Shown here in pieces: positions 1 to 64,000 of a DNA stretch of 64,000 nt. A model generated the notes under the pieces. It saw nothing but the letters and a program-made list of their open reading frames with translations, was not told the DNA's origin and searched no databases. Numbering within the stretch: position 1 is the stretch's first letter; every line of letters starts with the position of its first letter. Location: positions 231,476 to 295,475 of the forward strand of contig RPFO01000313.1 of assembly GCA_009746045.1 (NCBI GenBank), read 5' to 3'. Source of the DNA: Mesostigma viride. Taxonomy: Eukaryota > Streptophyta > Mesostigmatophyceae > Mesostigmatales > Mesostigmataceae. The position numbers and the translations under genes were made by a program.

Positions 1-832
1 ATGATGAGCCACACTCCAGATGATGCCTAGCTTTATTTAGTTATGTTGTGCCCATGCAGGGAGTAACTCTCTGCTGAGACGACATGCCCTAGCTTTTTGT
101 ATAGCTATGCTGATCTTCCCCCCCATGACAGGCTCCCCCTTCGCTGGGCATAGCTTGAAGATCATGGGGATGCACGTGCCCTGGTGCACCTAGAGCAAGG
201 GTCCTTTACATCCCCACCCTTGCAGGAAGTAGCTTAGGATGTATGATAGGCCATATGCCCCCTCTCAAGGGCTATGTGCTACATATACTCCCAACGGAGT
301 TATGTTACAATTCAATTCAATTCAATTGATCAGGCGAACAAGGAAGGTGCGCCTTCCGTGAATACGTCGAAGGCGACATGCGCAGGCCTGCGTAGGTTCT
401 TACCTTGAATGCCGGAAATGTAAAAGAAACCGGGAAGCTTCGGCACAAACTCGACAACACCATTAAGTTAGCCTCATAATCGCTCGTTAGAGCCTACGTT
501 GCCTCACAATCGCTGCCGTAAACCTGCATTAAATTTCATGATCCGCAAGAGAAATTATATCCTGGACCCCCGCGCCCGTAGCCGTTCGAGGAATTAGCGA
601 TATTGCAAACCGTAAACTTTCCGCCATGAAATGAGGTCATCGACTAATCTTCTGCGAAATCCATGCATTTTTTCTAGCTTTTTAGATGCCATATCGATTA
701 ATATTGCCTGAAGGCAAGCCGCCATGGCCACCTCCGCGAGGGTTGAGCGGTCCGGGCACACATTATACACCGTACGGACGGTACCGCGCGAATTTTTTGG
801 CGCGGAAAATATTCGGCGCGCCACGTCCCCTT
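1..832. other. Intergenic or old repeat sequence without a recognised gene
   Basis: No reading frame here resembles a known family. Four consecutive CAATT units at 308-328 form a short microsatellite. The stretch ends where homology to the gypsy-type element D begins at 833. Two short frames near 594-824 overlap on opposite strands and have no support. Confidence 0.5.
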
Positions 833-1474
833 AAATGGATGTATGCTCGTAGCGAGGTAGATAAAGTCTGGTATACGGACATGCCGCCTACCCCTGATCC
901 GGAGCTATATTATGAGGTCCTTCCGGGCCGGTGGGTCTCCAGATCCAGCTTCCCGGGTGGCCCAATCCATCCTGCCCTTCAGGCGAGTCATGCTGCTTTG
1001 GTCCGGGCCGCCCTCTTCGGGGTCTCCTGGTTTGGGCCAGACCCCCATGAACCGCAGCAGTTGGTTGTTCATGGTTTCGACGACGCTGGACACTGTCTCC
1101 TTGAGTGTGGGTCCCGCTGCCCTGCCTTGGGGCAGATAGATGCCATCCTCCAGTGTCCCAGGATTTTCTCATACAGGTCTGTCTACCCCTGTGGGCCGCT
1201 CCTGCCTCCGGGATGTTTTCCCTTGGCTTCCGGCTGAGGGCGATGCCGAGTTAGATGATCACCCCTGTGACCTCCTGCGGCCGGGCGGTCGAGTTCATGG
1301 AGATTGCGGACCAGTCGGCGGGGGTGTTAGCATATGGCGATCCTTCCCCTGTGGATGCACCGGTAGAGTCGCAGTACACGCCGGAGTATTCGGCCTCAGT
1401 CGCAGCTTCCTCCTCCTCCGTGTCGGCGCCTTCTCCTGTTCCGTCATCACCGCAGTCGACCAGGCGCGTGTCGG
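833..1474 (+). pseudogene. Element D fragment: end of gypsy chromodomain joined to start of ORF3
   Basis: The fragment opens with KWMYARSEVDKVWY, which matches the C-terminal chromodomain of element E near 41,140. It then jumps into the N-terminal part of the extra ORF (ORF3) of that element, with shared motifs such as PGRWVSRSS, HGFDDAGHCLL and GCxSRCPALGQIDA. In E these parts are separated by the end of pol and the start of ORF3, so D has an internal deletion of roughly 150 bp here. The frame shifts around 1180 and 1290. The fragment stops at 1474, where element C is inserted, and resumes at 24675 after the duplicated target GTCGG (1470-1474 and 24670-24674). Confidence 0.8.
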
Positions 1475-1525
1475 AGTTGCAATCTGTTGCATGACCGAAA
1501 TGCGTGTATAAACTGGTGCATGCAT
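1475..1525 (+). repeat. 5' LTR remnant of element C (51 bp)
   Basis: These 51 bases match the first 51 bases of the complete LTR at 24169-24219 and then stop abruptly at GTGCATGCAT. The following sequence is inverted element coding sequence instead of LTR, so this LTR is truncated rather than diverged. Confidence 0.85.
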
Positions 1526-2198
1526 CTGCCAGCATAGCCCCTTGGGTATTGTCTAGCCCTTCCTTGGTTGAGACGTGCCTGGCAACATCATGGAAGGATA
1601 TGGGGCTTTCAGTGGCAACATCGTGGAAGCTCATCCCCAAACTGTCAGGGGTGAGGGCTTAAGGGGTGAGAAGATCGCGTGCAGGAGGCATTTCAGAATC
1701 CTTGTACTCTACCCCTTTCATGGCAGCCACCATAGGCAATGAGAGACCCCGAGCAGCGACATCGAGGGAAAAATTATTCAATCGCATACAGCCAAACCCC
1801 GCTCGGGACAGCTGTGTGCTGCTCACTGTAACCCCGGGTAGCGTCAAGAACGGCTGCCCTAATAAGGCGGGCCCATCATACCCCTCTACCACACACATGG
1901 GCGTGTCTGCGCCGAGTATGGTTAATAAGGGAAATTCCCCCAGGACCTTGTAGGACCCTGACCTAGCAAAATCAGTGACCTGAGTCCAATGAGAGGGCAG
2001 CAAAGGAAAGTCTACACAATTGGCCCCGATAATAGAGACCTGGGCCTGGGTATCAATGAGGAGCCCACAATTCAGCGCCCTAGCGGTTAACAAGGAAGAT
2101 ATGACTGCAGTGCTCGGGCCCAGCTGAGGGGGGACGCCTGCAGTCTGTGGTGGGTTGCTCAGCAAGATTGTTCTAGGGCTGCGCCGGGACAATAACAT
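1526..2198 (-). pseudogene. Inverted protease segment of element C
   Basis: Read on the - strand, 2198-1659 is open and encodes a retropepsin-like domain. It has the signature DTQAQVSII in place of the usual DTG, followed about 60 residues later by the flap-side motif GPALLGQPF. The sequence at 1526-1658 continues as the segment that lies just before reverse transcriptase in the + copy. It is the mirror image of 2219-2684, so the two arms form a fold-back. This arm keeps the catalytic region that the + arm has lost. Confidence 0.8.
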
Positions 2199-2220
2199 GG
2201 GGTTAGTAGGCTCCCTTTGC

Positions 2221-2848
2221 CGCCCACCACAGACTGCAGGCGTCCCCCCTCAGCTGGGCCCGAGCACTGCAGTCATCTCTTCCTTGTTAACCGCTAGGGC
2301 GCTGAATTGTGTGTGGTAGAGGGGTATGATGGGCCCGCCTTATTAGGGCAGCCGTTCTTGACGCTACCCGGGGTTACAGTGAGCAGCACACAGCTGTCCC
2401 GAGCGGGGTTTGGCTGTATGCGATTGAAAAATTTTTCCCTCGATGTCGCTGCTCGGGGTCTCTCATTGCCTATGGTGGCTGCCATGAAAGGGGTAGAGTA
2501 CAAGGATTCTGAATTGCCTCCTGCACGCGATCTTCTCACCCCTAAAGCCCTCACCCCTGACAGTTTGGGGATTAGCTTCCACGATGTTGCCACTGAAAGC
2601 CCCATGTCCTTCATGATGTTGCCAGGCACGTCTCAACCGAGGAAGGGCTAGACAATACCCAAGGGGCTAGTATGCTGGCTGCAGGGGAACGATGGTTAGG
2701 ACTGGGTTGTGTGGAGCCAGTGGACCTAGTCCCAAGGGATGGCCGGTTGCCTCGTTTCAAATGGACCTTCCAGATGAAGCCGGTTCCCGGCACTGACAGG
2801 AAAGTAGAGTTTGCTAGACCTGTGGTGCTAGAATTTTCTGGATCTTCT
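2221..2848 (+). pseudogene. Protease C-terminus and start of reverse transcriptase, element C
   Basis: The + arm repeats the protease region but lacks about 60 residues that include the DTQ active site; the text runs from LTARALNC straight into a valine-glutamate-glycine stretch and GPALLGQPF. It then enters the reverse transcriptase N-terminus (PRFKWTFQMKPV, the equivalent of the copia KWVFKxK block). A frameshift lies near 2650. It is cut at 2848 by element B. The target copy CTTCT (2844-2848) recurs at 22598-22602, where the frame continues. Confidence 0.8.
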
Positions 2849-3499
2849 AGTTAGCAACAAAGCCAGAGCGTGAGCTCCTGGTCTTTCACGCACACAACGG
2901 GATGAGCCAAAGTTGCAGGACAGCAACCTTTTAACCCGTGCACCAAGCCACGACCACGGTGAGCGGTTCCACGTCCAATGTGGGAGCCTCGGTTCGTGCT
3001 TGCCAAGATAGCTGGTCATCCCCCATGACCAAGCTATATCCTTTGTGTTGTTCCTCGTTCCCATCGGCGTGACGAGGCACGTGCAGGCGTGCAAGCAAAT
3101 CCTCAATGTCCACTGGCATCAGTGCAGAGCCAGGACGAACTGGATTTGCCTAGACTTCTGCAACCTAGGAAGTACAGGACCTGTCACAAGCCTGCAAGGC
3201 CTAGTATCCTTGCAGTCCTGTGCCAGCGATCCAGTATTCCACCAGTCACAGGCTGCTGCTCCACCTGGTCTACGTGGACCACAGTCACGTGATAGTCAGG
3301 CTAAGCCTGTGCAGGCACGGCCTGCCACGTGTCCTGTCCACTATACCAGAGGACTGCACCCTAGTCAGCCACGGACGGCTAGGACTTCGGGACCTCATAT
3401 CTTTCTCGTCCCTTGTCTGTTTCAGGCGGTCAGCACGGCGTTGGAAAGGTCTTTCCAAACTGCATCCACTTAGCATATTGGTTGCCCAAAATGCTAACT
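2849..3499 (-). repeat. 3' LTR of element B
   Basis: It is a near-identical direct repeat of 21939-22597, 8 bases shorter because of small indels near 3295, 3322 and 3405. In element orientation it is preceded by a purine-rich tract (3500-3520, GAAGAAAGGG), as expected for the plus-strand primer of reverse transcription. Confidence 0.9.
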
Positions 3500-4505
3500 C
3501 CAACCCTTTCTTCTTTTGAGCTGGACCAGCTTGAAACAAGCCTAACTTTGCTTGTGCCCACTCAGCCACAGACCACTTGGTCCCTTGAGGTTGATCAGAC
3601 CTGTTAGGGCCCAGGGTCCTGCCTCCTTTTGGGTAACAACATATATGCCCTTAGACCAGGCTAGGTGTACTGGCCAGTGAATCAGAGGTCACCCCAGGTT
3701 ATCCCCTGACCCCTTGGTCAGCTCCCAACCTTTCCTTGGGAACTTGGTGCTAGATTAAAGTCAAGGCACATTACCTAGTCCAATGGCTGGGATTAAAGGA
3801 TGCCAAGAACGTATTATTGTGAGTTCCTGATCTTTCACAGTTATCACAGGCGCCCGTTCTTATGGCGCCCGCCTTGGCCAAGCTTTCCCTTTTATGCTCA
3901 AAGAGACTTAGGTAGCACCGATGTAAATGCTGCCTTATTGGGGAGCCCATGTCATCACTGGGTGTTAAGCCCAGGAATCACTCATGCCAGGCTGTGGCTC
4001 TGCTGGGGAATTGAACCCCACCCCAACCTCCAGGTTTATAGGTGACCTGGAACTTTTACACAAGACAAACATTACAACCATGAGAACAACATGAGAATGA
4101 CATGATTATGTTTTATTCAAGCATTATATAACCCAGAATGTGGCTCCCTGGCAACCATGTTCCACATGGTCACACAACCAGGTTCTTTATTAGCAACAGG
4201 TTGGAAACAAGCACTAGAAAACATATGTACAGCAACCTGTAAGAACCAGCATTCGGGTTGCCCTTGCATGGCCTAACTGTTTGAGGCCAAAGGCGTCGAC
4301 TTAAGTCCTGGCGACTCTTCTGAACCCCATGGGGAGGGCCAGGCATGATTCTCAGCTGGTAGGAGTGCATTCCACACCAACTCCTGTCCAGGAGGGTGTA
4401 CCTAACCCTGAAGGACCGGCTGTCAACCAGTAAGCACCAGTCACCACTTGGTACTTTGGTCAAGCAGCCCACTGGGGACACCCAAGCTGAAGCAAGGCCT
4501 GGTCT
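3500..4505 (-). other. 3' untranslated part of element B
   Basis: This lies between the RNase H stop and the 3' LTR. It contains the polypurine tract at 3500-3520 on the - strand. GGGTTCAATTCC near 4007-4022 on the - strand resembles a Pol III B box, but no tRNA fold could be built around it. No coding support was seen; several short frames overlap without homology. Confidence 0.55.
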
Positions 4506-6195
4506 CTATGGCCGCCCGTGTAAGGGGTCCATGAGCCCACGGAGCAGGGGGTACTGCCGCTCCGCCTTCTCCTCCAGCTTGGTGAGGGCATCTGCAGGGT
4601 TATCCACACCAGGCACATGTTCAATGTGAGCTAGGTAGGACATCTCCTTGAGCAACAAGTAGTCAAGGTCCCTGCTCCTGGCCAGCTGCCTGTGCACAAA
4701 TTGCACCATGCCCATGCTATCAGTCCTCACCAGTGTGTGCAGCTGCAACCTACAGGAAGCCACTTGACATAGCTGGTAGAAGAGCTCCCTCAAGTAAAGA
4801 GCAGTATGCAGCCCTTCACAGATTGCCCTGCACTCAGCAATATCACTGCTGGGTGTAACCCTGTTCTGTAACCGACTGTACAAGGTAACAAGTGAGGTGT
4901 GATCTTGCTCCAGGGTAACTAATGCTGCTGCCCTGCCCCTGACCTCTGTGACCTTCCTATTGTCCATAGAACTGTCCACATAGAGGATCATGTCAAGGGG
5001 CTTGTACAAATCCACAGGACCCAGTATAAGAGGGGGAGACATCATGACAGCCTGCACCACACTCTCAGCACCCACCTCAACTAGCTGGGAATCAGTAAGT
5101 CGACTCAATACCAGCAAGTCAGGGGCACATATACTTGCAAGCCATGCCAGCATGCCCCTGATGGTAGCACACATAGCCTGCGTGATGGGCTCCTGCAATG
5201 CGTCTACAATCTGTTGTGGATAGTCCTTACCACCCTCCATCTTGATGAACCACGAGCCCTTGGCTTGGAACAACGTAGCCTGCATGCCACAGAAGACCAT
5301 AGGCTCATTCTCCACCATGTGCTGTATCTTACCCAGCTCAAACCGCTTCTGGATCTTGGCCAAAACAGCCTCAACCCAGTCTGGTGGACCTATGAGATGC
5401 AGGTCATCACCATGCAGTGAGGCAAAGACAGGGAGGCCATTGTGGGACCCTTGGAACAAACAGGGATCCACTGGAGACACAGAAAACCCACAAGTATTCT
5501 TCAAGAATTTCTCTAGGCTCTTTCTCCAGATGATGGGACTGGACCTGAGACCTTCCAACCCTTTTAGAATTCTCAGGTACCTGGCCTTTATCTCTGCTCT
5601 CCATACAGCAGGTACAGTCACAAAGAAAGGATCGAGGGATATCTCTCCAAGTCTGCCTAGCCTGGTCCTGGTCACCCTTGAGAAAAGCCCTCTTGAAATC
5701 AATCAGCACAGAGCTATAGGGCACACCCTTAACCAGGAAAGACAGAAATATACACAGCAGAATCCTCCACGTGTCATGCAGCATCCCTGGAGTATAGAGC
5801 TCCTCATCTAACAACTGGCCAGTGCCATGATACTCGGTTACAACTGGTCTGACATGTGGCACCTGGACACCATCTACCTCCTTGAGCTTGAGGACAAACA
5901 TCAATCTGAGCAGCTGGTGAACTTCTGGCAGCTCATCCACAGGCTCTGCACAGTTGGAAACTATCCACTCATGCCCAGAAGCAACAAAGCCAAGAGTCCA
6001 TGCCTTAGCCATCTTGGGGCTTTGCATCATCTCGACTAACTGGCGCCAGGGAATAGGACTGTGAGCAGCTATCTGGTACCTGTTTACCCCTAATTACTGC
6101 CGTGGATCAAAAATGGTTGGGATGATCAACAGGTCCTCAGCTATGGGCTCCTGACCTTGGGGACCCTCTACTTGCTGACTCTTAACAGCCTTCAC
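4506..6195 (-). pseudogene. Reverse transcriptase and RNase H of element B
   Basis: The - strand reading resumes directly from the protease on the other side of element A. It gives a copia-type reverse transcriptase: an FKRAFLKG block with the first catalytic aspartate, FASLHGDDL as the YxDD box near 5415, and the IRGMLAWLA block. RNase H follows, with YVDSSMD, SDIAECRAI and RTDSMGM carrying the acidic residues, and ends HGRP with a stop near 4506. A stop codon near 6097 and a frame change near 5650 break it. From 5702 to 4506 the frame is fully open. Replication would need these enzymes in the virus-like particle; I infer this copy is inactive or carries sequence errors. Confidence 0.88.
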
Positions 6196-6716
6196 AGTTA
6201 TTCTAGGGCTTCAGGCCTAGACTATCAGTACACGTGGCGTTGTCCCCGTCTACCAAGTGGGATACGGACATGGACGGTAGTGTAGTACACTGGACATATC
6301 TCTACTAGGATTTAGATCCGCACGTGCCATGTTGGGCACGTGGGTGCTAGATATTAGCACTGAGATATGTAGGGCACACGCACGTGGGTATTCACGTGGT
6401 AGGGTTTATGAGCTGTGATGCAGACCACAAGGTGGTTGCAGTGCTAGTCCTGTACGGAGGTCCTAGGGGAGGTCCAGGACCGTCCACGTAGTGCTGCTAG
6501 GCAGTCGTTGCCTGCGGGCATCGTATCAGTCCTAGCTGGAGTAGATCTAGCTGGACGGAGCCAGCACCTCATTGGTTAGCACTAGTGCAGGATAGCTAGG
6601 TTACCCTAACCTACGTGCCCATGCAATCCAGCTTGGCAAGCTTGCATGGATTGATATTATGCCAGCCATTGCATAATCCAACACACGTTCGCTTCCATTG
6701 CACAAGTGCATTAACT
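6196..6716 (+). repeat. 5' LTR of element A
   Basis: It is a direct repeat of 16896-17421. Terminal inverted bases are AGTTA / TAACT, not TG / CA. The copy is 521 bp against 526 bp at the right; the differences are a TA and a 3-bp indel. The sequence after it (6717 onward, TTCATTAATAAAAACTC) shows no obvious initiator-tRNA primer site, so the primer of this family is unknown. Confidence 0.9.
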
Positions 6717-6765
6717 TTCATTAATAAAAACTCTCACGGTTTTTATACTACTCTATCATCGTAAA

Positions 6766-9228
6766 ATGTCGAACGTTTCCGATAACGATTACTCTTCGGA
6801 GTCGAGCCTGTCGCCATCGTCCGAGGATTTGGACTACCGGGCGGCAGTGAGGGGCCGGCAGGGTAGGGGTGATCACGCTGGCAGCGATGCCGGCAGTGGT
6901 CGCTCGTCCTCGGACGAGGACCCGCGGTACCTCGACCAACTGGCGTTGAGACCGCCGACATACAATGTCTGGCGACCCAACGCGCCACCGGCTGAAGGGC
7001 AGCCCACGGCACCCGAGTTGATAACTGGGCCGGGGAGGGTGGTGCCAGTTCTGGGGGATATCCCGTCGGATGGATACGACGAGGACGAAGACCTAGTCGA
7101 TCTCGAGCTGCCTGAGGACAGGGAGCAGCGAGAGGAGCTGCTCCGCCGGGAGGCAGAGCGCCTTCGGCAGGAGGCCCAGCTCCGCAGAGAGCTGGAGCAG
7201 CAGCGCGAGCTGGAGGCTCAGCGCGAGGCTCTGAGCTGCGGGCGGAGAATGAGATAGACAGGACAGCCCGGGTGCTCGCGGAGCGGCAGCAGGAGCGGGA
7301 TCGTGTGGCCAGGGCAGGCCTGCGCGCGGGACCGACAGGTGCGCGCGAGGCGCCCCCCTACGTGCTACGCAAGAAGAACGAGCTCTTCACCTTTGCTCAC
7401 AGGCGCACAGCGCGCAACTTTCGGCGCATGGCAGGGGATGTGTTGCAGGAGACAGACTCCTCGGTTGAGATGCAGCCAGGAGCGCGGGGGGAGGAACTGG
7501 TTCTGATGGACCCGGCCATGGTCGAGGCCGAGAGACTGGCCAAGATCGAGTACACTCGGCATTGCCAGCGGAAGGCAAAGCGAGCGATGGTCCGGTCGAT
7601 GGCAGAGAACAGCTTGGCTCGGGAGCGTGCAGCCAGGGAGGCGCAGCATCGGGAACTGCGCAGACTTCGGGCGAAGGCACACGACGCCACAGAGAAGACC
7701 CGGCGTCATCAGGCGCGTTTGGACGCAGCCATGAAGAGGTCGGAGGCGGCACTGGCTGTGATGGTGGGCCCGGCGAGGAGGGAGCAGGAGGCCAGGCTGG
7801 CGAGGAAGAGCAGGCGGAACGCACGTGCCCTAGACAGGCGCATGCGTAAGGAGGAGAGGGCTCTCCGCCGGTATCAGGAGGCGGCCAGGACCTGGGCTCT
7901 GCAGGGCGAATTCGGAGACGCCATCCGTTTTGAGCGTGGTCTGGCGCCACATGAACCGCTGCCCGAGGACGCGGTACTGGACTTCATGCGCACCCCACAG
8001 CCAGCAAGAGCCCAGCGAGGAGCGGCTTTGTTAACCGCGCGTGAGCGCGTACGTGCTGGTGCAGACACACCCCACACCCCACCCCCCACACCCAAAACCA
8101 CTTTGCAGACCGACACGGACTTGGAATTGGACCGCATCGCTGCACTACTCCACCAGGAGCTGGACGCAGCGGAGGCCAACCCGACCAAGCGGGCGCGGGC
8201 AGCAGAGGCAGTAGAGCAACTGCTGAGGGCCGCCAAGCGGGTACGCCAAGGAAAGGGACAGGCGGGGTGTGGACCATCGTCTACGCCCCAGCGGTCGCAT
8301 CCAGAGGAGGATGGTGACGAGGGGAAGGACGGGGGAGCACCAGGGGGAGGGGCACCCTCAAGCACCGGGGGTATGGCGGGCGGCAGCAACGCTGGAGCGA
8401 CAACCCAGCAGCAGCAGCAGCCACAGCATCAACAACAGCAGCAGCAGCAGCAGCAGCAGCGGCAGCACCGGCAACAGCAACCGCAGCAGCAGCCGCAGCA
8501 GCAGCAACCTCAACCACAAGCGGCTGTCGCTGTACCACAGCGACCCAGTTTTGATGCATCCCGTAGGGAAGATAGGATTACCTTCCCAGGTCTAGCTGAG
8601 GGGTTTGTGCAGGAGGATGCACTTGAGTTTCTTTTCAAGATAGAACATTCCTGGTCCCATGATAACATCCGTGATTGGTTTCCTGCTCTTAGGGTGTCTA
8701 ACACGATCCACCAATCTGCACCTAGCATAAAACAAATGGTACAGATGTACGAGAGGAGGGCCAGCACACCTGGGGCAGAGGAGGTGCAAATCTTCACAGA
8801 ATTCATAGCAGACCTAAAGGGGCTGTTGACCAAGGGGGAACACCTGCAGGCTCTCAAGGGGTTCAATTGGTTGGCCTCGTACAAAGTCAACAAGTCTGAC
8901 TACGTACGTGACAACAAACAGTATGTCATGTACATAGACAGGGACGAGGAGTTGAAGAAACTCAACTCTAAGTACCTGATCCATCAGTGGCTCACCAAAG
9001 CTGAGTTGGACAAGAACACCAATGCAGTTCTGCTGGCTGCATGGCCTTAAAGACAAGTGGGATGATTTTAGGGGGGCCATGTTGTTCATTCAGCAGAGCC
9101 TAGAACCCTTCTCCACTGTCAAGGAACCCAAGGTCAACAAGGTCCAAGGGGGGGGAGGTCAGGACGGTGCAGGTCCTAGCAGGAAGAAGCTCATTGTCCA
9201 AAAACCAAATGTCCTCATTTGAGGACAT
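6766..9228 (+). pseudogene. Gag-like protein of element A, N-terminal and capsid part
   Basis: The first start after the LTR is at 6766 (MSNVSDNDYSSES). The protein opens with an acidic, serine-rich segment, then a long arginine- and glutamate-rich coiled coil (about 7100-7900). A glutamine tract coded by CAG/CAA repeats follows (8404-8520), then a helical capsid-like region (8540-9220) with motifs such as FPALRVSNTIHQSAPS. Single-base frame changes occur near 7230 and 9040, and again in an A5 run just before 9208. The gene is interrupted at 9228 by a 3.4-kb insertion and continues at 12642. Assignment as Gag rests on position between LTR and zinc knuckle, not on a recognised domain. Confidence 0.75.
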
Positions 9229-12200
9229 AGTCCTCGTTTGAGACGGGGGGGTTCAGGGGCGTGGTTTTGGCGCCAAATTTGGTCCTAGGGTCACTTGGTG
9301 GGTTTTGGCGCGAAACTGGGATAGGTACTGAGCGCGCCAAGCCCCTGGGGTCGACAGGGGTCGACCGTACCTGGAAAATATGAGGCGACGAAAAGTACCT
9401 ACAACAGCAAGAACATCGCAATGCAATCGAGTGTTTCGTCGAGTGGCGGCTATGGGGTCGTGCCAGTTCCGAGGCTTGCTTGAATGTTATAGGGCATTAT
9501 TTTGCCCCGGACGAAGACAGCATTTTAGATCGTCATCTAGTGATTTCGAAAATGCTATTCTTCACGTGCAGGTGCTTTGTATATGTCGAACATTTTGTTC
9601 ATGAACGGATTTTGGCATTGTTGAAGAAAATCTGAGAGCTACGTAGATCGCATGATAGGTTAGTTCGCAGTTCGGTTTTACAATTTCTTTTTCCGCCCAG
9701 GCGCTGCGGATATCGCGAGTATGGGTTATGGTACGCTTCTGGGCTTATGGGCGACATGGGGAGAAGAGGGACCTGGGCAGTTGCATGCGTCAAAGAGTCT
9801 CTATTTTTTCGTCGTGATGTCGCAGTCGCGCCTGGCGAAAACCAGGGCGAGCGCGAGCCATATTTTTCTTTTGCCGCGAGGCTGGGTGCTTCCCACGCGT
9901 CACCGTCCTTTAATATATATTTCTTGAGCTGGCCCGCGCAGCTGGCGGCCTGGGCGCACGTCAAGAACAAGGTTCCGACTGTCATTCTCAACCGCATCGT
10001 TCTAAGTAAGCGTGTTGAGCGGATTGTAACCTGTAACTCCCGCAGGCGTGATAATTCCGGTTGCTTTCAATGCCCAACATCGTGGTTTTGATTACGTTTA
10101 TGCCCGGGGAATAACGGAAGTTTGCTGGGCAGTACTTTCTTTTTCCCATTGCGTCACTGAAAAGGTAAACGGCCTTGCGTTATCAAAACAGCAGCAAGTA
10201 GAAGTCGCTGTGCTTAATTGCGATGTGGTAGTTTGATTCAACACATATACTGCCTTGTTGCTGAGAAGTTTTTCAAGGCTTGCTGGTATGTTGCCCATAT
10301 GTTTCTAATGCTTCAACTCATGTCCAAGTGATCAAGACTGGCTTGGAAACTTGAGCTTGTCATGTTTACATTGTGCTTGTGTTACAACTTGTGCCTCTTT
10401 GCAGTATATCCCCTAAATGGTCTTGCGGCCGATTTTCCGCCAAAAATCGAGTTCCAGCCGATGCATCGGCCCCTTCTCGGGCGACCAAATGCCGCGAAAA
10501 CTATTGAGAATTAGGAAAAGTTTAGCTGAGAAGATCGAAAGTTTATAAAATACTCTAAAGCATGGTATATGGGTTTGCATACTTCTGACAAAGTTATAGA
10601 GGTGTTCTGGCCGGTCAAAGTACAAGGGGTCAGGGTACTTTTTCACGTACAACGTGCATTCCGGAAAACGACGACCTGGCCATGGCGGCTTGCGCCCACG
10701 CATGGCATTTACGTTTTCGTTCGAATTTTCTGACCAAACTTAGGATATTGATTTTATACGTCCTAAAGATCATACAGGCCAATTTCTGGTTCGCGGGAAT
10801 GCCATTTGATAGGTGTCGGCAGCGTTCTTGCTGGAAAAAACTGCGATCAGGCCGGACGATAGAAACGTTGACAGCAATACCTTTCCGGCGTATTTTAAAG
10901 GATATATCGGTTTCTTTATACTTTTTATGATACATAGTAGTCGTAAACGTGCAAGGGTGGCCAGAAATCGCCGAATCCAGCGACCATGCTGCACAACTTT
11001 GGTGTGCCGAAATGCGCCATTTTGCGGCCACCGCCTGGGCCAAGGTAACGCCATCCATGCCTGGTAAAGCTTAAGCATCGTTTTCCTATCGATGTTTGAC
11101 GTTTATATATACGTTCTAGCTTGTGTAGCACATTCTTTTTGCATTATTCATGCTCTTTCTTGACCCTGGCCTGGCCCCTTTCTAAAACACCCTTCTTAGA
11201 TGCTTCCCTCAGTCAGTTGACCTGCCACAGGGTGATGGTGATAAGTTTTAGAGGCTGTATGGGTTTGAATACCTCCATATATGTTTGTTATACATTTCCC
11301 ATACACATATTGCATGAGTGTGAGGCAGTTGGCTGGTCGCTGTGGCATCATCAAGCACGTAACTGGTGAGTAAAAGCTTCCCATTGACAGCATGTGCCAC
11401 CAGGTGTGCTGGCCATCACCTGGCAAGCTATAGCAGCTTAGGCCTAGTTTATCCTTGCTAGGGCAGGCTGAAATAGGCTCAACATCACTAGTTTGTTGGT
11501 GGCTGCCTCCTAGAATGCATGCCTTGCGTAGGGTATCCGTACCACGTTACCTACGTGCATGGACAAGGTAGCACCTGCACATAGGTGCCATGTAAGGGCA
11601 GTGTGATGATGCAGTTATGTTCCCCATCATTGTGGAAGGGAAATGTATTGTTTGGCATGGTTGGTGGCTATATTAGTAGGTAGTATGCCCACCCCTACCC
11701 CCTTGGTTGCTTTTTACCAACGGTACCCCTATGGGCTGTACTGGGTGTAACTGCTGGTATACCCACCCAAATGATGACCCCAATGGCTCAAACTGTTCAG
11801 CAACTAATTGTTTATCATCCCTGAAGTGGTAGGTGCCTAGGTCTTATAACATAATTCAAAATGCACATTCTACCAAAAATGAAAACGCGCGTCTTGACCC
11901 CCCTGACTTTGACGGCAGTTATACATGGCCTACCCTGCATATATGTGAGGTTGTGATATACCAACCCGAAGGGCAACTCATGGACATGCTTGGCCCCCAA
12001 GGACAGCCATTGGATATGGGTAGGTTGGATGGCATCTGGTTTGCAAAATTGTGAAGATCCAGCCGATTTATCGGCAGGATCTCAGACCATTTAGGGGATA
12101 TGTTTCATATATAACGTAAGGGTTCAGCATCATGGTTTAGCACCGTGGTGGCAGCCGAGCCTCTACTAACGATCATGGACCTAACCTTGGCAAGTATTTG

Positions 12201-12641
12201 CTTCATATTTCACTCTTTGGACTGAGCTAGCTTTACACCTGCTGTTTGGCCTGCACCATGGTCCCTGGCTGCCAGTTACATTTTGTGCCCCCCCCTGGCA
12301 GGCTGCAGGGTCTAGGACTGCGAGGGTGTAACATAGACATGCTGTGGGCACCCTGGGTGCATTTTCAGGACCAGCCATGACCTGGCCATGCCTTCTTTCA
12401 TGGCATATTGTTGACTTGAGTGCTATTTGGTCACTCGCGTAGCGACCCCCCTGCATTCATAAATTGTAAACAATTATACAATGATCATATTTCATGCATG
12501 TTAAGCATTGCAACTCTTGAACATATCATAAATGAACATGGTTCCATACCGTACCCATGGATTTGTTGACATGTGTGAGTTATTACAAATGGTATCCATC
12601 CTTAAAAATGTCCTCATGTGAGGACATTTTCTTGGTGATTA
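9229..12641. mobile_element. 3.4-kb insertion inside the gag of element A, class unknown
   Basis: The 5 bases GACAT occur at 9224-9228 and 12642-12646. Joining the flanks there gives a plausible uninterrupted helix of the Gag protein, so GACAT is the likely target duplication. Both ends carry a near-palindromic motif related to ATGTCCTCAT followed by TGAGGACAT (9208-9228 in the flank and 12608-12629 inside). No coding region with recognisable similarity was seen; the frames between 9,380 and 12,460 are short and overlap. A second inverted-repeat pair lies inside (10406 and 12101). Confidence 0.6.
10406..12101. repeat. Inverted-repeat-bounded segment (possible non-autonomous DNA transposon)
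   Basis: ATATCCCCTAAATGGTCT at 10406-10423 is the exact reverse complement of 12084-12101. Just inside each end a GCCGAT...ATCGGC motif recurs (10454-10467 and about 12062-12075). The 1.7-kb interior has no recognisable gene. The structure would fit a terminal-inverted-repeat element nested in the 3.4-kb insertion. A clear target duplication was not seen. Confidence 0.5.
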
Positions 12642-13088
12642 GACATCATCAAGGAGGTGGTAGCTCAGGTCAAGGCGGTGTTCAAGGGTCCCCAGCACGG
12701 TAAGAAGGCAGGGGGGTCATCCAAGCAGCAGGGGAAATCAGACAAGGGGGGAAAGGGGAACCCAGGCAGTAAGGCAGGGCCCTCCCAGGGGCCTAGTCAG
12801 AAAGGTAAGCCTCATGACTCCACCCTGTACTGCACCAGGTGCTCATGCAAGGGGCATGAGAGGGATGATTGCTGGAAGGGCAAACCCGAACTTGGATCTG
12901 ATGTGGATGTGTGCCCAGGTTGCTGGGAGCCCCGCCACCCGTTACCTGCAGGGGGACGCTGCAACAAGCCCAGGAAGGGAGCCTCGACGGGGCGCCCCAC
13001 AAAACAAGCCAGCACTCAGGACGACTGTAAGTCTCCTGTACCCTGGTTTCTTAATGGCCGTGTACCCTATTTGCTCTGTGTTGCCTGA
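12642..13088 (+). pseudogene. Gag C-terminus of element A with CCHC zinc knuckle
   Basis: After the insertion the Gag frame continues through a lysine-, glycine- and glutamine-rich basic segment to CTRCSCKGHERDDCW (about 12829-12873), a C-x2-C-x4-H-x4-C nucleocapsid knuckle that binds RNA. The frame ends at 13088. The pol frame overlaps it in another register from 12814, so Pol would need a ribosomal frameshift or an indel is present. The gene is split from its N-terminal part by the 3.4-kb insertion. Confidence 0.8.
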
Positions 13089-15453
13089 CAGTGAGGAAGT
13101 GGATTGGGACCTGGCTTATGACATGACGTTAGCACAGGTGGCCCAAGATCCCACTATAGCCTCCTTAGATGCAGCAGCAGATAAGGTTATCTCCTATGCC
13201 AGGTTAGCCCAACAGCTACACAAGGCAATGGGGCATGAGGCAGTGGCAGAAAGGCTGGCCAACAAAATTGATGGCCGTGACCTGGAACAGATGTGCAGGC
13301 ATGTCAGGAAGCACTGTGAAGCGTGCCAACTGCATGCACCTAAACCCAAGAGATGGCATGTGGCCACCCCACCACTGGCTAGAGGAAAGCTAGTAGGGGA
13401 TGTGATACACGTGGTGAAGGACACGGTGTATTACTTGGTCCTAAAAGATGCCTGGTCTAGGTTTGTGGTGATAGAACCCTTGCCAGGCATGGCCAATGAA
13501 CAACTGCACAGAGCCCTGCTGATTGCACTAGCACGGTATCATCCTCAGGAAAAATTAATGCTGGATCAGCAGTTCACGTGGATACAAGATTATCCTGATC
13601 TGCCCAAGATAGACATTGCTGGGGCTCAAGATCATGAACGCCAGGGGATGATTGAACGTACCATGCGTGCTATCAGGGACCTCATAAAGAAAAATGAGTC
13701 CAGGACAGCAGAGTCTGGGAGCTATGCTGATAGGACAGCGTGGGCAGCTGAGGTGTGCAGAACTCTGAACACCAAGCCCCTCATGTCTTCTCCTTTTGGT
13801 GAAATCACATCAATTGGCCTGCAATCAGGTAGCTACTCTCAGGAGGTACTAGACCACTACAACACGCAAAGGCAACACTTGGCCAAGTTGCTGGCAAAAA
13901 AGGATAAAAGTAATGCCAGGCCTGTGTTTGAAGTGGGGGATCAGGTACTCTACTATAGGGAGGGGGAAGGGAACAAAGCCCACTCTGGTAGATGGCATGG
14001 TCCAGCTGAAATCATCAGGTTGTCAGAAACAGGTGACACGGTGACTATTCAGCATCACAGAGAGCGAATGGTTGGCAAGCATAGACTGAAGCTTTATTAC
14101 CCTCCTTTGGCAGACGTGTCAGGGGTAGAATTCTTGGACATGGATTCAGAGCCTCAGTCTGGTGGGTTGGTCTCACCCAGTGAACTGGCTAGGGACATAG
14201 CTGATGCAAGCAACACAACCATAGACGCTCCTGTGTTCCTCAGTGGTGCAGCCCCACCACAGCCCACTGGTCCAACTGGGCAGGAGGAACGTGCACTGGA
14301 TGAGCAGCAGGTCGCTCCTCCCTCATCTCAGGAACAGCCACACGAAGCAGCAGATCCTGTTGTCCCCAGGAATAAATTTGCTGAGGCTCTAAAAGCTCTA
14401 CATAGAGCACACACTGCCAAGGCACAAATGGCAGCAGGTGCAGCACAAGTCAATGCTGTGGGTGAATCTAACCAGGATCCCAGTATTCTGGCAGTAGACA
14501 CACAGGCACAGGTGAGCATCATCAGTGCACAAGCTGTATCTGGCCTAAGTCTGCAACGCTCGCCCTGGGCTAGAGTGTCAGATTTTTCAGGCAAAACAAA
14601 AATGGCAGTCAAAGGCCAAGTGCTAATTCCCATTCTGGGTGTGCCCACTCCCTTCCAGGTAGTAGAGGGCTACAAGGGGAATGCACTGCTGGGGGAACCA
14701 TTTGTCTCATACCCTGGAGTAGTCATCTCAGCTGGGAGGTTGAGTGTGACTGGGGTGGGGCAGGTCACCCTGGACCATTTCAAAATTCCTTTAACACAGA
14801 TCAGTGATGGCCTGGAAGCAGCCATCAATGCTGTCAACATAAAATACCTCCCAGGTCAGGAACCCTGTGTTGATTCCCTCATTCATTCTCAGAAGCTACA
14901 CCCCTCTGCGTTTGGGCTTGGTAGATGGGACATAGCGTCCATGTCTCCCTTGTCCTATGATGATGTGGTCAAAGACTGTCAAACGCAGATTGGTTTTCTG
15001 AAATGGATGGAAGCCTTTAACAGGGCTAGAGAGGAATGGGTTTGTCCTGATCCACGTAGCAAGTCCCAGGTACCACCTGTAACACCGATTGAGGCACTGC
15101 CACAAGGGGCCAGAAAGCTCAGACTGAAGTTTGTCTGCAAGCATAAACCCCAGGCAGATGGGACACCTCCCATTTTTCATGCCAGACCTTGTGTCACGGA
15201 GTTCAGGGGCTCCACTGAGCTAACAGAGGCTGAACTGTATACCCCTGGTATTCAGCAGACGTCTCTTAAGGTCCTGTTGGCCACTTTCCTTCACCATCTG
15301 AATGCTGGTAAGGACTACGTGTGTAAAGCCACTGACATTAAACGAGCCTTCCTTAAAGGCAACCCTGACATAGCCCAAAAGGTGTGGAGGGGTCAAGTCT
15401 ATGTGGTAACACTCCCAAAGTCTGGTCTGGGGACATCAAGGAACCTCATCTAA
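12814..15453 (+). CDS. Pol of element A: integrase, then protease, then reverse transcriptase
   Basis: The frame is 879 codons. Integrase comes first: an HHCC-type zinc segment (LHKAMGHEAV ... CEACQLH, residues about 134-172), a core with candidate catalytic D196 (VGDVIHV), D251 (LMLDQQ) and E281 (GMIERTM), and a C-terminal basic domain near residues 370-440. D-to-E spacing is about 29, shorter than the usual 35. A linker rich in P, A and E follows. The retropepsin-like domain starts at residue 562 with DTQAQVSII and continues to ALLGEPF near 627. Reverse transcriptase starts near residue 730; TDIKRAFLKG at about 841 holds the first catalytic aspartate. The frame breaks near 15405-15453. Protease between integrase and reverse transcriptase is neither the copia nor the gypsy order. 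Confidence 0.88.
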   Translation: MTPPCTAPGAHARGMRGMIAGRANPNLDLMWMCAQVAGSPATRYLQGDAATSPGREPRRGAPQNKPALRTTVSLLYPGFLMAVYPICSVLPDSEEVDWDLAYDMTLAQVAQDPTIASLDAAADKVISYARLAQQLHKAMGHEAVAERLANKIDGRDLEQMCRHVRKHCEACQLHAPKPKRWHVATPPLARGKLVGDVIHVVKDTVYYLVLKDAWSRFVVIEPLPGMANEQLHRALLIALARYHPQEKLMLDQQFTWIQDYPDLPKIDIAGAQDHERQGMIERTMRAIRDLIKKNESRTAESGSYADRTAWAAEVCRTLNTKPLMSSPFGEITSIGLQSGSYSQEVLDHYNTQRQHLAKLLAKKDKSNARPVFEVGDQVLYYREGEGNKAHSGRWHGPAEIIRLSETGDTVTIQHHRERMVGKHRLKLYYPPLADVSGVEFLDMDSEPQSGGLVSPSELARDIADASNTTIDAPVFLSGAAPPQPTGPTGQEERALDEQQVAPPSSQEQPHEAADPVVPRNKFAEALKALHRAHTAKAQMAAGAAQVNAVGESNQDPSILAVDTQAQVSIISAQAVSGLSLQRSPWARVSDFSGKTKMAVKGQVLIPILGVPTPFQVVEGYKGNALLGEPFVSYPGVVISAGRLSVTGVGQVTLDHFKIPLTQISDGLEAAINAVNIKYLPGQEPCVDSLIHSQKLHPSAFGLGRWDIASMSPLSYDDVVKDCQTQIGFLKWMEAFNRAREEWVCPDPRSKSQVPPVTPIEALPQGARKLRLKFVCKHKPQADGTPPIFHARPCVTEFRGSTELTEAELYTPGIQQTSLKVLLATFLHHLNAGKDYVCKATDIKRAFLKGNPDIAQKVWRGQVYVVTLPKSGLGTSRNLI

Positions 15454-16520
15454 GGCCTAACTTGGGGGTAGAAGGGCTTCAGTCAGCACCTAAAATTTTT
15501 AGGCTGTCTGCCCAAGAGGTCTTCCTGAAGCTGGGGGCCCAGTATGATGATATTGACCCTTGTTTCTTCACCATCCCTCATCCTGCTGGTATGATGATGT
15601 TTGTGTGGCATGGGGATGATCAGCTCATTACTGGTCCCAGGGCAGCTGTGGAGGATTTCATTGCTCAAGTGTCTGCTAGCTTTGAATTAGGCAAGCAGCT
15701 GGAGCTGGGGAAAGATCCTGTCAAGTTCTGTGGCATCATTCTGAACCTGTTTAAGGAGCAGAAGGAGTGGGTGTGTTCTCTCAAAGCATCCCCTGAGTAT
15801 GTCATGTCTTGCAAAGATGTTCTTCCCTCTGACATCACTCCTGATCTCTGTCCCACTATTAGGGGTAAGCTAGGTTGGCTGTGTGCCACTTGTGCTCCTC
15901 ACCTGGCAGTGGTCAGCAGAGTGGATGATGATGTCCTCATGGAGGTAGGGTCTAGGGCTATTAAACAGGTGTTGCATGATGGCCCTCCCCTTATTCTTCA
16001 TGCCTTGGATCTGTTCCAACCCATCACATCACATGCATGATGGACAGTTCCATGGAGTCACGGGTAGTCACTAAGGTACAAGCCAGAGAGGCAGGCTCTT
16101 TATGTTGTCTAACCCCACTGGCAAGCAATCTTTGGTTTCCTGGTTCAGCAGACTCCACAAGCGCAAGGCAGTCAGCAGCAATGTAGCTGAATGCCGTGCT
16201 GTGGTATCAGCTGTGTTGCATGCCAGGTACTTGAACCATCTGCTGGTGTGGTTGCAGCATCAGGCTGGTAGTTATGCTGGTGTCAAATCCATCTGCTGAC
16301 TGACAGTCAATCCCTTCTCTCTTTCCTGGACAACCCCTTGGCTGTGCACACCGATTTGGACTGGATTGTCCTCAAGCAGGAGTGTACCTATCTGGAGTCC
16401 AAGACTCACATCCGAGACCCTGACAATGCAGCAGATGCACTCACAAAAGTGCCACAGGCTGCAGGGCCTCAGTACAGAGTCCTATACACGCTGATGAACC
16501 CATATAACGGCAGAGGGTGA
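15384..16520 (+). pseudogene. Reverse transcriptase C-terminus and RNase H of element A
   Basis: The frame after the break carries the rest of reverse transcriptase, with VWHGDDQLITGP as the YxDD-type box near 15605-15640 and IRGKLGWLC. RNase H follows in pieces: MDSSMES near 16043, WFSRLHKRKAVSSNVAECRAV near 16140-16200, and a tail with DNAADALTKV ending at 16520. Frame changes lie near 16040, 16100 and 16295. The equivalent part of element C is open throughout, so the breaks here are copy-specific. Confidence 0.85.
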
Positions 16521-16895
16521 AGTGCCTCAGCCTAGGGCTATTAGCACCAGATAGGAGGGTGGTCATGGGGTGGCAGGGTCTGAAGTGTCCCACCCGTAAG
16601 ACTCTCTTTGCGTCATTAAAGATTGAGGTCAGAAGGGTCCTCCTTTATTGATGGCTTGTTCTTTGTCAATAAAACGTGTGGTCATATTTTTCTGACAATG
16701 GTTTTCCCAACACAGGCACCCAACCAGTGGGGATGTTGTATCCAACACGAAGGAGCTATGGGCGCTTTTATTAATGCATCTCTTTCAGTGTCCTGGTTGT
16801 CCCTGTGGGGAATCTTGCGTCTCAGTAATGGTTGGCATATGAGTGGGTTGTGGGAAGAGTCTTCCCCTCACTCCCCAAAGAAAAGTAATAATGGG
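16521..16895 (+). other. 3' untranslated part of element A with polypurine tract
   Basis: This lies between the RNase H stop and the 3' LTR. The purine-rich stretch CAAAGAAAAGTAATAATGGG directly before 16896 is the likely plus-strand primer. No gene was seen. Confidence 0.6.
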
Positions 16896-17421
16896 AGTTA
16901 TTCTAGGGCTTCAGGCCTAGACTATCAGTACACGTGGCGTTGTCCCCGTCTACCAAGTGGGATACGGACATGGACGGTAGTGTATAGTACACTGGACATA
17001 TCTCTACTAGGATTTAGATCCGCACGTGCCATGTTGGGCACGTGGGTGCTAGATATTAGCACTGAGATATGTAGGGCACACGCACGTGGGTATTCACGTG
17101 GTAGGGTTTATGAGCTGTGATGCAGACCACAAGGTGGTTGCAGTGCTAGTCCTGTACGGAGGTCCTACTAGGGGAGGTCCAGGACCGTCCACGTAGTGCT
17201 GCTAGGCAGTCGTTGCCTGCGGGCATCGTATCAGTCCTAGCTGGAGTAGATCTAGCTGGACGGAGCCAGCACCTCATTGGTTAGCACTAGTGCAGGATAG
17301 CTAGGTTACCCTAACCTACGTGCCCATGCAATCCAGCTTGGCAAGCTTGCATGGATTGATATTATGCCAGCCATTGCATAATCCAACACACGTTCGCTTC
17401 CATTGCACAAGTGCATTAACT
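16896..17421 (+). repeat. 3' LTR of element A
   Basis: It repeats 6196-6716 with two small length differences and ends TTAACT, followed by the target copy TTCAC (17422-17426) and then element B's protease on the opposite strand. Confidence 0.92.
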
Positions 17422-18141
17422 TTCACCGCCACAGCAAGACCCTGGGAACAGTGATATCTTTCAAGGGGGAGGCTGCCTTTGCCTTCTAGTGCCAACTCAT
17501 CAGAGGTTAAAGTGACCCCTGGCATGCACAAGAAGTTCTGACCCAGTATGGCAGGCCCCTGATAGCCCTCTACCACACAGAACGTGGTGGGCACCCCTAA
17601 GATAGGCACACTCACTTCCCCTAGGATCTTCATGGACACCTTTCCTGAGAAATCAGACACAGCAAGGCAGCTGGGATGGGACATCTGCAAGCCTACAGCA
17701 TCCTCTTCCCTGATGACAGACACCTGTGTTAGAGTTGGTATCTACCTCCATAGTAGCTGCCCAGCACGACCCCCACCCCGTGAGCTTGGATACCTTTGGG
17801 TCATGTTTGCTGCGCATGAGTGCTCGGATGACGTCCGCCATGAGAGGCCCCCGGGCCTTAGGTGGCTGCCCCGTCCCCTCTGGCCTTGTGACAGTTGCTT
17901 CAGCAGCTTCTTCCTGCTCGTCATCCTCCAGCAGGGACAGACCATCATCCACCACCAGAGGATTGTTAGCTGCTGCTGCCTGGCTCTGGCCTGGCTCCTC
18001 AACCCAGTTGGGAGGGCCTGGCCCGTCTGCAGGCCAGATTGCATGTGGCCTTCTCTCCTTGACATGAGCCCAGGACAACCTGTACACGTGCCTTGGATCC
18101 TTTTCCAAAGCCACCAGGCAAGATCTGTTAGCTTCTTCCAC
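17422..18141 (-). pseudogene. Linker and protease of element B
   Basis: Directly downstream of integrase on the - strand, an acidic, alanine-rich linker (EDDEQEEAAEA) leads to a protease-like segment with EVDTNS at about 17740, an apparent frame change, then SVIREEDAVGL, VPILGVPTTF and GPAILGQNF. The catalytic triplet reads DTN rather than DTG. The domain is cut at 17426 by element A and continues at 6195, which reads into the reverse transcriptase. Position after integrase repeats the order seen in element A. Confidence 0.8.
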
Positions 18142-19291
18142 ACGAGTGACAACCCCATCCTGCCACTTCCCCCGCTAAGTTGCCTGGAATAGATGGTTCC
18201 TTCCACATCCTGACCTTCAGCCCCACCTGAGGCCTCAGCACATTCCAGTTCTTGTCCTTACGTCTCAGCTGGGCAAATAACCTATCTGCCTTCCTAAGAC
18301 TGGCCTGCACCACGTTTTCAGGTAACAAGCTATACTGCAGGGCCAGGGGAGAGACAGCCACACCATCAAAGTAATAGTTAACCCTGTGGTTCAGCTGCTC
18401 TTCTATCCCCTTACACCAGGCTGCCCTCTCTAAGGCAGATGCCACAAGTGGCACTGTCTCTGCTGCTAGCACCACTGTCTTCACTTCACGCATGGATCTC
18501 TCTACAGCCCCCTGCTGCCCATGACTCTCCCTGGGGACTACTACCAGCTTACAAGGCAGCTGGTCCTGATGCTTGAGCAAACAGTCAAACTGCAAGTCTG
18601 CCTGCACACTCTTGCACACCCCAAAGCCTGGGACCAGGGCCTTCATACCCAATAACAAGTGGTGCTCCTGCATACCAGGCAGAACGTCTATCAGCCTGTA
18701 TCTACTGAACCTGTCCACCCCCACCAATATGTACAAGCCCCTAATATGCTGGATATCCATCTGGATGTCGCCACGCTCCCAAGCAGGCTCCCTAGCATGG
18801 GACTGAGGTGCGTGAACAGCATTCTCCTGGCAACCACAGTTCTCAGCAGCAGCCTGGCAAGCCTCCCACAAAGGCTCTCTACCCAGCTTCCAAGCAAACA
18901 TTGCCGCCTGCCCAGAATGCCCAAACATGTGATGCAATCTATGGCCAGCCTCAGCATAGCTCAGCACTCTCTCAGTACTGACCTGGCGAGACGTCTGAAC
19001 CGTGTGTGGGGACACATGATCCACTCCTGAGGTTCCAAGGCTTCCCTGCAGGCCATCCTGACTCCCCAAGCCAGGCCCTGCACCCTGCATGGACCGCTCC
19101 AGGCCCTTCCAGCAGGGTCCCTTGGCCCTCCAGGCCAGCACCTGCTGGAGACCCACCACCTGCATGAGGCATAGGGAATTCAGCTGCAGCATTGTTATTG
19201 CAATCCAGTGGAAGAACAACATCTTTACACCCTTGGTGCTGCACAAGGGGCACACCCCCATCCTTATGTACATCCAGCACACCTTCCCCAA
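18128..19291 (-). CDS. Integrase of element B
   Basis: The frame of 387 codons carries an HHCC-like zinc segment (HRLHHMFGHSG ... CQAAAENCGC), then a core with candidate catalytic residues in GDIQMDI, ADLQFD and QQGAVERSM; the last two are about 31 residues apart. The C-terminal part (ALQYSLLPENV ... RKDKNWNVLRPQVGLKVRMW) resembles the DNA-binding end of copia integrases. It follows the Gag zinc knuckle by about 100 bases and precedes the protease. Integrase inserts the cDNA into the host genome. The frame is open, unlike the neighbouring Gag. Confidence 0.85.
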   Translation of the reverse strand: MGKVCWMYIRMGVCPLCSTKGVKMLFFHWIAITMLQLNSLCLMQVVGLQQVLAWRAKGPCWKGLERSMQGAGPGLGSQDGLQGSLGTSGVDHVSPHTVQTSRQVSTERVLSYAEAGHRLHHMFGHSGQAAMFAWKLGREPLWEACQAAAENCGCQENAVHAPQSHAREPAWERGDIQMDIQHIRGLYILVGVDRFSRYRLIDVLPGMQEHHLLLGMKALVPGFGVCKSVQADLQFDCLLKHQDQLPCKLVVVPRESHGQQGAVERSMREVKTVVLAAETVPLVASALERAAWCKGIEEQLNHRVNYYFDGVAVSPLALQYSLLPENVVQASLRKADRLFAQLRRKDKNWNVLRPQVGLKVRMWKEPSIPGNLAGEVAGWGCHSCGRS

Positions 19292-19328
19292 GGGGTGATT
19301 GACTATTTACAGGGGATGGCGTAACTAG

Positions 19329-20688
19329 TCACTGCTGCCCAGACTGGCCCCCTGTCCCAGCAGGCTTGGCCTTCCTGCCAGGGCACTCACGACGCCAGTG
19401 ACCTTCTTTGCCACACACAAAGCATGCTCCACCCTTCTTCCCAGACCCAGCCCCACCCTTGCCAGGCTTCCCCTGGCCTCCCGGCCTGAGACTGCCCACC
19501 CTGCTTGCCTTGGTTGCCTTGAGCTTGGCCCTTGCCTTGCCCTTGGCCACCCTTACCCTGCTGACCACCAGCTTGCTGGCTCCCAAACCCTCCTTGGGAA
19601 CCTGCACCCTTGCCACCCTGAGCCCCCTGCCTCTGGCGCCTGAAGCGCTTACGCTTGTTAGGCCTTGCCCCATCACGGGCTGGGTACCCGGGGACATCAC
19701 CTTGGCCCTGCACAGCGGAGGTGGCATTGCTGCCATGGGACTGGATAGCTTTGCAGGCAGGATCTGGCTTCCTTATGCTGAGGATTACAAGCTCCAGAGC
19801 ACGCAAGGAGCCATCAGTCTGGTTCAGAAACATGCGGGCACTGTTCCTACCATCCACACTCAGACCCATACGGTCCAGGAAATAATCTGCCAAGGCCCTA
19901 TCTGTGACCAGGAAGCCATACTTGGCCCCCTTGTCCCTGATATGGTTGAGCCTAGCCCATTCCTCTGCCACAGGGCCCACTATCTCAAAGGTGTCATACT
20001 GGTGTTTATAATAGTTGGTGAGGTTGAGAACCTTGTCAGAGAACTCTTCCCTCAACCCATCCAGGAACTGTGCCTAGGTTAACCTATCCTTGACAGCAGT
20101 CCTAGCCTTTTCCCTGACACGCTCTGAGGAGTCCCTGTTGCATGTGGACGAGTGAAACACTTGCACTAGGTTGACAGTGGGGTCCACGGAGAGCACAACC
20201 AGCTCCATGTCCTCTAGCCACTTGTCTAAAGCTTCCTGTGCTAGTGGTGGGTTAAGAGGCTTTTGTCCATTCATGACAGTCACTGCACTCATGTGAGGCC
20301 TCGACCCTGGCACCGCCTTCGCTGGCTCCCCCACAGCGGGTGTCACAACAACAGCACCACTAGGGCCAGCAGGCACAGGGGAGGGCACATCCACATGAAG
20401 CCTCTTACCATTGCCGTCAGCGGAGGTGTCCCTCTTACGCTTCTCCACGGCTGGTTGCCCGTTTGCCACCGTCATTGCGTCAGATGGCCATGTCGCCCGC
20501 GCCTTATGCGCCTCCTCCACCGAGTCCTCGTGCCGCCTCTTGCTCCCTGGCCGCTTTCCCCCATCGCCGTCGCTGGTAGGGATTGCCTCCCCCACCAGCT
20601 GCTCCTTGTCCTTCCTAGGCTCCTGGCTTTCCCCAGCCGGTGCCTCCGCCTCGCCCTTGTCGCCGTCGCCCGGTTTGCCACGAGGCAT
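19329..20688 (-). pseudogene. Gag of element B with CCHC zinc knuckle
   Basis: The likely start is MPRGKPGDGDKG at 20688, just downstream of a TATA-like stretch (20690-20700 on the + strand). The N-terminal 200 residues are basic and proline-rich. The helical capsid-like part includes MNGQKPLNPPLAQEALDKWL and continues after a frame change near 20065 with VGPVAEEWARLN and FLVTDRALADYFLDRM. A GQ-repeat region follows (19640-19480), and the frame shifts again before CFVCGKEGHWRRECP near 19430-19385, a C-x2-C-x4-H-x4-C knuckle. Two or more single-base shifts split it into three frames. Confidence 0.82.
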
Positions 20689-20743
20689 TATATATACAGT
20701 GGGACGGCAAAACAACACAGGCGAAAGGCAAAGAAGAACAGGC

Positions 20744-21907
20744 TCAAGCGCTGGCACTGCATGCCTGAAGAGGCCGTCGGGCCTGCTCTCCAGGTGCTGC
20801 CTCCTCCTCACGCTCTTGCGCAGTGTGCGCCACCGGTGTCCCCACTCGAGGAACTGCGCGGACCTCTTCCGCGTTGTAAGGACCAAGCACACGGCTCACC
20901 GGCCTCCCGGCTGCTGTCTGCTCCACCGGCACTCTGGGCGCACTGCCCCGGCGATACCACTGAAGGTTCCTGACCCACCTGCTACCACCACCCCGTCGGT
21001 CGTTGCGAGACCCCCGACCTATCTCAGCAAAATCGTGCTCCGGCTCAAAGGGTATGTGCAACTCTGCCCTACCCCGAGCGGAGTACCCCTCGTTCGTGCC
21101 GTCGCCCTCGTCGATTTGCTGCGACGACCTGACGATGATGCCTGTCGGTCGGTCCACGAACTGATCGTGGAACTCCTCGTCGGTGACCTCTCGACCGGTG
21201 ATTACCGTCACAGTTGGCCCCGTCGCCCCTGGCGCCCTATGTACTCTAGGCGTGTCCAAGGTTGACCAGATGCCTGGCGGACGTGTGGTGATAACCCAGT
21301 GATCCGCGTGCCCCCGCGACTCCTGGATCAATATGTTGACCAAGTGCTCACAGACCTGTTTGAGCAACGACCTCGGCGGAATCCCACGGGTTGTCTGCTT
21401 CGCGCGTCTGCGCGTCCCGAATAATGTGCGACGCGTCGGTTCCCTCTCCCAAAGAGCTCGTCGCCACCCAGTGGTTGTACAATCTGGCACCACCTAAGCA
21501 GATGGCCACCAGCTGACTCAGCGTTTCTCGTGCCAAGTCTAGTGCTTGAATTGTCACGTGCCCGCCCTGGTACGCAACTTCCAGACTGTAAATCAACGAA
21601 GCTATCTCGTCTCGTATGCCTACGAGACGCTCCGTGCACGCTCTCCCTGTTTCACCTGGCGACGTCGTCGCCCGGATCCTCATCACCACCGGGTCGTTCG
21701 CCGACGGCCCTGCTGCGTTTCCGAACACAGCCACCCAACCACCCTCAGCAAGTCCTCGCGCAACGTATGCCGCTTGCACGAAGGTGGAGGCGTTGGATCG
21801 ATGAGTGTATAGGGATAAAAAGAGCTCTCGCTCGCCGGCGGCTCCGGTGCAGCTTGGCGACTGGGAGAAGACAACTCAGGCGTTTCTGCCCGAGCTTCGG
21901 CCGACAT
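20744..21907 (-). pseudogene. ORF1 of element B, between 5' LTR and Gag, unknown function
   Basis: A start at 21907 (MSAEARAETPEL) lies 32 bases after the 5' LTR. With frame changes near 21790 and 21360 the reading continues to a stop at 20744, just before the Gag start, giving roughly 390 residues. The middle (IRDEIASLIYSLEVAYQGG, ALDLARETLSQLVAICLGG) is helical; the C-terminal part is arginine- and glutamate-rich. It does not look like a known retroelement domain. An extra ORF before Gag is unusual. It may alternatively be the true N-terminus of Gag. Confidence 0.5.
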
Positions 21908-21938
21908 GAAAACCTCGCAACAGGAATGCAATAATACG

Positions 21939-22597
21939 AGTTAGCAACAAAGCCAGAGCGTGAGCTCCTGGTCTTTCACGCACACAACGGGATGAGCCAA
22001 AGTTGCAGGACAGCAACCTTTTAACCCGTGCACCAAGCCACGACCACGGTGAGCGGTTCCACGTCCAATGTGGGAGCCTCGGTTCGTGCTTGCCAAGATA
22101 GCTGGTCATCCCCCATGACCAAGCTATATCCTTTGTGTTGTTCCTCGTTCCCATCGGCGTGACGAGGCACGTGCAGGCGTGCAAGCAAATCCTCAATGTC
22201 CACTGGCATCAGTGCAGAGCCAGGACGAACTGGATTTGCCTAGACTTCTGCAACCTAGGAAGTACAGGACCTGTCACAAGCCTGCAAGGCCTAGTATCCT
22301 TGCAGTCCTGTGCCAGCGATCCAGTATTCCACCAGTCACAGGCTGCTGCTCCACCTGGTCTACGTGGACCACAGTCACGTGATATAGTCAGGCTAAGCCT
22401 GTGCAGGCACGGCCGGCTGCCACGTGTCCTGTCCACTATACCAGAGGACTGCACCCTAGTCAGCCACGGACGGCTAGGACTTCGGGACCTCATATCTTAA
22501 TTCTCGTCCCTTGTCTGTTTCAGGCGGTCAGCACGGCGTTGGAAAGGTCTTTCCAAACTGCATCCACTTAGCATATTGGTTGCCCAAAATGCTAACT
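21939..22597 (-). repeat. 5' LTR of element B
   Basis: It is a direct repeat of 2849-3499, 659 bp, AGTTAGCA at the left and TGCTAACT at the right end, followed by the target copy CTTCT at 22598-22602. Confidence 0.92.
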
Positions 22598-22602
22598 CTT
22601 CT

Positions 22603-24003
22603 GACCTGCCCTCCTCAGCCCTTCAGGACTGCCCCGGGCTTAAATAAAGACACTTGGCGATTGTTAGTGTGCTTTCATCTAGGGCGCCTCAACAAAGGCT
22701 TGCCGCATGGCTCCGCGGTGCTGGATTTTTCTAAGGCCTTCCTTAACGGGGATTCAGATGAGACGGCTAAATTGTGGGAGGGCACCACACCGCTGTATGT
22801 TAGGACACCCAAGATGTGGGAACCTATTGTGGGCAAGAAGTTCATGAGGTTGGTGAAGGCTGTGGATGGGACCGTGGCCGGGCCGCGGGCGTGGCGCAAG
22901 AGTTTAGAGCGCCTTCTACTTAACCGCGCACGCATGATGTACAGCGACCTGGACCCCTCCTTGTTTGTTGGTGTCTGGAAGGAGGAGCTCGTGTTTGTTT
23001 TCGTGCATGCCGATGACTGTGACTGCCTGGGGCCACGGGAGTGGATTGTGTGGTTCCATTCGCTCGTGCACTCAGTGTACCCTGTGGGCAAGCTCGTCTT
23101 AAGGGAGCCGGGCAAGATCGTGCCCTTCATGAGCATGGACACTATTCTCGATCACGATGAGCAAGGGCAGTGGGTCATGTTGCTGCATCCTAAGGGTAGC
23201 TATGTCCCCGACCTGGTCAAGGAGGTCATGGCCCGCACTGGGCCTATCCTTCCCTCTGAGTGTGGTGCGCTGCGTGGCAAACTCAATTGGCTTGCGTGTA
23301 CCTCGAGCCCTGACTTGGCTGTCCTTAGTGGGTTGACAGACGATGTTCTCTGCTTGTTGGCCCGCCCGGTTGTAGCTGAGTATGTGCAGGCCTCACCGGG
23401 GTTGGTCCTGCAGGGTGTTGACTGGGACAAGCCCATCGAGCTAGGGGCTTATTGTGACAGTTCTTTGGATGCGCGGGTGCTCACCAAGATGCGTGGTAGG
23501 TGTGCGGCTGTTAGCTATATCTCAAACGCTGAACAATCTGCGCCATCCTCCATCTTTGCGTGGTTCTCACGTCTCCACCGCCGTGTGTATGTGGGGTCGG
23601 ACACCGCCGAGGCGCGTGCGTACTGCGAGGCTGCAAGTGAGCTCGCGTATTTCCACGCGCTACTCTGCTGGATCCTCAAGCTGGGCGGTCTCACCACACG
23701 CATCGATCGCGTCATGCGCACCGACAGCCAAGCGCTGGTGGACTTCATTGAGAACCCCTACGCTCGCACGAGAGACCTTGACTTCCTCCGGGTGAAGGAA
23801 TTTTCTGATGCGCTCCATACCGAGCACGTGGCAGGCGACCAGAATTGCTCGGATGCTCTTACCAAGCTCTATAGCTCCGCCAAGGCACAGTATACTCTTC
23901 TTAGGCACCATGCAAATGAACAATATGTCCCTGGGTCAGCCACGGCACTAGTTGAGATGTCGTGGAGTGTGAATGGCCCCTTGACTCGGGTTTTACCTTG
24001 GTA
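22603..24003 (+). CDS. Reverse transcriptase and RNase H of element C, open frame
   Basis: The frame continues element C's reverse transcriptase from 2848 after the B insertion and stays open to the stop at 24001-24003. Visible blocks are LDFSKAFLNG (first catalytic aspartate), PRAWRKSLERLL, VFVHADDCDCLGP (YxDD box, about 23000) and LRGKLNWLA. RNase H has YCDSSLD (23452), SDTAEARAYCEA (23602) and MRTDSQALVDF (23713), then HVAGDQNCSDALTKL near the end. These are the acidic residues of the copia RNase H fold. The gene lacks its N-terminus within this frame because B interrupts it. Confidence 0.88.
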
Positions 24004-24168
24004 GGTTTTCCCGGTAGCGATGCTCTGGTGTAATTTGTTTGGCTGGGGATTACCCTCCAAAGCCATGTGGGGCCTAAGGTGCGTTCATGATGGCAAGGCC
24101 TGCGCGGCCGTAGTTCTTACAGATTTGAGTACGCAGTCCTATTGCCACATGAAAAAAGAAAGGGCTGG

Positions 24169-24669
24169 AGTTGCAATCTGTTGCATGACCGAAATGCGTG
24201 TATAAACTGGTGCATGCATAATGGAATGTAAATCTGTGAAACAATACTCACAATTGCTGCACACAGCTTGTGTGCATGACCATGGTGGCAGTATAGCCAA
24301 GTTGATGCATTATAATTAGTGGTCACGCTGACTGTCGAGCACTGACTGTCGGTCAGGCTGTTGAAGTCGTGCCAAGGATTGATGAGATAAAACACCCCTT
24401 CAGCGGGCAGAAAAATACGGCAATATTCCCTGCTAATGGATATTTGTAAATGGTTCTAGAAGCGTCTAGAAGCATTGTGCAACGCTGGCGTAACGCTAGT
24501 TCAGTGTGCCTCTTGGAAATCGCTAATGCACATGAAATGTGATTGGTGCAATGTCGATAAGGCCTATTGCAATCTTGGGGTTGCACACATGACTTGTAAA
24601 CATATAAATTGATAATAAACCCAGGCACCTAGTGCCGCATTCTTGCAAACATCATTCTCATTCTCAACT
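24169..24669 (+). repeat. 3' LTR of element C
   Basis: It starts AGTTGC after a purine tract (AAAAAAGAAAGGGCTGG) and ends TTCTCAACT, followed by the target copy GTCGG. A TATA-like CATATAAATTG and AATAAA lie at about 24600-24620. The first 51 bases recur at 1475-1525. Confidence 0.88.
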
Positions 24670-24674
24670 GTCGG

Positions 24675-26402
24675 TGGAGCCGACGCCTACCCCTCCGGGC
24701 GTGGATCGAGAGCCTGACCACCTTGCGGCTACCGTGACAGTCTGCAATGCAGGCCCAGATCCAGTCCTTAGCCTCGGCATTCGGGGCCTTCATGGCGTCT
24801 CAGTCGCTTGCTTTAGTTGCGCCAGGTGTGGCGTCTGTTGCTGCTGTGCCATGCACCTACCCCTTCTGTTGCCTCGGCGACTACGGCTTCGCCTGCGCCC
24901 CAGTGCGAGCCCGCGGTCGCTGTGGTTCCGTCTGCTGCTGCGACTCCTGCTGCCTCCGCGCCTGTGACCGCCGTACCTGCGGATTCGCGCGAGTCTCCTG
25001 CCCCTGCGATCGCGCCCGCCGTCGCTGCTTCCGAGCCTCCACAAGCTCAGTCGCAGCCGTCGCGGGGCTTCTTTGGCGATACGAGCGGGCTTCCCAGGCT
25101 CTGGGAGGGGGGTCCCCCGCAGCGAATTCCAACGTGCCAGACTGGAGCCTGGATGGTAGCCAGTTTTATGGTAAGGTGCCTGTCCCCACGGGCCCCATTT
25201 TCAACATGTGGCCTGAGGGTGCGCCTCCAGCGGAGACTGGGGCGTCAGCTGCGGTGGCGGGTCCGTCGTGGTCTCCTGCGGTAGCGGGTCCGTCGCGGCC
25301 TCCTGTGGCGCCGGCGCCTCCTGCGCCCGTGCAGGATCCTACCCCTGTTTCGGTTCCTGCCCCTCCAGCTCCGCGCTCGCTGCATGGCTGCGGTTGTTAG
25401 GGCCAGCGGCATTGATCATCGCTCCATCTGCGCTACCGACTCCTTAAGGGAGTTGTCCCACGGCGACCGGGAACGTGCCCCCTCTGTGGTGCATGCTATG
25501 CCGGAGTCGCGAGATTCGCCAGTTCCTGGGTACGGTATGTCTGCGCTCGCCTGCCGACAGTCTGACCTACCGCGCGTCGCTGCTGAGCTGGCCATTTCGC
25601 CCATGTCCTTTGGGTTTTCCCAGGTGTGTCGGGCGCCGCGGGACCGTAACCTACCCATTGATACTGATTGGCCTCCGTTTGACATGGTTATTGTAGCAGA
25701 TCCTGTGTTCCAGGGTGAGATCCTGGTTCGTCGCGTCCTCTATCGCTGGGCGAGGCGTCACAACGACTTGGACACCTACGGTGGTTACCAGTGGGCTTAT
25801 CCTCCGCCTCTGGGCATTATGGCCTCGGATGCCCTTACGGTCGAGTACCCTGCCGCGCCTGGTGCTATGTATGGTGCGGTGCACCTGCAGCCCATCCTGG
25901 AGTGGGATGCCCGCCGCCCAGTGCCTCTCCCGGGCCAGGGCCTGGATTCCCGTGGTCATCCTCCCCCTCGTGCTAGCGAGTATCTAGAGACGTTTGGGTC
26001 GCGACAGTGCGCTCGGCGGTGGCGTTCCCGTGAGATTCGGCTCATCAGGTTGGGCCGGCTAATGTGGAGCCTCTGCTAGATCTGTTCTTCCCGACGAGTC
26101 TGCGTCATCGGATCCGGTATCATCGCCTACTCCTTCGGGCTCTCTAGCTGTTTGATCGCGGTAGAGCCTTTCCTACGCCTCTTTGCCTGTGGCTTCTTGG
26201 ACTGGGCCCGTGGCCAGGTGGTCCTTACGCAGCATAGGTATTACTGGGCCTTTCTGGGCCTTTTTCCTGATGGCGTGTGGGCCGATGTCTTTCTCACTGT
26301 AGATTATTAGGCATGATAACGCGGACGACGTGGCCCACTACCATGAGTATCTGGATGTTCTGCTGGCCTCGCGTGGTACCTACCAGACTGATGGCAACTA
26401 GA
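24675..26402 (+). pseudogene. ORF3 of gypsy-type element D (middle and C-terminal part)
   Basis: It resumes where element C interrupts D. Motifs shared with ORF3 of element E include QIQSLxxAFGAF, SRGFFGDTSGLPRLWEGG, PTGPIFNMWPEG, SLRELSxGDR, PPFDMVIxADPVFQGE, RWARRHNDLDTYGG and LEWDARRP. Frames change near 24760, 25130, 25380, 26050 and 26310, so it is a decayed copy. It ends near 26402 (TDGN then a stop), at the position matching the end of E's ORF3. Function is unknown. The same order of motifs in two separate elements shows ORF3 is a real element gene. Confidence 0.82.
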
Positions 26403-26604
26403 TAGAGGGCCTTAGGCCCGACCTGAGGGTCACTGTTGTCCCTCCGGTATATATAGAGTCGATCTATATATTAATAATATAATTACTTACAGCAGAGTGA
26501 AATCACTCAAACCAAAGCAAACGCCCAGCTATAAACCTCTATACAGAGCCATGTCAAATCTCTATACTACGATAAGACCAATGGAAACTCCTAACGGGAG
26601 GAAC

Positions 26605-27373
26605 CTAATAGCCCTGCTGCACCGCAAAATCAGCCCGCGTACGGCGGAGCATGATGTCAGCCATGGCCCGAGTCAGCGCCACCGACAAGCGCTGACGCCA
26701 ATATGACGTCCAGGTCCGCGCCGACCATGGGGCCCGCTGGCCCTCCAGGTCCAGCCGGTCCTCCCGGAGCCGGCAACACTCCTTGAAGAAGGCGGAGGTC
26801 AGGGGCCCCATGGCCCCAAACTCCTCCAGGACAAAGGGCACCACACGATGGTGCCCGACGTCGCCGTAGGCCAGGAGCTTGGCCCGCTCCGCCCGGTCCG
26901 CCGTGTAACCTGCCGTGAGGGAGGCCCCAGCCACGTGGCTAAGAGCCAAGGGCCGCGCCACCGAAACGTCGATAAGCAGATGCCGGCCACCCCTCTCAAA
27001 GTCCAGCACCACGATGTCAGGCCGGTGGTTGGGGGAATAGAAGGCAGCGCCATCCGCATCCTCGGACCGGATGTTCGCGTGGGGGAAAACCGACCGAATC
27101 ATGGCGAGCACCACCGTCAGAAGGACAGTGTGCAAATACAAATACCAATTCTGATTCTGTTGGCCCCCCATGCAGGCAAGGTAGTGAGTCCCCGTGGGAT
27201 CCAGCGGCTGCCCACAGCTACCACCACAAGGCCGCCCGGCCGGAACAAGAGGCTGCGGGGCAAATAGCTGGTGCCGGAGCGCCACCGAGTAGTGGCTGGG
27301 AGCCAAGGCGAATGGGGGGGCCATGGGAAGAGCACGAAGGTACGCCGAGCCCACACTCCGCAAGGAAAGCGAG
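26605..27373 (-). pseudogene. Non-LTR element C-terminus with CCHC and PD-(D/E)XK-type endonuclease, left arm
   Basis: The open frame from 27363 to 26605 has a cysteine/histidine knuckle (CGGSCGQPLDPTGTHYLAC), then RPDIVVLDF and LLIDVSVARP, which match the layout of the restriction-like endonuclease at the C-terminus of R2- and NeSL-type elements: zinc knuckle, RPD, then D-V-(S/T)-V. This enzyme nicks target DNA to prime reverse transcription. The reverse transcriptase itself is absent because the copy is truncated at its 5' end at about 27373. A one-residue insertion in the knuckle separates it from the right arm. Confidence 0.78.
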
Positions 27374-28378
27374 ATCTATATATACTATCTATGCTGAGAT
27401 CCAGCAGGCCTGTTCTCCCGTCCGTGCCGCTCAGGCGGTACAGCGCCACCTCCCTCGCGGCACTCCCTCGGTCGCCTCCGTTCAATCTCCCGCCGCATTC
27501 CCTGCTCGCGTCATCGATAAACACCAGAAAACCTACGCGGGTATTCTGCACACGGCTGATTGGATTGCTCTTTTCGCGGACCTCAACGCCCAGGGACGTG
27601 CGTGGCTGTTCTCGCTTTCCTTGCGGAGTGTGGGCTCGGCGTACCTTCGTGCTCTTCCCATGGCCCCCCATTCGCCTTGGCTCCCAGCCACTACTCGGTG
27701 GCGCTCCGGCACCAGCTATTTGCCCCGCAGCCTCTTGTTCCGGCCGGGCGGCCTTGTGGTAGCTGTGGGCAGCCGCTGGATCCCACGGGGACTCACTACC
27801 TTTCCTGCATGGGGGGCCAACAGAATCAGAGTTGGTATTTGTATTTGCACACTGTCCTCCTGACGGTGGTGCTCGCCATGATTCGGTCGGTTTTCCCCCA
27901 CGCGAACATCCGGTCCGAGGATGCGGATGGCGCTGCCTTCTATTCCCCCAACCACCGGCCTGACATCGTGGTGCTGGACTTTGAGGGGGGTGGCCGGCAT
28001 CCGCTTATCGACGTTTCGGTGGCGCGGCCCTTGGCTCTTAGCCACGTGGCTGGGGCCTCCCTCACGGCAGGTTACACGGCGGACCGGGCGGAGCGGGCCA
28101 AGCTCCTGGCCTACGGCGACGTCGGGCACCATCGTGTGGTGCCCTTTGTCCTGGAGGAGTTTGGGGCCATGGGGCCCCTGACCTCCGCCTTCTTCAAGGA
28201 GTGTTGCCGGCTCCGGGAGGACCGGCTGGACCTGGAGGGCATGCAGCGGGCCTCATGGTCGGCGCGGACCTGGACGTCATATTGGCGTCAGCGCTTGTCG
28301 GTTGCGCTGACTCGGGCCATGGCTGACATCATGCTCCGCCGTACGCGGGCTGATTTTGCGGTGCAGCAGGGCTATTAG
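27374..28378 (+). pseudogene. Non-LTR element C-terminus with CCHC and PD-(D/E)XK-type endonuclease, right arm
   Basis: This arm is about 230 bases longer at its 5' side than the left arm. It contains WIALFADLNAQGRAW upstream of the shared region, then a frame change at a C run near 27667, then CGSCGQPLDPTGTHYLSC, RPDIVVLDF and LIDVSVARP. The stop at 28376-28378 is followed by a 134-base 3' tail that is the mirror of 26471-26604. The tail is AT-rich, ending in repeated TAATATA rather than a plain poly-A. Confidence 0.78.
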
Positions 28379-28524
28379 GTTCCTCCCGTTAGGAGTTTCC
28401 ATTGGTCTTATCGTAGTATAGAGATTTGACATGGCTCTGTATAGAGGTTTATAGCTGGGCGTTTGCTTTGGTTTGAGTGATTTCACTCTGCTGTAAGTAA
28501 TTATATTATTAATATATAGAGTCG

Positions 28525-28836
28525 CCCTCATATTCTGGCCAGTTGATTGGTCGTTCTTGGTCCTTGGTGCTGACTTTGTTCACTCTGTGTGTCCTGCCCA
28601 GTGCCGTCCCTCCCGGCAAGGCCTCTGTGCCAGGCAGTTAGGGGATCCTCCCACCAGGCTTGGTGTTGGTTAACCCTGCACCACTCGGGGTGGAACCGAG
28701 TTAACTTGTTGGTGCTTTGTATCTGGGATGGCCTGTCGATTGTGTCGGTGTGTGCTGGGTGCGTTAGGTTCTTCCTACCCCTTGGTTTCCTCCCTGTGCG
28801 TAGGGCGAGGGCTCCCTACCTTTGTGGGGGGGGAGG
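28525..28836 (+). other. 3' untranslated region and polypurine tract of element D
   Basis: The sequence matches the region between ORF3 and 3' LTR of element E, and ends in the purine tract TGTGGGGGGGGAGG directly before the LTR. No coding region. Confidence 0.75.
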
Positions 28837-29393
28837 TGTTACGTCGCGTAACAATTCGTTGTAGTTACGGACGTAAATTAGGTCTTTTGCCTCGGTCGTT
28901 CCTAGGTTTACGTATAGTTTGTACTGCATGGGACACTGTTGTCCTCGTAACAGTACCGTGGTGCATTGGATGCTTTTGGGCGTCGCGCCGCGTACTTTAT
29001 TAGTGGTCCTTATCCTTCGGGTAGAATGTAGTGGACCAGCGTGCATCTGTGCATCTGTAGGCGAGGGCCATGTCGGCCCGAGCATGCTGGACCGTTGGTG
29101 ATCATTTATGCACGTTCTACCCCTCGTGTTGGCACTCGGCGTGTGTTAAATGAATCAACACATATTAGCTTGGGTCATGGCAGTGTAGTAGTGTTTCCTT
29201 CCTCTATTCCTGGAGTAAACGGGTTTGTGTAAATGGCTTATGGCGTATTATAGTAGCACATACGTAAATGCATTGAGATCTGGATCGTCTCGTTCGTCTT
29301 TCGCTAGGGTTTTAACTAGAGGTGGCCTTACTAGTTTAGGTAGCGTTAGGCCGGGTAGAGGTAGAGGTGGCGGTAGAGGTTTAGGACGTAACA
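28837..29393 (+). repeat. 3' LTR of gypsy-type element D
   Basis: It starts TGTTACGTCGCG and ends GGACGTAACA, an inverted terminal repeat, and is clearly homologous over its length to the LTR of element E (37736-38307, opposite orientation). The first 17 bases, TGTTACGTCGCGTAACA, are themselves a near-palindrome. The 5' LTR of D is not in the window. Confidence 0.88.
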
Positions 29394-29740
29394 CCCCCAC
29401 AGGCTTGGGGGTGGTCTCCTTCATCACTACTTGCCATCTATCCTTGCGCACCATCTGCCTCCATATTACAGACAAACCAGGAGGCTGCCCGGGGGTGAGC
29501 CCGTCACGTCTAGTGTAGCACATGTCCATGCCGAGTCTATCACGAAAAGTCCACGGGTGGCGGCCCTGCCGCGCGCGGCCGGGGGCACGCCAGGTGAGGA
29601 CTATATCGCCCAGGCCGGGCGGGCTTGGTGCCAGCTAGTCTATCTGAGGTATCTACCTGATCTGTGCGGGCCAGGTGCCCGGCTAGGCCCAGGCGCCTGT
29701 GCCTAATAATGTGGGAAACATAGGGCAAATCAGCGTACAA
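29394..29740 (-). pseudogene. Non-LTR retroelement ORF2 C-terminal fragment
   Basis: On the - strand, PYVSHIIRHRRLGLAGHLAR resembles the RRRLRWxGHVxR block found near the C-terminus of many APE-type LINEs. It is followed by PGLSVIWRQMVRKDRW, the usual tryptophan-rich tail. Two frames (29740-29540 and 29529-29394) must be joined. Element D abuts it at 29394, so D probably inserted into this older fragment. Confidence 0.6.
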
Positions 29741-32335
29741 ATCCTCATTACTAACCCTTAAATGGTGTCCAACTCGCGCCTAAAAATAGGCTCTAGTTGC
29801 ACCTTGCATGGTAATGTCCACAACCTAACCTAAAAACAATTTAGGGTCCATACTGGGACCAAAGCACACACATATAGGGACTTACTTGGGGGTCATGTCA
29901 TTGGTCATGTTGCAATGTCCTATGGGTGCTAAATATAGCACCACCCTCAGGGGGGTGCGCGAGTGCGAGAAAAACACTCATGTATAATGCATTATTACAC
30001 CTGAAAACAGTTCCGTTGCTCCCAACATTTTAAAGGCAGTTGCTTGGGTAGCCAGGCATGGCTTCTGAACACTGACATGACAGGTTGTCCCAGGGACCCA
30101 GATGCATCATCTAAAAATAACTCGCGCCTAAAAATAGGAGCCAGTTTGGCTGGTGACATTTGCTAGCATTACAAGGCAGGCGCCTCAGTCCGTAGCATCA
30201 TAAAACATCATAAATGATCAAACATGCATTATTTCATCAATTCCAGCATACAGAACATCCATAACAGCGATTAAACATAGGTAGCCATGCCAACGCACAG
30301 TCACATTCGCGCGTATCATGGCATGGTAAGGCCAATGACTACCCACCACACAAGCCTACCACATGCACAGTTTTTCTCACATGTCAGTGCTAGACTAAAT
30401 AAGTAAAAGTAAGCCTAGATCATTGGAAATGCTAACTGGAGCTCCTTATATGCTGGGCTTCATCATTTCAGCTGTTAACTGGCTACGGGGCGACATGCGG
30501 CATTAAGTGGCATTACAATGGTATGAGGCGTGCACAATGGTGCTTTTGAATGGCCGGGTAATGCTCAAAATGATCACTAACACACAGCTTAAACTATGCT
30601 TCATGTTGTTCTAAAGAAAATGTCACCATGTGGTGGCTACCAAGCTCTACTAGCAGGTATACCACTGTGCCAAGGCCCAAATGCACGTGTGCAAGGGGCT
30701 ACGTAGCCCATGCATCCACAACATAAAAAATGACCTCCATATGCTTGCCTGAGATGAAATGACACAGAGACAACTCATGGACCTTCTTTTGAGTGCAAGC
30801 AGGGCACTGGGACCTCCACAGGTGTTACATGAAGACAGATGGGGTGACTGCACAACAGCAATACTAACAAAGCTAAAAGGCTAACCAAAAACAGGCCAGG
30901 ATACCATCTATTCTTAAGGATTTAGGCTATAGAAACCATCATGATACCATATAGAACTTATTTAAATGTAACACCAATCATTATTCTAGTATATTTGGTG
31001 CAGACGCAGCCAATCATGAACAAAACTGATGAAAATCTGACCGTAATGGCTGTGCGCAACCACCACCACAAACCATTACAGAAAAGTAGTAACGAAGCAA
31101 CTTTGACATCCCAAACCTTCAACAATGAGTCCGAGATTACTTACCGAGTGATACGACGACTTTATCTTGTCGACGGTAACCGCAGGGACACTAAACTACG
31201 CCAGGTCGAAACCGCAAAAAAAAGGCTCAAGGACAGCTAGCAAGCTGACGACAGGGCCGATGCGTCAAGACTTTGCTGGCCCACGACACTAATGAAATAT
31301 TCGAAATACATCGTAACATATTTACTCGATGCGAAATATTCAGTTATAAAGCCGCCGATAACAAGTGCTAGCTTCATTGTCACTCCCGTCACAATAAACA
31401 CGCGTTGACGCAGTAAAACCCAGACCGAGATGATTGCGCACCTCAGTAAATGTTGCGCGACTGCGGCTACAGCATCTTTATAACGCATAAATAATGCCTA
31501 CAAAATTTGGAATGAATCCATGCATCGGTGCTCCTACACCAATCAGTTTTCTGCACCGCCATAGCCTCGAATATGCATGTTCGTAATTATTTTACATTCA
31601 CTTTCGTCCCGGTGGACCTGGGTACCCCCTGTACTGTAACCGTTAATTAGTCCCTGTAGACTTGGTCTAAACATAGTGATGTCCGGTATCAGGGCGTAGA
31701 GCACATCTACAGTACAGTTACTGTAGCTCTACAGTACAGTCGCTTCCGCGGACACCTTTCAGCGGGGAAAGTGCCCCCGGGCTTCCGGGGCAAATTCGGG
31801 GAAATGGGTATATTTTATTAGCCAATTATGGACCAAAGAGGTGAGAGGGGAAATGAGTATCAGCAAATCCTAATGAAGGTGGGCACACACACGTGTGGCG
31901 GTGACAGGTGAAAGGCTAATAGGGCGCGTTATTCCACCTTCCGGGGCAAATTCTGCAAGCGCTGCGGAACTTCGATACTAAAATTTCGTTTTTTGTTTGT
32001 ACCGTACAGCCAATCATTTTGCGCCAGGATCCAATTGTGATCTGGTCACTGAACACGAAAATTTCAGCGCGTTGGGGGGGGGCATATAGGGGCCGGCTGT
32101 CGGCGCACCGGTGGCGGCGCCCCAGGGGGGCGCTAGCATACTGGGGGCCAGCACGTTTCATTCCGGCGGTTGGCATTGGACCCTGAGTTCAATATGGGGG
32201 CCGGACATTTCGACCTGGCGGTGGCGGTACTGGGCCCCCAAATAGCATGGCTGTATGTCACCCCTCCTCTCTGGACTGCATGGACGGGCATGTGCCGCAT
32301 GTTTAAGTTCTGTTCCATAAGTGACCCAGTCATTC
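29741..32335. other. 2.6 kb without a recognised gene
   Basis: No frame shows family similarity; the longest (30941-31240, 99 codons) is low-complexity and unsupported. A motif of about 20 bases, CTCGCGCCTAAAAATAGG, occurs at 29771 and 30120, hinting at an old duplicated repeat. A small cluster of CTACAGTACAGT words lies at 31710-31740. GGGGCAAATTC recurs at 31787 and 31942. The stretch may hold decayed repeats or upstream sequence of element F. Confidence 0.5.
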
Positions 32336-32652
32336 TGTGACTGACCTTGAACTTTGGTTGTGAATGGTTGGCTTGAGATCACGTTATGATTGTAACTGCC
32401 ACACAGTCAGAAAAGACCCAGTTTGGTGTGGCCACGTTGTAGGTAGATCATAACTGCTACCCAGTAGCTGAGCCTGGAATTGTTTAAAAGGCGAAGCTAC
32501 GCACCTTGTTTGCTCTCTCAGTACCTCACACCTCACACACTCCTGTGTTCCACTTGGAACTAGCAGCCGGCCAGCTGCCGACTGAGACTTATTTTTATCT
32601 GAGTGAAATAAAGTAAAACTTTGTGGCAAACATTGTTTTCTCACTCCTAGCA
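32336..32652 (+). repeat. 5' LTR of copia element F (left edge approximate)
   Basis: The right edge is set by CTAGCA followed at once by a primer-binding-like sequence. TGTGACTG at 32336 is a possible TG start. Inside are a TATA-like TTTAAAAGG near 32485 and a polyadenylation-like GAAATAAAG near 32605. The 3' LTR is not in the window because element E truncates F, so the left edge could not be checked. Confidence 0.6.
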
Positions 32653-32668
32653 TGGCATCGGAGTGCGG
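32653..32668 (+). promoter_or_regulatory. Primer binding site of element F
   Basis: TGGCATCGGAGTGCGG directly after the LTR resembles TGGTATCAGAGC, the complement of the 3' end of initiator methionine tRNA used by many plant and algal LTR elements. Confidence 0.6.
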
Positions 32669-32903
32669 TTCGCACGCCTTTCGACCTGCTTACCGCTGGT
32701 AAAAGTCGTTTCCCGAGGCTCTGCTCGCGGTTGACTTTAGATTTGTGTATTTCGGCGAGATTTGCATGACGACAGCGTAGGCGGAGGTTTAATTCCCGTC
32801 TGGCGCGTAATACAAAAGGTGCTTGATTCGATTCCTGGCCGGAATCTCTTGGTCAACGTTACCTTTTTTTTCGGAGTTTTTTGCTGTTTTTTTTGCTGGA
32901 ATG

Positions 32904-33764
32904 GCTTCCGGCACTCGCAGCCAGGTCGCGTCCGCGGGTCGCGCTGCTGGCAGTAACGATTTTGATGCCGACGACGCTGCCGGTCTGGCCGCTTTGACTG
33001 CATCGTCCGTAACTCTTACCGATTCGGGTCTCCCAGGCGAAGTATTTTTTGACGCAGCAGCTGGGCTGGCTGCCCTGGCTTTGCACCCGCCAGGTGGTGA
33101 TGAGGACGCCGCCCTCGGTGCTCCCGCCGGTGAGAATCCGGCGGTTGACGGTGGTGGTTTGAGCCGCGGTACGGCGGGGGGGGGCCCCGCCCGAGCCTCC
33201 TTTGTGGCTTGCAAGGAGCTTTTGAAGGATGTTCGTGGGGTCAAGGTTTTTACCGGCTCAGATTGGACGCTGTGGATCCCTTTTAAGGACCATTTCTTGG
33301 GCCTTGTTTCCCTTTATGCTGGCCTCCTTGGAGTGCTGGCAGGTGTTGTCCAGAACGTGCAACTGGATCGGCTCCTTTACGTTGCCTTGTTGGCCGTCGT
33401 CGATGGGCCTGCGCGTGCCTTGATGCAGACGCTCCCCCTGGATCGTCGCCTGGGCAGTCTGGCCATCACCAAGCTCATCCAGGTCTATGAGCATGGCAAG
33501 CTCACCAAGTCCATGCGTCTGGACTTGTGGAAACAAATGGCCCAACTTCGTCAAACTGCTCGCGAGACTGTGGAGCCGTATGTGAACCGCTCGGAACTGC
33601 TGTACGCCAAGCTACAGGCTGCAGGCATTACGTTCCCAGTCGCTGCCTTCATTGCCAGCGTCCTCAGCGGTCTGCGCGCCGAGTACCGGCCCGCGCTAAT
33701 CTCCCTCCGTCTTGACGAGGTCGAGACTGTTCCGGTCCTGCGGCAGCGCCTGATGGAAGTTTAA
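32904..33764 (+). CDS. Gag capsid part of copia element F
   Basis: The start chosen is ATG at 32901-32904 (MASGTRSQ), since upstream codons read as leader. The 286-residue product has an alanine- and aspartate-rich N-terminus, then a helical region typical of copia Gag (UBN2-like): FTGSDWTLWIPFKDHFL, LDLWKQMAQLRQTARETVEPYVNRSELL and VLSGLRAEYRPALISL. It ends at an in-frame TAA (33762-33764). The same frame continues for another 2.6 kb with the nucleocapsid and Pol, so the stop is either a disabling substitution or a readthrough site. Confidence 0.85.
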   Translation, partial: ASGTRSQVASAGRAAGSNDFDADDAAGLAALTASSVTLTDSGLPGEVFFDAAAGLAALALHPPGGDEDAALGAPAGENPAVDGGGLSRGTAGGGPARASFVACKELLKDVRGVKVFTGSDWTLWIPFKDHFLGLVSLYAGLLGVLAGVVQNVQLDRLLYVALLAVVDGPARALMQTLPLDRRLGSLAITKLIQVYEHGKLTKSMRLDLWKQMAQLRQTARETVEPYVNRSELLYAKLQAAGITFPVAAFIASVLSGLRAEYRPALISLRLDEVETVPVLRQRLMEV

Positions 33765-33900
33765 GATCTGCTGACGGGTGGCCTCCCGTCCCCTGCAGAT
33801 TCTGGCTCTGCCTCCAACCACGCGTACCATACCCCTGGCCGGGGGCGTGGCCCACGGCATGGCGGTGCCCGCGGCAACGGCAACGGCAGCAGCAACGGCA

Positions 33901-33953
<53 letters not shown>

Positions 33954-36385
33954 CACGGCAACGGCCGCGCCCACGGCAATGGCCACGGCAACGGCCACGG
34001 CCACGGCCATGGCGGCAGCAGCGGGGGGCGCGGCGGGCGCGGTGGTGGTCGCGGTGGTGGCGCAGGGGTCGGGCGTGGTCGCGGGCCGCCCTGCTCCGTC
34101 TGCGCCAAGCCTGGACATGACGCCGCCACCTGCTGGACTGCCCATCCCGCCCAGCGCCCTGCTCACCTCCGCGGTGACGGCGCCGGGCACGCCCATCACA
34201 CCGACGCAGGCCTGCCTCCCTTGGAGACGACGTACGCGTTCCACGTGGGTCGAGGCCCTTTGTGTGCTTCCCTGCGCGCCAACCCTTTAGGTGCTTCCCT
34301 GCGCGACGGTGTGCAGCCTCACGGGCAGGCCTCGCTTCGTCCAGTGCACGGCCTTGCGCCTTCCCCGTCCCGCTCGGGCAGTCGTCTCTCGGCACCCCGC
34401 CCCAGCACCTCCTCGGACTCGACGGCTGGTTCCTCAACCACCGCTCCTTCTGTGCTTCACACGGCCGCAACGGCCTCGGCTAGGTGTGCCCCGGAGTGGG
34501 TGGTTGACACGGGTGCCACGTACCACATGACGCCTCACCGGGCGGACTTTGGCGATGGATTTGATCCCGCCTTCCGGCTGCGCATCACCGGCTCGGGCGG
34601 CAATCTGCATGCGGGCGGCAGGGGCCCTCTGCTTCTCCGGCTCGGCACCCCGGACGTGCACCTCGGCCCAGCTTTGTATGTCCCAGGCCTTCAGGCCCGC
34701 CTACTCTCGGTGAGCCAGCTCTTTAAAGCCGGCCATGATGTGGACTTTAAGCACCTGCGCCTCACTTTGGGGACCCGCACGTTCCCCCTCGTGGAGTGTG
34801 ACGGCATTTACTTGCTCCGCGGGGTGGCGCCCCATGCCCTCGCCACATCAGCCGCCCCCGTGGACCTGATGCAGTGGCACCTGCGCCTCGGACACGCTGG
34901 CGCGGATCGTATTGCTCGGCTAGCCGCCGACCCCGCCTCAAACATGGTGACCCACGGTCCCAAGGCTCCCACGTGTCCTTCCTGCCCTGCCGGTCACTTG
35001 CGGCGGAGCAGCTTTCCCCCCAGCACGACGCCACGCTGCGCGACCCCTCGCCATCGCCTGCACTGCGACCTGCTAGGTCCCATGCGGACCCCTGCCGTGT
35101 TGGGGGACTGGCGGTATGTCCTGGGCATCACGGATGAAGCCACTCGTTTTCACTGGGTTTACTTCTTGAAGACGAAGGACGCTGCCGTTGGGAGCCTGCG
35201 TCACTTCCTGGCCACGGAGATCAAGCCGTTCCGGGCGTCCGCGGCCACGGCGCCTGTGGAGCTTCGCTCCGACCAAGACGCGGTTTTCACTGGCCAGGAC
35301 TGGCGCGCCGTCTGCGCCGAGTATGGCGTGCGGCAAGAGTTCTCGTCCCCCTATACGCCGGAGCAGAACGGCGTGGCGGAGCGATTCTGGGGCGTCGCAG
35401 TTAGCATGACCAGGAGCATGCTGGCGCATGCTGGCCTCGGCAAGGAGTTCTGGGCTCTAGCCTTTGCATGCGCCATCTACATCATCAACAGGCTGCCCTG
35501 CCGCAGCAACCCGGAGCACGCAACGCCCTACTTCCTCATGTATGGGCGCCCTGCGGATTTATCCGGCATGCGTGTGTTTGGCTGCCCCTCCCACGTCTTG
35601 GTTGAGGGGGCAGCCCGTGAGAAGTTTGATTCTCGCGCTGAGGATGGCCTCTTCGTGGGATACAAGCTTGACTCCCCGGCCTACCTCGTATGGGTGCCCG
35701 ACAAGGCGACGGGCGGCGGGCGTGTCATCGAGCGCAAGCACGTGCAGTTCGACGAGACGTGGCGCAACCGGGCCCCGCAGGCTGCGCAGTGGCTCCCGGC
35801 GGCCCCCTTTGCGGAGGCCGACCTCTTTCCCGCCGACATGCTGACTCCTGCCCCTTTGCAGTTACCCTCTGCCTCTGCCGAGGACTCTGGGGGGCCGGCA
35901 ACGCCCTCCACTGCCTTGCCCGCAGGCCGTGAGGACAGCTATGTCAGCATCGGGGGGACTCCTGAGCGTTTCGTTCTCCCCCCGGCCGCCGCTGCGGCCA
36001 TCCAGGCACTTGTGCGGAACGGCCCTGCTCCGACGGCTCCGGCTCCTGCCTCGGCGCCGACATCTTACCTCACCGTGTCAGATGCTCGACAGCATGCCCC
36101 TCTGTTGCGCGGGCAGGCCTCTGGCCACTCGCGTTCTGCGGCGTCATATGAACACGCCGGGGCGGGGATGCCTCCGCCGCATTTGAGTACCTCGGTTGAC
36201 CTGGAGAGCACGGCTGACAGCACCGGCTATTCTCCTCCGGCGTCCCCTGGTGCCTCTGCAGGTCTCCTCCCCGTGTGGGGTTCCCGTGGTGCTGCCTTGT
36301 GTGGCGACCTTTCTCATGGCAGTAACACCCCCGCTCCCCCTGGTTTCGGGGGCGATGATGTATTGGATGACGCACGCTTTCTTCC
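33765..36385 (+). pseudogene. Nucleocapsid, protease and integrase of copia element F
   Basis: In frame with Gag after one TAA. A glycine/asparagine/histidine-repeat tract leads to CSVCAKPGHDAATCW (near 34100), a CCHC knuckle. Protease has WVVDTGATYHMT (34498) and the usual LYVPGLQARLLSVSQL. The pre-integrase zinc segment has WHLRLGHAG and CPSCPAGH. Integrase carries CDLLGPM, LRSDQDAVF and PEQNGVAERFW (catalytic D, D, E), then GMRVFGCPSHVLV. This is the canonical copia order Gag, PR, INT. A single frame change near 36385 separates it from reverse transcriptase. Its GC content is visibly higher than the neighbouring elements. Confidence 0.9.
33860..34015 (+). repeat. GGCAAC hexamer microsatellite in the gag of F
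   Basis: Consecutive GGCAAC and GGCCAC units encode GN and GH dipeptides just ahead of an RGG-rich segment and the zinc knuckle. Length polymorphism is likely. Confidence 0.85.
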
Positions 36386-36389
36386 TGGC

Positions 36390-37735
36390 CGGATCAACCT
36401 GTCACCAAGGCTGCACGGATCCACGCGCATCACTCACTTGTCGCTGACCTGTGCTTCGCTGCTGCTTTTCATAGCCAGCCTGCGTCCGTGCCCTCCTCTC
36501 CCGCTGCCGCCCTTGCCTTGCCGGAATGGCGCACGGCCATGGAGAGTGAGCTGGCCAGCCTCCAGGAGCACCAGGTTTACGAGCTTCTGCATATGCGTGA
36601 TCTTCCGCGCGGTGCCAAGCTCCTACCCACCAAGTGGGTCTTCGCCCAGAAAGCTGATGGGCGGTGCAAGGCCCGGTTTGTGTGCAAGGGGTTTGCACAG
36701 CGCGAGGGCATTGATTTCGGTGAGACTTTTGCTCCCACCGTCCGTGCTGCCACCGTGCGCCTGGGCTTGGCTCGTGCTGGCACTGCTGGCCACCCCATCC
36801 GGCAGCTGGATGTCCGCACCGCGTTCCTCTATGCTGAGTTGGAGGAGGACGTGTATGTCCTTCCCCCCAAGGGCTTTGAGGAGCGCGACCCCACTGGCCA
36901 AACGTACCTCTGGCGCCTCCGGCGGAGCCTCTATGGGCTCAAACAGGCGCCCCGGAACTGGCACCACACGCTCCGGGACTACCTCATCCATGAGACTGGC
37001 GCTGTCCAGAGCACCACGGACACGTGTCTGTTCCTGTATGTTGGTGGTTTTGCCTTCGTCCATGTCGACGATCTCCTGGTCTCCCACTCCTCGGCGGAGT
37101 GGCTATCGCAGTGGACCCAACGGGTGTCCCAGCGCTTCCAGATCACCGAGACGGATGCCCCCTCCCTCTTTCTGGGGGTCTCCCTGGTCCTCGACCCGCC
37201 GGCGCGCACAGTTTTTCTGCACCAAGGCCCGTACCTGGAGGCCCTCGCTGAGCGCTTTGGGGTCTCCCCACGGGCGGTGAAGACGCCCATCGTCCCCAAC
37301 ACCCCCCGTGGTGAGGGGGGGCTTCTCAACGCGGACGACACTCGCGTCTACCAAGCGATCACCGGGGCACTCCTGTATGCGATGGGATGCACTCGGCCTG
37401 ACCTGGCATTCGCAGTCAACCTGCTGACTCAGAATATGAAAAACCCTACTGTAAGCGACCTTGGGCTGGCACGCCGGGTGCTTCAGTACGCGGTACACAC
37501 CAAGGACCTGGGTCTGTCCTACTCGGGGCAGGGGGGGCTGGTGGCCTACTCGGATGCCGACTGGGCAAACGATCCTGTGGACCGCAAGTCAATCACTGGC
37601 AACGTGGTCATGTACCGCGGTGCTGCGGTGGAGTGGACCATGCAGTCGCAAGCAGCCCACTCCAGCCCTGTCCACCTGTGAGGCCGAGTACATGGCCCTG
37701 TGCGGTGTCACGCAGCAGGTGGTTCCCCTTCTCAC
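36390..37735 (+). pseudogene. Reverse transcriptase and RNase H of copia element F, truncated by E
   Basis: The frame carries PTKWVFAQKADG, RQLDVRTAFLYAELEEDVYV, SLYGLKQAPRNWHH and FVHVDDLLV (the YxDD box near 37065), TGALLYAMGCTRPDLAFAVN, then RNase H with AYSDADWANDP. A frame change near 37650 precedes STCEAEYMALC. The end of RNase H and the 3' LTR are missing because element E begins at 37736; the preceding CTCAC is the expected target copy. Confidence 0.9.
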
Positions 37736-38307
37736 TGTTACGCCGCAAGCCTCGGCCTCCACCTCTACCTCTACCTGTCCTGATACTACCTAAACTAGTG
37801 AGGCCGCTTCTATTTACACCCCTAGCGAAAGACGACCGAGACGAACCAGATCTCAATGCATTTACATATGTACTACTGTAATATGCCATAGGCCATTTAA
37901 TCAAACCCGTTTACTCCAGGAAAAGAGGAAGGAAACACAACTACACTGCCGTGACCCAAGCTAATATGTGTTAATTCATTTAACACACGCCGAGTGACCA
38001 CACAAGGAGTGGAACGTGCATAAATGGTCACCAACGGTCCAACAGGCTCGGGCCGACCTGGCCCTCGCCTGCAGAAACACAGAAACACAGGCAGGTGCAC
38101 AGATGCACGCCGGTCCACTACATTCTACCGAAGGATAAGGACCACTAATAAAGTACGCAGCGCGGCGCCCAAAGGCACCCAATATACCACGGTACTGTTA
38201 CGAGGACAATCAGGTCCCAACTCGAACTACACGTAAACCTAGGATCAACGGAGGCCAAGGACCTAATTTACGTCCGTAACTACAACGAATTGTTACGCGA
38301 CGTAACA
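37736..38307 (-). repeat. 3' LTR of element E
   Basis: On the - strand it runs TGTTACGTCGCG ... GCGGCGTAACA and matches D's LTR (28837-29393) in the opposite orientation, with several small indels. Confidence 0.88.
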
Positions 38308-38320
38308 CCTCCCCCCCCAC
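38308..38320 (-). promoter_or_regulatory. Polypurine tract of element E
   Basis: GTGGGGGGGGAGG on the - strand directly precedes the 3' LTR and is identical in element D (28824-28836). It would prime plus-strand DNA synthesis. Confidence 0.8.
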
Positions 38321-38681
38321 AAAAGGTAGGGAGCCCTCTCCCTACGCAGAGAGGAGGGAACCAAAGGGGTAGGAAAAACCTAATGCACCCAGCACATACC
38401 AACACAATCGATCGACCATCCCAGATACAAAGCACCAATAGTTCACACGGTCTCCACCACCACGCCGGGTGGTGTAGGGTTAGCCAGCACCAAGCCTGGT
38501 GGGAGGTTCCCCTAACTGCCTGGAACGGAGTCCTGGCCGGGGGGGACGGCACTGGGCAGGACACACAGAGTAAACACATCAGCACTAAGGACCAAGAACA
38601 GCCAACCAACTGGCCAGAATATGAGGGCGACTCTATATACCGGAGGGACAACACCCTCAGGTCGGGCCTAAGGCCCTCTAT

Positions 38682-41119
38682 CTAGTGGCCATCCGTCTGA
38701 TAGGTGCCACGAGAGGCCAGCAGGACCTCCAGGTAGGCCTGGTAGTGGGCCACATCCTCAACATTGTCATGCCTATCTACGGTGAGGAAAACATCGGCCC
38801 ACACGCCGTCAGGAAAAAGGCCCAGAAAGGCCCAGTAATACCTATGCTGCGTAAGAACGACCTGGCCACGGGCCCAGTCCAGGAAGCCACAGGCAAAGAG
38901 GCGAAGGAAAGGTTCTACCGCGATCAAACAGAGGGCCCGCAGGAGGAGGCGATGGTACCGGATCCGAGGGCGCAACCCGTCGGGAAAAACAGGTCCACCA
39001 GGGGCTCCACGTTGGACGGCCACAACCGGATGTGCCGAACCTCTCGGGAGCGCCACCGACGCGTACACTGGCGCGACCCGAATGTCTCTAGGTAGTCGCT
39101 GGCCCGAGGAGGAGGGTGGCCGCGGGAGTCTAGACCCTGGCCCGGGAGGGGCGCCGGACGCCGGGCATCCCACTCGAGGATGGGCTGGAGGACCGTGGTG
39201 TACGTAACACCCGGCACCGCAGGAAACTCTACCGTAAGGGCATCCGAAGCCATAATGCCCAGAGGCGGAGGGTAAGCCCACTGGAACCCACCGTAGGTGT
39301 CCAAGTCGTTGTGGCGCCTAGCCCAGCGATACAGAACGCGCCGAACCAGGATCTCACCCTGGAACACAGGATCAGCTAAAATAACCATGTCGAAAGGAGG
39401 CCGATCAGTCTCAATGGGTAGGTTACGATCACGAGGCGCCCGGCACACCTGGGAAAACCCGTAGGACATGGGCGAGATGGCAAGCTCGGCGGAGGCACGC
39501 GGCAGGTCACACTGGCGGCATGCGAGTGCGGACATACCACATCCAGGCACGGGCGTGTCGCGCGACTCCGGAGTCGCATGCACCACAGAAGGAGCCCTGT
39601 CCCGATCACCCTGGGACAACTCCCGGAGGGAGTCGGTAGCGCGGGTAGCGCGAGGATCCTGGCCGGTGGACCGAACAACCGCAGCCAAAGACCGCGAGGC
39701 CGAAGGGGCAGGGGCCGAAGCAGGGACCGAAGCAGGGGCAGGAGCCGACACCGACGCAGGTGACACTGGTACAGCAGGCGGTCGCGCCGGACCCGAAGCC
39801 AGAGGGGGCCGTGACGGACCCGCCACCGAAGCTGGCGCGCCGGTCTCGGTTGCCGGTGCACCCTCAGGCCACATGTTAAAAATGGGGCCCGTAGGGACAG
39901 GCAGTCCTGCATAAGATTGATTACCATCCAGGCTCCAGTCAGGAACCGGGATCCTCTGCGGGGGACCACCCTCCCAAAGCCTGGGAAGCCCGCTAGTATC
40001 GCCAAAGAAGCCCCGCGACGGCTGCGACTGAGCTGGTGGAGGCTCGGAAGCAGCGACGGCGGGCGCGATCACAGGGGCAGGAGACTCGCGCGTAGGCGCA
40101 GGTACAGCGGTCACAGGCGCAGAGGCAGCAGGAGTCACAGCAGCCGCCGGAACCACAGCGACAGCGGGCGCAAGCGGGGGCGCAGGCGAAGCCGTAGTCG
40201 CCGGGGCAACAGAAGGGGTAGGGGGCGCGGATCCAGCTGGCGTGGCCGGGACCTGCGCCTGGGCTGCCAGGAAGGCCCCAAACGCCGTGGTCAGGGACTG
40301 GATCTGAGCCTGCATAGCCGAGACCGTCGCCGAAAGAGGATCAGGCAAACCCGAAGGGGTAGGCTCCACTGCAACACCCCGGGTCGACCGAGGGGACGAC
40401 GGGACCGGAGAGGGAGGAACAGACGCCGAGGAGGCGGACGCAGCGCTCGAGGCAGAATAATCTGGAGTATAATGTACCTCGGCTGGGGCGCCCGAAGGGG
40501 CAGGACCACCAACCGCTAGTCCCGCCGACTGATCAGCTATCTCCATGAATTCTACGGCCCGTAAAAGGTCGCAGGGGTTCTCATCTACCTCAGCATCACC
40601 CTCAGCCGGAAGCCAAGGGAACACCTCCCGTAGGCAGGTACGGCCCACAGGGGTAGAGAGGTAGGAGAACACACGGCAGCACCGGAGGACCGCATCTATC
40701 TGCCCCAAGGCGGGACAGCGGGAACCACACCCCAACAAACAGTGTCCGGCATCATCGAACCCGTGCAGGACAAGCTGGTGCGGCTCATCAGGGGAAGGAC
40801 CATACCACGTGACCCCGAAGAGGGCCGCCCTGACTAAGCCCGCATGTTGGGCCTGAAGGGCCGGCTGCACAACGCCACCCGGGTAACTTGATCGCGACAC
40901 CCAGCGGCCCGGAAGGGCCTCGAAATACAGCTCAGGGTCCGGTGGGGGCGGGGACGGCAGCGAGCTCTCAGCCGGAGGGGTAGGCTCTGACATGACGGCT
41001 GCGGAGGGGAGGGGACAACCAACCATCCGTCGACAGCAGACATAACATAAGAGAGGAGAAGGTCTACAACTAGAGCTTATGCAGGGTTTTATACTCCTGC
41101 AGCAGGCGACTACACCCAT
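38682..41119 (-). pseudogene. ORF3 of element E, unknown function, after the chromodomain
   Basis: The open frame runs from 41119 to 38924, and after a frame change near 38985 (at a T5/C3 run) the reading continues to a stop at 38682, about 810 residues in all. It overlaps the end of pol by about 50 bases in another frame. A plausible start is the methionine at 40992 (MSEPTPPAESS). The N-terminal third is cysteine-bearing (GCGSRCPALGQ, CDLLRAVEFMEIADQSAG); a helical segment QIQSLTTAFGAFLAAQ leads into a long alanine/proline-rich region; the C-terminal third is conserved and aromatic (PPFDMVILADPVFQGE, RWARRHNDLDTYGG, FLDWARGQVVLTQHRYYW). No signal peptide, membrane segment or protease/polymerase motif was seen, so it does not look like an envelope gene. 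Confidence 0.8.
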
Positions 41120-42596
41120 CTAGCTCACTCTCAGTATACCAGACCTTATCTACTTCACTACGAGCATACATCCACTTCACCTTATACTGGCGCTGGGTAC
41201 CGCGGCCTTTTTTGATATCTCTATGGGCCACGATACCCTCTACCTCATCCTCTACCTCACCAGTATCCGGGTTATGCTCTAAAGGGGCAGGGGCTAATTC
41301 TCTACCAGCGAACGTGCTCTGATGATAGAGCTTCAGCTGGCTTCTATGAAAGGTGCGAGAGTGGGTCTGCCAAGAGGTAGGAATATCTATCTCATACAGA
41401 AAATTACCTACTCTAGACAACACACGGAAGGGTCCTAAGAAGGCGGGCCTAAGTTTCACCTTCAGTTCAGCTTCGAACTTATGAGCGAAGCGGCCAACAC
41501 GGGGGCCTTCTACTAAGACTAAATCTCCTATTTCTATCTCAGGTGCTCTTCTATCTAATGAGGCACGCAACCTAGCAAGGTATTTGGCCTGCGCCCTATG
41601 GTACCCTGCAATAGCGTTGTCGTGTGCATGCTTCATCTTATCTAATAACGCCTGCACACCTTCTACAGTATCCCGGGACACATCATCCTTGTCCCTTAAA
41701 GGACTAGCTAAGAGAGAGGTAGGGGTAAGAGGTTGTCTACCAGTATCTAGGAAGAAGGGCGTATAACCATGCGCAGCCTGAGGGCAGTTGTTAAGGGAAA
41801 ACTCTACCAAACATAGATAATCCTCCCAATCACTCCCAGAGCCATTCACATAGTGACGCAGAGCTTCTTCCACTACCCTATTCAAACGTTCTACTAAATG
41901 AGACGAGGAGGAGTGGTAGGCAGTACCGAAGGTGACCTTGGTACCGATAGCAGCAAAGAACTGCTGCCAAAAATCAGAAGTAAATAACTTATCCTTATCA
42001 CTAATAAACTGCCTACTCAAACCATGATATCTATATACGTTATTAAGGTATAGGCGTGCGCAATCGCGTGCGGTGAGTTCTAAGGGACACGGCACGAGAT
42101 GACACATACGAGTAAAACGATCTACAAAAACAAGGATCTGGGCGTTACCTCTATCATTCTTCCTAAAAGGTCCTACAAAATCCATCATAATGGAGTCCCA
42201 CGGCATGATGGGATCAGGTAAGGTCCTAGGCTCTGCTATCTGTCCTACATTGTTGGGTTTCATCTCCTGGCAAGATTGACAGGTTCTAACATACTCATCT
42301 ACATCCTTTAGAAGGGAAGGCCAGTAGTAAGAGCGGGCTACTAGGTCCCGTACCCGTTTACCACCCTGATGAGCAGCTAAGTCATGCAACTCAAAGAGCA
42401 AGGAGGAGCGACAGATAGGAGGGACATACAGGCGCCATTGAGGGGGAGAATCTGCTATCTGCACATATAAAAATCCACCTACAAATTTACAAGGGTGCTT
42501 GCCTAATTGCTGGGGATGGGCAGAAATGGCAGCTAATGCTTCCGGCTCAGTGGCCGTAAATCTACTAATAAGGCGTTCAAGATCAGATGTCGGCAT
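41070..42596 (-). CDS. Integrase with C-terminal chromodomain, element E
   Basis: The frame has the H-H-C-C zinc segment (LHDLAAHQGGKRVRDLV ... CQSCQEMK), then the core with MMDFVGP, ISDKDKLFTS and SHLVERLN (catalytic D, D, E) and the typical PHFAxTGRxP-like block TPFFLDTGRQPL. The GPF/Y module reads LGPFRVLSRVGNFLYEIDIP. The chromodomain follows near residues 445-500: EVEGIVAHRDIKK, QYKVKWMYARSEVDKVWY and LLQEYKTL. Chromodomains direct integration to marked chromatin in chromoviruses. It is joined to RNase H upstream by a frame change near 42745 in a G/A run. Confidence 0.92.
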   Translation of the reverse strand: MPTSDLERLISRFTATEPEALAAISAHPQQLGKHPCKFVGGFLYVQIADSPPQWRLYVPPICRSSLLFELHDLAAHQGGKRVRDLVARSYYWPSLLKDVDEYVRTCQSCQEMKPNNVGQIAEPRTLPDPIMPWDSIMMDFVGPFRKNDRGNAQILVFVDRFTRMCHLVPCPLELTARDCARLYLNNVYRYHGLSRQFISDKDKLFTSDFWQQFFAAIGTKVTFGTAYHSSSSHLVERLNRVVEEALRHYVNGSGSDWEDYLCLVEFSLNNCPQAAHGYTPFFLDTGRQPLTPTSLLASPLRDKDDVSRDTVEGVQALLDKMKHAHDNAIAGYHRAQAKYLARLRASLDRRAPEIEIGDLVLVEGPRVGRFAHKFEAELKVKLRPAFLGPFRVLSRVGNFLYEIDIPTSWQTHSRTFHRSQLKLYHQSTFAGRELAPAPLEHNPDTGEVEDEVEGIVAHRDIKKGRGTQRQYKVKWMYARSEVDKVWYTESELDGCSRLLQEYKTLHKL

Positions 42597-42706
42597 CGCA
42601 ACAGAGGTATCCAGAACAGGTTTAAAGAGGTCTCCTACCGCCTTGCCAAAGAGAAGGGGAGGTCCTAGAGGGACTATGTTTTCATAAGACTTTCCTGACC
42701 TAGTCG

Positions 42707-43982
42707 CTATATGGCTAAGCGGTATAGAAATTTTATTTTTCCCCTCCCCCCCACCGAGGCCACAGGAAGGGCCTCACACGGGAGAGAGAGTCCTACGTGA
42801 GAAAGGAGATCAGGCATGCGAACAGCTGTATGAAAGAGGTAGGCATAGGATTCATCATCAGGTAGTTCACCATACGGGGTTACACCCATAGTAGTAGGAA
42901 CTAGAGTAGTATTGAGAACATCAAGGTCCTCGAAAAAGGAGTAATCTGCACGACGGGAGAGTGCATCTGGTACTATGTTATCTACACCCTTAACATACTG
43001 AAGTTTAAAAGGGGAGAACTGTGCTAAAAACTCCATCCAGCGCGCTTGACGAGGGGTAAGGTTGGGTTGTGAGAGAAGATGGGTAAGAGGGCGGTGATCT
43101 GTCTGGATAACTAATCTATAAGGATCAATCTCACAGGGTTCATTCAGACAAACATCAAATTGAGCACCTTTAAGAAAGTGCTGCCACGCGTGGCAACAAT
43201 ACACCACAGCTAATAGTTCTTGCTGGTGTACGGGATAGTTACGCTCCGCAGGAAGCATTGTCCTAGAGATATACTCGAGTGGCTGTAAGCCCTGACCCTG
43301 ATCCTGGAGAAGGACGCCCCCTATAGCTACCTTGCTAGCATCTGTAGCTACAACAAAGGGTTTAGTAGTATCCGGTAGGATGAGTACTGGAGGGGAGAGG
43401 AGTAGGGATTTTAAACACTGAAAAGCCGCCTGACATTCACTACTCCAAACAAAGGGGATATCCTTCTTTAATAGATGATTAATAGGGGCTGCTATAGTTG
43501 CGAAACGCGGGATAAAACGCCTATAGTAAGAAGCAATTCCTAGAAAACTACGTACACCTTTGACGTCGGTAGGAGTAGGCCATTCCTGAATTGACTTAGT
43601 CTTGTCGGGGTCGGTAGCAACCCCGGCATCTGACAGAACGTGCCCTAAGAATGGGACACTTCTACCAGAACGAACTTTAGCACGGCGCGCCCATAAAGAA
43701 TTTTCAGCCATGATTTCTAATACTTTCTTTAAATCACGTAAGTGCGTTTCAAAATCAGGAGAATAAATAAGGATATCATCTAAGTAAGCTTGAGCACAAG
43801 ACCGGTCATGCTCAGATAAAGAAACAGAGGAGAAGGAAGGATCCTTTAAATCAGAGGACACTTGAGGAAGGTGGGAATTTCCCATAACAGGTCTAAGCAC
43901 TTCATTCATTAACATTTGGAAAGAGGCAGGAGAGTTACAGAGTCCCATAGCCGCTACTCTAAACTGGTAATGCCCAAAAGGG
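42707..43982 (-). CDS. Reverse transcriptase (C-terminal part) and RNase H, element E
   Basis: The frame begins in the FRVAAMGLCNSPASFQ block of gypsy reverse transcriptase. It carries AYLDDILIYS (YxDD box near 43775), FLGHVLSDAGVATDP, the thumb block SFLGIASYYRRFI and FVVATDASKVAIGGVLLQ, which is RNase H's first aspartate. The tail has LEYISRTMLPAERNYPVHQQELLAVVYC and YVKGVDNIVPDALSR. The N-terminal half of reverse transcriptase with its first catalytic aspartate is missing, since the LTR of element G starts at 43983. Confidence 0.92.
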
Positions 43983-44650
43983 TGTTACGTCCCGGCCCTT
44001 TTGGACGGACGTAACAATGGAATAAATTATGTAGTTTGACTTGTTGTCATAGTCCGTAGGACTTTGGGACTCATTTCGGGACTTAATTTGGGAATTGTCC
44101 CTTGGTCAGGACTTTTGTATGGAACTATGACAGTTTGTGTGATTCGGACCAGTTATTTTGGGCCTAGGTTGTTGTATGCGTGTATCTTCTAGGGGCCGGT
44201 GCAGTCGCGCCGCGCTGCGTACTTTATAGCTAGTTGAGATATTGTACTCATGCGTGGATTCTGTAGGCGAGGGTCGATGTCGACCCGAGGATCTTGTGTG
44301 GACTGCATGCTTTGGAAGGTCGGCGCCATGTCGGCGCCCCTTGCCAGCGTAGTGGCAGACCTAGGTGAAATTGGTCCGAGGACGAGAGTCTCGTCCTCTT
44401 GGTTTGATGAATGATAAGTGCGAATACGCCTACACATTAAACCTGGGGCAACTATCCATTTGTAATTGGTATTGCTAGCCATTATAAGTGTGTATTAATT
44501 AGCTTGGCATCAAGTCGCGGTGCCAGATATCTCACGACCCCAGTCGTGAAGCGCAATCTGCATTAGGCCACCTTGAATCTTCCTAATTCCGGCATGGTAG
44601 ATCTTTCGCTACGTAGCTCAGGCTAGAGGTGTCTGGGCTGGGACGTAACA
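43983..44650 (+). repeat. LTR of element G
   Basis: It starts TGTTACGTCCCGGCC and ends GGCTGGGACGTAACA, an inverted terminal repeat of about 14 bases with one mismatch. Length 668 bp. Confidence 0.75.
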
Positions 44651-45396
44651 CTGGTTATCGGAGGAAAATGTTGCCGGCAAGGTTAGCTAACTCTCGCGGA
44701 GAGAGCTAGTGTAGCCAGTTAGGAAAACCAGGGCGGTGCTTGGTGTAGGTAGAGGTCCCGGAATTCAACGATTGCTGACAGGTCGGCGGCCAGCCCGTAA
44801 AGGGATTCAACGACGACCTAGACAGCAAGCGGCCAGTCTGGGATACTCGGCGGGGCTAGCAATAGTCCTGTGGTGAGGTGCTGTCAACGATAGCGCTCAT
44901 CTCTCCTGTTTTCAACGACATCCAGTGGCGGCCAGGGCTTGCCTTCAACGACACCGGGTGGCGGCCAGCTCAGGAGGGATTTACGTCATCGACGATGGTA
45001 CGTCCCCTAGATAGGATCCTTTCTTTACAAGCGATGCCTGTGGAAGGCTAGCTGGCATGCTCGCTTCCTCTCCGGGTTCGCACGCGTAGGGGTTCTCGTT
45101 ATACGTTGTGCCTCTATAGGGTGTGAATGTCGTTGGTTCGAATGGAAGTTGCGGACGACAACCATTCGTTGTTTTACATGTTGTGGGGGTGAATACCGTC
45201 TGGCTGTTGCCGACTGTGTTGACGGTGTTTACCTCCGTGTAATCGTTGTATAGCCTCTTTGCCGCGGATGGCTGGGGGCGTGTGCTGTACTACACTCCGT
45301 GCTCTCTCCTCGTTTGCTTAAGGTCACTGCATTAGAGGTAGCCTGGGTTTCCCCTTTCTCTCCTGCTTGCAAGCCGCTGCCAGACTATGATGTAAC
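44651..45396 (+). other. Leader of element G with primer-site-like start
   Basis: TGGTTATCGGAGG at 44652 resembles the initiator-tRNA primer site. The leader has three or four repeats of the phrase TTCAACGACNNC...GGCGGCCAG (about 44758, 44810, 44920, 44943), which may fold or bind a protein. No gene was seen. Confidence 0.5.
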
Positions 45397-45735
45397 ATGC
45401 CCCGACGTAAAATAAACAAGGGTGGACAGTCTGGATATCCTTACTATGCAGTAGCTCACGACGGGGATAAGGGTAGACCTGCTATATTCTACAGCTGGAA
45501 GACTTGTGAGGAGCATATTAAAGATAAGATATTGTCCCAAGGCTCTATTGCCAGGTGGAAGGGGTTTGATAACATTACAGATGCAGATAGGTTTGTTAGG
45601 GAACACATGCCATTGCCTGAGGGGATGCACACCACTCATGAATCCTCCAAGCCACCCACGATCAGCAGTCAGGGGGAGGGGACAGCAGTTACAGTTACCT
45701 TCTCTCAGTTGACCATTGGCCCTAGCAGACAGTAG
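45397..45735 (+). CDS. Small protein with RNase H1 N-terminal hybrid-binding (viroplasmin-like) domain
   Basis: The start ATG at 45397 opens a 112-residue protein. Residues about 12-75 carry the pattern of this fold: YYAVAHDGDKGRPAIFYSW, then CEEHIKD and KGFDNITDADRFV, matching the YYAVxxGxxxGIYxSWxxCxxxVxxxxxAxxKxFxxxxEAxxF layout of cellular RNase H1 N-termini and plant pararetrovirus inclusion proteins. The domain binds RNA-DNA hybrids or double-stranded RNA. No RNase H catalytic domain follows; the C-terminal 35 residues are low-complexity. It sits between the LTR leader and Gag-like ORF of G. A role as an accessory nucleic-acid-binding protein is inference. Confidence 0.78.
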   Translation: MPRRKINKGGQSGYPYYAVAHDGDKGRPAIFYSWKTCEEHIKDKILSQGSIARWKGFDNITDADRFVREHMPLPEGMHTTHESSKPPTISSQGEGTAVTVTFSQLTIGPSRQ

Positions 45736-45868
45736 AGGAGATTATTACTAGGGAATAGTACTAGGTCCTACATATATAAGATCTATAGCACGTGGTTGCC
45801 CTCTCTCCCTCTCTCTCTTTCTTTCTGGGGAGGTGTTGCCTGCAGTGTAAGGTATCGGTACGAGCACC

Positions 45869-47104
45869 ATGCCACGAAAACGGAGAGAACCTGTCAACAG
45901 CGAGATAGAACAGGTAGACAACCACGAGCAAGGTATAGAGGTGGTAGAGGTACCACCGCACGTCCAAGTAGGGACAGGTACAGGTGAGGTCATGGAGAGA
46001 CCTGTGGAAGGCTCCCCAGGATTCAGAGACCAGGGCCGCAGAGATTCATCAGATGGTGACAGTCCAGACTCCAGGTTGGAACAAGGGGGGGACGGGCGCA
46101 GCCAGGAGATGCTCCAGGGGGGTTTCCAGCAGCAGCAACGCCAGCAGCAGCAACCGCAGCAGCAGCAGCAGCAACGACAGCAACAGCAGCAGCAGCAGCA
46201 ACGACAGCAGCAGCAGCAACGACAGCAGCAGCAGCAGCAGCAACCACAGCAGCAGCAGCAGCAACAACCCCAGCAACAACGGCAACCCCGGTTACAGCAA
46301 CAACAACTCCAGACGAGACCACAATGGCCACCATCGGATCCTGAGCAGCAGGGGGACGAGAATGAAGATACCCTGCACTACCGCCATCAGCAGCCAGCCA
46401 CCGGGCGGCCTACGCATCCTTGGGCAGGTCGGGGGCGGCCTCAGGGACATCCACCGGGTCCCCCACACCGGGGCAGACGCAGAGTGTCCTTCGGCAGCAC
46501 GTCCCTGTTACCCACGGCGCTATGGTATTCGGACGAGGAAGGGGAGGTCCCAGGGGCAGATGGCGAGTTCGATGACCTGGAAGGGACTAACGAGGCGGAC
46601 GAGGGATCTGTCACGCAGGGCCCGCCTGTTGGTACTCATAGACCACGGACCAGCCCAGAGGAGACCCGGAGCAGTGTCACCACCCGCGACGAGGAGACTC
46701 ACACGCCAGCCCAGCGCCCGGCACCTCAACCGCAGCGTCCACGGGTGCTTGACCGAAGCGCGGTCCCCTCGCCTGCGCCTGCTGGCAACCTCAGTTTCAG
46801 CAGAGTGGCAGGGTGGTCCCACGCGGAATGGGGTAGATTTTTGCAAGAAAAAAACGCTAATTTCAATCGTCCGAAAACCGGACATTGCGCCGAAATTCTT
46901 GCCGAAAATTTGGCAGCCGAGCGAATTTTTCGCCCGACGGACTTTGCGCCGAAATTTTGTGTCTGCCGTGCTTCGAACTCAACCGACTCCTGCTGTTGCG
47001 TGCACTTTGTCCGATGCCTGCAGGCCACGCACGAATTTTGCGACCGAAATATGACGACTAGACAAGTTTATCGACGACCTACATCGATCTATTGCCACTT
47101 TTGA
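45869..47104 (+). CDS. Glutamine-rich Gag-like N-terminus of element G, probably truncated
   Basis: The start ATG at 45869 (MPRKRREPVNSE) resembles the Gag start of element B (MPRGK). The product has an acidic N-terminus, a glutamine tract coded by CAG/CAA (46127-46310), a proline/arginine-rich part (RGRPQGHPPGPPHRGRRR) and an acidic segment (WYSDEEGEVPGADGEFDD). Likeness to element A's Gag (acidic start, glutamine tract) supports Gag. From about 46840 base composition changes to AT-rich sequence with repeated GCCGAAATTT words, so the last 90 codons are probably readthrough into unrelated DNA. Confidence 0.55.
   Translation: MPRKRREPVNSEIEQVDNHEQGIEVVEVPPHVQVGTGTGEVMERPVEGSPGFRDQGRRDSSDGDSPDSRLEQGGDGRSQEMLQGGFQQQQRQQQQPQQQQQQRQQQQQQQQRQQQQQRQQQQQQQPQQQQQQQPQQQRQPRLQQQQLQTRPQWPPSDPEQQGDENEDTLHYRHQQPATGRPTHPWAGRGRPQGHPPGPPHRGRRRVSFGSTSLLPTALWYSDEEGEVPGADGEFDDLEGTNEADEGSVTQGPPVGTHRPRTSPEETRSSVTTRDEETHTPAQRPAPQPQRPRVLDRSAVPSPAPAGNLSFSRVAGWSHAEWGRFLQEKNANFNRPKTGHCAEILAENLAAERIFRPTDFAPKFCVCRASNSTDSCCCVHFVRCLQATHEFCDRNMTTRQVYRRPTSIYCHF
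46127..46300 (+). repeat. CAG/CAA trinucleotide tract
   Basis: Runs of CAGCAGCAA with ACGACAG interruptions give the polyglutamine of the Gag-like ORF. Polyalanine and polyleucine frames on the other strand are artefacts of this repeat. Confidence 0.9.
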
Positions 47105-47258
47105 AGTCCTTGGCTTGCTAGCAGCTTTTGATTATCAATGCCGGGAACAAAATTGCCGAAATTTTTTATTGAATCAGTACATATATGTGCACATGTCCGT
47201 AATTTTATCATTCGCAATTTTGACATTGTCGGAGTATTTGACAACTTAGGCATTGCGC

Positions 47259-47897
47259 CTAGAAAAAGGTGCCCCATCCGTCGATGTCAAAATCGCCGAA
47301 GGAGTACACTCCCTGGTACTGGTCTCCCCTGTAGTTGGGAGGCTCGCCTGTATACATTTTGGTGTTCCACTTGGCCCCGCCGTTCTCCGCAGCAGCCAGG
47401 AACTCCTGCTGGGCCTCGGCCCTCAGGCGCATCATTGATACATTGGGAGAGCCCGGAATTTCCGTGCTCTCCACCACCACTCTCGCCTGATTGTCAGGCA
47501 CGCATTGGTAAGCAGGGTTCAAATCTGAATCGGGTGGCACCAGATCGATCATGCCATTGCCGAACGCAATGACACCTGCACCCCACTGTGCAGAAGGTCC
47601 GAGCAACTCTACATCAATTCTGATGTTTGCAGCGTGCTCATTTTTGTCGACCATCACATAGGTATGCTGAGAACCGAAAATATTGCTCTGCTCCATTTGT
47701 GACAGTGTTAAATTTCGGCAAGGTTGGCTGCTTGCAATCGACAGGAAATTGGTGACCCCGACAGCCAGACGCGCAAGGGTTATAACTGCAGGTAGAACCC
47801 AAAATTTGTCGATAAGGAGTAATGGAAGGGCACGACCACCAGTCACTAGTATTCGCTTCACCGGACACCTTTTCAGCTTCCGGATAAAATTCAGCAA
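47259..47897 (-). CDS. Unrecognised protein, probably a C-terminal exon
   Basis: The frame is 212 codons on the - strand and ends FDIDGWGTFF then TAG at 47259. The part from about 47720 down has normal amino-acid composition: a beta-rich stretch (GSQHTYVMVDKNEHAANIRIDVELLGP, given here only as its position 47663-47580), IPGSPNVSMMRLRAEAQQEFLAAAEN and MYTGEPPNYRGDQYQGVYSFGD. The first 60 residues look less convincing and may be intron or leader. No family was recognised. It is the first non-element coding candidate after the retroelement block and is on the same strand as the transposase-like gene to its right. Confidence 0.45.
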   Translation of the reverse strand: MLNFIRKLKRCPVKRILVTGGRALPLLLIDKFWVLPAVITLARLAVGVTNFLSIASSQPCRNLTLSQMEQSNIFGSQHTYVMVDKNEHAANIRIDVELLGPSAQWGAGVIAFGNGMIDLVPPDSDLNPAYQCVPDNQARVVVESTEIPGSPNVSMMRLRAEAQQEFLAAAENGGAKWNTKMYTGEPPNYRGDQYQGVYSFGDFDIDGWGTFF

Positions 47898-48017
47898 GAG
47901 CAGCGGCGATTAGATACTAAATATTGCGTTATTGGTTCGTACCGTACCCAGACAAAAATTGTACTAGTGACGCAATTGTACTAGGCGGAATGACAACTGC
48001 GCCCGGCAAATAAGTAT

Positions 48018-48229
48018 TTATTGCTCCAACCCCAACCTAACTTGTTCCGGAGCTGTTCGAAGCGAAGAGCAATGGAAGGGATCGGACCCGAGCCAGATTT
48101 GAGTGCGGAACATGATGGCTGGCCTACCTCACTCCGAACATTAATGTGGACCCGGGTTCGAATCCTGTCAGTGCTATTCGCTTCGAACAGTTCCGGAACG
48201 ATTTTTTTTGTGGGGGTGGAGCAATAAAT
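48018..48229. repeat. Fold-back element of about 210 bp with a B-box-like core
   Basis: TTTATTGCTCCA at 48018 is mirrored by TGGAGCAATAAA at 48218-48229, and the arms continue with GTTCCGGAGCTGTTCGAAGCGA against TCGCTTCGAACAGTTCCGGAAC in two blocks of under 20 bases, about 45 bp per arm with a small gap. The interior contains GGGTTCGAATCC, a perfect Pol III B box. No full tRNA fold was found. It could be a MITE or a tRNA-derived SINE with paired ends. Confidence 0.6.
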
Positions 48230-48520
48230 TCTCGACATGCAGAAACAAATGTCGAATAGATTGTGCAAAAAAATATCGAAATCCTTATCATTATTTAAAT
48301 ATACAGCATAAAATTATGTTGCAGTAAAAAATAACTGTTAATTGAAGGCCGCAAAAAATTATCAACTACCCTTAAACTTGACCACAGAAAGATCTCGAAA
48401 AATATATACAATATATGCGGCCACCTTTTTACACCCTACTGAAGCCCCACTCTAAAGATATAATACGAGCCGAAACTAGGGCGTCGTCTACCCGCAGCGA
48501 GACCCCAATTTCTTGTTAAT

Positions 48521-49266
48521 TTAAGTCGGTGCCGGCCCCTCCGGGGCTTCATCCTTGATCACCAGCGTAGTAAGCCACTTGTCGAGCTCCTTGCTCATCC
48601 TGATGTCGGCACACATTCCGTCGCTGCGCACGCGTGCTTCTAGCCGGAGAGCCGGAGCGACGCAGAGATAGCAATTCACAAGCTCGGGCTGGCGTGACGG
48701 TGGCCAATCCTCAACGTTGAGCGTGAAATGCAGGGGGTCATGCTTATCCCGCTTCCAAATCCGAACGGGAAGAATGCCGTTCCCGGCGAGGAACAGCTCC
48801 TTCTCCCGTCCGTTCCGGCCCTCGACCCACCTCTCGAAGTTCTCGTCTAACACGATCGGCCCGGCTTCGCTTACAACCTCAGCCAACCAGAACGGGTGGA
48901 TGGGATCGTGATCCGTGTCCTTGTCCGATGGAACTGCCACATAGTCGTGGAGTCTCATCTGCCGGCCCATCGCCTCCCGCTTGTCCTTCAGCTGCTCCCC
49001 CCGCGTCACCATGCGAACCGGAGGGTTGGGCTGGCTCGGTGGCAGCAAACGGACAGTTTTCATCGAGCTTCCTGCATCATTGAACTCGATGATAAACGAC
49101 CACTCGCTTAGACATCCCTCAAACCGCCCAGCCAAACAGGGCGGACAGTAGCAGGAATAGCGCCTAATCATCAAAAGGCCAGGGTCGGACTTGTCCAGTC
49201 GCCACCAATGCGCCTTCTTGATGCCAGGCACCTCCTCACCTCCGCGCGTCGGCCGGACTCGACGTC
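48521..49266 (-). CDS. Transposase-like gene, exon 4 (C-terminus)
   Basis: The exon begins after the acceptor GATGACAG at 49267 and runs to a stop at 48521. It contains VPGIKKAHWW, then RYSCYCPPCLAGRFEGCLSEW, a cysteine-rich segment that in related metazoan and algal proteins follows the RNase H-like core. The remainder (LHDYVAVPSD, PFWLAEVVSEAGPIVLD, LPVRIWKRDKHDPLHFTLN) looks like a small beta domain. Exons 3 and 4 are one base out of phase with the simplest donor choices, so the exact exon 3 donor is unsettled. About 290 bases downstream to 48230 hold nothing recognisable. Confidence 0.6.
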
Positions 49267-49337
49267 CTGTCATCAAATAGTTAGGACAAAAAGAATACCG
49301 TTCAAATTAGCAAAATTGACCAAAAACCAATAAAACA

Positions 49338-49674
49338 GGGTATAGCTGCAGAGAGACCCCTTAAAAAAAAATTAACGACAAGACATCAAGTGATCAAAAT
49401 TCGACACAGGGTATAGCTGCAGAGAGACCCCATTCGAATCATAATAACAACGTACGACAAGATATCAAGTGATCAAATTCGACACAGGGTATAGCTGCAG
49501 AGAGACCCCATTCGAATCATAATAACAACGTACGACAAGATATCAAGTGATCGAAATTCGACACAGGGTATAGCTGCAGAGAGACCCCTTCATACCGAAA
49601 GAACAAGCGAAATTTCATACCTAAAAGAAAAGCAACCCATGGACAGTATATAGGGTCTCTCTGCAGAGATACCT
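49338..49674 (-). repeat. Intron 3 of the transposase-like gene: five CTGCAG hairpins, four in tandem
   Basis: Hairpins of the form GGGTATAGCTG / CAGAGAGACCC start at 49338, 49409, 49487 and 49566, giving spacings of 71, 78 and 79 bases. The units also share the flanking words TCGACACA, CCATTCGAATC and ATATCAAGTGATC. A fifth copy in the other orientation lies at 49653-49674. It may contain the donor, AAG|GTATCT on the - strand. Confidence 0.85.
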
Positions 49675-49747
49675 TTATTGGGTTTGAATTTTTATAGAAC
49701 AGCGGCAGTTGACGTCTTAAAACCTGAAATAACACAAAATTCCGTAC

Positions 49748-50524
49748 CGGGGGTAAAAGGAAGAAGTGGCGAGTGACGTTCTCGGCCCGCGCGCGGGCCG
49801 ACTCCCTGCTCGATGTCTTGCCGCCCTGCCAGTTCTGGTTCAAGTAGGCGACTAGCTGGTGGGTCTCAAGTATGTGCTGGTTTTCGGGAATCCTCTGCAT
49901 TTCCCTCAAGACGCACTTGCACTTCGCTCCTTGACCATCCACCTCCCCCTTCCCATGCTGCTCCCCCATGTAGTGGAACTCAAAGGCCTGCAGGTCGGGA
50001 TCCCCCATGAGCAGACCGTTAATCTGGTTAATCACGTACCTGGACTTAAACTGCACCGCGCAGTTGTCCGAGCACATGTACAGGTTTCGCACCTCTACCC
50101 CTACTTCTACCCGCAGGGTTTCCAGAATCTTGCGAAGAGCGTATACGAGTGCGCGCTCGCCCCGCTTGATACTGGAATCCCCCAGGAAAAAGAAGACGCG
50201 CTTTTCCAGCTCGCCGTTGAGCCGATAACGCACGATCATGGGCATCAGGATGTGGCTGCGCTTGTGGAAGTACTGCGACTGCAGTTGGACGTAGCTGCTG
50301 TTCTCGTAGTTCTCGGCCCAGTCGCCGTGCACGAGCACGTCCCCCTCTCTCAGATTCTTCTCCCGATCCTTGATTGTATCCGCCTGCGACCAGGCCGTAA
50401 AGCAGTGCACGGTGAACTTGTCCCACATCTTAAGAATCTCGTCCCGCAGCTCAGCTGGGGTGGACCTCATTTGGACTTGCTCGGGCCGCTTCACCTTCTT
50501 CGCCGCCCTGCCATCGGTCTCGCC
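49748..50524 (-). CDS. Transposase-like gene, exon 3 (RNase H-like core)
   Basis: The exon follows the acceptor TTGCGAAACAG. It holds three acidic motifs in the order and spacing of an RNase H-fold nuclease: VLVHGDWAENY (first D, with a second acidic residue), LYMCSDNCAVQFKSRY (second D) and HGKGEVDGQGAKCK (third acidic residue). The HGKG-x-x-D-G-x-G block and the SDNxxxQFKxRY block are shared by a large family of uncharacterised animal and protist proteins. I infer a DDE/D-type transposase or a domesticated derivative. The donor is placed at CCCCCG|GTACGG but AAAG|GTATCT at 49672 is also possible. Confidence 0.62.
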
Positions 50525-50679
50525 CTGTTTCGCAAAGGTCCGCAGACAGTTTCGATTTGCAATAAAATCGCATTTCGATAAGATAACTGCAACTCACAAA
50601 GGGTCTCGCTGCAGCTATAGGTCACAAAAAAAAAAGTCAACAACATATTAACGGAGAAATAAAATCGAAACCAACTCAC
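50525..50679 (-). repeat. Intron 2 of the transposase-like gene with one CTGCAG hairpin
   Basis: The 155-base intron starts GTGAGT and ends GAAACAG on the - strand. A hairpin (GGGTCTCGCTG / CAGCTATAGGT) lies at 50601-50622 near its middle. Confidence 0.75.
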
Positions 50680-52151
50680 ATTCACCCGTCGGGTCACAGT
50701 CTGCTCCACCATCTCGAACTTGAACCAATTCAGAATCTCCGTGGAATTCTTGTCCCGATCACACTGCACCCAGTTATTATGGATGCCGCATGATTCCTCA
50801 GGACAGAACCCCTCCACACACGCCATCTTCAGTATGCGGTGAACCCTCTCCGTCCTCGGCACCCCATCTTCGTCCTCCACCAGCCTCTCAGAAATGTCGA
50901 GGTCTTCCAGGTCCCGTCCCCGCCATTCATCTTCCCCCTCCCCCTCTTCCATCCCCCCGCCCATTCCGCCCCCTTCACGCAGCCCGTTATCCCTGCCGTC
51001 AGTCTCGGCGGACACCGGGCAGTGAAAGTGCTTGATCCAGTCCGTCGAGTGAATGGCTTTCCACATTCCGCAAGTACCGTCCGGCTCTCTGTACTTGGAG
51101 CATCCCGCACACTCCGCGCCACACTTGCAGTTCTTGCCGTGGTTCGCATTGGAGTGCTTGGTCCACGCCCCCATGGCCGACTGCATGGTGACGTGCTTCT
51201 CACACGCGCACAGGTTCCTCTCCTTCCACTTGCCCTTGATGCAATCGGGCGCGTATTTGCAGAAGGTCGTGTAGCCCACGTGAATGCCCACGTCCTTATC
51301 ATACTGGTTACTCCTTTTGTTCCAGTACGCATGCTTTTCGAGAAAGTGATTGTACATGTCCTCCTTGGAGGTCATGTAATAGCGCGCTCCCTCAACGGCG
51401 ACGAGCACCCCGTGATTGCCACGACCCTCCCTGCTGTAAGTGCGCTTGACATCCTTCATCTGGGAGGAGGCGCGCGACTCATCATCGTGCATCCACGCGT
51501 CCACTATCGCGTCAATCACGAATTGCGGCAAAGGGCGCCCCTTGCGAGCCTGCGCGTGTCTGAGGTAGTCCAACTTCTGCTGCCTTCGTATCGCGCGAAT
51601 TCCGCGAATCTTCTTGGCGTCCATCCCCGTCAGGTTCTCCAACTCCGCGGCCGAAAACTCCTTCTCCAAGTCGTCACCACAGTAAAGCGTGGACATCAGC
51701 ACCATCCTGACGTCTCTGTCTGCGTCGCTTTTGGTCAGACCATCAAAAAAGCCGTTAATCCGAGCCACCCAGAACCTGTTCAGTTCTGCCATCCGCTCCT
51801 GATTGTAAAGCTTTTTCGCCTCCTCATGATACTTCCCGTGACCTAGTTCAGCGGCCCTAGAGTTAAAGCCAGCAATCATCTGGTCGAAAGCCGGCCCCCG
51901 CCCCTCGGGTTTTGTCATCGCCTGAGCCGCTTCAAACGCCTGGTCAGCGAAATATTCCCCAATAACCCTCTTTGATTTCGAGTATTCTCCCGGCCGCTTG
52001 ACTTCCTTGGCTTCAGGCTGCGCTGGATTCTGGTTCTCATCTCCGAAAACCCTTTTTGCGCCAGTTGACTGCTTCGTCCCGGTGTTCAACTTAATTGCAC
52101 TGAATCCTGGACGACCGGACGCAAGGGCGAAAACTCCCACCCGTTCGCGTG
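50680..52151 (-). CDS. Transposase-like gene, exon 2 (N-terminal and cysteine-rich part)
   Basis: The exon is 1472 bases, acceptor CATGCAG, donor AAT|GTGAGT, open throughout and in phase with exons 1 and 3. It begins with a basic linker (VFGDENQNPAQPEAKEVKRPGEYSKSKR, described here at 52065-51985), then a helical region with LENLTGMDAKKIRGIRAIRR (51690-51590) and a segment of conserved cysteines and histidines (51290-51020: FCKYAPDC, LCACEKH, HGKNCKCGAECAGC, DGTCGMW, HFHCP) that probably binds zinc. A glycine/glutamate-rich low-complexity stretch (51000-50940) and EGFCPEESCGIHNNW follow. The layout, a cysteine-rich module before a nuclease core, fits a transposase-derived protein. Confidence 0.65.
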
Positions 52152-52260
52152 CTGCATGCCATGACGACCGGCACAACGAAATCCATGCAAATCGAGTATC
52201 GTTGGGAAAAGCGACAATTACAGACAAAGTTCGAAAGTGTATCATTTTTTACCACGATTG

Positions 52261-52518
52261 GGGTCTAGCTGCAGCTAGACCCTTAGAGGGGCTTTTTCCG
52301 TTAGACGAAAAGATTACCTGATGTGGTGAACTTAGCATACCCCGACCAAGATTGGGGTCTCGCTGCAGCTAGACCCTTCATTGCGGCGTGCGATTGTTAA
52401 ATCACAGACTTCTGATTCATTAATTTTATAGCAACCATAAAGAGGGTCTAGCTGCAGCGAGACCCTTGAATTTAAGCTATTGCTTGTGGTTATAAATGGT
52501 CTAGCTGCAGAGAGACCC
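52261..52518 (-). repeat. Intron 1 of the transposase-like gene: four CTGCAG hairpins
   Basis: Hairpins start at 52261, 52355, 52444 and 52497. Their arms combine GGGTCTAGCTG, GGGTCTCGCTG and CAGCTAGACCC, CAGCGAGACCC, CAGAGAGACCC independently. The intron (52152-52552) starts GTGAGG and ends CATGCAG. Confidence 0.85.
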
Positions 52519-52552
52519 CAATAAGGACGAAAAGATTTCAGGTTTTCCTCAC

Positions 52553-52604
52553 CTTCGCGGCTCATTCTCTTATTAGTTCTCCCAGAACACTCAGATACCT
52601 GCAT
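52553..52604 (-). CDS. Transposase-like gene, exon 1
   Basis: ATG at 52604 opens 17 codons (MQVSECSGRTNKRMSRE) plus one base before the donor GAAG|GTGAGG at 52552. Phase fits the acceptor of exon 2 exactly. AT-rich DNA with TATATA words lies upstream (52620-52820) and could hold the promoter. Confidence 0.5.
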
Positions 52605-53337
52605 GGCGAGAATAACAAAAATAACACAGTAGCATTGATAAAATTGTTTATCAGAAAATATATATACTAATTACAGTATATTTTGCAAAAGATTTTATAA
52701 TATATTGTGAATAGCATGGTTAAATTCCACATACTTTAATAATATGGTATGTTAAAGTATATAGAATCATTATTTAGTAAATCATTTACAAGAAAAAGTG
52801 GTATAGACTATTATTATTATATAGTTCGGCAATCTATGATAGTAAGACACCGGATGTCAGGTTTATCAGCGGCCTCCAGGGCTATAGCGTCTCGCTGCAG
52901 CGTGATTGTTTGGTGCTATGACTGATTTCAGTAGATGTGCAGAAAAAAATTTATTTCCATGACCACACCAGGAATCGAACCCAGAACCTCATTGTACATT
53001 TCGCATGGTAACGATGTCAGCCAAACATCCGAATGTTCCCAGGTAAATGGGCTGGAGGTCGTCTCTTTTTATACCTGCGGCCACAAGCACGGGTGACGGC
53101 ATATTGGATGTCGTCCAATCCGCTAGCTTGGTTCCAAAAGATGGGATCGAGCTTTTGCACCAGCGCCGCGCTTCCAGTTTTCAGTTCCGTGGGGAGGAAC
53201 GAGGATGCCACGTTTCCAATTTTTTCAATACCGTTCAGCCCTGTGACGCCGCGTCCGTTTTGCGAATTGCGACCGTCCCATCGCCCATCGAAAAAGAAGC
53301 GCAGCCGCAGAGAGACCCCATAGCTGATACGAGCTGC
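52605..53337. other. AT-rich intergenic DNA with a tRNA-like B box
   Basis: 52620-52830 is strongly AT-rich. A degenerate CTGCAG hairpin lies at 52884-52905 and half of one at 53300-53319. On the - strand at 53030-52960, TGGCTGACATCG and GGGTTCGATTCCTGG look like A and B boxes of a tRNA, but the acceptor stem does not close, so a tRNA-derived SINE is more likely than a tRNA gene. Confidence 0.4.
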
Positions 53338-54061
53338 CATATCGTTTCGACGTTTGCATGCTACCTGCTGGATTATAAAATCCTACGTTGATACCTGCCT
53401 GGTGCCGGAAGTTTACAAGGAAATCGGTCTGCTTTCGCCGCACAACGAAAAAAAGGTGAGCTTTTGCCGCATCCTGGATGGTAGGCTGACTAAAATTGTT
53501 CTATCAAAAACGGCAACTAAACAGCGCATGCACGCCGACGACACAGTTAGCCAGCTGGGCGAAGACATGTCCTTGCTGCCATCGCAAGAAACTCTATGTT
53601 GCAGCAAGAGTGATAAAAATGTCTGGCTTCCTTCTTTTCGTTGCTAGCTAAACCCTGCAGACATCTCGGTAGAGTCAGCTAAGCCGATCCTAATCCACAT
53701 CTGGCATCCATCCCTTTAGTCTAGTTGCCATGGAGCGTTTCTTGGTCTCGCACATGTCGATCATGGTGGTGCTAGGCTTTCACTTGGGTCACCCTTTCCA
53801 TGTTTGCTATGCCTTTGGTCTGGTTAGGTTATAGGTGTAGATGTGCACATACTGCATTTGCTGCGTTTCTAATCGGTGCTCCTGTTTGATGCTTTTTTTC
53901 CCCTTCATATCGTTTCGACGTTTGCATGCTACCTGCCGGATTATAACATCGGACGTTGCTACCTGCCTGCATAACGATAGTTTGCAAGAAATCTTCATTT
54001 TGCCGAAACACAAAAAAAGGTGATCTTTTGCCGCAACGTGGATGGTAGGCTGACTAAAATT
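53338..54061. repeat. About 165-bp sequence present twice
   Basis: 53338-53507 and 53908-54061 share CATATCGTTTCGACGTTTGC, GCTACCTGC, AAAAAAAGGTGA and TGGATGGTAGGCTGAC in the same order, with small indels. The second copy runs directly into the satellite array. The DNA between the copies shows no gene. Confidence 0.75.
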
Positions 54062-56390
54062 GTGCTGCTACGTATCAATACATGTGGGGGGGTGCTGCTA
54101 CGTATCAATACATGTGGGGGGGTGCTGCTACGTATCAATACATGTGGGGGGGTGCTGCTACGTATCAATACACGTGGGGGGGTGCTACGTATCAATACAT
54201 GTGGGGGGGTGCTGCTACGTATCAATACATGTGGGGGGGTGCTGCTACGTATCAATACATGTGGGGGGGTGCTGCTACGTATCAATACATGTGGGGGGGG
54301 CTGCTACGTATCAATACATGTGGGGGGTGCTGCTACGTATCAATACATGTGGGGGGGTGCTGCTACGTATCAATACATGTGGGGGGGGTGCTACGTATCA
54401 ATACATGTGGGGGGTGCTGCTACGTATCAATACATGTGGGGGGGTGCTGCTACGTATCAATACATGTGGGGGGGTGCTACGTATCAATACATGTGGGGGG
54501 GTGCTGCTACGTATCAATACATGTGGGGGGGTGCTGCTACGTATCAATACATGTGGGGGGGTGCTACGTATCAATACATGTGGGGGGTGCTGCTACGTAT
54601 CAATACATGTGGGGGGGTGCTGCTACGTATCAATACATGTGGGGGGGTGCTACGTATCAATACATGTGGGGGGTGCTGCTACGTATCAATACATGTGGGG
54701 GGGTGCTGCTACGTATCAATACATGTGGGGGGGTGCTACGTATCAATACATGTGGGGGGGTGCTGCTACGTATCAATACATGTGGGGGGGTGCTGCTACG
54801 TATCAATACATGTGGGGGGGTGCTACGTATCAATACATGTGGGGGGGTGCTGCTACGTATCAATACATGTGGGGGGGGTGCTACGTATCAATACATGTGG
54901 GGGGGTGCTACGTATCAATACATGTGGGGGGGTGCTGCTACGTATCAATACATGTGGGGGGGCTGCTACGTATCAATACATGTGGGGGGTGCTGCTACGT
55001 ATCAATACATGTGGGGGGTGCTGCTACGTATCAATACATGTGGGGGGGTGCTGCTACGTATCAATACATGTGGGGGGGGCTGCTACGTATCAATACATGT
55101 GGGGGGGTGCTACGTATCAATACATGTGGGGGGGCTGCTACGTATCAATACATGTGGGGGGTGCTGCTACGTATCAATACATGTGGGGGGTGCTGCTACG
55201 TATCAATACATGTGGGGGGGTGCTGCTACGTATCAATACATGTGGGGGGGTGCTGCTACGTATCAATACATGTGGGGGGGTGCTACGTATCAATACATGT
55301 GGGGGGGTGCTGCTACGTATCAATACATGTGGGGGGGCTGCTACGTATCAATACATGTGGGGGGGTGCTGCTACGTATCAATACATGTGGGGGGTGCTGC
55401 TACGTATCAATACATGTGGGGGGTGCTGCTACGTATCAATACATGTGGGGGGTGCTGCTACGTATCAATACATGTGGGGGGGTGCTGCTACGTATCAATA
55501 CATGTGGGGGGGTGCTACGTATCAATACATGTGGGGGGGTGCTGCTACGTATCAATACATGTGGGGGGGTGCTGCTACGTATCAATACATGTGGGGGGGG
55601 CTGCTACGTATCAATACATGTGGGGGGGTGCTGCTACGTATCAATACATGTGGGGGGTGCTGCTACGTATCAATACATGTGGGGGGGTGCTGCTACGTAT
55701 CAATACATGTGGGGGGGTGCTGCTACGTATCAATACATGTGGGGGGGTGCTGCTACGTATCAATACATGTGGGGGGGTGCTGCTACGTATCAATACATGT
55801 GGGGGGGTGCTGCTACGTATCAATACATGTGGGGGGGTGCTGCTACGTATCAATACATGTGGGGGGGTGCTACGTATCAATACATGTGGGGGGGTGCTGC
55901 TACGTATCAATACATGTGGGGGGGTGCTGCTACGTATCAATACATGTGGGGGGGTGCTGCTACGTATCAATACATGTGGGGGGTGCTGCTACGTATCAAT
56001 ACATGTGGGGGGGTGCTGCTACGTATCAATACATGTGGGGGGTGCTGCTACGTATCAATACATGTGGGGGGGTGCTGCTACGTATCAATACATGTGGGGG
56101 GGTGCTGCTACGTATCAATACATGTGGGGGGTGCTGCTACGTATCAATACATGTGGGGGGGTGCTGCTACGTATCAATACATGTGGGGGGGTGCTGCTAC
56201 GTATCAATACATGTGGGGGGGTGCTGCTACGTATCAATACATGTGGGGGGTGCTGCTACGTATCAATACAGTGGGGGGGGATGCTACGTATTAATACATG
56301 TGGGGGGTGATGCTACGTATCAATACATGTGGGGGGTGATGCTACGTACGTATCAATACATGTGGGGGGGTGATGCTACGTATCATTTAT
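54062..56390 (+). repeat. Satellite array 1, G-rich strand on +
   Basis: Roughly 80 units of 26-30 bases share the core CTACGTATCAATACATGT followed by six to eight G and GCT or GCTGCT. Length varies by one G and by presence of a GCT triplet. The array is very homogeneous; the last units near 56270-56390 begin to vary (GATGCTACGTA). The unit has no stop codon in any + frame, so three long frames span the array, but they are not genes. Confidence 0.95.
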
Positions 56391-57290
56391 TTATTCATGC
56401 CATCACCCCCCCACATTTAATTATTAATGCCAGCACCCCCCAACATTCATTTATTCATGCCATCACACCCCCACATTCTTTTATTCATGCCATCACCCCC
56501 CACATTTATTTATTCATGCCATCACACCCCCACATTTAATGATTAATGCCAGCACCCCCCAACATTCATTTATTCATGCCATCACACCCCCACATTCTTT
56601 TATTCATGGCAGCACCCCCCACATTTATTTATTCATGCCATCACCCCCCACATTCTTTTATTCATGGCAGCACCCCCCCACATTTATTTATTCATGCCAT
56701 CACCCCCCCACATTCTTTTATTCATGGCAGCACCCCCCAACATTCATTTATTCATGCCATCACACCCCCACATTCTTTTATTCATGGCAGCACCCCCCAC
56801 ATTTATTTATTCATGCCATCACCCCCCCACATTTAATTATTAATGCCAGCACCCCCAACATTCATTTATTCATGCCATCACACCCCCACATTCTTTTATT
56901 CATGGCAGCACCCCCCACATTTATTTATTCATGCCATCACCCCCCCACATTCTTTTATTCATGGCAGCACCCCCCAACATTCATTTATTAATGCCATCAC
57001 ACCCCCACATTCTTTTATTCATGGCAGCACCCCCCCGCATTTATTTATTCATGCCATCACCCCCCCACATTCTTTTATTCATGGCAGCACCCCCCACATT
57101 TATTTATTCATGCCATCACCCCCCACATTCTTTTATTCATGGCAGCACCCCCCCACATTTATTTATTCATGCCATCACCCCCCCACATTTTTATTAATGC
57201 CAGCACCCCCCACATTCATTTATTCATGCCATCACCCCCCCACATGTATTTATACGTAGCTTCCCCCCCCCACATGTATTTATACGTGGT
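56391..57290 (-). repeat. Satellite array 2, inverted and diverged relative to array 1
   Basis: Units of about 30 bases alternate in pairs (CATGCCATCACCCCCCCACATT... and CATGGCAGCACCCCCCACATTT...). They are recognisable as the reverse complement of array 1 units: the last two, at 57241-57288, read CACATGTATTTATACGTAG/G, almost the exact inverse of CTACGTATCAATACATGTG. The G-rich strand therefore switches from + to - at about 56,390. Confidence 0.9.
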
Positions 57291-57295
57291 CGTAA

Positions 57296-57760
57296 GGGTC
57301 TCGCTGCGGGTAGACCCTCGGAATTTTGTTTTTGTATTGACGTAAGGGTCTCGCTGCAGCGAGACCCCAAGGAATGTCAATTTTTCATGTTTTCATGATG
57401 GGGGGGTCTTTCTTTTCTCACCCTTAAAATGATTTGTTTTTGTATCGGTGTTAGGGTCTCGCTGCAGCGAGACCCCTGCGAATGTCGACTTTTAATGTTT
57501 GCAAGATGGGAGTGGGCTTTCTTCGCTCACCCTAAAAATTATTTGTTTTTGTTTGACGTTAGGGTCTCGCTGCAGCGAGACCCCAAGGAATGTATACTTT
57601 TTTATGTTTGCATGATGGGAGGTTGCTTGTTTTCGCTCACCCTAAAAATGATTTGTTTTTGCTTGAAGTGAGGGTCTCGCTGCAGCGAGACGCCAAAGTT
57701 TTACATTAAACTAAATGTCCCTTTTAGAATCCACGAAAGGGTCTAGCTGCAGCGAGACCC
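57296..57760 (+). repeat. Tandem units of about 108 bp, each with a CTGCAG hairpin
   Basis: Hairpins start at 57296, 57346, 57454, 57562, 57672 and 57739. The four middle ones repeat at 108, 108 and 110 bases together with shared flanks (AAGGAATGT, ATGTTTGCATGATGGGA, CTCACCCTAAAAATGATTTG). The last hairpin is about 80 bases before the acceptor TTCTGCAG at 57837, so this tract is probably in an intron upstream of the next coding exon. Confidence 0.85.
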
Positions 57761-57837
57761 TCCCCATCGTTTTTCTGCCGGCGATTCAGATTCTGAATGA
57801 CATTTGTGAAACTTGCTTTTTTGATATTGTTCTGCAG

Positions 57838-59026
57838 ATGTCGTCCTCCTATTCCGATTCTGTCAAGGCCACTCCCGTTTCACCCAAGATGACGTCGAAC
57901 ACCTCGCCGGACCGAACGGCAACGGAGGAGTTTCCTCCGTTGCAGTTCGGTCCCGTAAAGATCTTGCGAGGTCCCCCCCACCGAGTCCCCTTCGCCCTCC
58001 AAGTCCAACTTGCCCCCCAGCGAGTTGGACAGAATTATACCCCCCAACCCTCTCGCTGCTGCGTCTCGCGCTCCGTCCCGCTCTCCGCCCCGTAAGTCTC
58101 CATCGCCGCCCCCCAAGTCGGCCGGAGCTACTGCGTCCCGCTCGCCGCCCCGCAAGTCCCCCAAGTCCCCCGCAACTGCGACCCGTTCGCCGAACCGCAA
58201 GTCCCCCTCTCCGCCCAAAGTTCCCCCCGCTACCGCGTCCCGCTCTCCTTCTCGCAAGTCCCCCTCGCCGTCAACCAAGAACCCCGCAACTCCGTCCCGC
58301 TCGCCGTCCCGCTCTGCTTCCCCCAAGTCCCGCTCGCCGCCACCCAAGTCCCCCGCTGCTGCGTCCCGCTCGCCGTCCCCCAAGCATTCCAGTTCTAAGC
58401 GTAAGCCTGCGGCCGAGTGGGTAGAGGAAGACGACCGCACCAAAGAGCTCAGGAAGCTGAGGAAGTCTATCAGTGAGCTTGTTGAGGAGGACGAGCGCGA
58501 TCAGACTAACGGGAGGCCTGAAGACCCGGAATCGCCGGTTCGGGAGTCGCGTCAGAAGCGGTTGTCCGATTTGTTAGCAATGGCCGCAAGCTTTGCTGAC
58601 GAATACGCGGCTCTCGACAAGAAGGACAAGGAGAAGGAGAAGGCGGAGAGGGAGGCCATCGAGAAGGCGGAGAGGGAGAGGGTGGAGAGGGAGGAGAAGG
58701 AGAGGCTGGAGAAGGCGGAGAGGGAGGAGGAGGAGAGGGAGTACAAGGAGAAAAAGGCTGCCCAGGAGAAGGAGCACAGGATCCTGGTGGCGAAGCAGAA
58801 GGAGGAGGCGAAGAAGAAGACGGAGGCGGCAGCGAAGGAAGTTCTTGCGGAGGAGGCCGCTCTTTTTTTGCAGATGCGACAGGAGAGGATGAAGGCGGAA
58901 GAGGCCGCGAGGAAGATGGAGGAGGCTGCGAGGAAGGAGGAGGAGGCTGCGAAGGCAGTTGAGGGGGAGAAGGACGAGAACGGGAGCCCACCCCTTCTTC
59001 ACGAACGATTTTCAGTCGATTATCAG
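57838..59026 (+). CDS. Unrecognised multi-exon gene, exon 1 seen: SP-rich and coiled-coil protein
   Basis: ATG at 57838 follows directly after a polypyrimidine tract and CTGCAG, so the true gene may start further upstream. After a frame change at a C7 run near 57975 the frame is open to the donor TATCAG|GTATGT at 59026. The N-terminal part has repeats of RSPPRKSPSPPPKS type (58070-58390), like serine/arginine-rich or chromatin-tail sequences. From 58430 to 58980 it is a highly charged helix (KDKEKEKAERE, EREEKERLEKAEREEEERE), a predicted long coiled coil or single alpha-helix. Function unknown. Confidence 0.6.
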
Positions 59027-59219
59027 GTATGTTTATTAATGTGAGACGTACATTTTTCAGATGGCTTGAACGGTGTGTGTGTATCGTAGAAAGGGTTGGA
59101 TTTTATGTCATACATTGATCGTAAGGGTCTAGCTGCGGAGAGACGTTGACCTAGGAGTTAAGGTTGTTGACGACGACGACGACGATGTGTGGCCTTTTTT
59201 TTACTCTTGTTGTCTGCAG
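59027..59219 (+). other. Intron with one degenerate CTGCAG hairpin
   Basis: It starts GTATGT and ends TGTCTGCAG. A hairpin variant (GGGTCTAGCTG / CGGAGAGACGT) lies at 59125-59146. Flanking exons are both phase 0. Confidence 0.75.
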
Positions 59220-60269
59220 CCCTCCACGGTGGCCATTCTGAAACAGTACCTGGCTCAGACTGAGTCTGAGGCTGGGGTGAGTCGTAAAACCGAAAAGGGC
59301 TTGAGAGGCTTGATCCGCTTTCTTTCGGCCGAGATAGCGTTTGCAGAGAAGTCCGGTGTCGTCGTGGACCGTCCGGAGTCGGCACACATAATTTGGAAGA
59401 ACGACCGCCTGGGCCGTCTTGCATTGTTCGAAGCCACACAGCGAGCCATTCATGGGAAGAGGGTCGTTGGTGACGACATGTATGAGGTTTTGAAGATCGC
59501 GCAGTCGTGCATCCTTAATCTGAAGGAGGATGTCGGACGTTACTTTCCCCGTCGTGCTTTAATATGGTCGACGCTCTTTGATGAGGTTGAAAAGTTCGAG
59601 GTCCACATTGGCTTCACATGCATCGAGGCTTCCTATATGGAAACCTTGAAAACCACTGCGTTGCATCAGCTCTTTAAACTCATGACTGGAGATATGAGAG
59701 CGGATTCGAGGGCTTCACTGTCGGAAGATGAAGTGTTTGATATTGTCAGGCAAGGATTTGTTGACACGTCCAACAGTGACTTTATCGTAATTGTGCCGGG
59801 AAGAATGAATGACGTAGGAGGATTGGAGGAGCGCGCACATGAAGTGATCGCGCATTTGGACATGGCAAGAGACCACTTACTGCAATCTTTTGTTAAGTGG
59901 CGGACTGACTTTCTTGTCAGCCCGGACGCCAGCCTTTCGCGGGAAGCGGTCGCTTTCTTTTTGGATTGGGCTGGACAGGTGATCCAAAGTTTCCGGCACC
60001 GGGAGGACTTCCATGTTATTCAGACATATAAGCCATACCGGGAAATCGTCCAGGAATGGTTGGATCAAATCTCGTTGGTTGATTGTCTCCAGAGTATCCG
60101 AACCAAGACAGACACGGAGTGGTCTGATTTAGAGGCGGGAGGCCATTGGCAGTCCCTCGAGTTGTTCTTCGAGGCGGAATTGAGGCGGCAACTGGAAAAG
60201 GAGAGAGCCCATCAAGTGCCGATATGGCCTTTGGGGAAGATTTTGAGGAGGTGGAAGTTCTACGTTTCG
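59220..60269 (+). CDS. Same gene, 350-codon internal exon, unrecognised helical domain
   Basis: The exon is open throughout and phase 0 at both ends (TGTCTGCAG| and TTTCG|GTACGT). The sequence has a regular, globular composition: STVAILKQYLAQTESEAG, LIRFLSAEIAFAEKSG, YEVLKIAQSCILNLKEDVG, LFKLMTGDMRADSRASL, AVAFFLDWAGQVIQSFRHR. It looks all-helical. No family was recognised. Confidence 0.65.
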
Positions 60270-60376
60270 GTACGTTAACTTGCCGATATCGTTTATCGAT
60301 TTGGGTTGTTTCCATTCCCTGAATAGGGCTCTATATGCTGACCAACCTTCATGGTTTGTCCTGTCATATCATGCAG

Positions 60377-60439
60377 GGGGGCTCCATGCCAGGGGACGTA
60401 TCGGAGGATTTACCTAATTTGTCAGACTTGGTTGATAAG
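60377..60439 (+). CDS. Same gene, 63-base exon
   Basis: It encodes 21 residues (GGSMPGDVSEDLPNLSDLVD then K) between ATGCAG| and AAG|GTGGGT, phase 0. The intron before it (60270-60376) has no hairpin. Confidence 0.5.
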
Positions 60440-60576
60440 GTGGGTGCTTGTCCGTCGAGTTTCCACGAGCATCTTACATGGGGTCTAGCTGCAGGTAGAC
60501 CCTCACCCTTTTATTGAGACTGACATGTTCGGCTAATTTCAACGGTGCCCCCAACCAATCTGTTGTCTTTTTTCAG
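60440..60576 (+). other. Intron with one perfect-arm CTGCAG hairpin
   Basis: A hairpin of GGGTCTAGCTG / CAGGTAGACCC lies at 60481-60502 in the first half of the intron. Donor GTGGGT, acceptor TTTTTTCAG. Confidence 0.75.
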
Positions 60577-60639
60577 GGGGCGGCTGCGGCGATGGCTGTT
60601 GACAGTGCTGGTATTTGGTCTGGACTCGAGATGGAAATG
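60577..60639 (+). CDS. Same gene, second 63-base exon
   Basis: It encodes 21 residues (GAAAAMAVDSAGIWSGLEME then M) between TTTTTTCAG| and ATG|GTAAGC, phase 0. Its length equals that of the preceding small exon. Confidence 0.5.
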
Positions 60640-60763
60640 GTAAGCATTAAACGATATCCGGATGTCTGCATTTCGCCTGAAGTTTTAGTGAGCGCATTAT
60701 GCGAAATATACAAATGTCGACTAATTTTGATTTCCAATGAGCTGTCGTATTCGGTGTTGACAG

Positions 60764-60891
60764 GCGGGGGGTTTGGCCTCAGCAGGCGCTGCCGGAGAGG
60801 AAGAAAACGCTGGAGGAGATGAGGATGGGGGGATGAAAACGCTGGAGGAGATGAGGATGGGGGAGACGCTGAGGGAGAAGTGGCTGTGCAG
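60764..60891 (+). CDS. Same gene, exon with a 31-base internal duplication
   Basis: Acceptor GTGTTGACAG at 60763, donor TGTGCAG|GTACGT. The word GAAAACGCTGGAGGAGATGA is present twice (60801 and 60834), a tandem duplication of 31-33 bases that shifts frame. As drawn the exon ends in phase 2, while the next exon begins in phase 0, so one base is gained or lost here, perhaps in a G run. Confidence 0.4.
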
Positions 60892-61017
60892 GTACGTTCA
60901 TCCGCCGCGAGTTCGTGTGATTTTTTTCGTGCTGAGGGGTATCTCCGCAGAGAGACGATGGTGCAACAATCGAACTGAGGTGAAGTCCCTTCTTGTTCGT
61001 TTTTTTTTGTCATGCAG
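60892..61017 (+). other. Intron with one degenerate hairpin
   Basis: Donor GTACGT, acceptor TTGTCATGCAG. The hairpin variant GGGTATCTCCG / CAGAGAGACGA lies at 60937-60958. Confidence 0.65.
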
Positions 61018-61560
61018 GCGGGGGCTGTCGCTAAGGGTACTGCGGGGGGGAAGGCGGCGAAGCCCGAATTGAGTCAGTATGAAAGGGAAAAGCTGGATTC
61101 CCGCAAGAAGGTTGCGAAGGATCATATTATTGCTGTTGGCCTGATCATGCTTAAGTCTCCGCCCGATGGCGTCGATTCTGAGGGACCTGCGGGGTCCGAG
61201 TTTCGCAAGTACCTGACACGACTTGAGGCGGAAGTCGATGCCGATTTCGATACGGAGGTGTTGGGTGCCGCTACCTTTAAGAGTGAATTGGCATATGAAT
61301 TTGTAAATCTGGTGAAGTCGAAAGCCAACAAGAATTTCAAGTGGCAGCCTAAGGAGTACTCAGAGGCAAAGGTTGACAAGATCGAGAAATTCATGAAGGT
61401 TGATTTTCGTCGTCGGGCCGCTGAGGGAAAAAGGGCGCTGAATGCGGTGGCAAAGGCCAACAGTAAGAAGAACGCGGAGGCGAAGGCGGCGGAGAAGGAG
61501 GCGAAGAAGGCGGAGAAGGAGAAGGCTAAGGAGGCCAAGAAGCAGCAGAAAACTGGACAG
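61018..61560 (+). CDS. Same gene, 181-codon exon, basic helical protein
   Basis: Phase 0 at both ends (ATGCAG| and GGACAG|GTACGA). A globular segment (KKVAKDHIIAVGLIMLKS, FRKYLTRLEAEVDADFDTEV, LAYEFVNLVKSKANKNFKW, KVDKIEKFMKVDFRRRA) is followed by a lysine/alanine/glutamate repeat tail (61440-61550). Unrecognised. Confidence 0.6.
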
Positions 61561-61749
61561 GTACGATTGTTGTGAAAATTTAGACCTCTCGCTGCGGGTA
61601 GACGCTGACTGGCTGCGGGACTTGGTGTTTAGTGTCAGTAAGGTATTATTCCAACAGAACTTTGTTCGTCCCTGAACAGGATGTCGTGGTCGGCCTAAAG
61701 ATTACTGACTTGAGCAAATCCTGCGGTCCTTTTCGATTTTTTACTTCAG
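61561..61749 (+). other. Intron(s) with one degenerate hairpin
   Basis: Donor GTACGA; candidate acceptors CCTGAACAG at 61679 and TTACTTCAG at 61749. A degenerate hairpin (GACCTCTCGCTG / CGGGTAGACG) lies near 61583-61604. Confidence 0.5.
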
Positions 61750-62909
61750 GATGACGGGGGGACGAAGACGCCACGGTGGAGAAGAAGTTACCTGGTCATG
61801 ACGCCGTGTTCGCGCTGGTGAAGGATATGCTCAAGTACTGCTCGAGTAGGCGGATGGCGGACGTCGATGACCTGCCAAACTGGCCCGAGTTCTCCCCTTT
61901 CTTGAGCTGCTCCGGTCACTCAACAAGCTTTTTAAGGAGGGGGTGCTCACGAGCAGTGGGAACCGGACACCGACCCTATCATTGAAAGCTGGAAGCCTTC
62001 GAAAAAGGTCGACTCGAACAAGGAGGTCAGGGACCAGAACATCCGGAAGGCCAATCTCTCAGGGAAACGCGTTGGATTCGGCCGGCCGATTTTCAGCAGA
62101 CCGGATGTTTCAGTATGCGGATCCAGACGGTCAACGCGCTTATTTTGCCAGAGGCTTTGAGGCAGCGGCGTTTAAACCTTGAAACCATTAAGGAGAACGG
62201 CCGCATTCTCCTCAATGCGCGGGACAACGCCTTGCACTTCAAGGTTGTTGTCCCGGTCTGGCAGTTCCCTTTCCAGGCGCTTGCCGAATCTCAACCTGAC
62301 CTGTTCGACAAGCAAATCTTGTGCATGCCGGATTTCGTCAAGTGGCTGAAGCATACCACGGCGCCAAGATTGACGCGGAGGATGTGGGGTCCAGGTACTT
62401 CCGGCCCCTTTCGGATACTGAAGTCGACGTGTGGCTTAACACGGAGTCCACCACCTCTTTCCTCGCGAGAGGACTTGAGTGGCGTACCTACGCCAGGGTG
62501 GACGAGGTGGCGCAGTTTTGCCTCAGGAGATCGAGGGCAGTCCGGGTTGTGTTCAACCTGCTGTGCAATACTGCGATGAAGTCCTACGATCCGAAATTTT
62601 TTGAGGAACGGCGACCGGTACCGTATCTGGTTCTCCGGTACGCGGTGGTGGATGGGAACCACTACTTTAAGGGGTTAAAGTCGTTTCTCAGGGGGCCGGA
62701 TGCGGGTGGGGAGAGGTTCGGGCAATGATGTGCGAGGGTGGGGCGGAGTCCAATTTCGCAAATACTCCTAAGGAGGCGGAGCACGCATTCCAGGACCTGT
62801 TGCGGAAATTCCGTGGTGGTTACATGGGTACGAACGTCATTCTTCTCAAGGGTGGCGACCTGCTCCCGTCGTGGAGTGAGCTGCGAAATCTACCTAAGGC
62901 AAAAGAAGA
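61750..62909 (+). pseudogene. Same gene, long coding stretch in several frames
   Basis: Coding-like sequence runs from the acceptor at 61749 to the donor GAAGAT|GTAAGC at 62909, but it changes frame several times: HDAVFALVKDMLKYCSSRRM and DVDDLPNWPEFS (61800-61900), then SWKPSKKVDSNKEVRDQNIR (61990-62050), ETIKENGRILLNARDNALHF (62185-62245), WKLxx then AYHGAKIDAEDVGSRYFRPL (62345-62405) and NTPKEAEHAFQDLLRKFRGG (62760-62820). Either this exon is decayed or it contains small indel errors. No family recognised. Confidence 0.45.
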
Positions 62910-63164
62910 TGTAAGCTATCTATTTTGGCAGGGTCTAGCTGCGGGTAGACCCTCGGAATTTTCGTGGTTGTTTTTTGTGTGCGCTTCAAGTTTTTTGCGA
63001 GGGTCTCGCTGCAGCTAGACCCTCTCCTTTTTTTGTTGGAATTTTCGTTGCGTATTGTCGGCCGTTTCTTTTTCGAATTTTGTTAGGGTCTATCCGCAGC
63101 TATACCCCTCGCCTTTTATGACTGAGTTTTGTCGTTGCTCGCTCGATGTTAATTGATGTCGCAG
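62910..63164 (+). repeat. Intron with three CTGCAG-type hairpins
   Basis: The hairpins start at 62931 (GGGTCTAGCTG / CGGGTAGACCC), 63001 (GGGTCTCGCTG / CAGCTAGACCC) and 63086 (GGGTCTATCCG / CAGCTATACCC), spaced 70 and 85 bases, with GGAATTTTCG and TTTTTTG words in the shared flanks. Donor GTAAGC, acceptor GATGTCGCAG. Confidence 0.85.
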
Positions 63165-63971
63165 GCGGTGCTGACCGGCAAGCTGGAGAAGCTGTTCGAC
63201 ATCGCCAAGGGGGCGAATTCGGAGGACTTAGCCGTGGCGGATCGTACGCTGGGCCAGGCGTTGCTTGACGTGTGGAACTACAACAAGCTATATCTATACG
63301 GCAAAGTCACGCGTGGGAAGGGCCACTATATTGCGGATGGCCACTACACCAATCTGCTCACGTACATCCTCCCGGCTATGCGGCAAGCGGGGGGAAGGGA
63401 AGGGAATGTGGAGCCGGCAGCGGTGGATGTACACGAGGAGGAAGCAGAAGGAAAGAAAAAGCCGGCCCACAGCATTGCTTCAGTGCATTCCGCTTACAGT
63501 CGCACGCTGGCCAACACGTTTCTCCGTCTGACACAGGAGCAGACTGATGATCCTGCCTCAACGAAACCCGCGCCTGAGGAGGTGATGATGCAAAGGTGCA
63601 AATTCGCCAATGCAGAGGGGGAGAAGAAAGGCCAGAAGGTCTCTTGGACTTCTTTCAGGAACTTGGCCAGCCTTCCTATGATGGACGCCGTGATCGATTG
63701 CATCATGAGCTGCCAGGTTGGACCGGAAAAGCTCACCAAGTTGGTGGAGATCGCCAAGGATGTGCTGGAGTGCCTGCGGCTGACCATTTGCGCCAGATTC
63801 AAGGAGGATGAGACGCTGGAAGCGCAATGCAAGGACGCAAATGGCAAGGAGTTTGTGGCGTCTCATATTTTCGAACTCGTCTTCAATCTCCATCCTCTCG
63901 CTCGGCCGGTCGGCAGGAAGGAGATTGTGTGGCCAGATACCGGGAATTTTGGGATGTGGCCGTCATCATAA
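63165..63971 (+). CDS. Same or next gene, final exon in window, unrecognised
   Basis: The frame is 269 codons, open from the acceptor at 63164 to a stop at 63969-63971. Motifs: LTGKLEKLFDIAKGANSEDL, TLGQALLDVWNYNKLYLYGK, YTNLLTYILPAMRQ, RTLANTFLRLTQEQTDDP, NLASLPMMDAVIDCIMSCQV. It looks all-helical with an acidic insert in the middle. The C-terminus (GNFGMWPSS) could be intron readthrough if a donor lies before 63971. Confidence 0.55.
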   Translation, partial: AVLTGKLEKLFDIAKGANSEDLAVADRTLGQALLDVWNYNKLYLYGKVTRGKGHYIADGHYTNLLTYILPAMRQAGGREGNVEPAAVDVHEEEAEGKKKPAHSIASVHSAYSRTLANTFLRLTQEQTDDPASTKPAPEEVMMQRCKFANAEGEKKGQKVSWTSFRNLASLPMMDAVIDCIMSCQVGPEKLTKLVEIAKDVLECLRLTICARFKEDETLEAQCKDANGKEFVASHIFELVFNLHPLARPVGRKEIVWPDTGNFGMWPSS

Positions 63972-64000
63972 CGAGGAACATCGCCTACCTTCTTAAAGCC

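Follow-up and report, generated by a model that had tools for sequence, protein, structure and literature searches.

The soybean CACTA element Tgmt*, with a length of 20.5 kb, carries subterminal repeats from which 14 palindromes can form, and its coding capacity includes a putative protein for these repeats, according to the passages of its report that deal with them (PMC2613891). In Hermes, two BED domains bind cooperatively to a quasi-palindromic pair of subterminal repeats, as stated in the part of PMC10368747 devoted to them, and the portion of PMC9587614 on the KolobokP lineage gives target duplications of 3-5 bp without strong target preference.

We analyzed a stretch of 64,000 nucleotides from Mesostigma viride (hereafter, the window), for which a preliminary description had reported a family of palindromes with centre CTGCAG in the introns of two unrelated genes. 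Both palindrome-bearing genes are parts of one multi-copy terminal inverted repeat (TIR) transposon of ~20 kb. Its left end is at window position 46,811, and the right end, known from five other copies, is ~2.6 kb beyond the window. The ends are inverted repeats starting GGGTGGTCCCACGCGGAATGGGGT; they begin with GGGTGG, giving the termini GG...CC. The 24-mer at the TIR start was found 187 times in forward and 176 times in reverse orientation in the 440-Mb assembly, versus 0 for the control. A 4-bp target duplication was exact in 19 of the 22 copies examined (exceptions, L038, C382, and C100). Two marks of a class II TIR element, inverted repeats common to the copies and a target duplication of fixed length, are thus present. 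Copies share 97-100% identity along much of their length, and the 20-kb transposon is young and high-copy in M. viride. Three size classes (~20 kb, 10.3 kb, and 0.59 kb) have the TIR and 4-bp target duplications in common. The features of the window are the following (strand given where one applies):

46811..64000: part of the ~20-kb TIR transposon, which runs ~2.6 kb past the window end; left break common to C2 and C224, right end seen in C777, C224, C1890, C1702, and C2
46811..46890, plus strand: left terminal inverted repeat; inner limit approximate
47778..47799: degraded palindrome, score 18/22; same place in C1702, C224, and C2
48484..48505: degraded palindrome, score 19/22, just beyond the stop of the minus-strand gene
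48521..49265, minus strand: predicted final exon of the minus-strand gene, from a manual reading of the open frame and acceptor
49338..49674: five intron-3 palindromes (49338, 49409, 49487, 49566, 49653); a 78-bp tandem array contains or adjoins the first four
49748..50524, minus strand: middle exon of the minus-strand gene, with a DDE-like stretch; donor uncertain, no Pfam match
50601..50622: palindrome with degraded right half in intron 2, score 19/22; unchanged in 3/3 aligned copies
50680..52107, minus strand: Cys/His-rich exon, the first large one of the minus-strand gene; no Pfam match
52261..52518: four palindromes (52261, 52355, 52444, 52497) in intron 1
52887..52908: degraded palindrome, score 17/22, outside predicted exons
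53297..53318: degraded palindrome, score 17/22, right half intact
54062..57283: pair of oppositely oriented ~30-bp minisatellite arrays in the space separating the two genes; array length differs among copies
57296..57760: six palindromes (57296, 57346, 57454, 57562, 57672, 57739) between the minisatellite and the start of the plus-strand gene, four of them in a 108-bp tandem array
57839..64000, plus strand: plus-strand gene with many exons and no recognisable domain; the window copy shifts frame several times at 61.75-62.9 kb
59125..59146: palindrome in intron, score 20/22
60481..60502: palindrome in intron, score 21/22
60937..60958: palindrome in intron, score 20/22
61584..61605: degraded palindrome in intron, score 17/22; unchanged in 6/6 aligned copies
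62931..63107: three palindromes (62931, 63001, 63086) in intron, from the 22-mer scan

The palindrome family is genuine, with counts in the window well in excess of chance. The search that the preliminary description had proposed, run on the window with its own pattern and up to two mismatches, gave 60 matches versus 9.0 ± 3.3 expected (none of 100 shuffles reached 60), and 44 of the 60 fell in 49,338-63,107. A 22-mer scan, whose consensus was drawn from the palindrome sites themselves, detected in that interval 22 sites scoring at least 19/22 and three weak ones scoring 17/22 (52,887; 53,297; 61,584), in agreement with the ~25 copies reported before, while ten order-1 Markov sequences of equal length produced one hit of 19 in total. 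Searching by the outer eight bases only (GGGT N14 ACCC) yielded 16 sites in the element part of the window (17.2 kb) versus 3 in the preceding 46.8 kb. The region 1 to 49,337 had been described as devoid of copies, which is not quite so, given the two degraded palindromes at 47,778 and 48,484.

Exons and introns of both genes are predicted, with splice sites read by hand. They agree with the earlier placement of ten palindromes within the first three introns of the minus-strand gene and of seven, including a weak one, in plus-strand gene introns; the six just upstream of the plus-strand gene were also recovered by the 22-mer scan. None of the 23 window sites scoring at least 19 lies in a predicted exon (7,980 bp of exon versus 5,988 bp of other non-minisatellite DNA). 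Exons are thus free of palindromes, as previously stated, within the window but not past its end, where a palindrome scoring 21/22, present in 5/5 copies, sits within an open frame of 713 aa in C224, the only copy whose frame was examined. The sites probably look intronic because introns make up most of the non-coding space of the 20-kb class.

We tentatively take the minus-strand gene to be transposase-like from the order of its DDE-like motifs; it had no match in Pfam or PDB. At its 49,748/49,265 junction the reading phase fitted no tried donor convincingly, and single-sequence structure prediction of the middle exon (pLDDT 38.6) was too poor for use. Searches that included Pfam detected no DNA-binding domain in the product of either gene, and Pfam gave no hAT or BED match; one exon from each gene retrieved no relatives from viral contigs.

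Smaller members of the family also carry the palindromes, whose fixed membership in this three-class TIR transposon family was observed directly. The MITE (586 bp) has the same ends and no recognised gene sequence. It resembles the 20-kb element only over ~130 bp on one side and 60 bp on the other, and exactly two palindromes occur in every one of nine two-ended MITEs, so introns are not required for them. This also rules out a role as splice site, considered for the resemblance of the centre to a TGCAG acceptor. The 10.3-kb element holds 22 palindromes scoring at least 19/22 and, ~2 kb inside its ends, two inverted blocks of tandem repeats. It matches none of three pieces taken from the minus-strand gene and retains only diverged remnants of the plus-strand gene (one stretch, 74% identical in DNA and 40% in protein). 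That stretch aside, its interior resembles the element in the window only at the palindromes (24-47 bp, 84-100%), the ends, and the last ~0.9 kb. With one palindrome block directly before the gene remnant, an arrangement close to that of the 20-kb class, this element is not a fully gene-free control.

The palindromes that could be aligned occupy the same places in other copies, and they are more conserved between copies than the surrounding DNA, with the exception of the decayed copy C1702c. Across eight copies or part-copies, 4 of 2,612 site positions were substituted versus 139 of 9,050 in flanking non-coding DNA (P = 4e-11), about a tenfold difference when summed over alignments, although some flank differences within tandem arrays may be misalignments. 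Because the copies are young, this test rests mostly on the divergent copy C2 (sites 1/484 versus flanks 77/1,671, P = 9e-8 for C2 alone). In C1702c the sites fared little better than the flanks (3 substitutions and 6 gap positions in 286 versus 14 and 25 in 966). Among sites found by their outer bases only, half-site positions 6, 9, and 11 were invariant in 28/28 half-sites, and positions 5, 7, 8, and 10 varied among two or three bases. The base flanking the half-site was a purine in 58/58 half-sites, and left and right halves combine freely. This pattern of fixed and variable positions fits a 24-bp two-fold DNA-binding site. Site spacings, judged by eye, revealed no clear helical phasing.

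Our favored reading, which we consider somewhat probable on sequence grounds, is that the palindromes, as fixed parts of the transposon family, are 24-bp two-fold symmetric sites (R GGGT M T M N C Y G followed by its mirror image) that serve a dimeric protein, in the simplest case a product of the element itself. Such a protein would have to bind element DNA for transposition or its control, and its sites would have been multiplied by tandem duplication within the non-coding space of the element. Counting against this reading, the majority of sites in the 20-kb class lie at distances of 1-16 kb from the ends, unlike those in Hermes or CACTA, which occupy the first few hundred bases, and the 22-mer scan detected no site within 900 bp of the left element end of the window.

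The binder could instead be a host protein (a transcription factor, an insulator, or a factor for replication or silencing), to the benefit or detriment of the transposon. Sites throughout the element and adjoining minisatellites, as for promoter, boundary, or replication elements, would suit this proposal, and conservation would be equal under it; however, sites elsewhere in the genome would be expected, whereas of the 3,564 genome places of a 14-mer on both strands, 99 of the first 100 listed lie in this transposon family. We therefore regard a host binder as unlikely, albeit with appreciable weight.

It had also been proposed that most changes keep the ability to pair, pointing to selection for a hairpin. 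Left and right halves, though, did not pair better than expected from random re-pairing (P 0.35-0.75 for four site sets and three measures; 0.82 and 0.91 in a second analysis), which leaves such selection unsupported, even if the small number of distinct sites might hide a weak effect. An RNA hairpin kept in introns for splicing or transcript control is consistent with a sequence able to fold back on itself, with the position of all 23 strong window copies outside predicted exons, and with the palindrome block still preceding the gene remnant of the 10.3-kb element. We nevertheless consider it very improbable, since the halves do not covary, the MITE carries sites without recognised gene sequence, and the site kept in 5/5 copies is within an open reading frame in the copy examined.

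The suggestion of a mobile unit holds for the whole element, by its TIRs and target duplications, but the palindromes themselves were not seen to move. GC clusters and PstI palindromes of fungal mitochondria are models for tiny mobile palindrome units, and the many copies with unrelated flanks observed here, including those of the MITE, would suit one that had spread inside the transposon. This is just as improbable as the hairpin: positions are the same across compared copies and none of 29 distinct sites is flanked by a 4-bp direct repeat, two findings that also led us to reject micro-insertions, and tandem duplication accounts for several clusters. What endures of the earlier interpretation is a real, ordered palindrome family with mobility as its key; unrelated host genes, a need for introns, pairing, and movement of the palindromes themselves do not. 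Least probable of all are functionless leftovers of past duplication preserved by gene conversion or young age, which the near-identity of copies and the weak protection of sites in C1702c would allow, but against which stand the roughly tenfold lower divergence of the palindromes, the confinement of variation to four half-site positions, and the fact that palindromes are the best-kept internal DNA of the 10.3-kb relative.

Other searches were negative. No known RNA family reached gathering scores in the window, and distant blastn of the palindrome cluster at 57.3 kb gave no match in phage records. The exact palindrome was absent from viral contigs and from the prokaryote genome collection, and the degenerate one from viral contigs; a degenerate match in one Bradyrhizobium contig was judged to be chance, as was a literature match of the arms and TIR-start strings to one 14-3-3 zeta paper. 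Neither the repeat section of the Mesostigma genome paper (PMC6947507, section 8) nor the repeat-method passages of PMC7027972 name such an element.

The puzzling intron story thus gives way to a testable transposon one: a large, very young, high-copy DNA transposon in an early-diverging streptophyte alga, with a short symmetric site kept in a gene-carrying element, a far-diverged relative, and a MITE. The 24-bp site, two candidate proteins, and a 586-bp substrate offer an entry to how the distant ends of a 20-kb element meet and pair. More speculatively, and on balance doubtfully, the family may represent an undescribed superfamily of giant algal DNA transposons with GGGTGG ends, a 4-bp duplication other than TTAA, and proteins lacking any recognisable domain, in which dozens of 24-bp dimer sites along the whole length, beside minisatellites and one even in a reading frame, would fold or coat the element during transposition.

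With regard to known systems, the insertion of an introner gives rise to an intron whose splice sites coincide with the element ends or lie close to them. The comparison with introners made earlier extends to repeats in the introns of an alga and no further, as here the moving unit ends in TIRs rather than splice sites and palindromes also occur where there are no introns. Foldback-type elements recall the two inverted blocks of tandem repeats in the 10.3-kb class; however, the common TIR is short and not made of tandem repeats, and the blocks lie inside the ends. The hAT elements make 8-bp target duplications, in contrast to the 4 bp found here. Hermes shares quasi-palindromic internal repeats, bound there cooperatively by two copies of a DNA-binding domain (PMC10368747), but its repeats concentrate towards the tips, and the Mesostigma element lacks a hAT or BED match. 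Compared by duplication and termini, Kolobok is alike in its 4-bp target duplication and 5'-RR...YY-3' ends (PMC9587614); it differs in its typical TTAA duplication, as 0/19 exact duplications are TTAA here. The CACTA (CMC) elements differ in their CACTA ends and 3-bp duplication, and the Mesostigma sites are spread through the element instead of being limited to its last few hundred bases. Yet Tgmt* and En/Spm resemble it, as far as the passages on their subterminal motifs go, in a size near 20 kb (Tgmt*), in carrying genes, in motifs that are direct and inverted and form palindromes, and in an element protein thought to bind such motifs (PMC2613891), and the function of the palindromes most likely resembles that of transposon subterminal repeats.

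A scan of the window for the 22-bp near-palindrome centred on CTGCAG, scored against its consensus, detected 22 strong sites (at least 19/22) and three weak ones between 49,338 and 63,107, in agreement with the approximately 25 copies reported for this range in the preliminary description. When the search pattern proposed there was applied with two mismatches allowed, 60 matches were obtained against 9.0 expected, a number reached in none of 100 shuffles. Forty-four of these matches fell within the same range, and degraded palindromes were found to the left of it, at 47,778 and 48,484. The placement of the copies in introns or just upstream of genes was also borne out, as 0 of the 23 strong sites in the window lay in exons of the hand-read gene models (7,980 bp of exon versus 5,988 bp of remaining DNA outside the minisatellites), whose borders follow the GT-AG reading alone, with one junction of the minus-strand gene out of phase.

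The two genes, which had been taken as unrelated, are parts of one multi-copy element, a gene-carrying TIR transposon of the 20-kb (large) class. In the 439.9-Mb assembly, where the window corresponds to C58:231,476-295,475, pieces of both genes were repeated: for the plus-strand gene piece 40 matches, each given as 100% identical, were scored among 152 candidates, and for the minus-strand one 40 among 223. The assembly also encodes a plastid-type RbcL, with entry 1gk8 (Chlamydomonas) as the top hit among solved structures. Element ends were set by comparing the window with the copies on contigs C2, C224, C777, C1890 and C1702. This placed a sharp left end at 46,811 (versus C2 and C224). The right end, also sharp, lies about 2.6 kb past the window end and was read only in the five other copies, since the stretch following the window consists of N. 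Both ends begin with GGGTGGTCCCACGCGGAATGGGGT (24-mer counts in the assembly of 187 forward and 176 reverse; read-backwards control, 0). The features of the window are as follows:

1-46810: what appears to be largely stacked retrotransposons
45,869-47,104: long, glutamine-repeat-rich open frame into which the element is inserted; presumably a gene of a retrotransposon
46094-46169: tRNA-Ser called by ARAGORN within CAG repeats of that frame, probably a false call
54062-57283: a pair of oppositely oriented ~30-bp minisatellite arrays, separating the two genes and varying in length among copies
61750-62911: part of the plus-strand gene with several frame changes in the window copy

A 4-bp target duplication was exact in 19 of the 22 two-ended copies checked, and in 0 of these 19 was it TTAA.

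Target duplications in two-ended copies of the element and its relatives
Large class, copy on C224: 16.1 kb between TIRs; TGTT
Large class, copy on C2: AGGG
Large class, copy on C1: 20.7 kb; CTAA
10.3-kb relative, copy on C80: TGCG
MITEs (~0.59-kb relatives), n = 9: eight exact; locus L038 inexact
Further two-ended pairs, n = 9: seven exact; C382 and C100 inexact

Among the 100 TIR places listed of 363, at least five facing pairs were 10,313-10,365 bp apart. On C1702 (positions 410000-459999, loci L025-L029) several complete and partial copies are clustered, which suggests nesting or tandem duplication, and two gene pieces lie 16,146 bp apart. The C2 copy (C2:4443648-4466111) is a mosaic, with about 97-98% identity to the window at both sides and about 93% in the mid-part (window 52.5-61.3 kb), as if two subfamilies had recombined. 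The copy on C224 contains a 713-aa open frame corresponding to the right part of the plus-strand gene, and therefore less damaged copies exist.

Left of 46,811 the window contains retrotransposon DNA: four of the seven open frames tested gave a match to integrase, reverse transcriptase or chromo, two of them exceeding the Pfam cut-off. Stacked retrotransposons filling much of 1-46810 would explain the scarcity of palindromes there.

In the assembly, the forward and reverse counts of the motif GGGTCTMGCTGCAG were 1,779 and 1,785 (control, 1 and 0). Among the first 100 listed places, 78 were between large-class TIRs or in two-ended MITEs, one was in a one-ended MITE, 10 were in loci aligning to the element and 10 further in two stretches aligning to it, with C2:4,784,571 left out of the sequence check.

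Alignable palindromes of the window occupied the same places in other copies. Across eight copies or part-copies, strong palindromes carried 4 substitutions in 2,612 positions versus 139 in 9,050 in non-coding flanks (P = 4e-11), with 6 and 75 gap positions, respectively; in the most divergent copy, C2, the values were 1/484 and 77/1,671 (P = 9e-8), both P values being indicative only, because the copies have common ancestry. A contrary case was the decayed copy C1702c, whose 286 palindrome positions contained 3 substitutions and 6 gap positions, versus 14 and 25 in 966 flank positions.

The stripped-down relatives retain the sites. MITEs are 585-588 bp long, apart from L030 with extra inserted DNA, and have the same ends as the large class, which they resemble only in about 130 bp of one end and 60 bp of the opposite end. 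Each of the nine two-ended MITEs contained exactly two palindromes, spaced by about 226 bp; both were invariant across the eight MITEs aligned. The extra DNA of L030, about 0.75 kb, contains an inverted pair of ~109-bp arms.

The 10.3-kb element (C80, loci L048 and L049) also shares the ends of the large class and carries 22 sites of at least 19/22. All but one of them lie in two blocks (2,051-2,649 and 7,021-7,559) that are mutual inverted copies, each adjoined by a minisatellite; the minisatellites stand in a like relation to the palindrome blocks in the window's element. Apart from its ends, its last ~0.9 kb on the right and a 111-bp gene stretch at 74%, the 10.3-kb element resembles the latter only at palindromes (24-47 bp at 84-100%). 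Three minus-strand gene pieces gave no match in this element, and five other open frames had none in Pfam. A remnant of the plus-strand gene was found at 7,848-8,105 (88 residues at 40% identity), and its last exon near the right end (9417-10005, 59% identity). One palindrome block directly precedes the gene remnant, an arrangement shared with the 20-kb class, and this element is therefore a far-diverged relative and not a gene-free control; the protein identities of 40-59%, together with the partial inversion of the remnants, place its origin in a long-diverged gene-carrying relative.

When only the outer eight bases were used for searching, the window's element, two MITE entries and the 10.3-kb element together yielded 38 sites (36 without repeat, as these entries are one MITE family in opposite orientations), representing 14 distinct sequences, or 11 after strand collapse. 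Across the 14, half-site positions 6, 9 and 11 were invariant, while positions 5 and 7 were C or A, position 8 G, C or T, and position 10 T or C. All 58 half-sites had a purine just outside the palindrome, which makes the site 24 bp long, one half reading R GGGT M T M N C Y G and the other being its mirror. The earlier proposals for these copies were a mobile unit and hairpin selection; mobility is supported inasmuch as the palindromes are part of a transposon. An RNA hairpin would predict covariation of the halves, and this part of the proposal was not supported, as left and right halves combine freely in both the full set (236/297 versus 238 expected, P 0.69; three other sets, P 0.53-0.65) and the distinct set (134/154 versus 136 expected, P 0.82; strand-collapsed, P 0.91). 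Free halves with tolerant positions are the pattern that a two-fold protein site would predict. In C224 a reading frame encloses one 21/22 site, which is present in five of five copies.

CACTA, hAT and the TTAA-type Kolobok, the last as characterised in PMC9587614, are ruled out by the ends and the 4-bp duplication; the element may be affiliated with a KolobokP-like lineage. Domain searches recognised none in either gene, and a search for solved relatives of the middle exon of the minus-strand gene found none. The order DWAENY ... SDNCAVQFK ... HGKGEVDG in this gene resembles a DDE motif.

Collectively, the palindromes belong to the element, persist in its stripped-down relatives, are conserved and follow half-site logic. 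They are best read as putative binding sites of a dimeric protein that transposition requires or that regulates it. This protein would be encoded by the element and would bind the palindromes, and its binding would serve or regulate transposition. The quasi-palindromic subterminal repeats of Hermes (PMC10368747) and the palindromic subterminal repeats of a 20.5-kb soybean CACTA element (PMC2613891) are close working parallels, the main difference being that here the sites are spread throughout the whole element.
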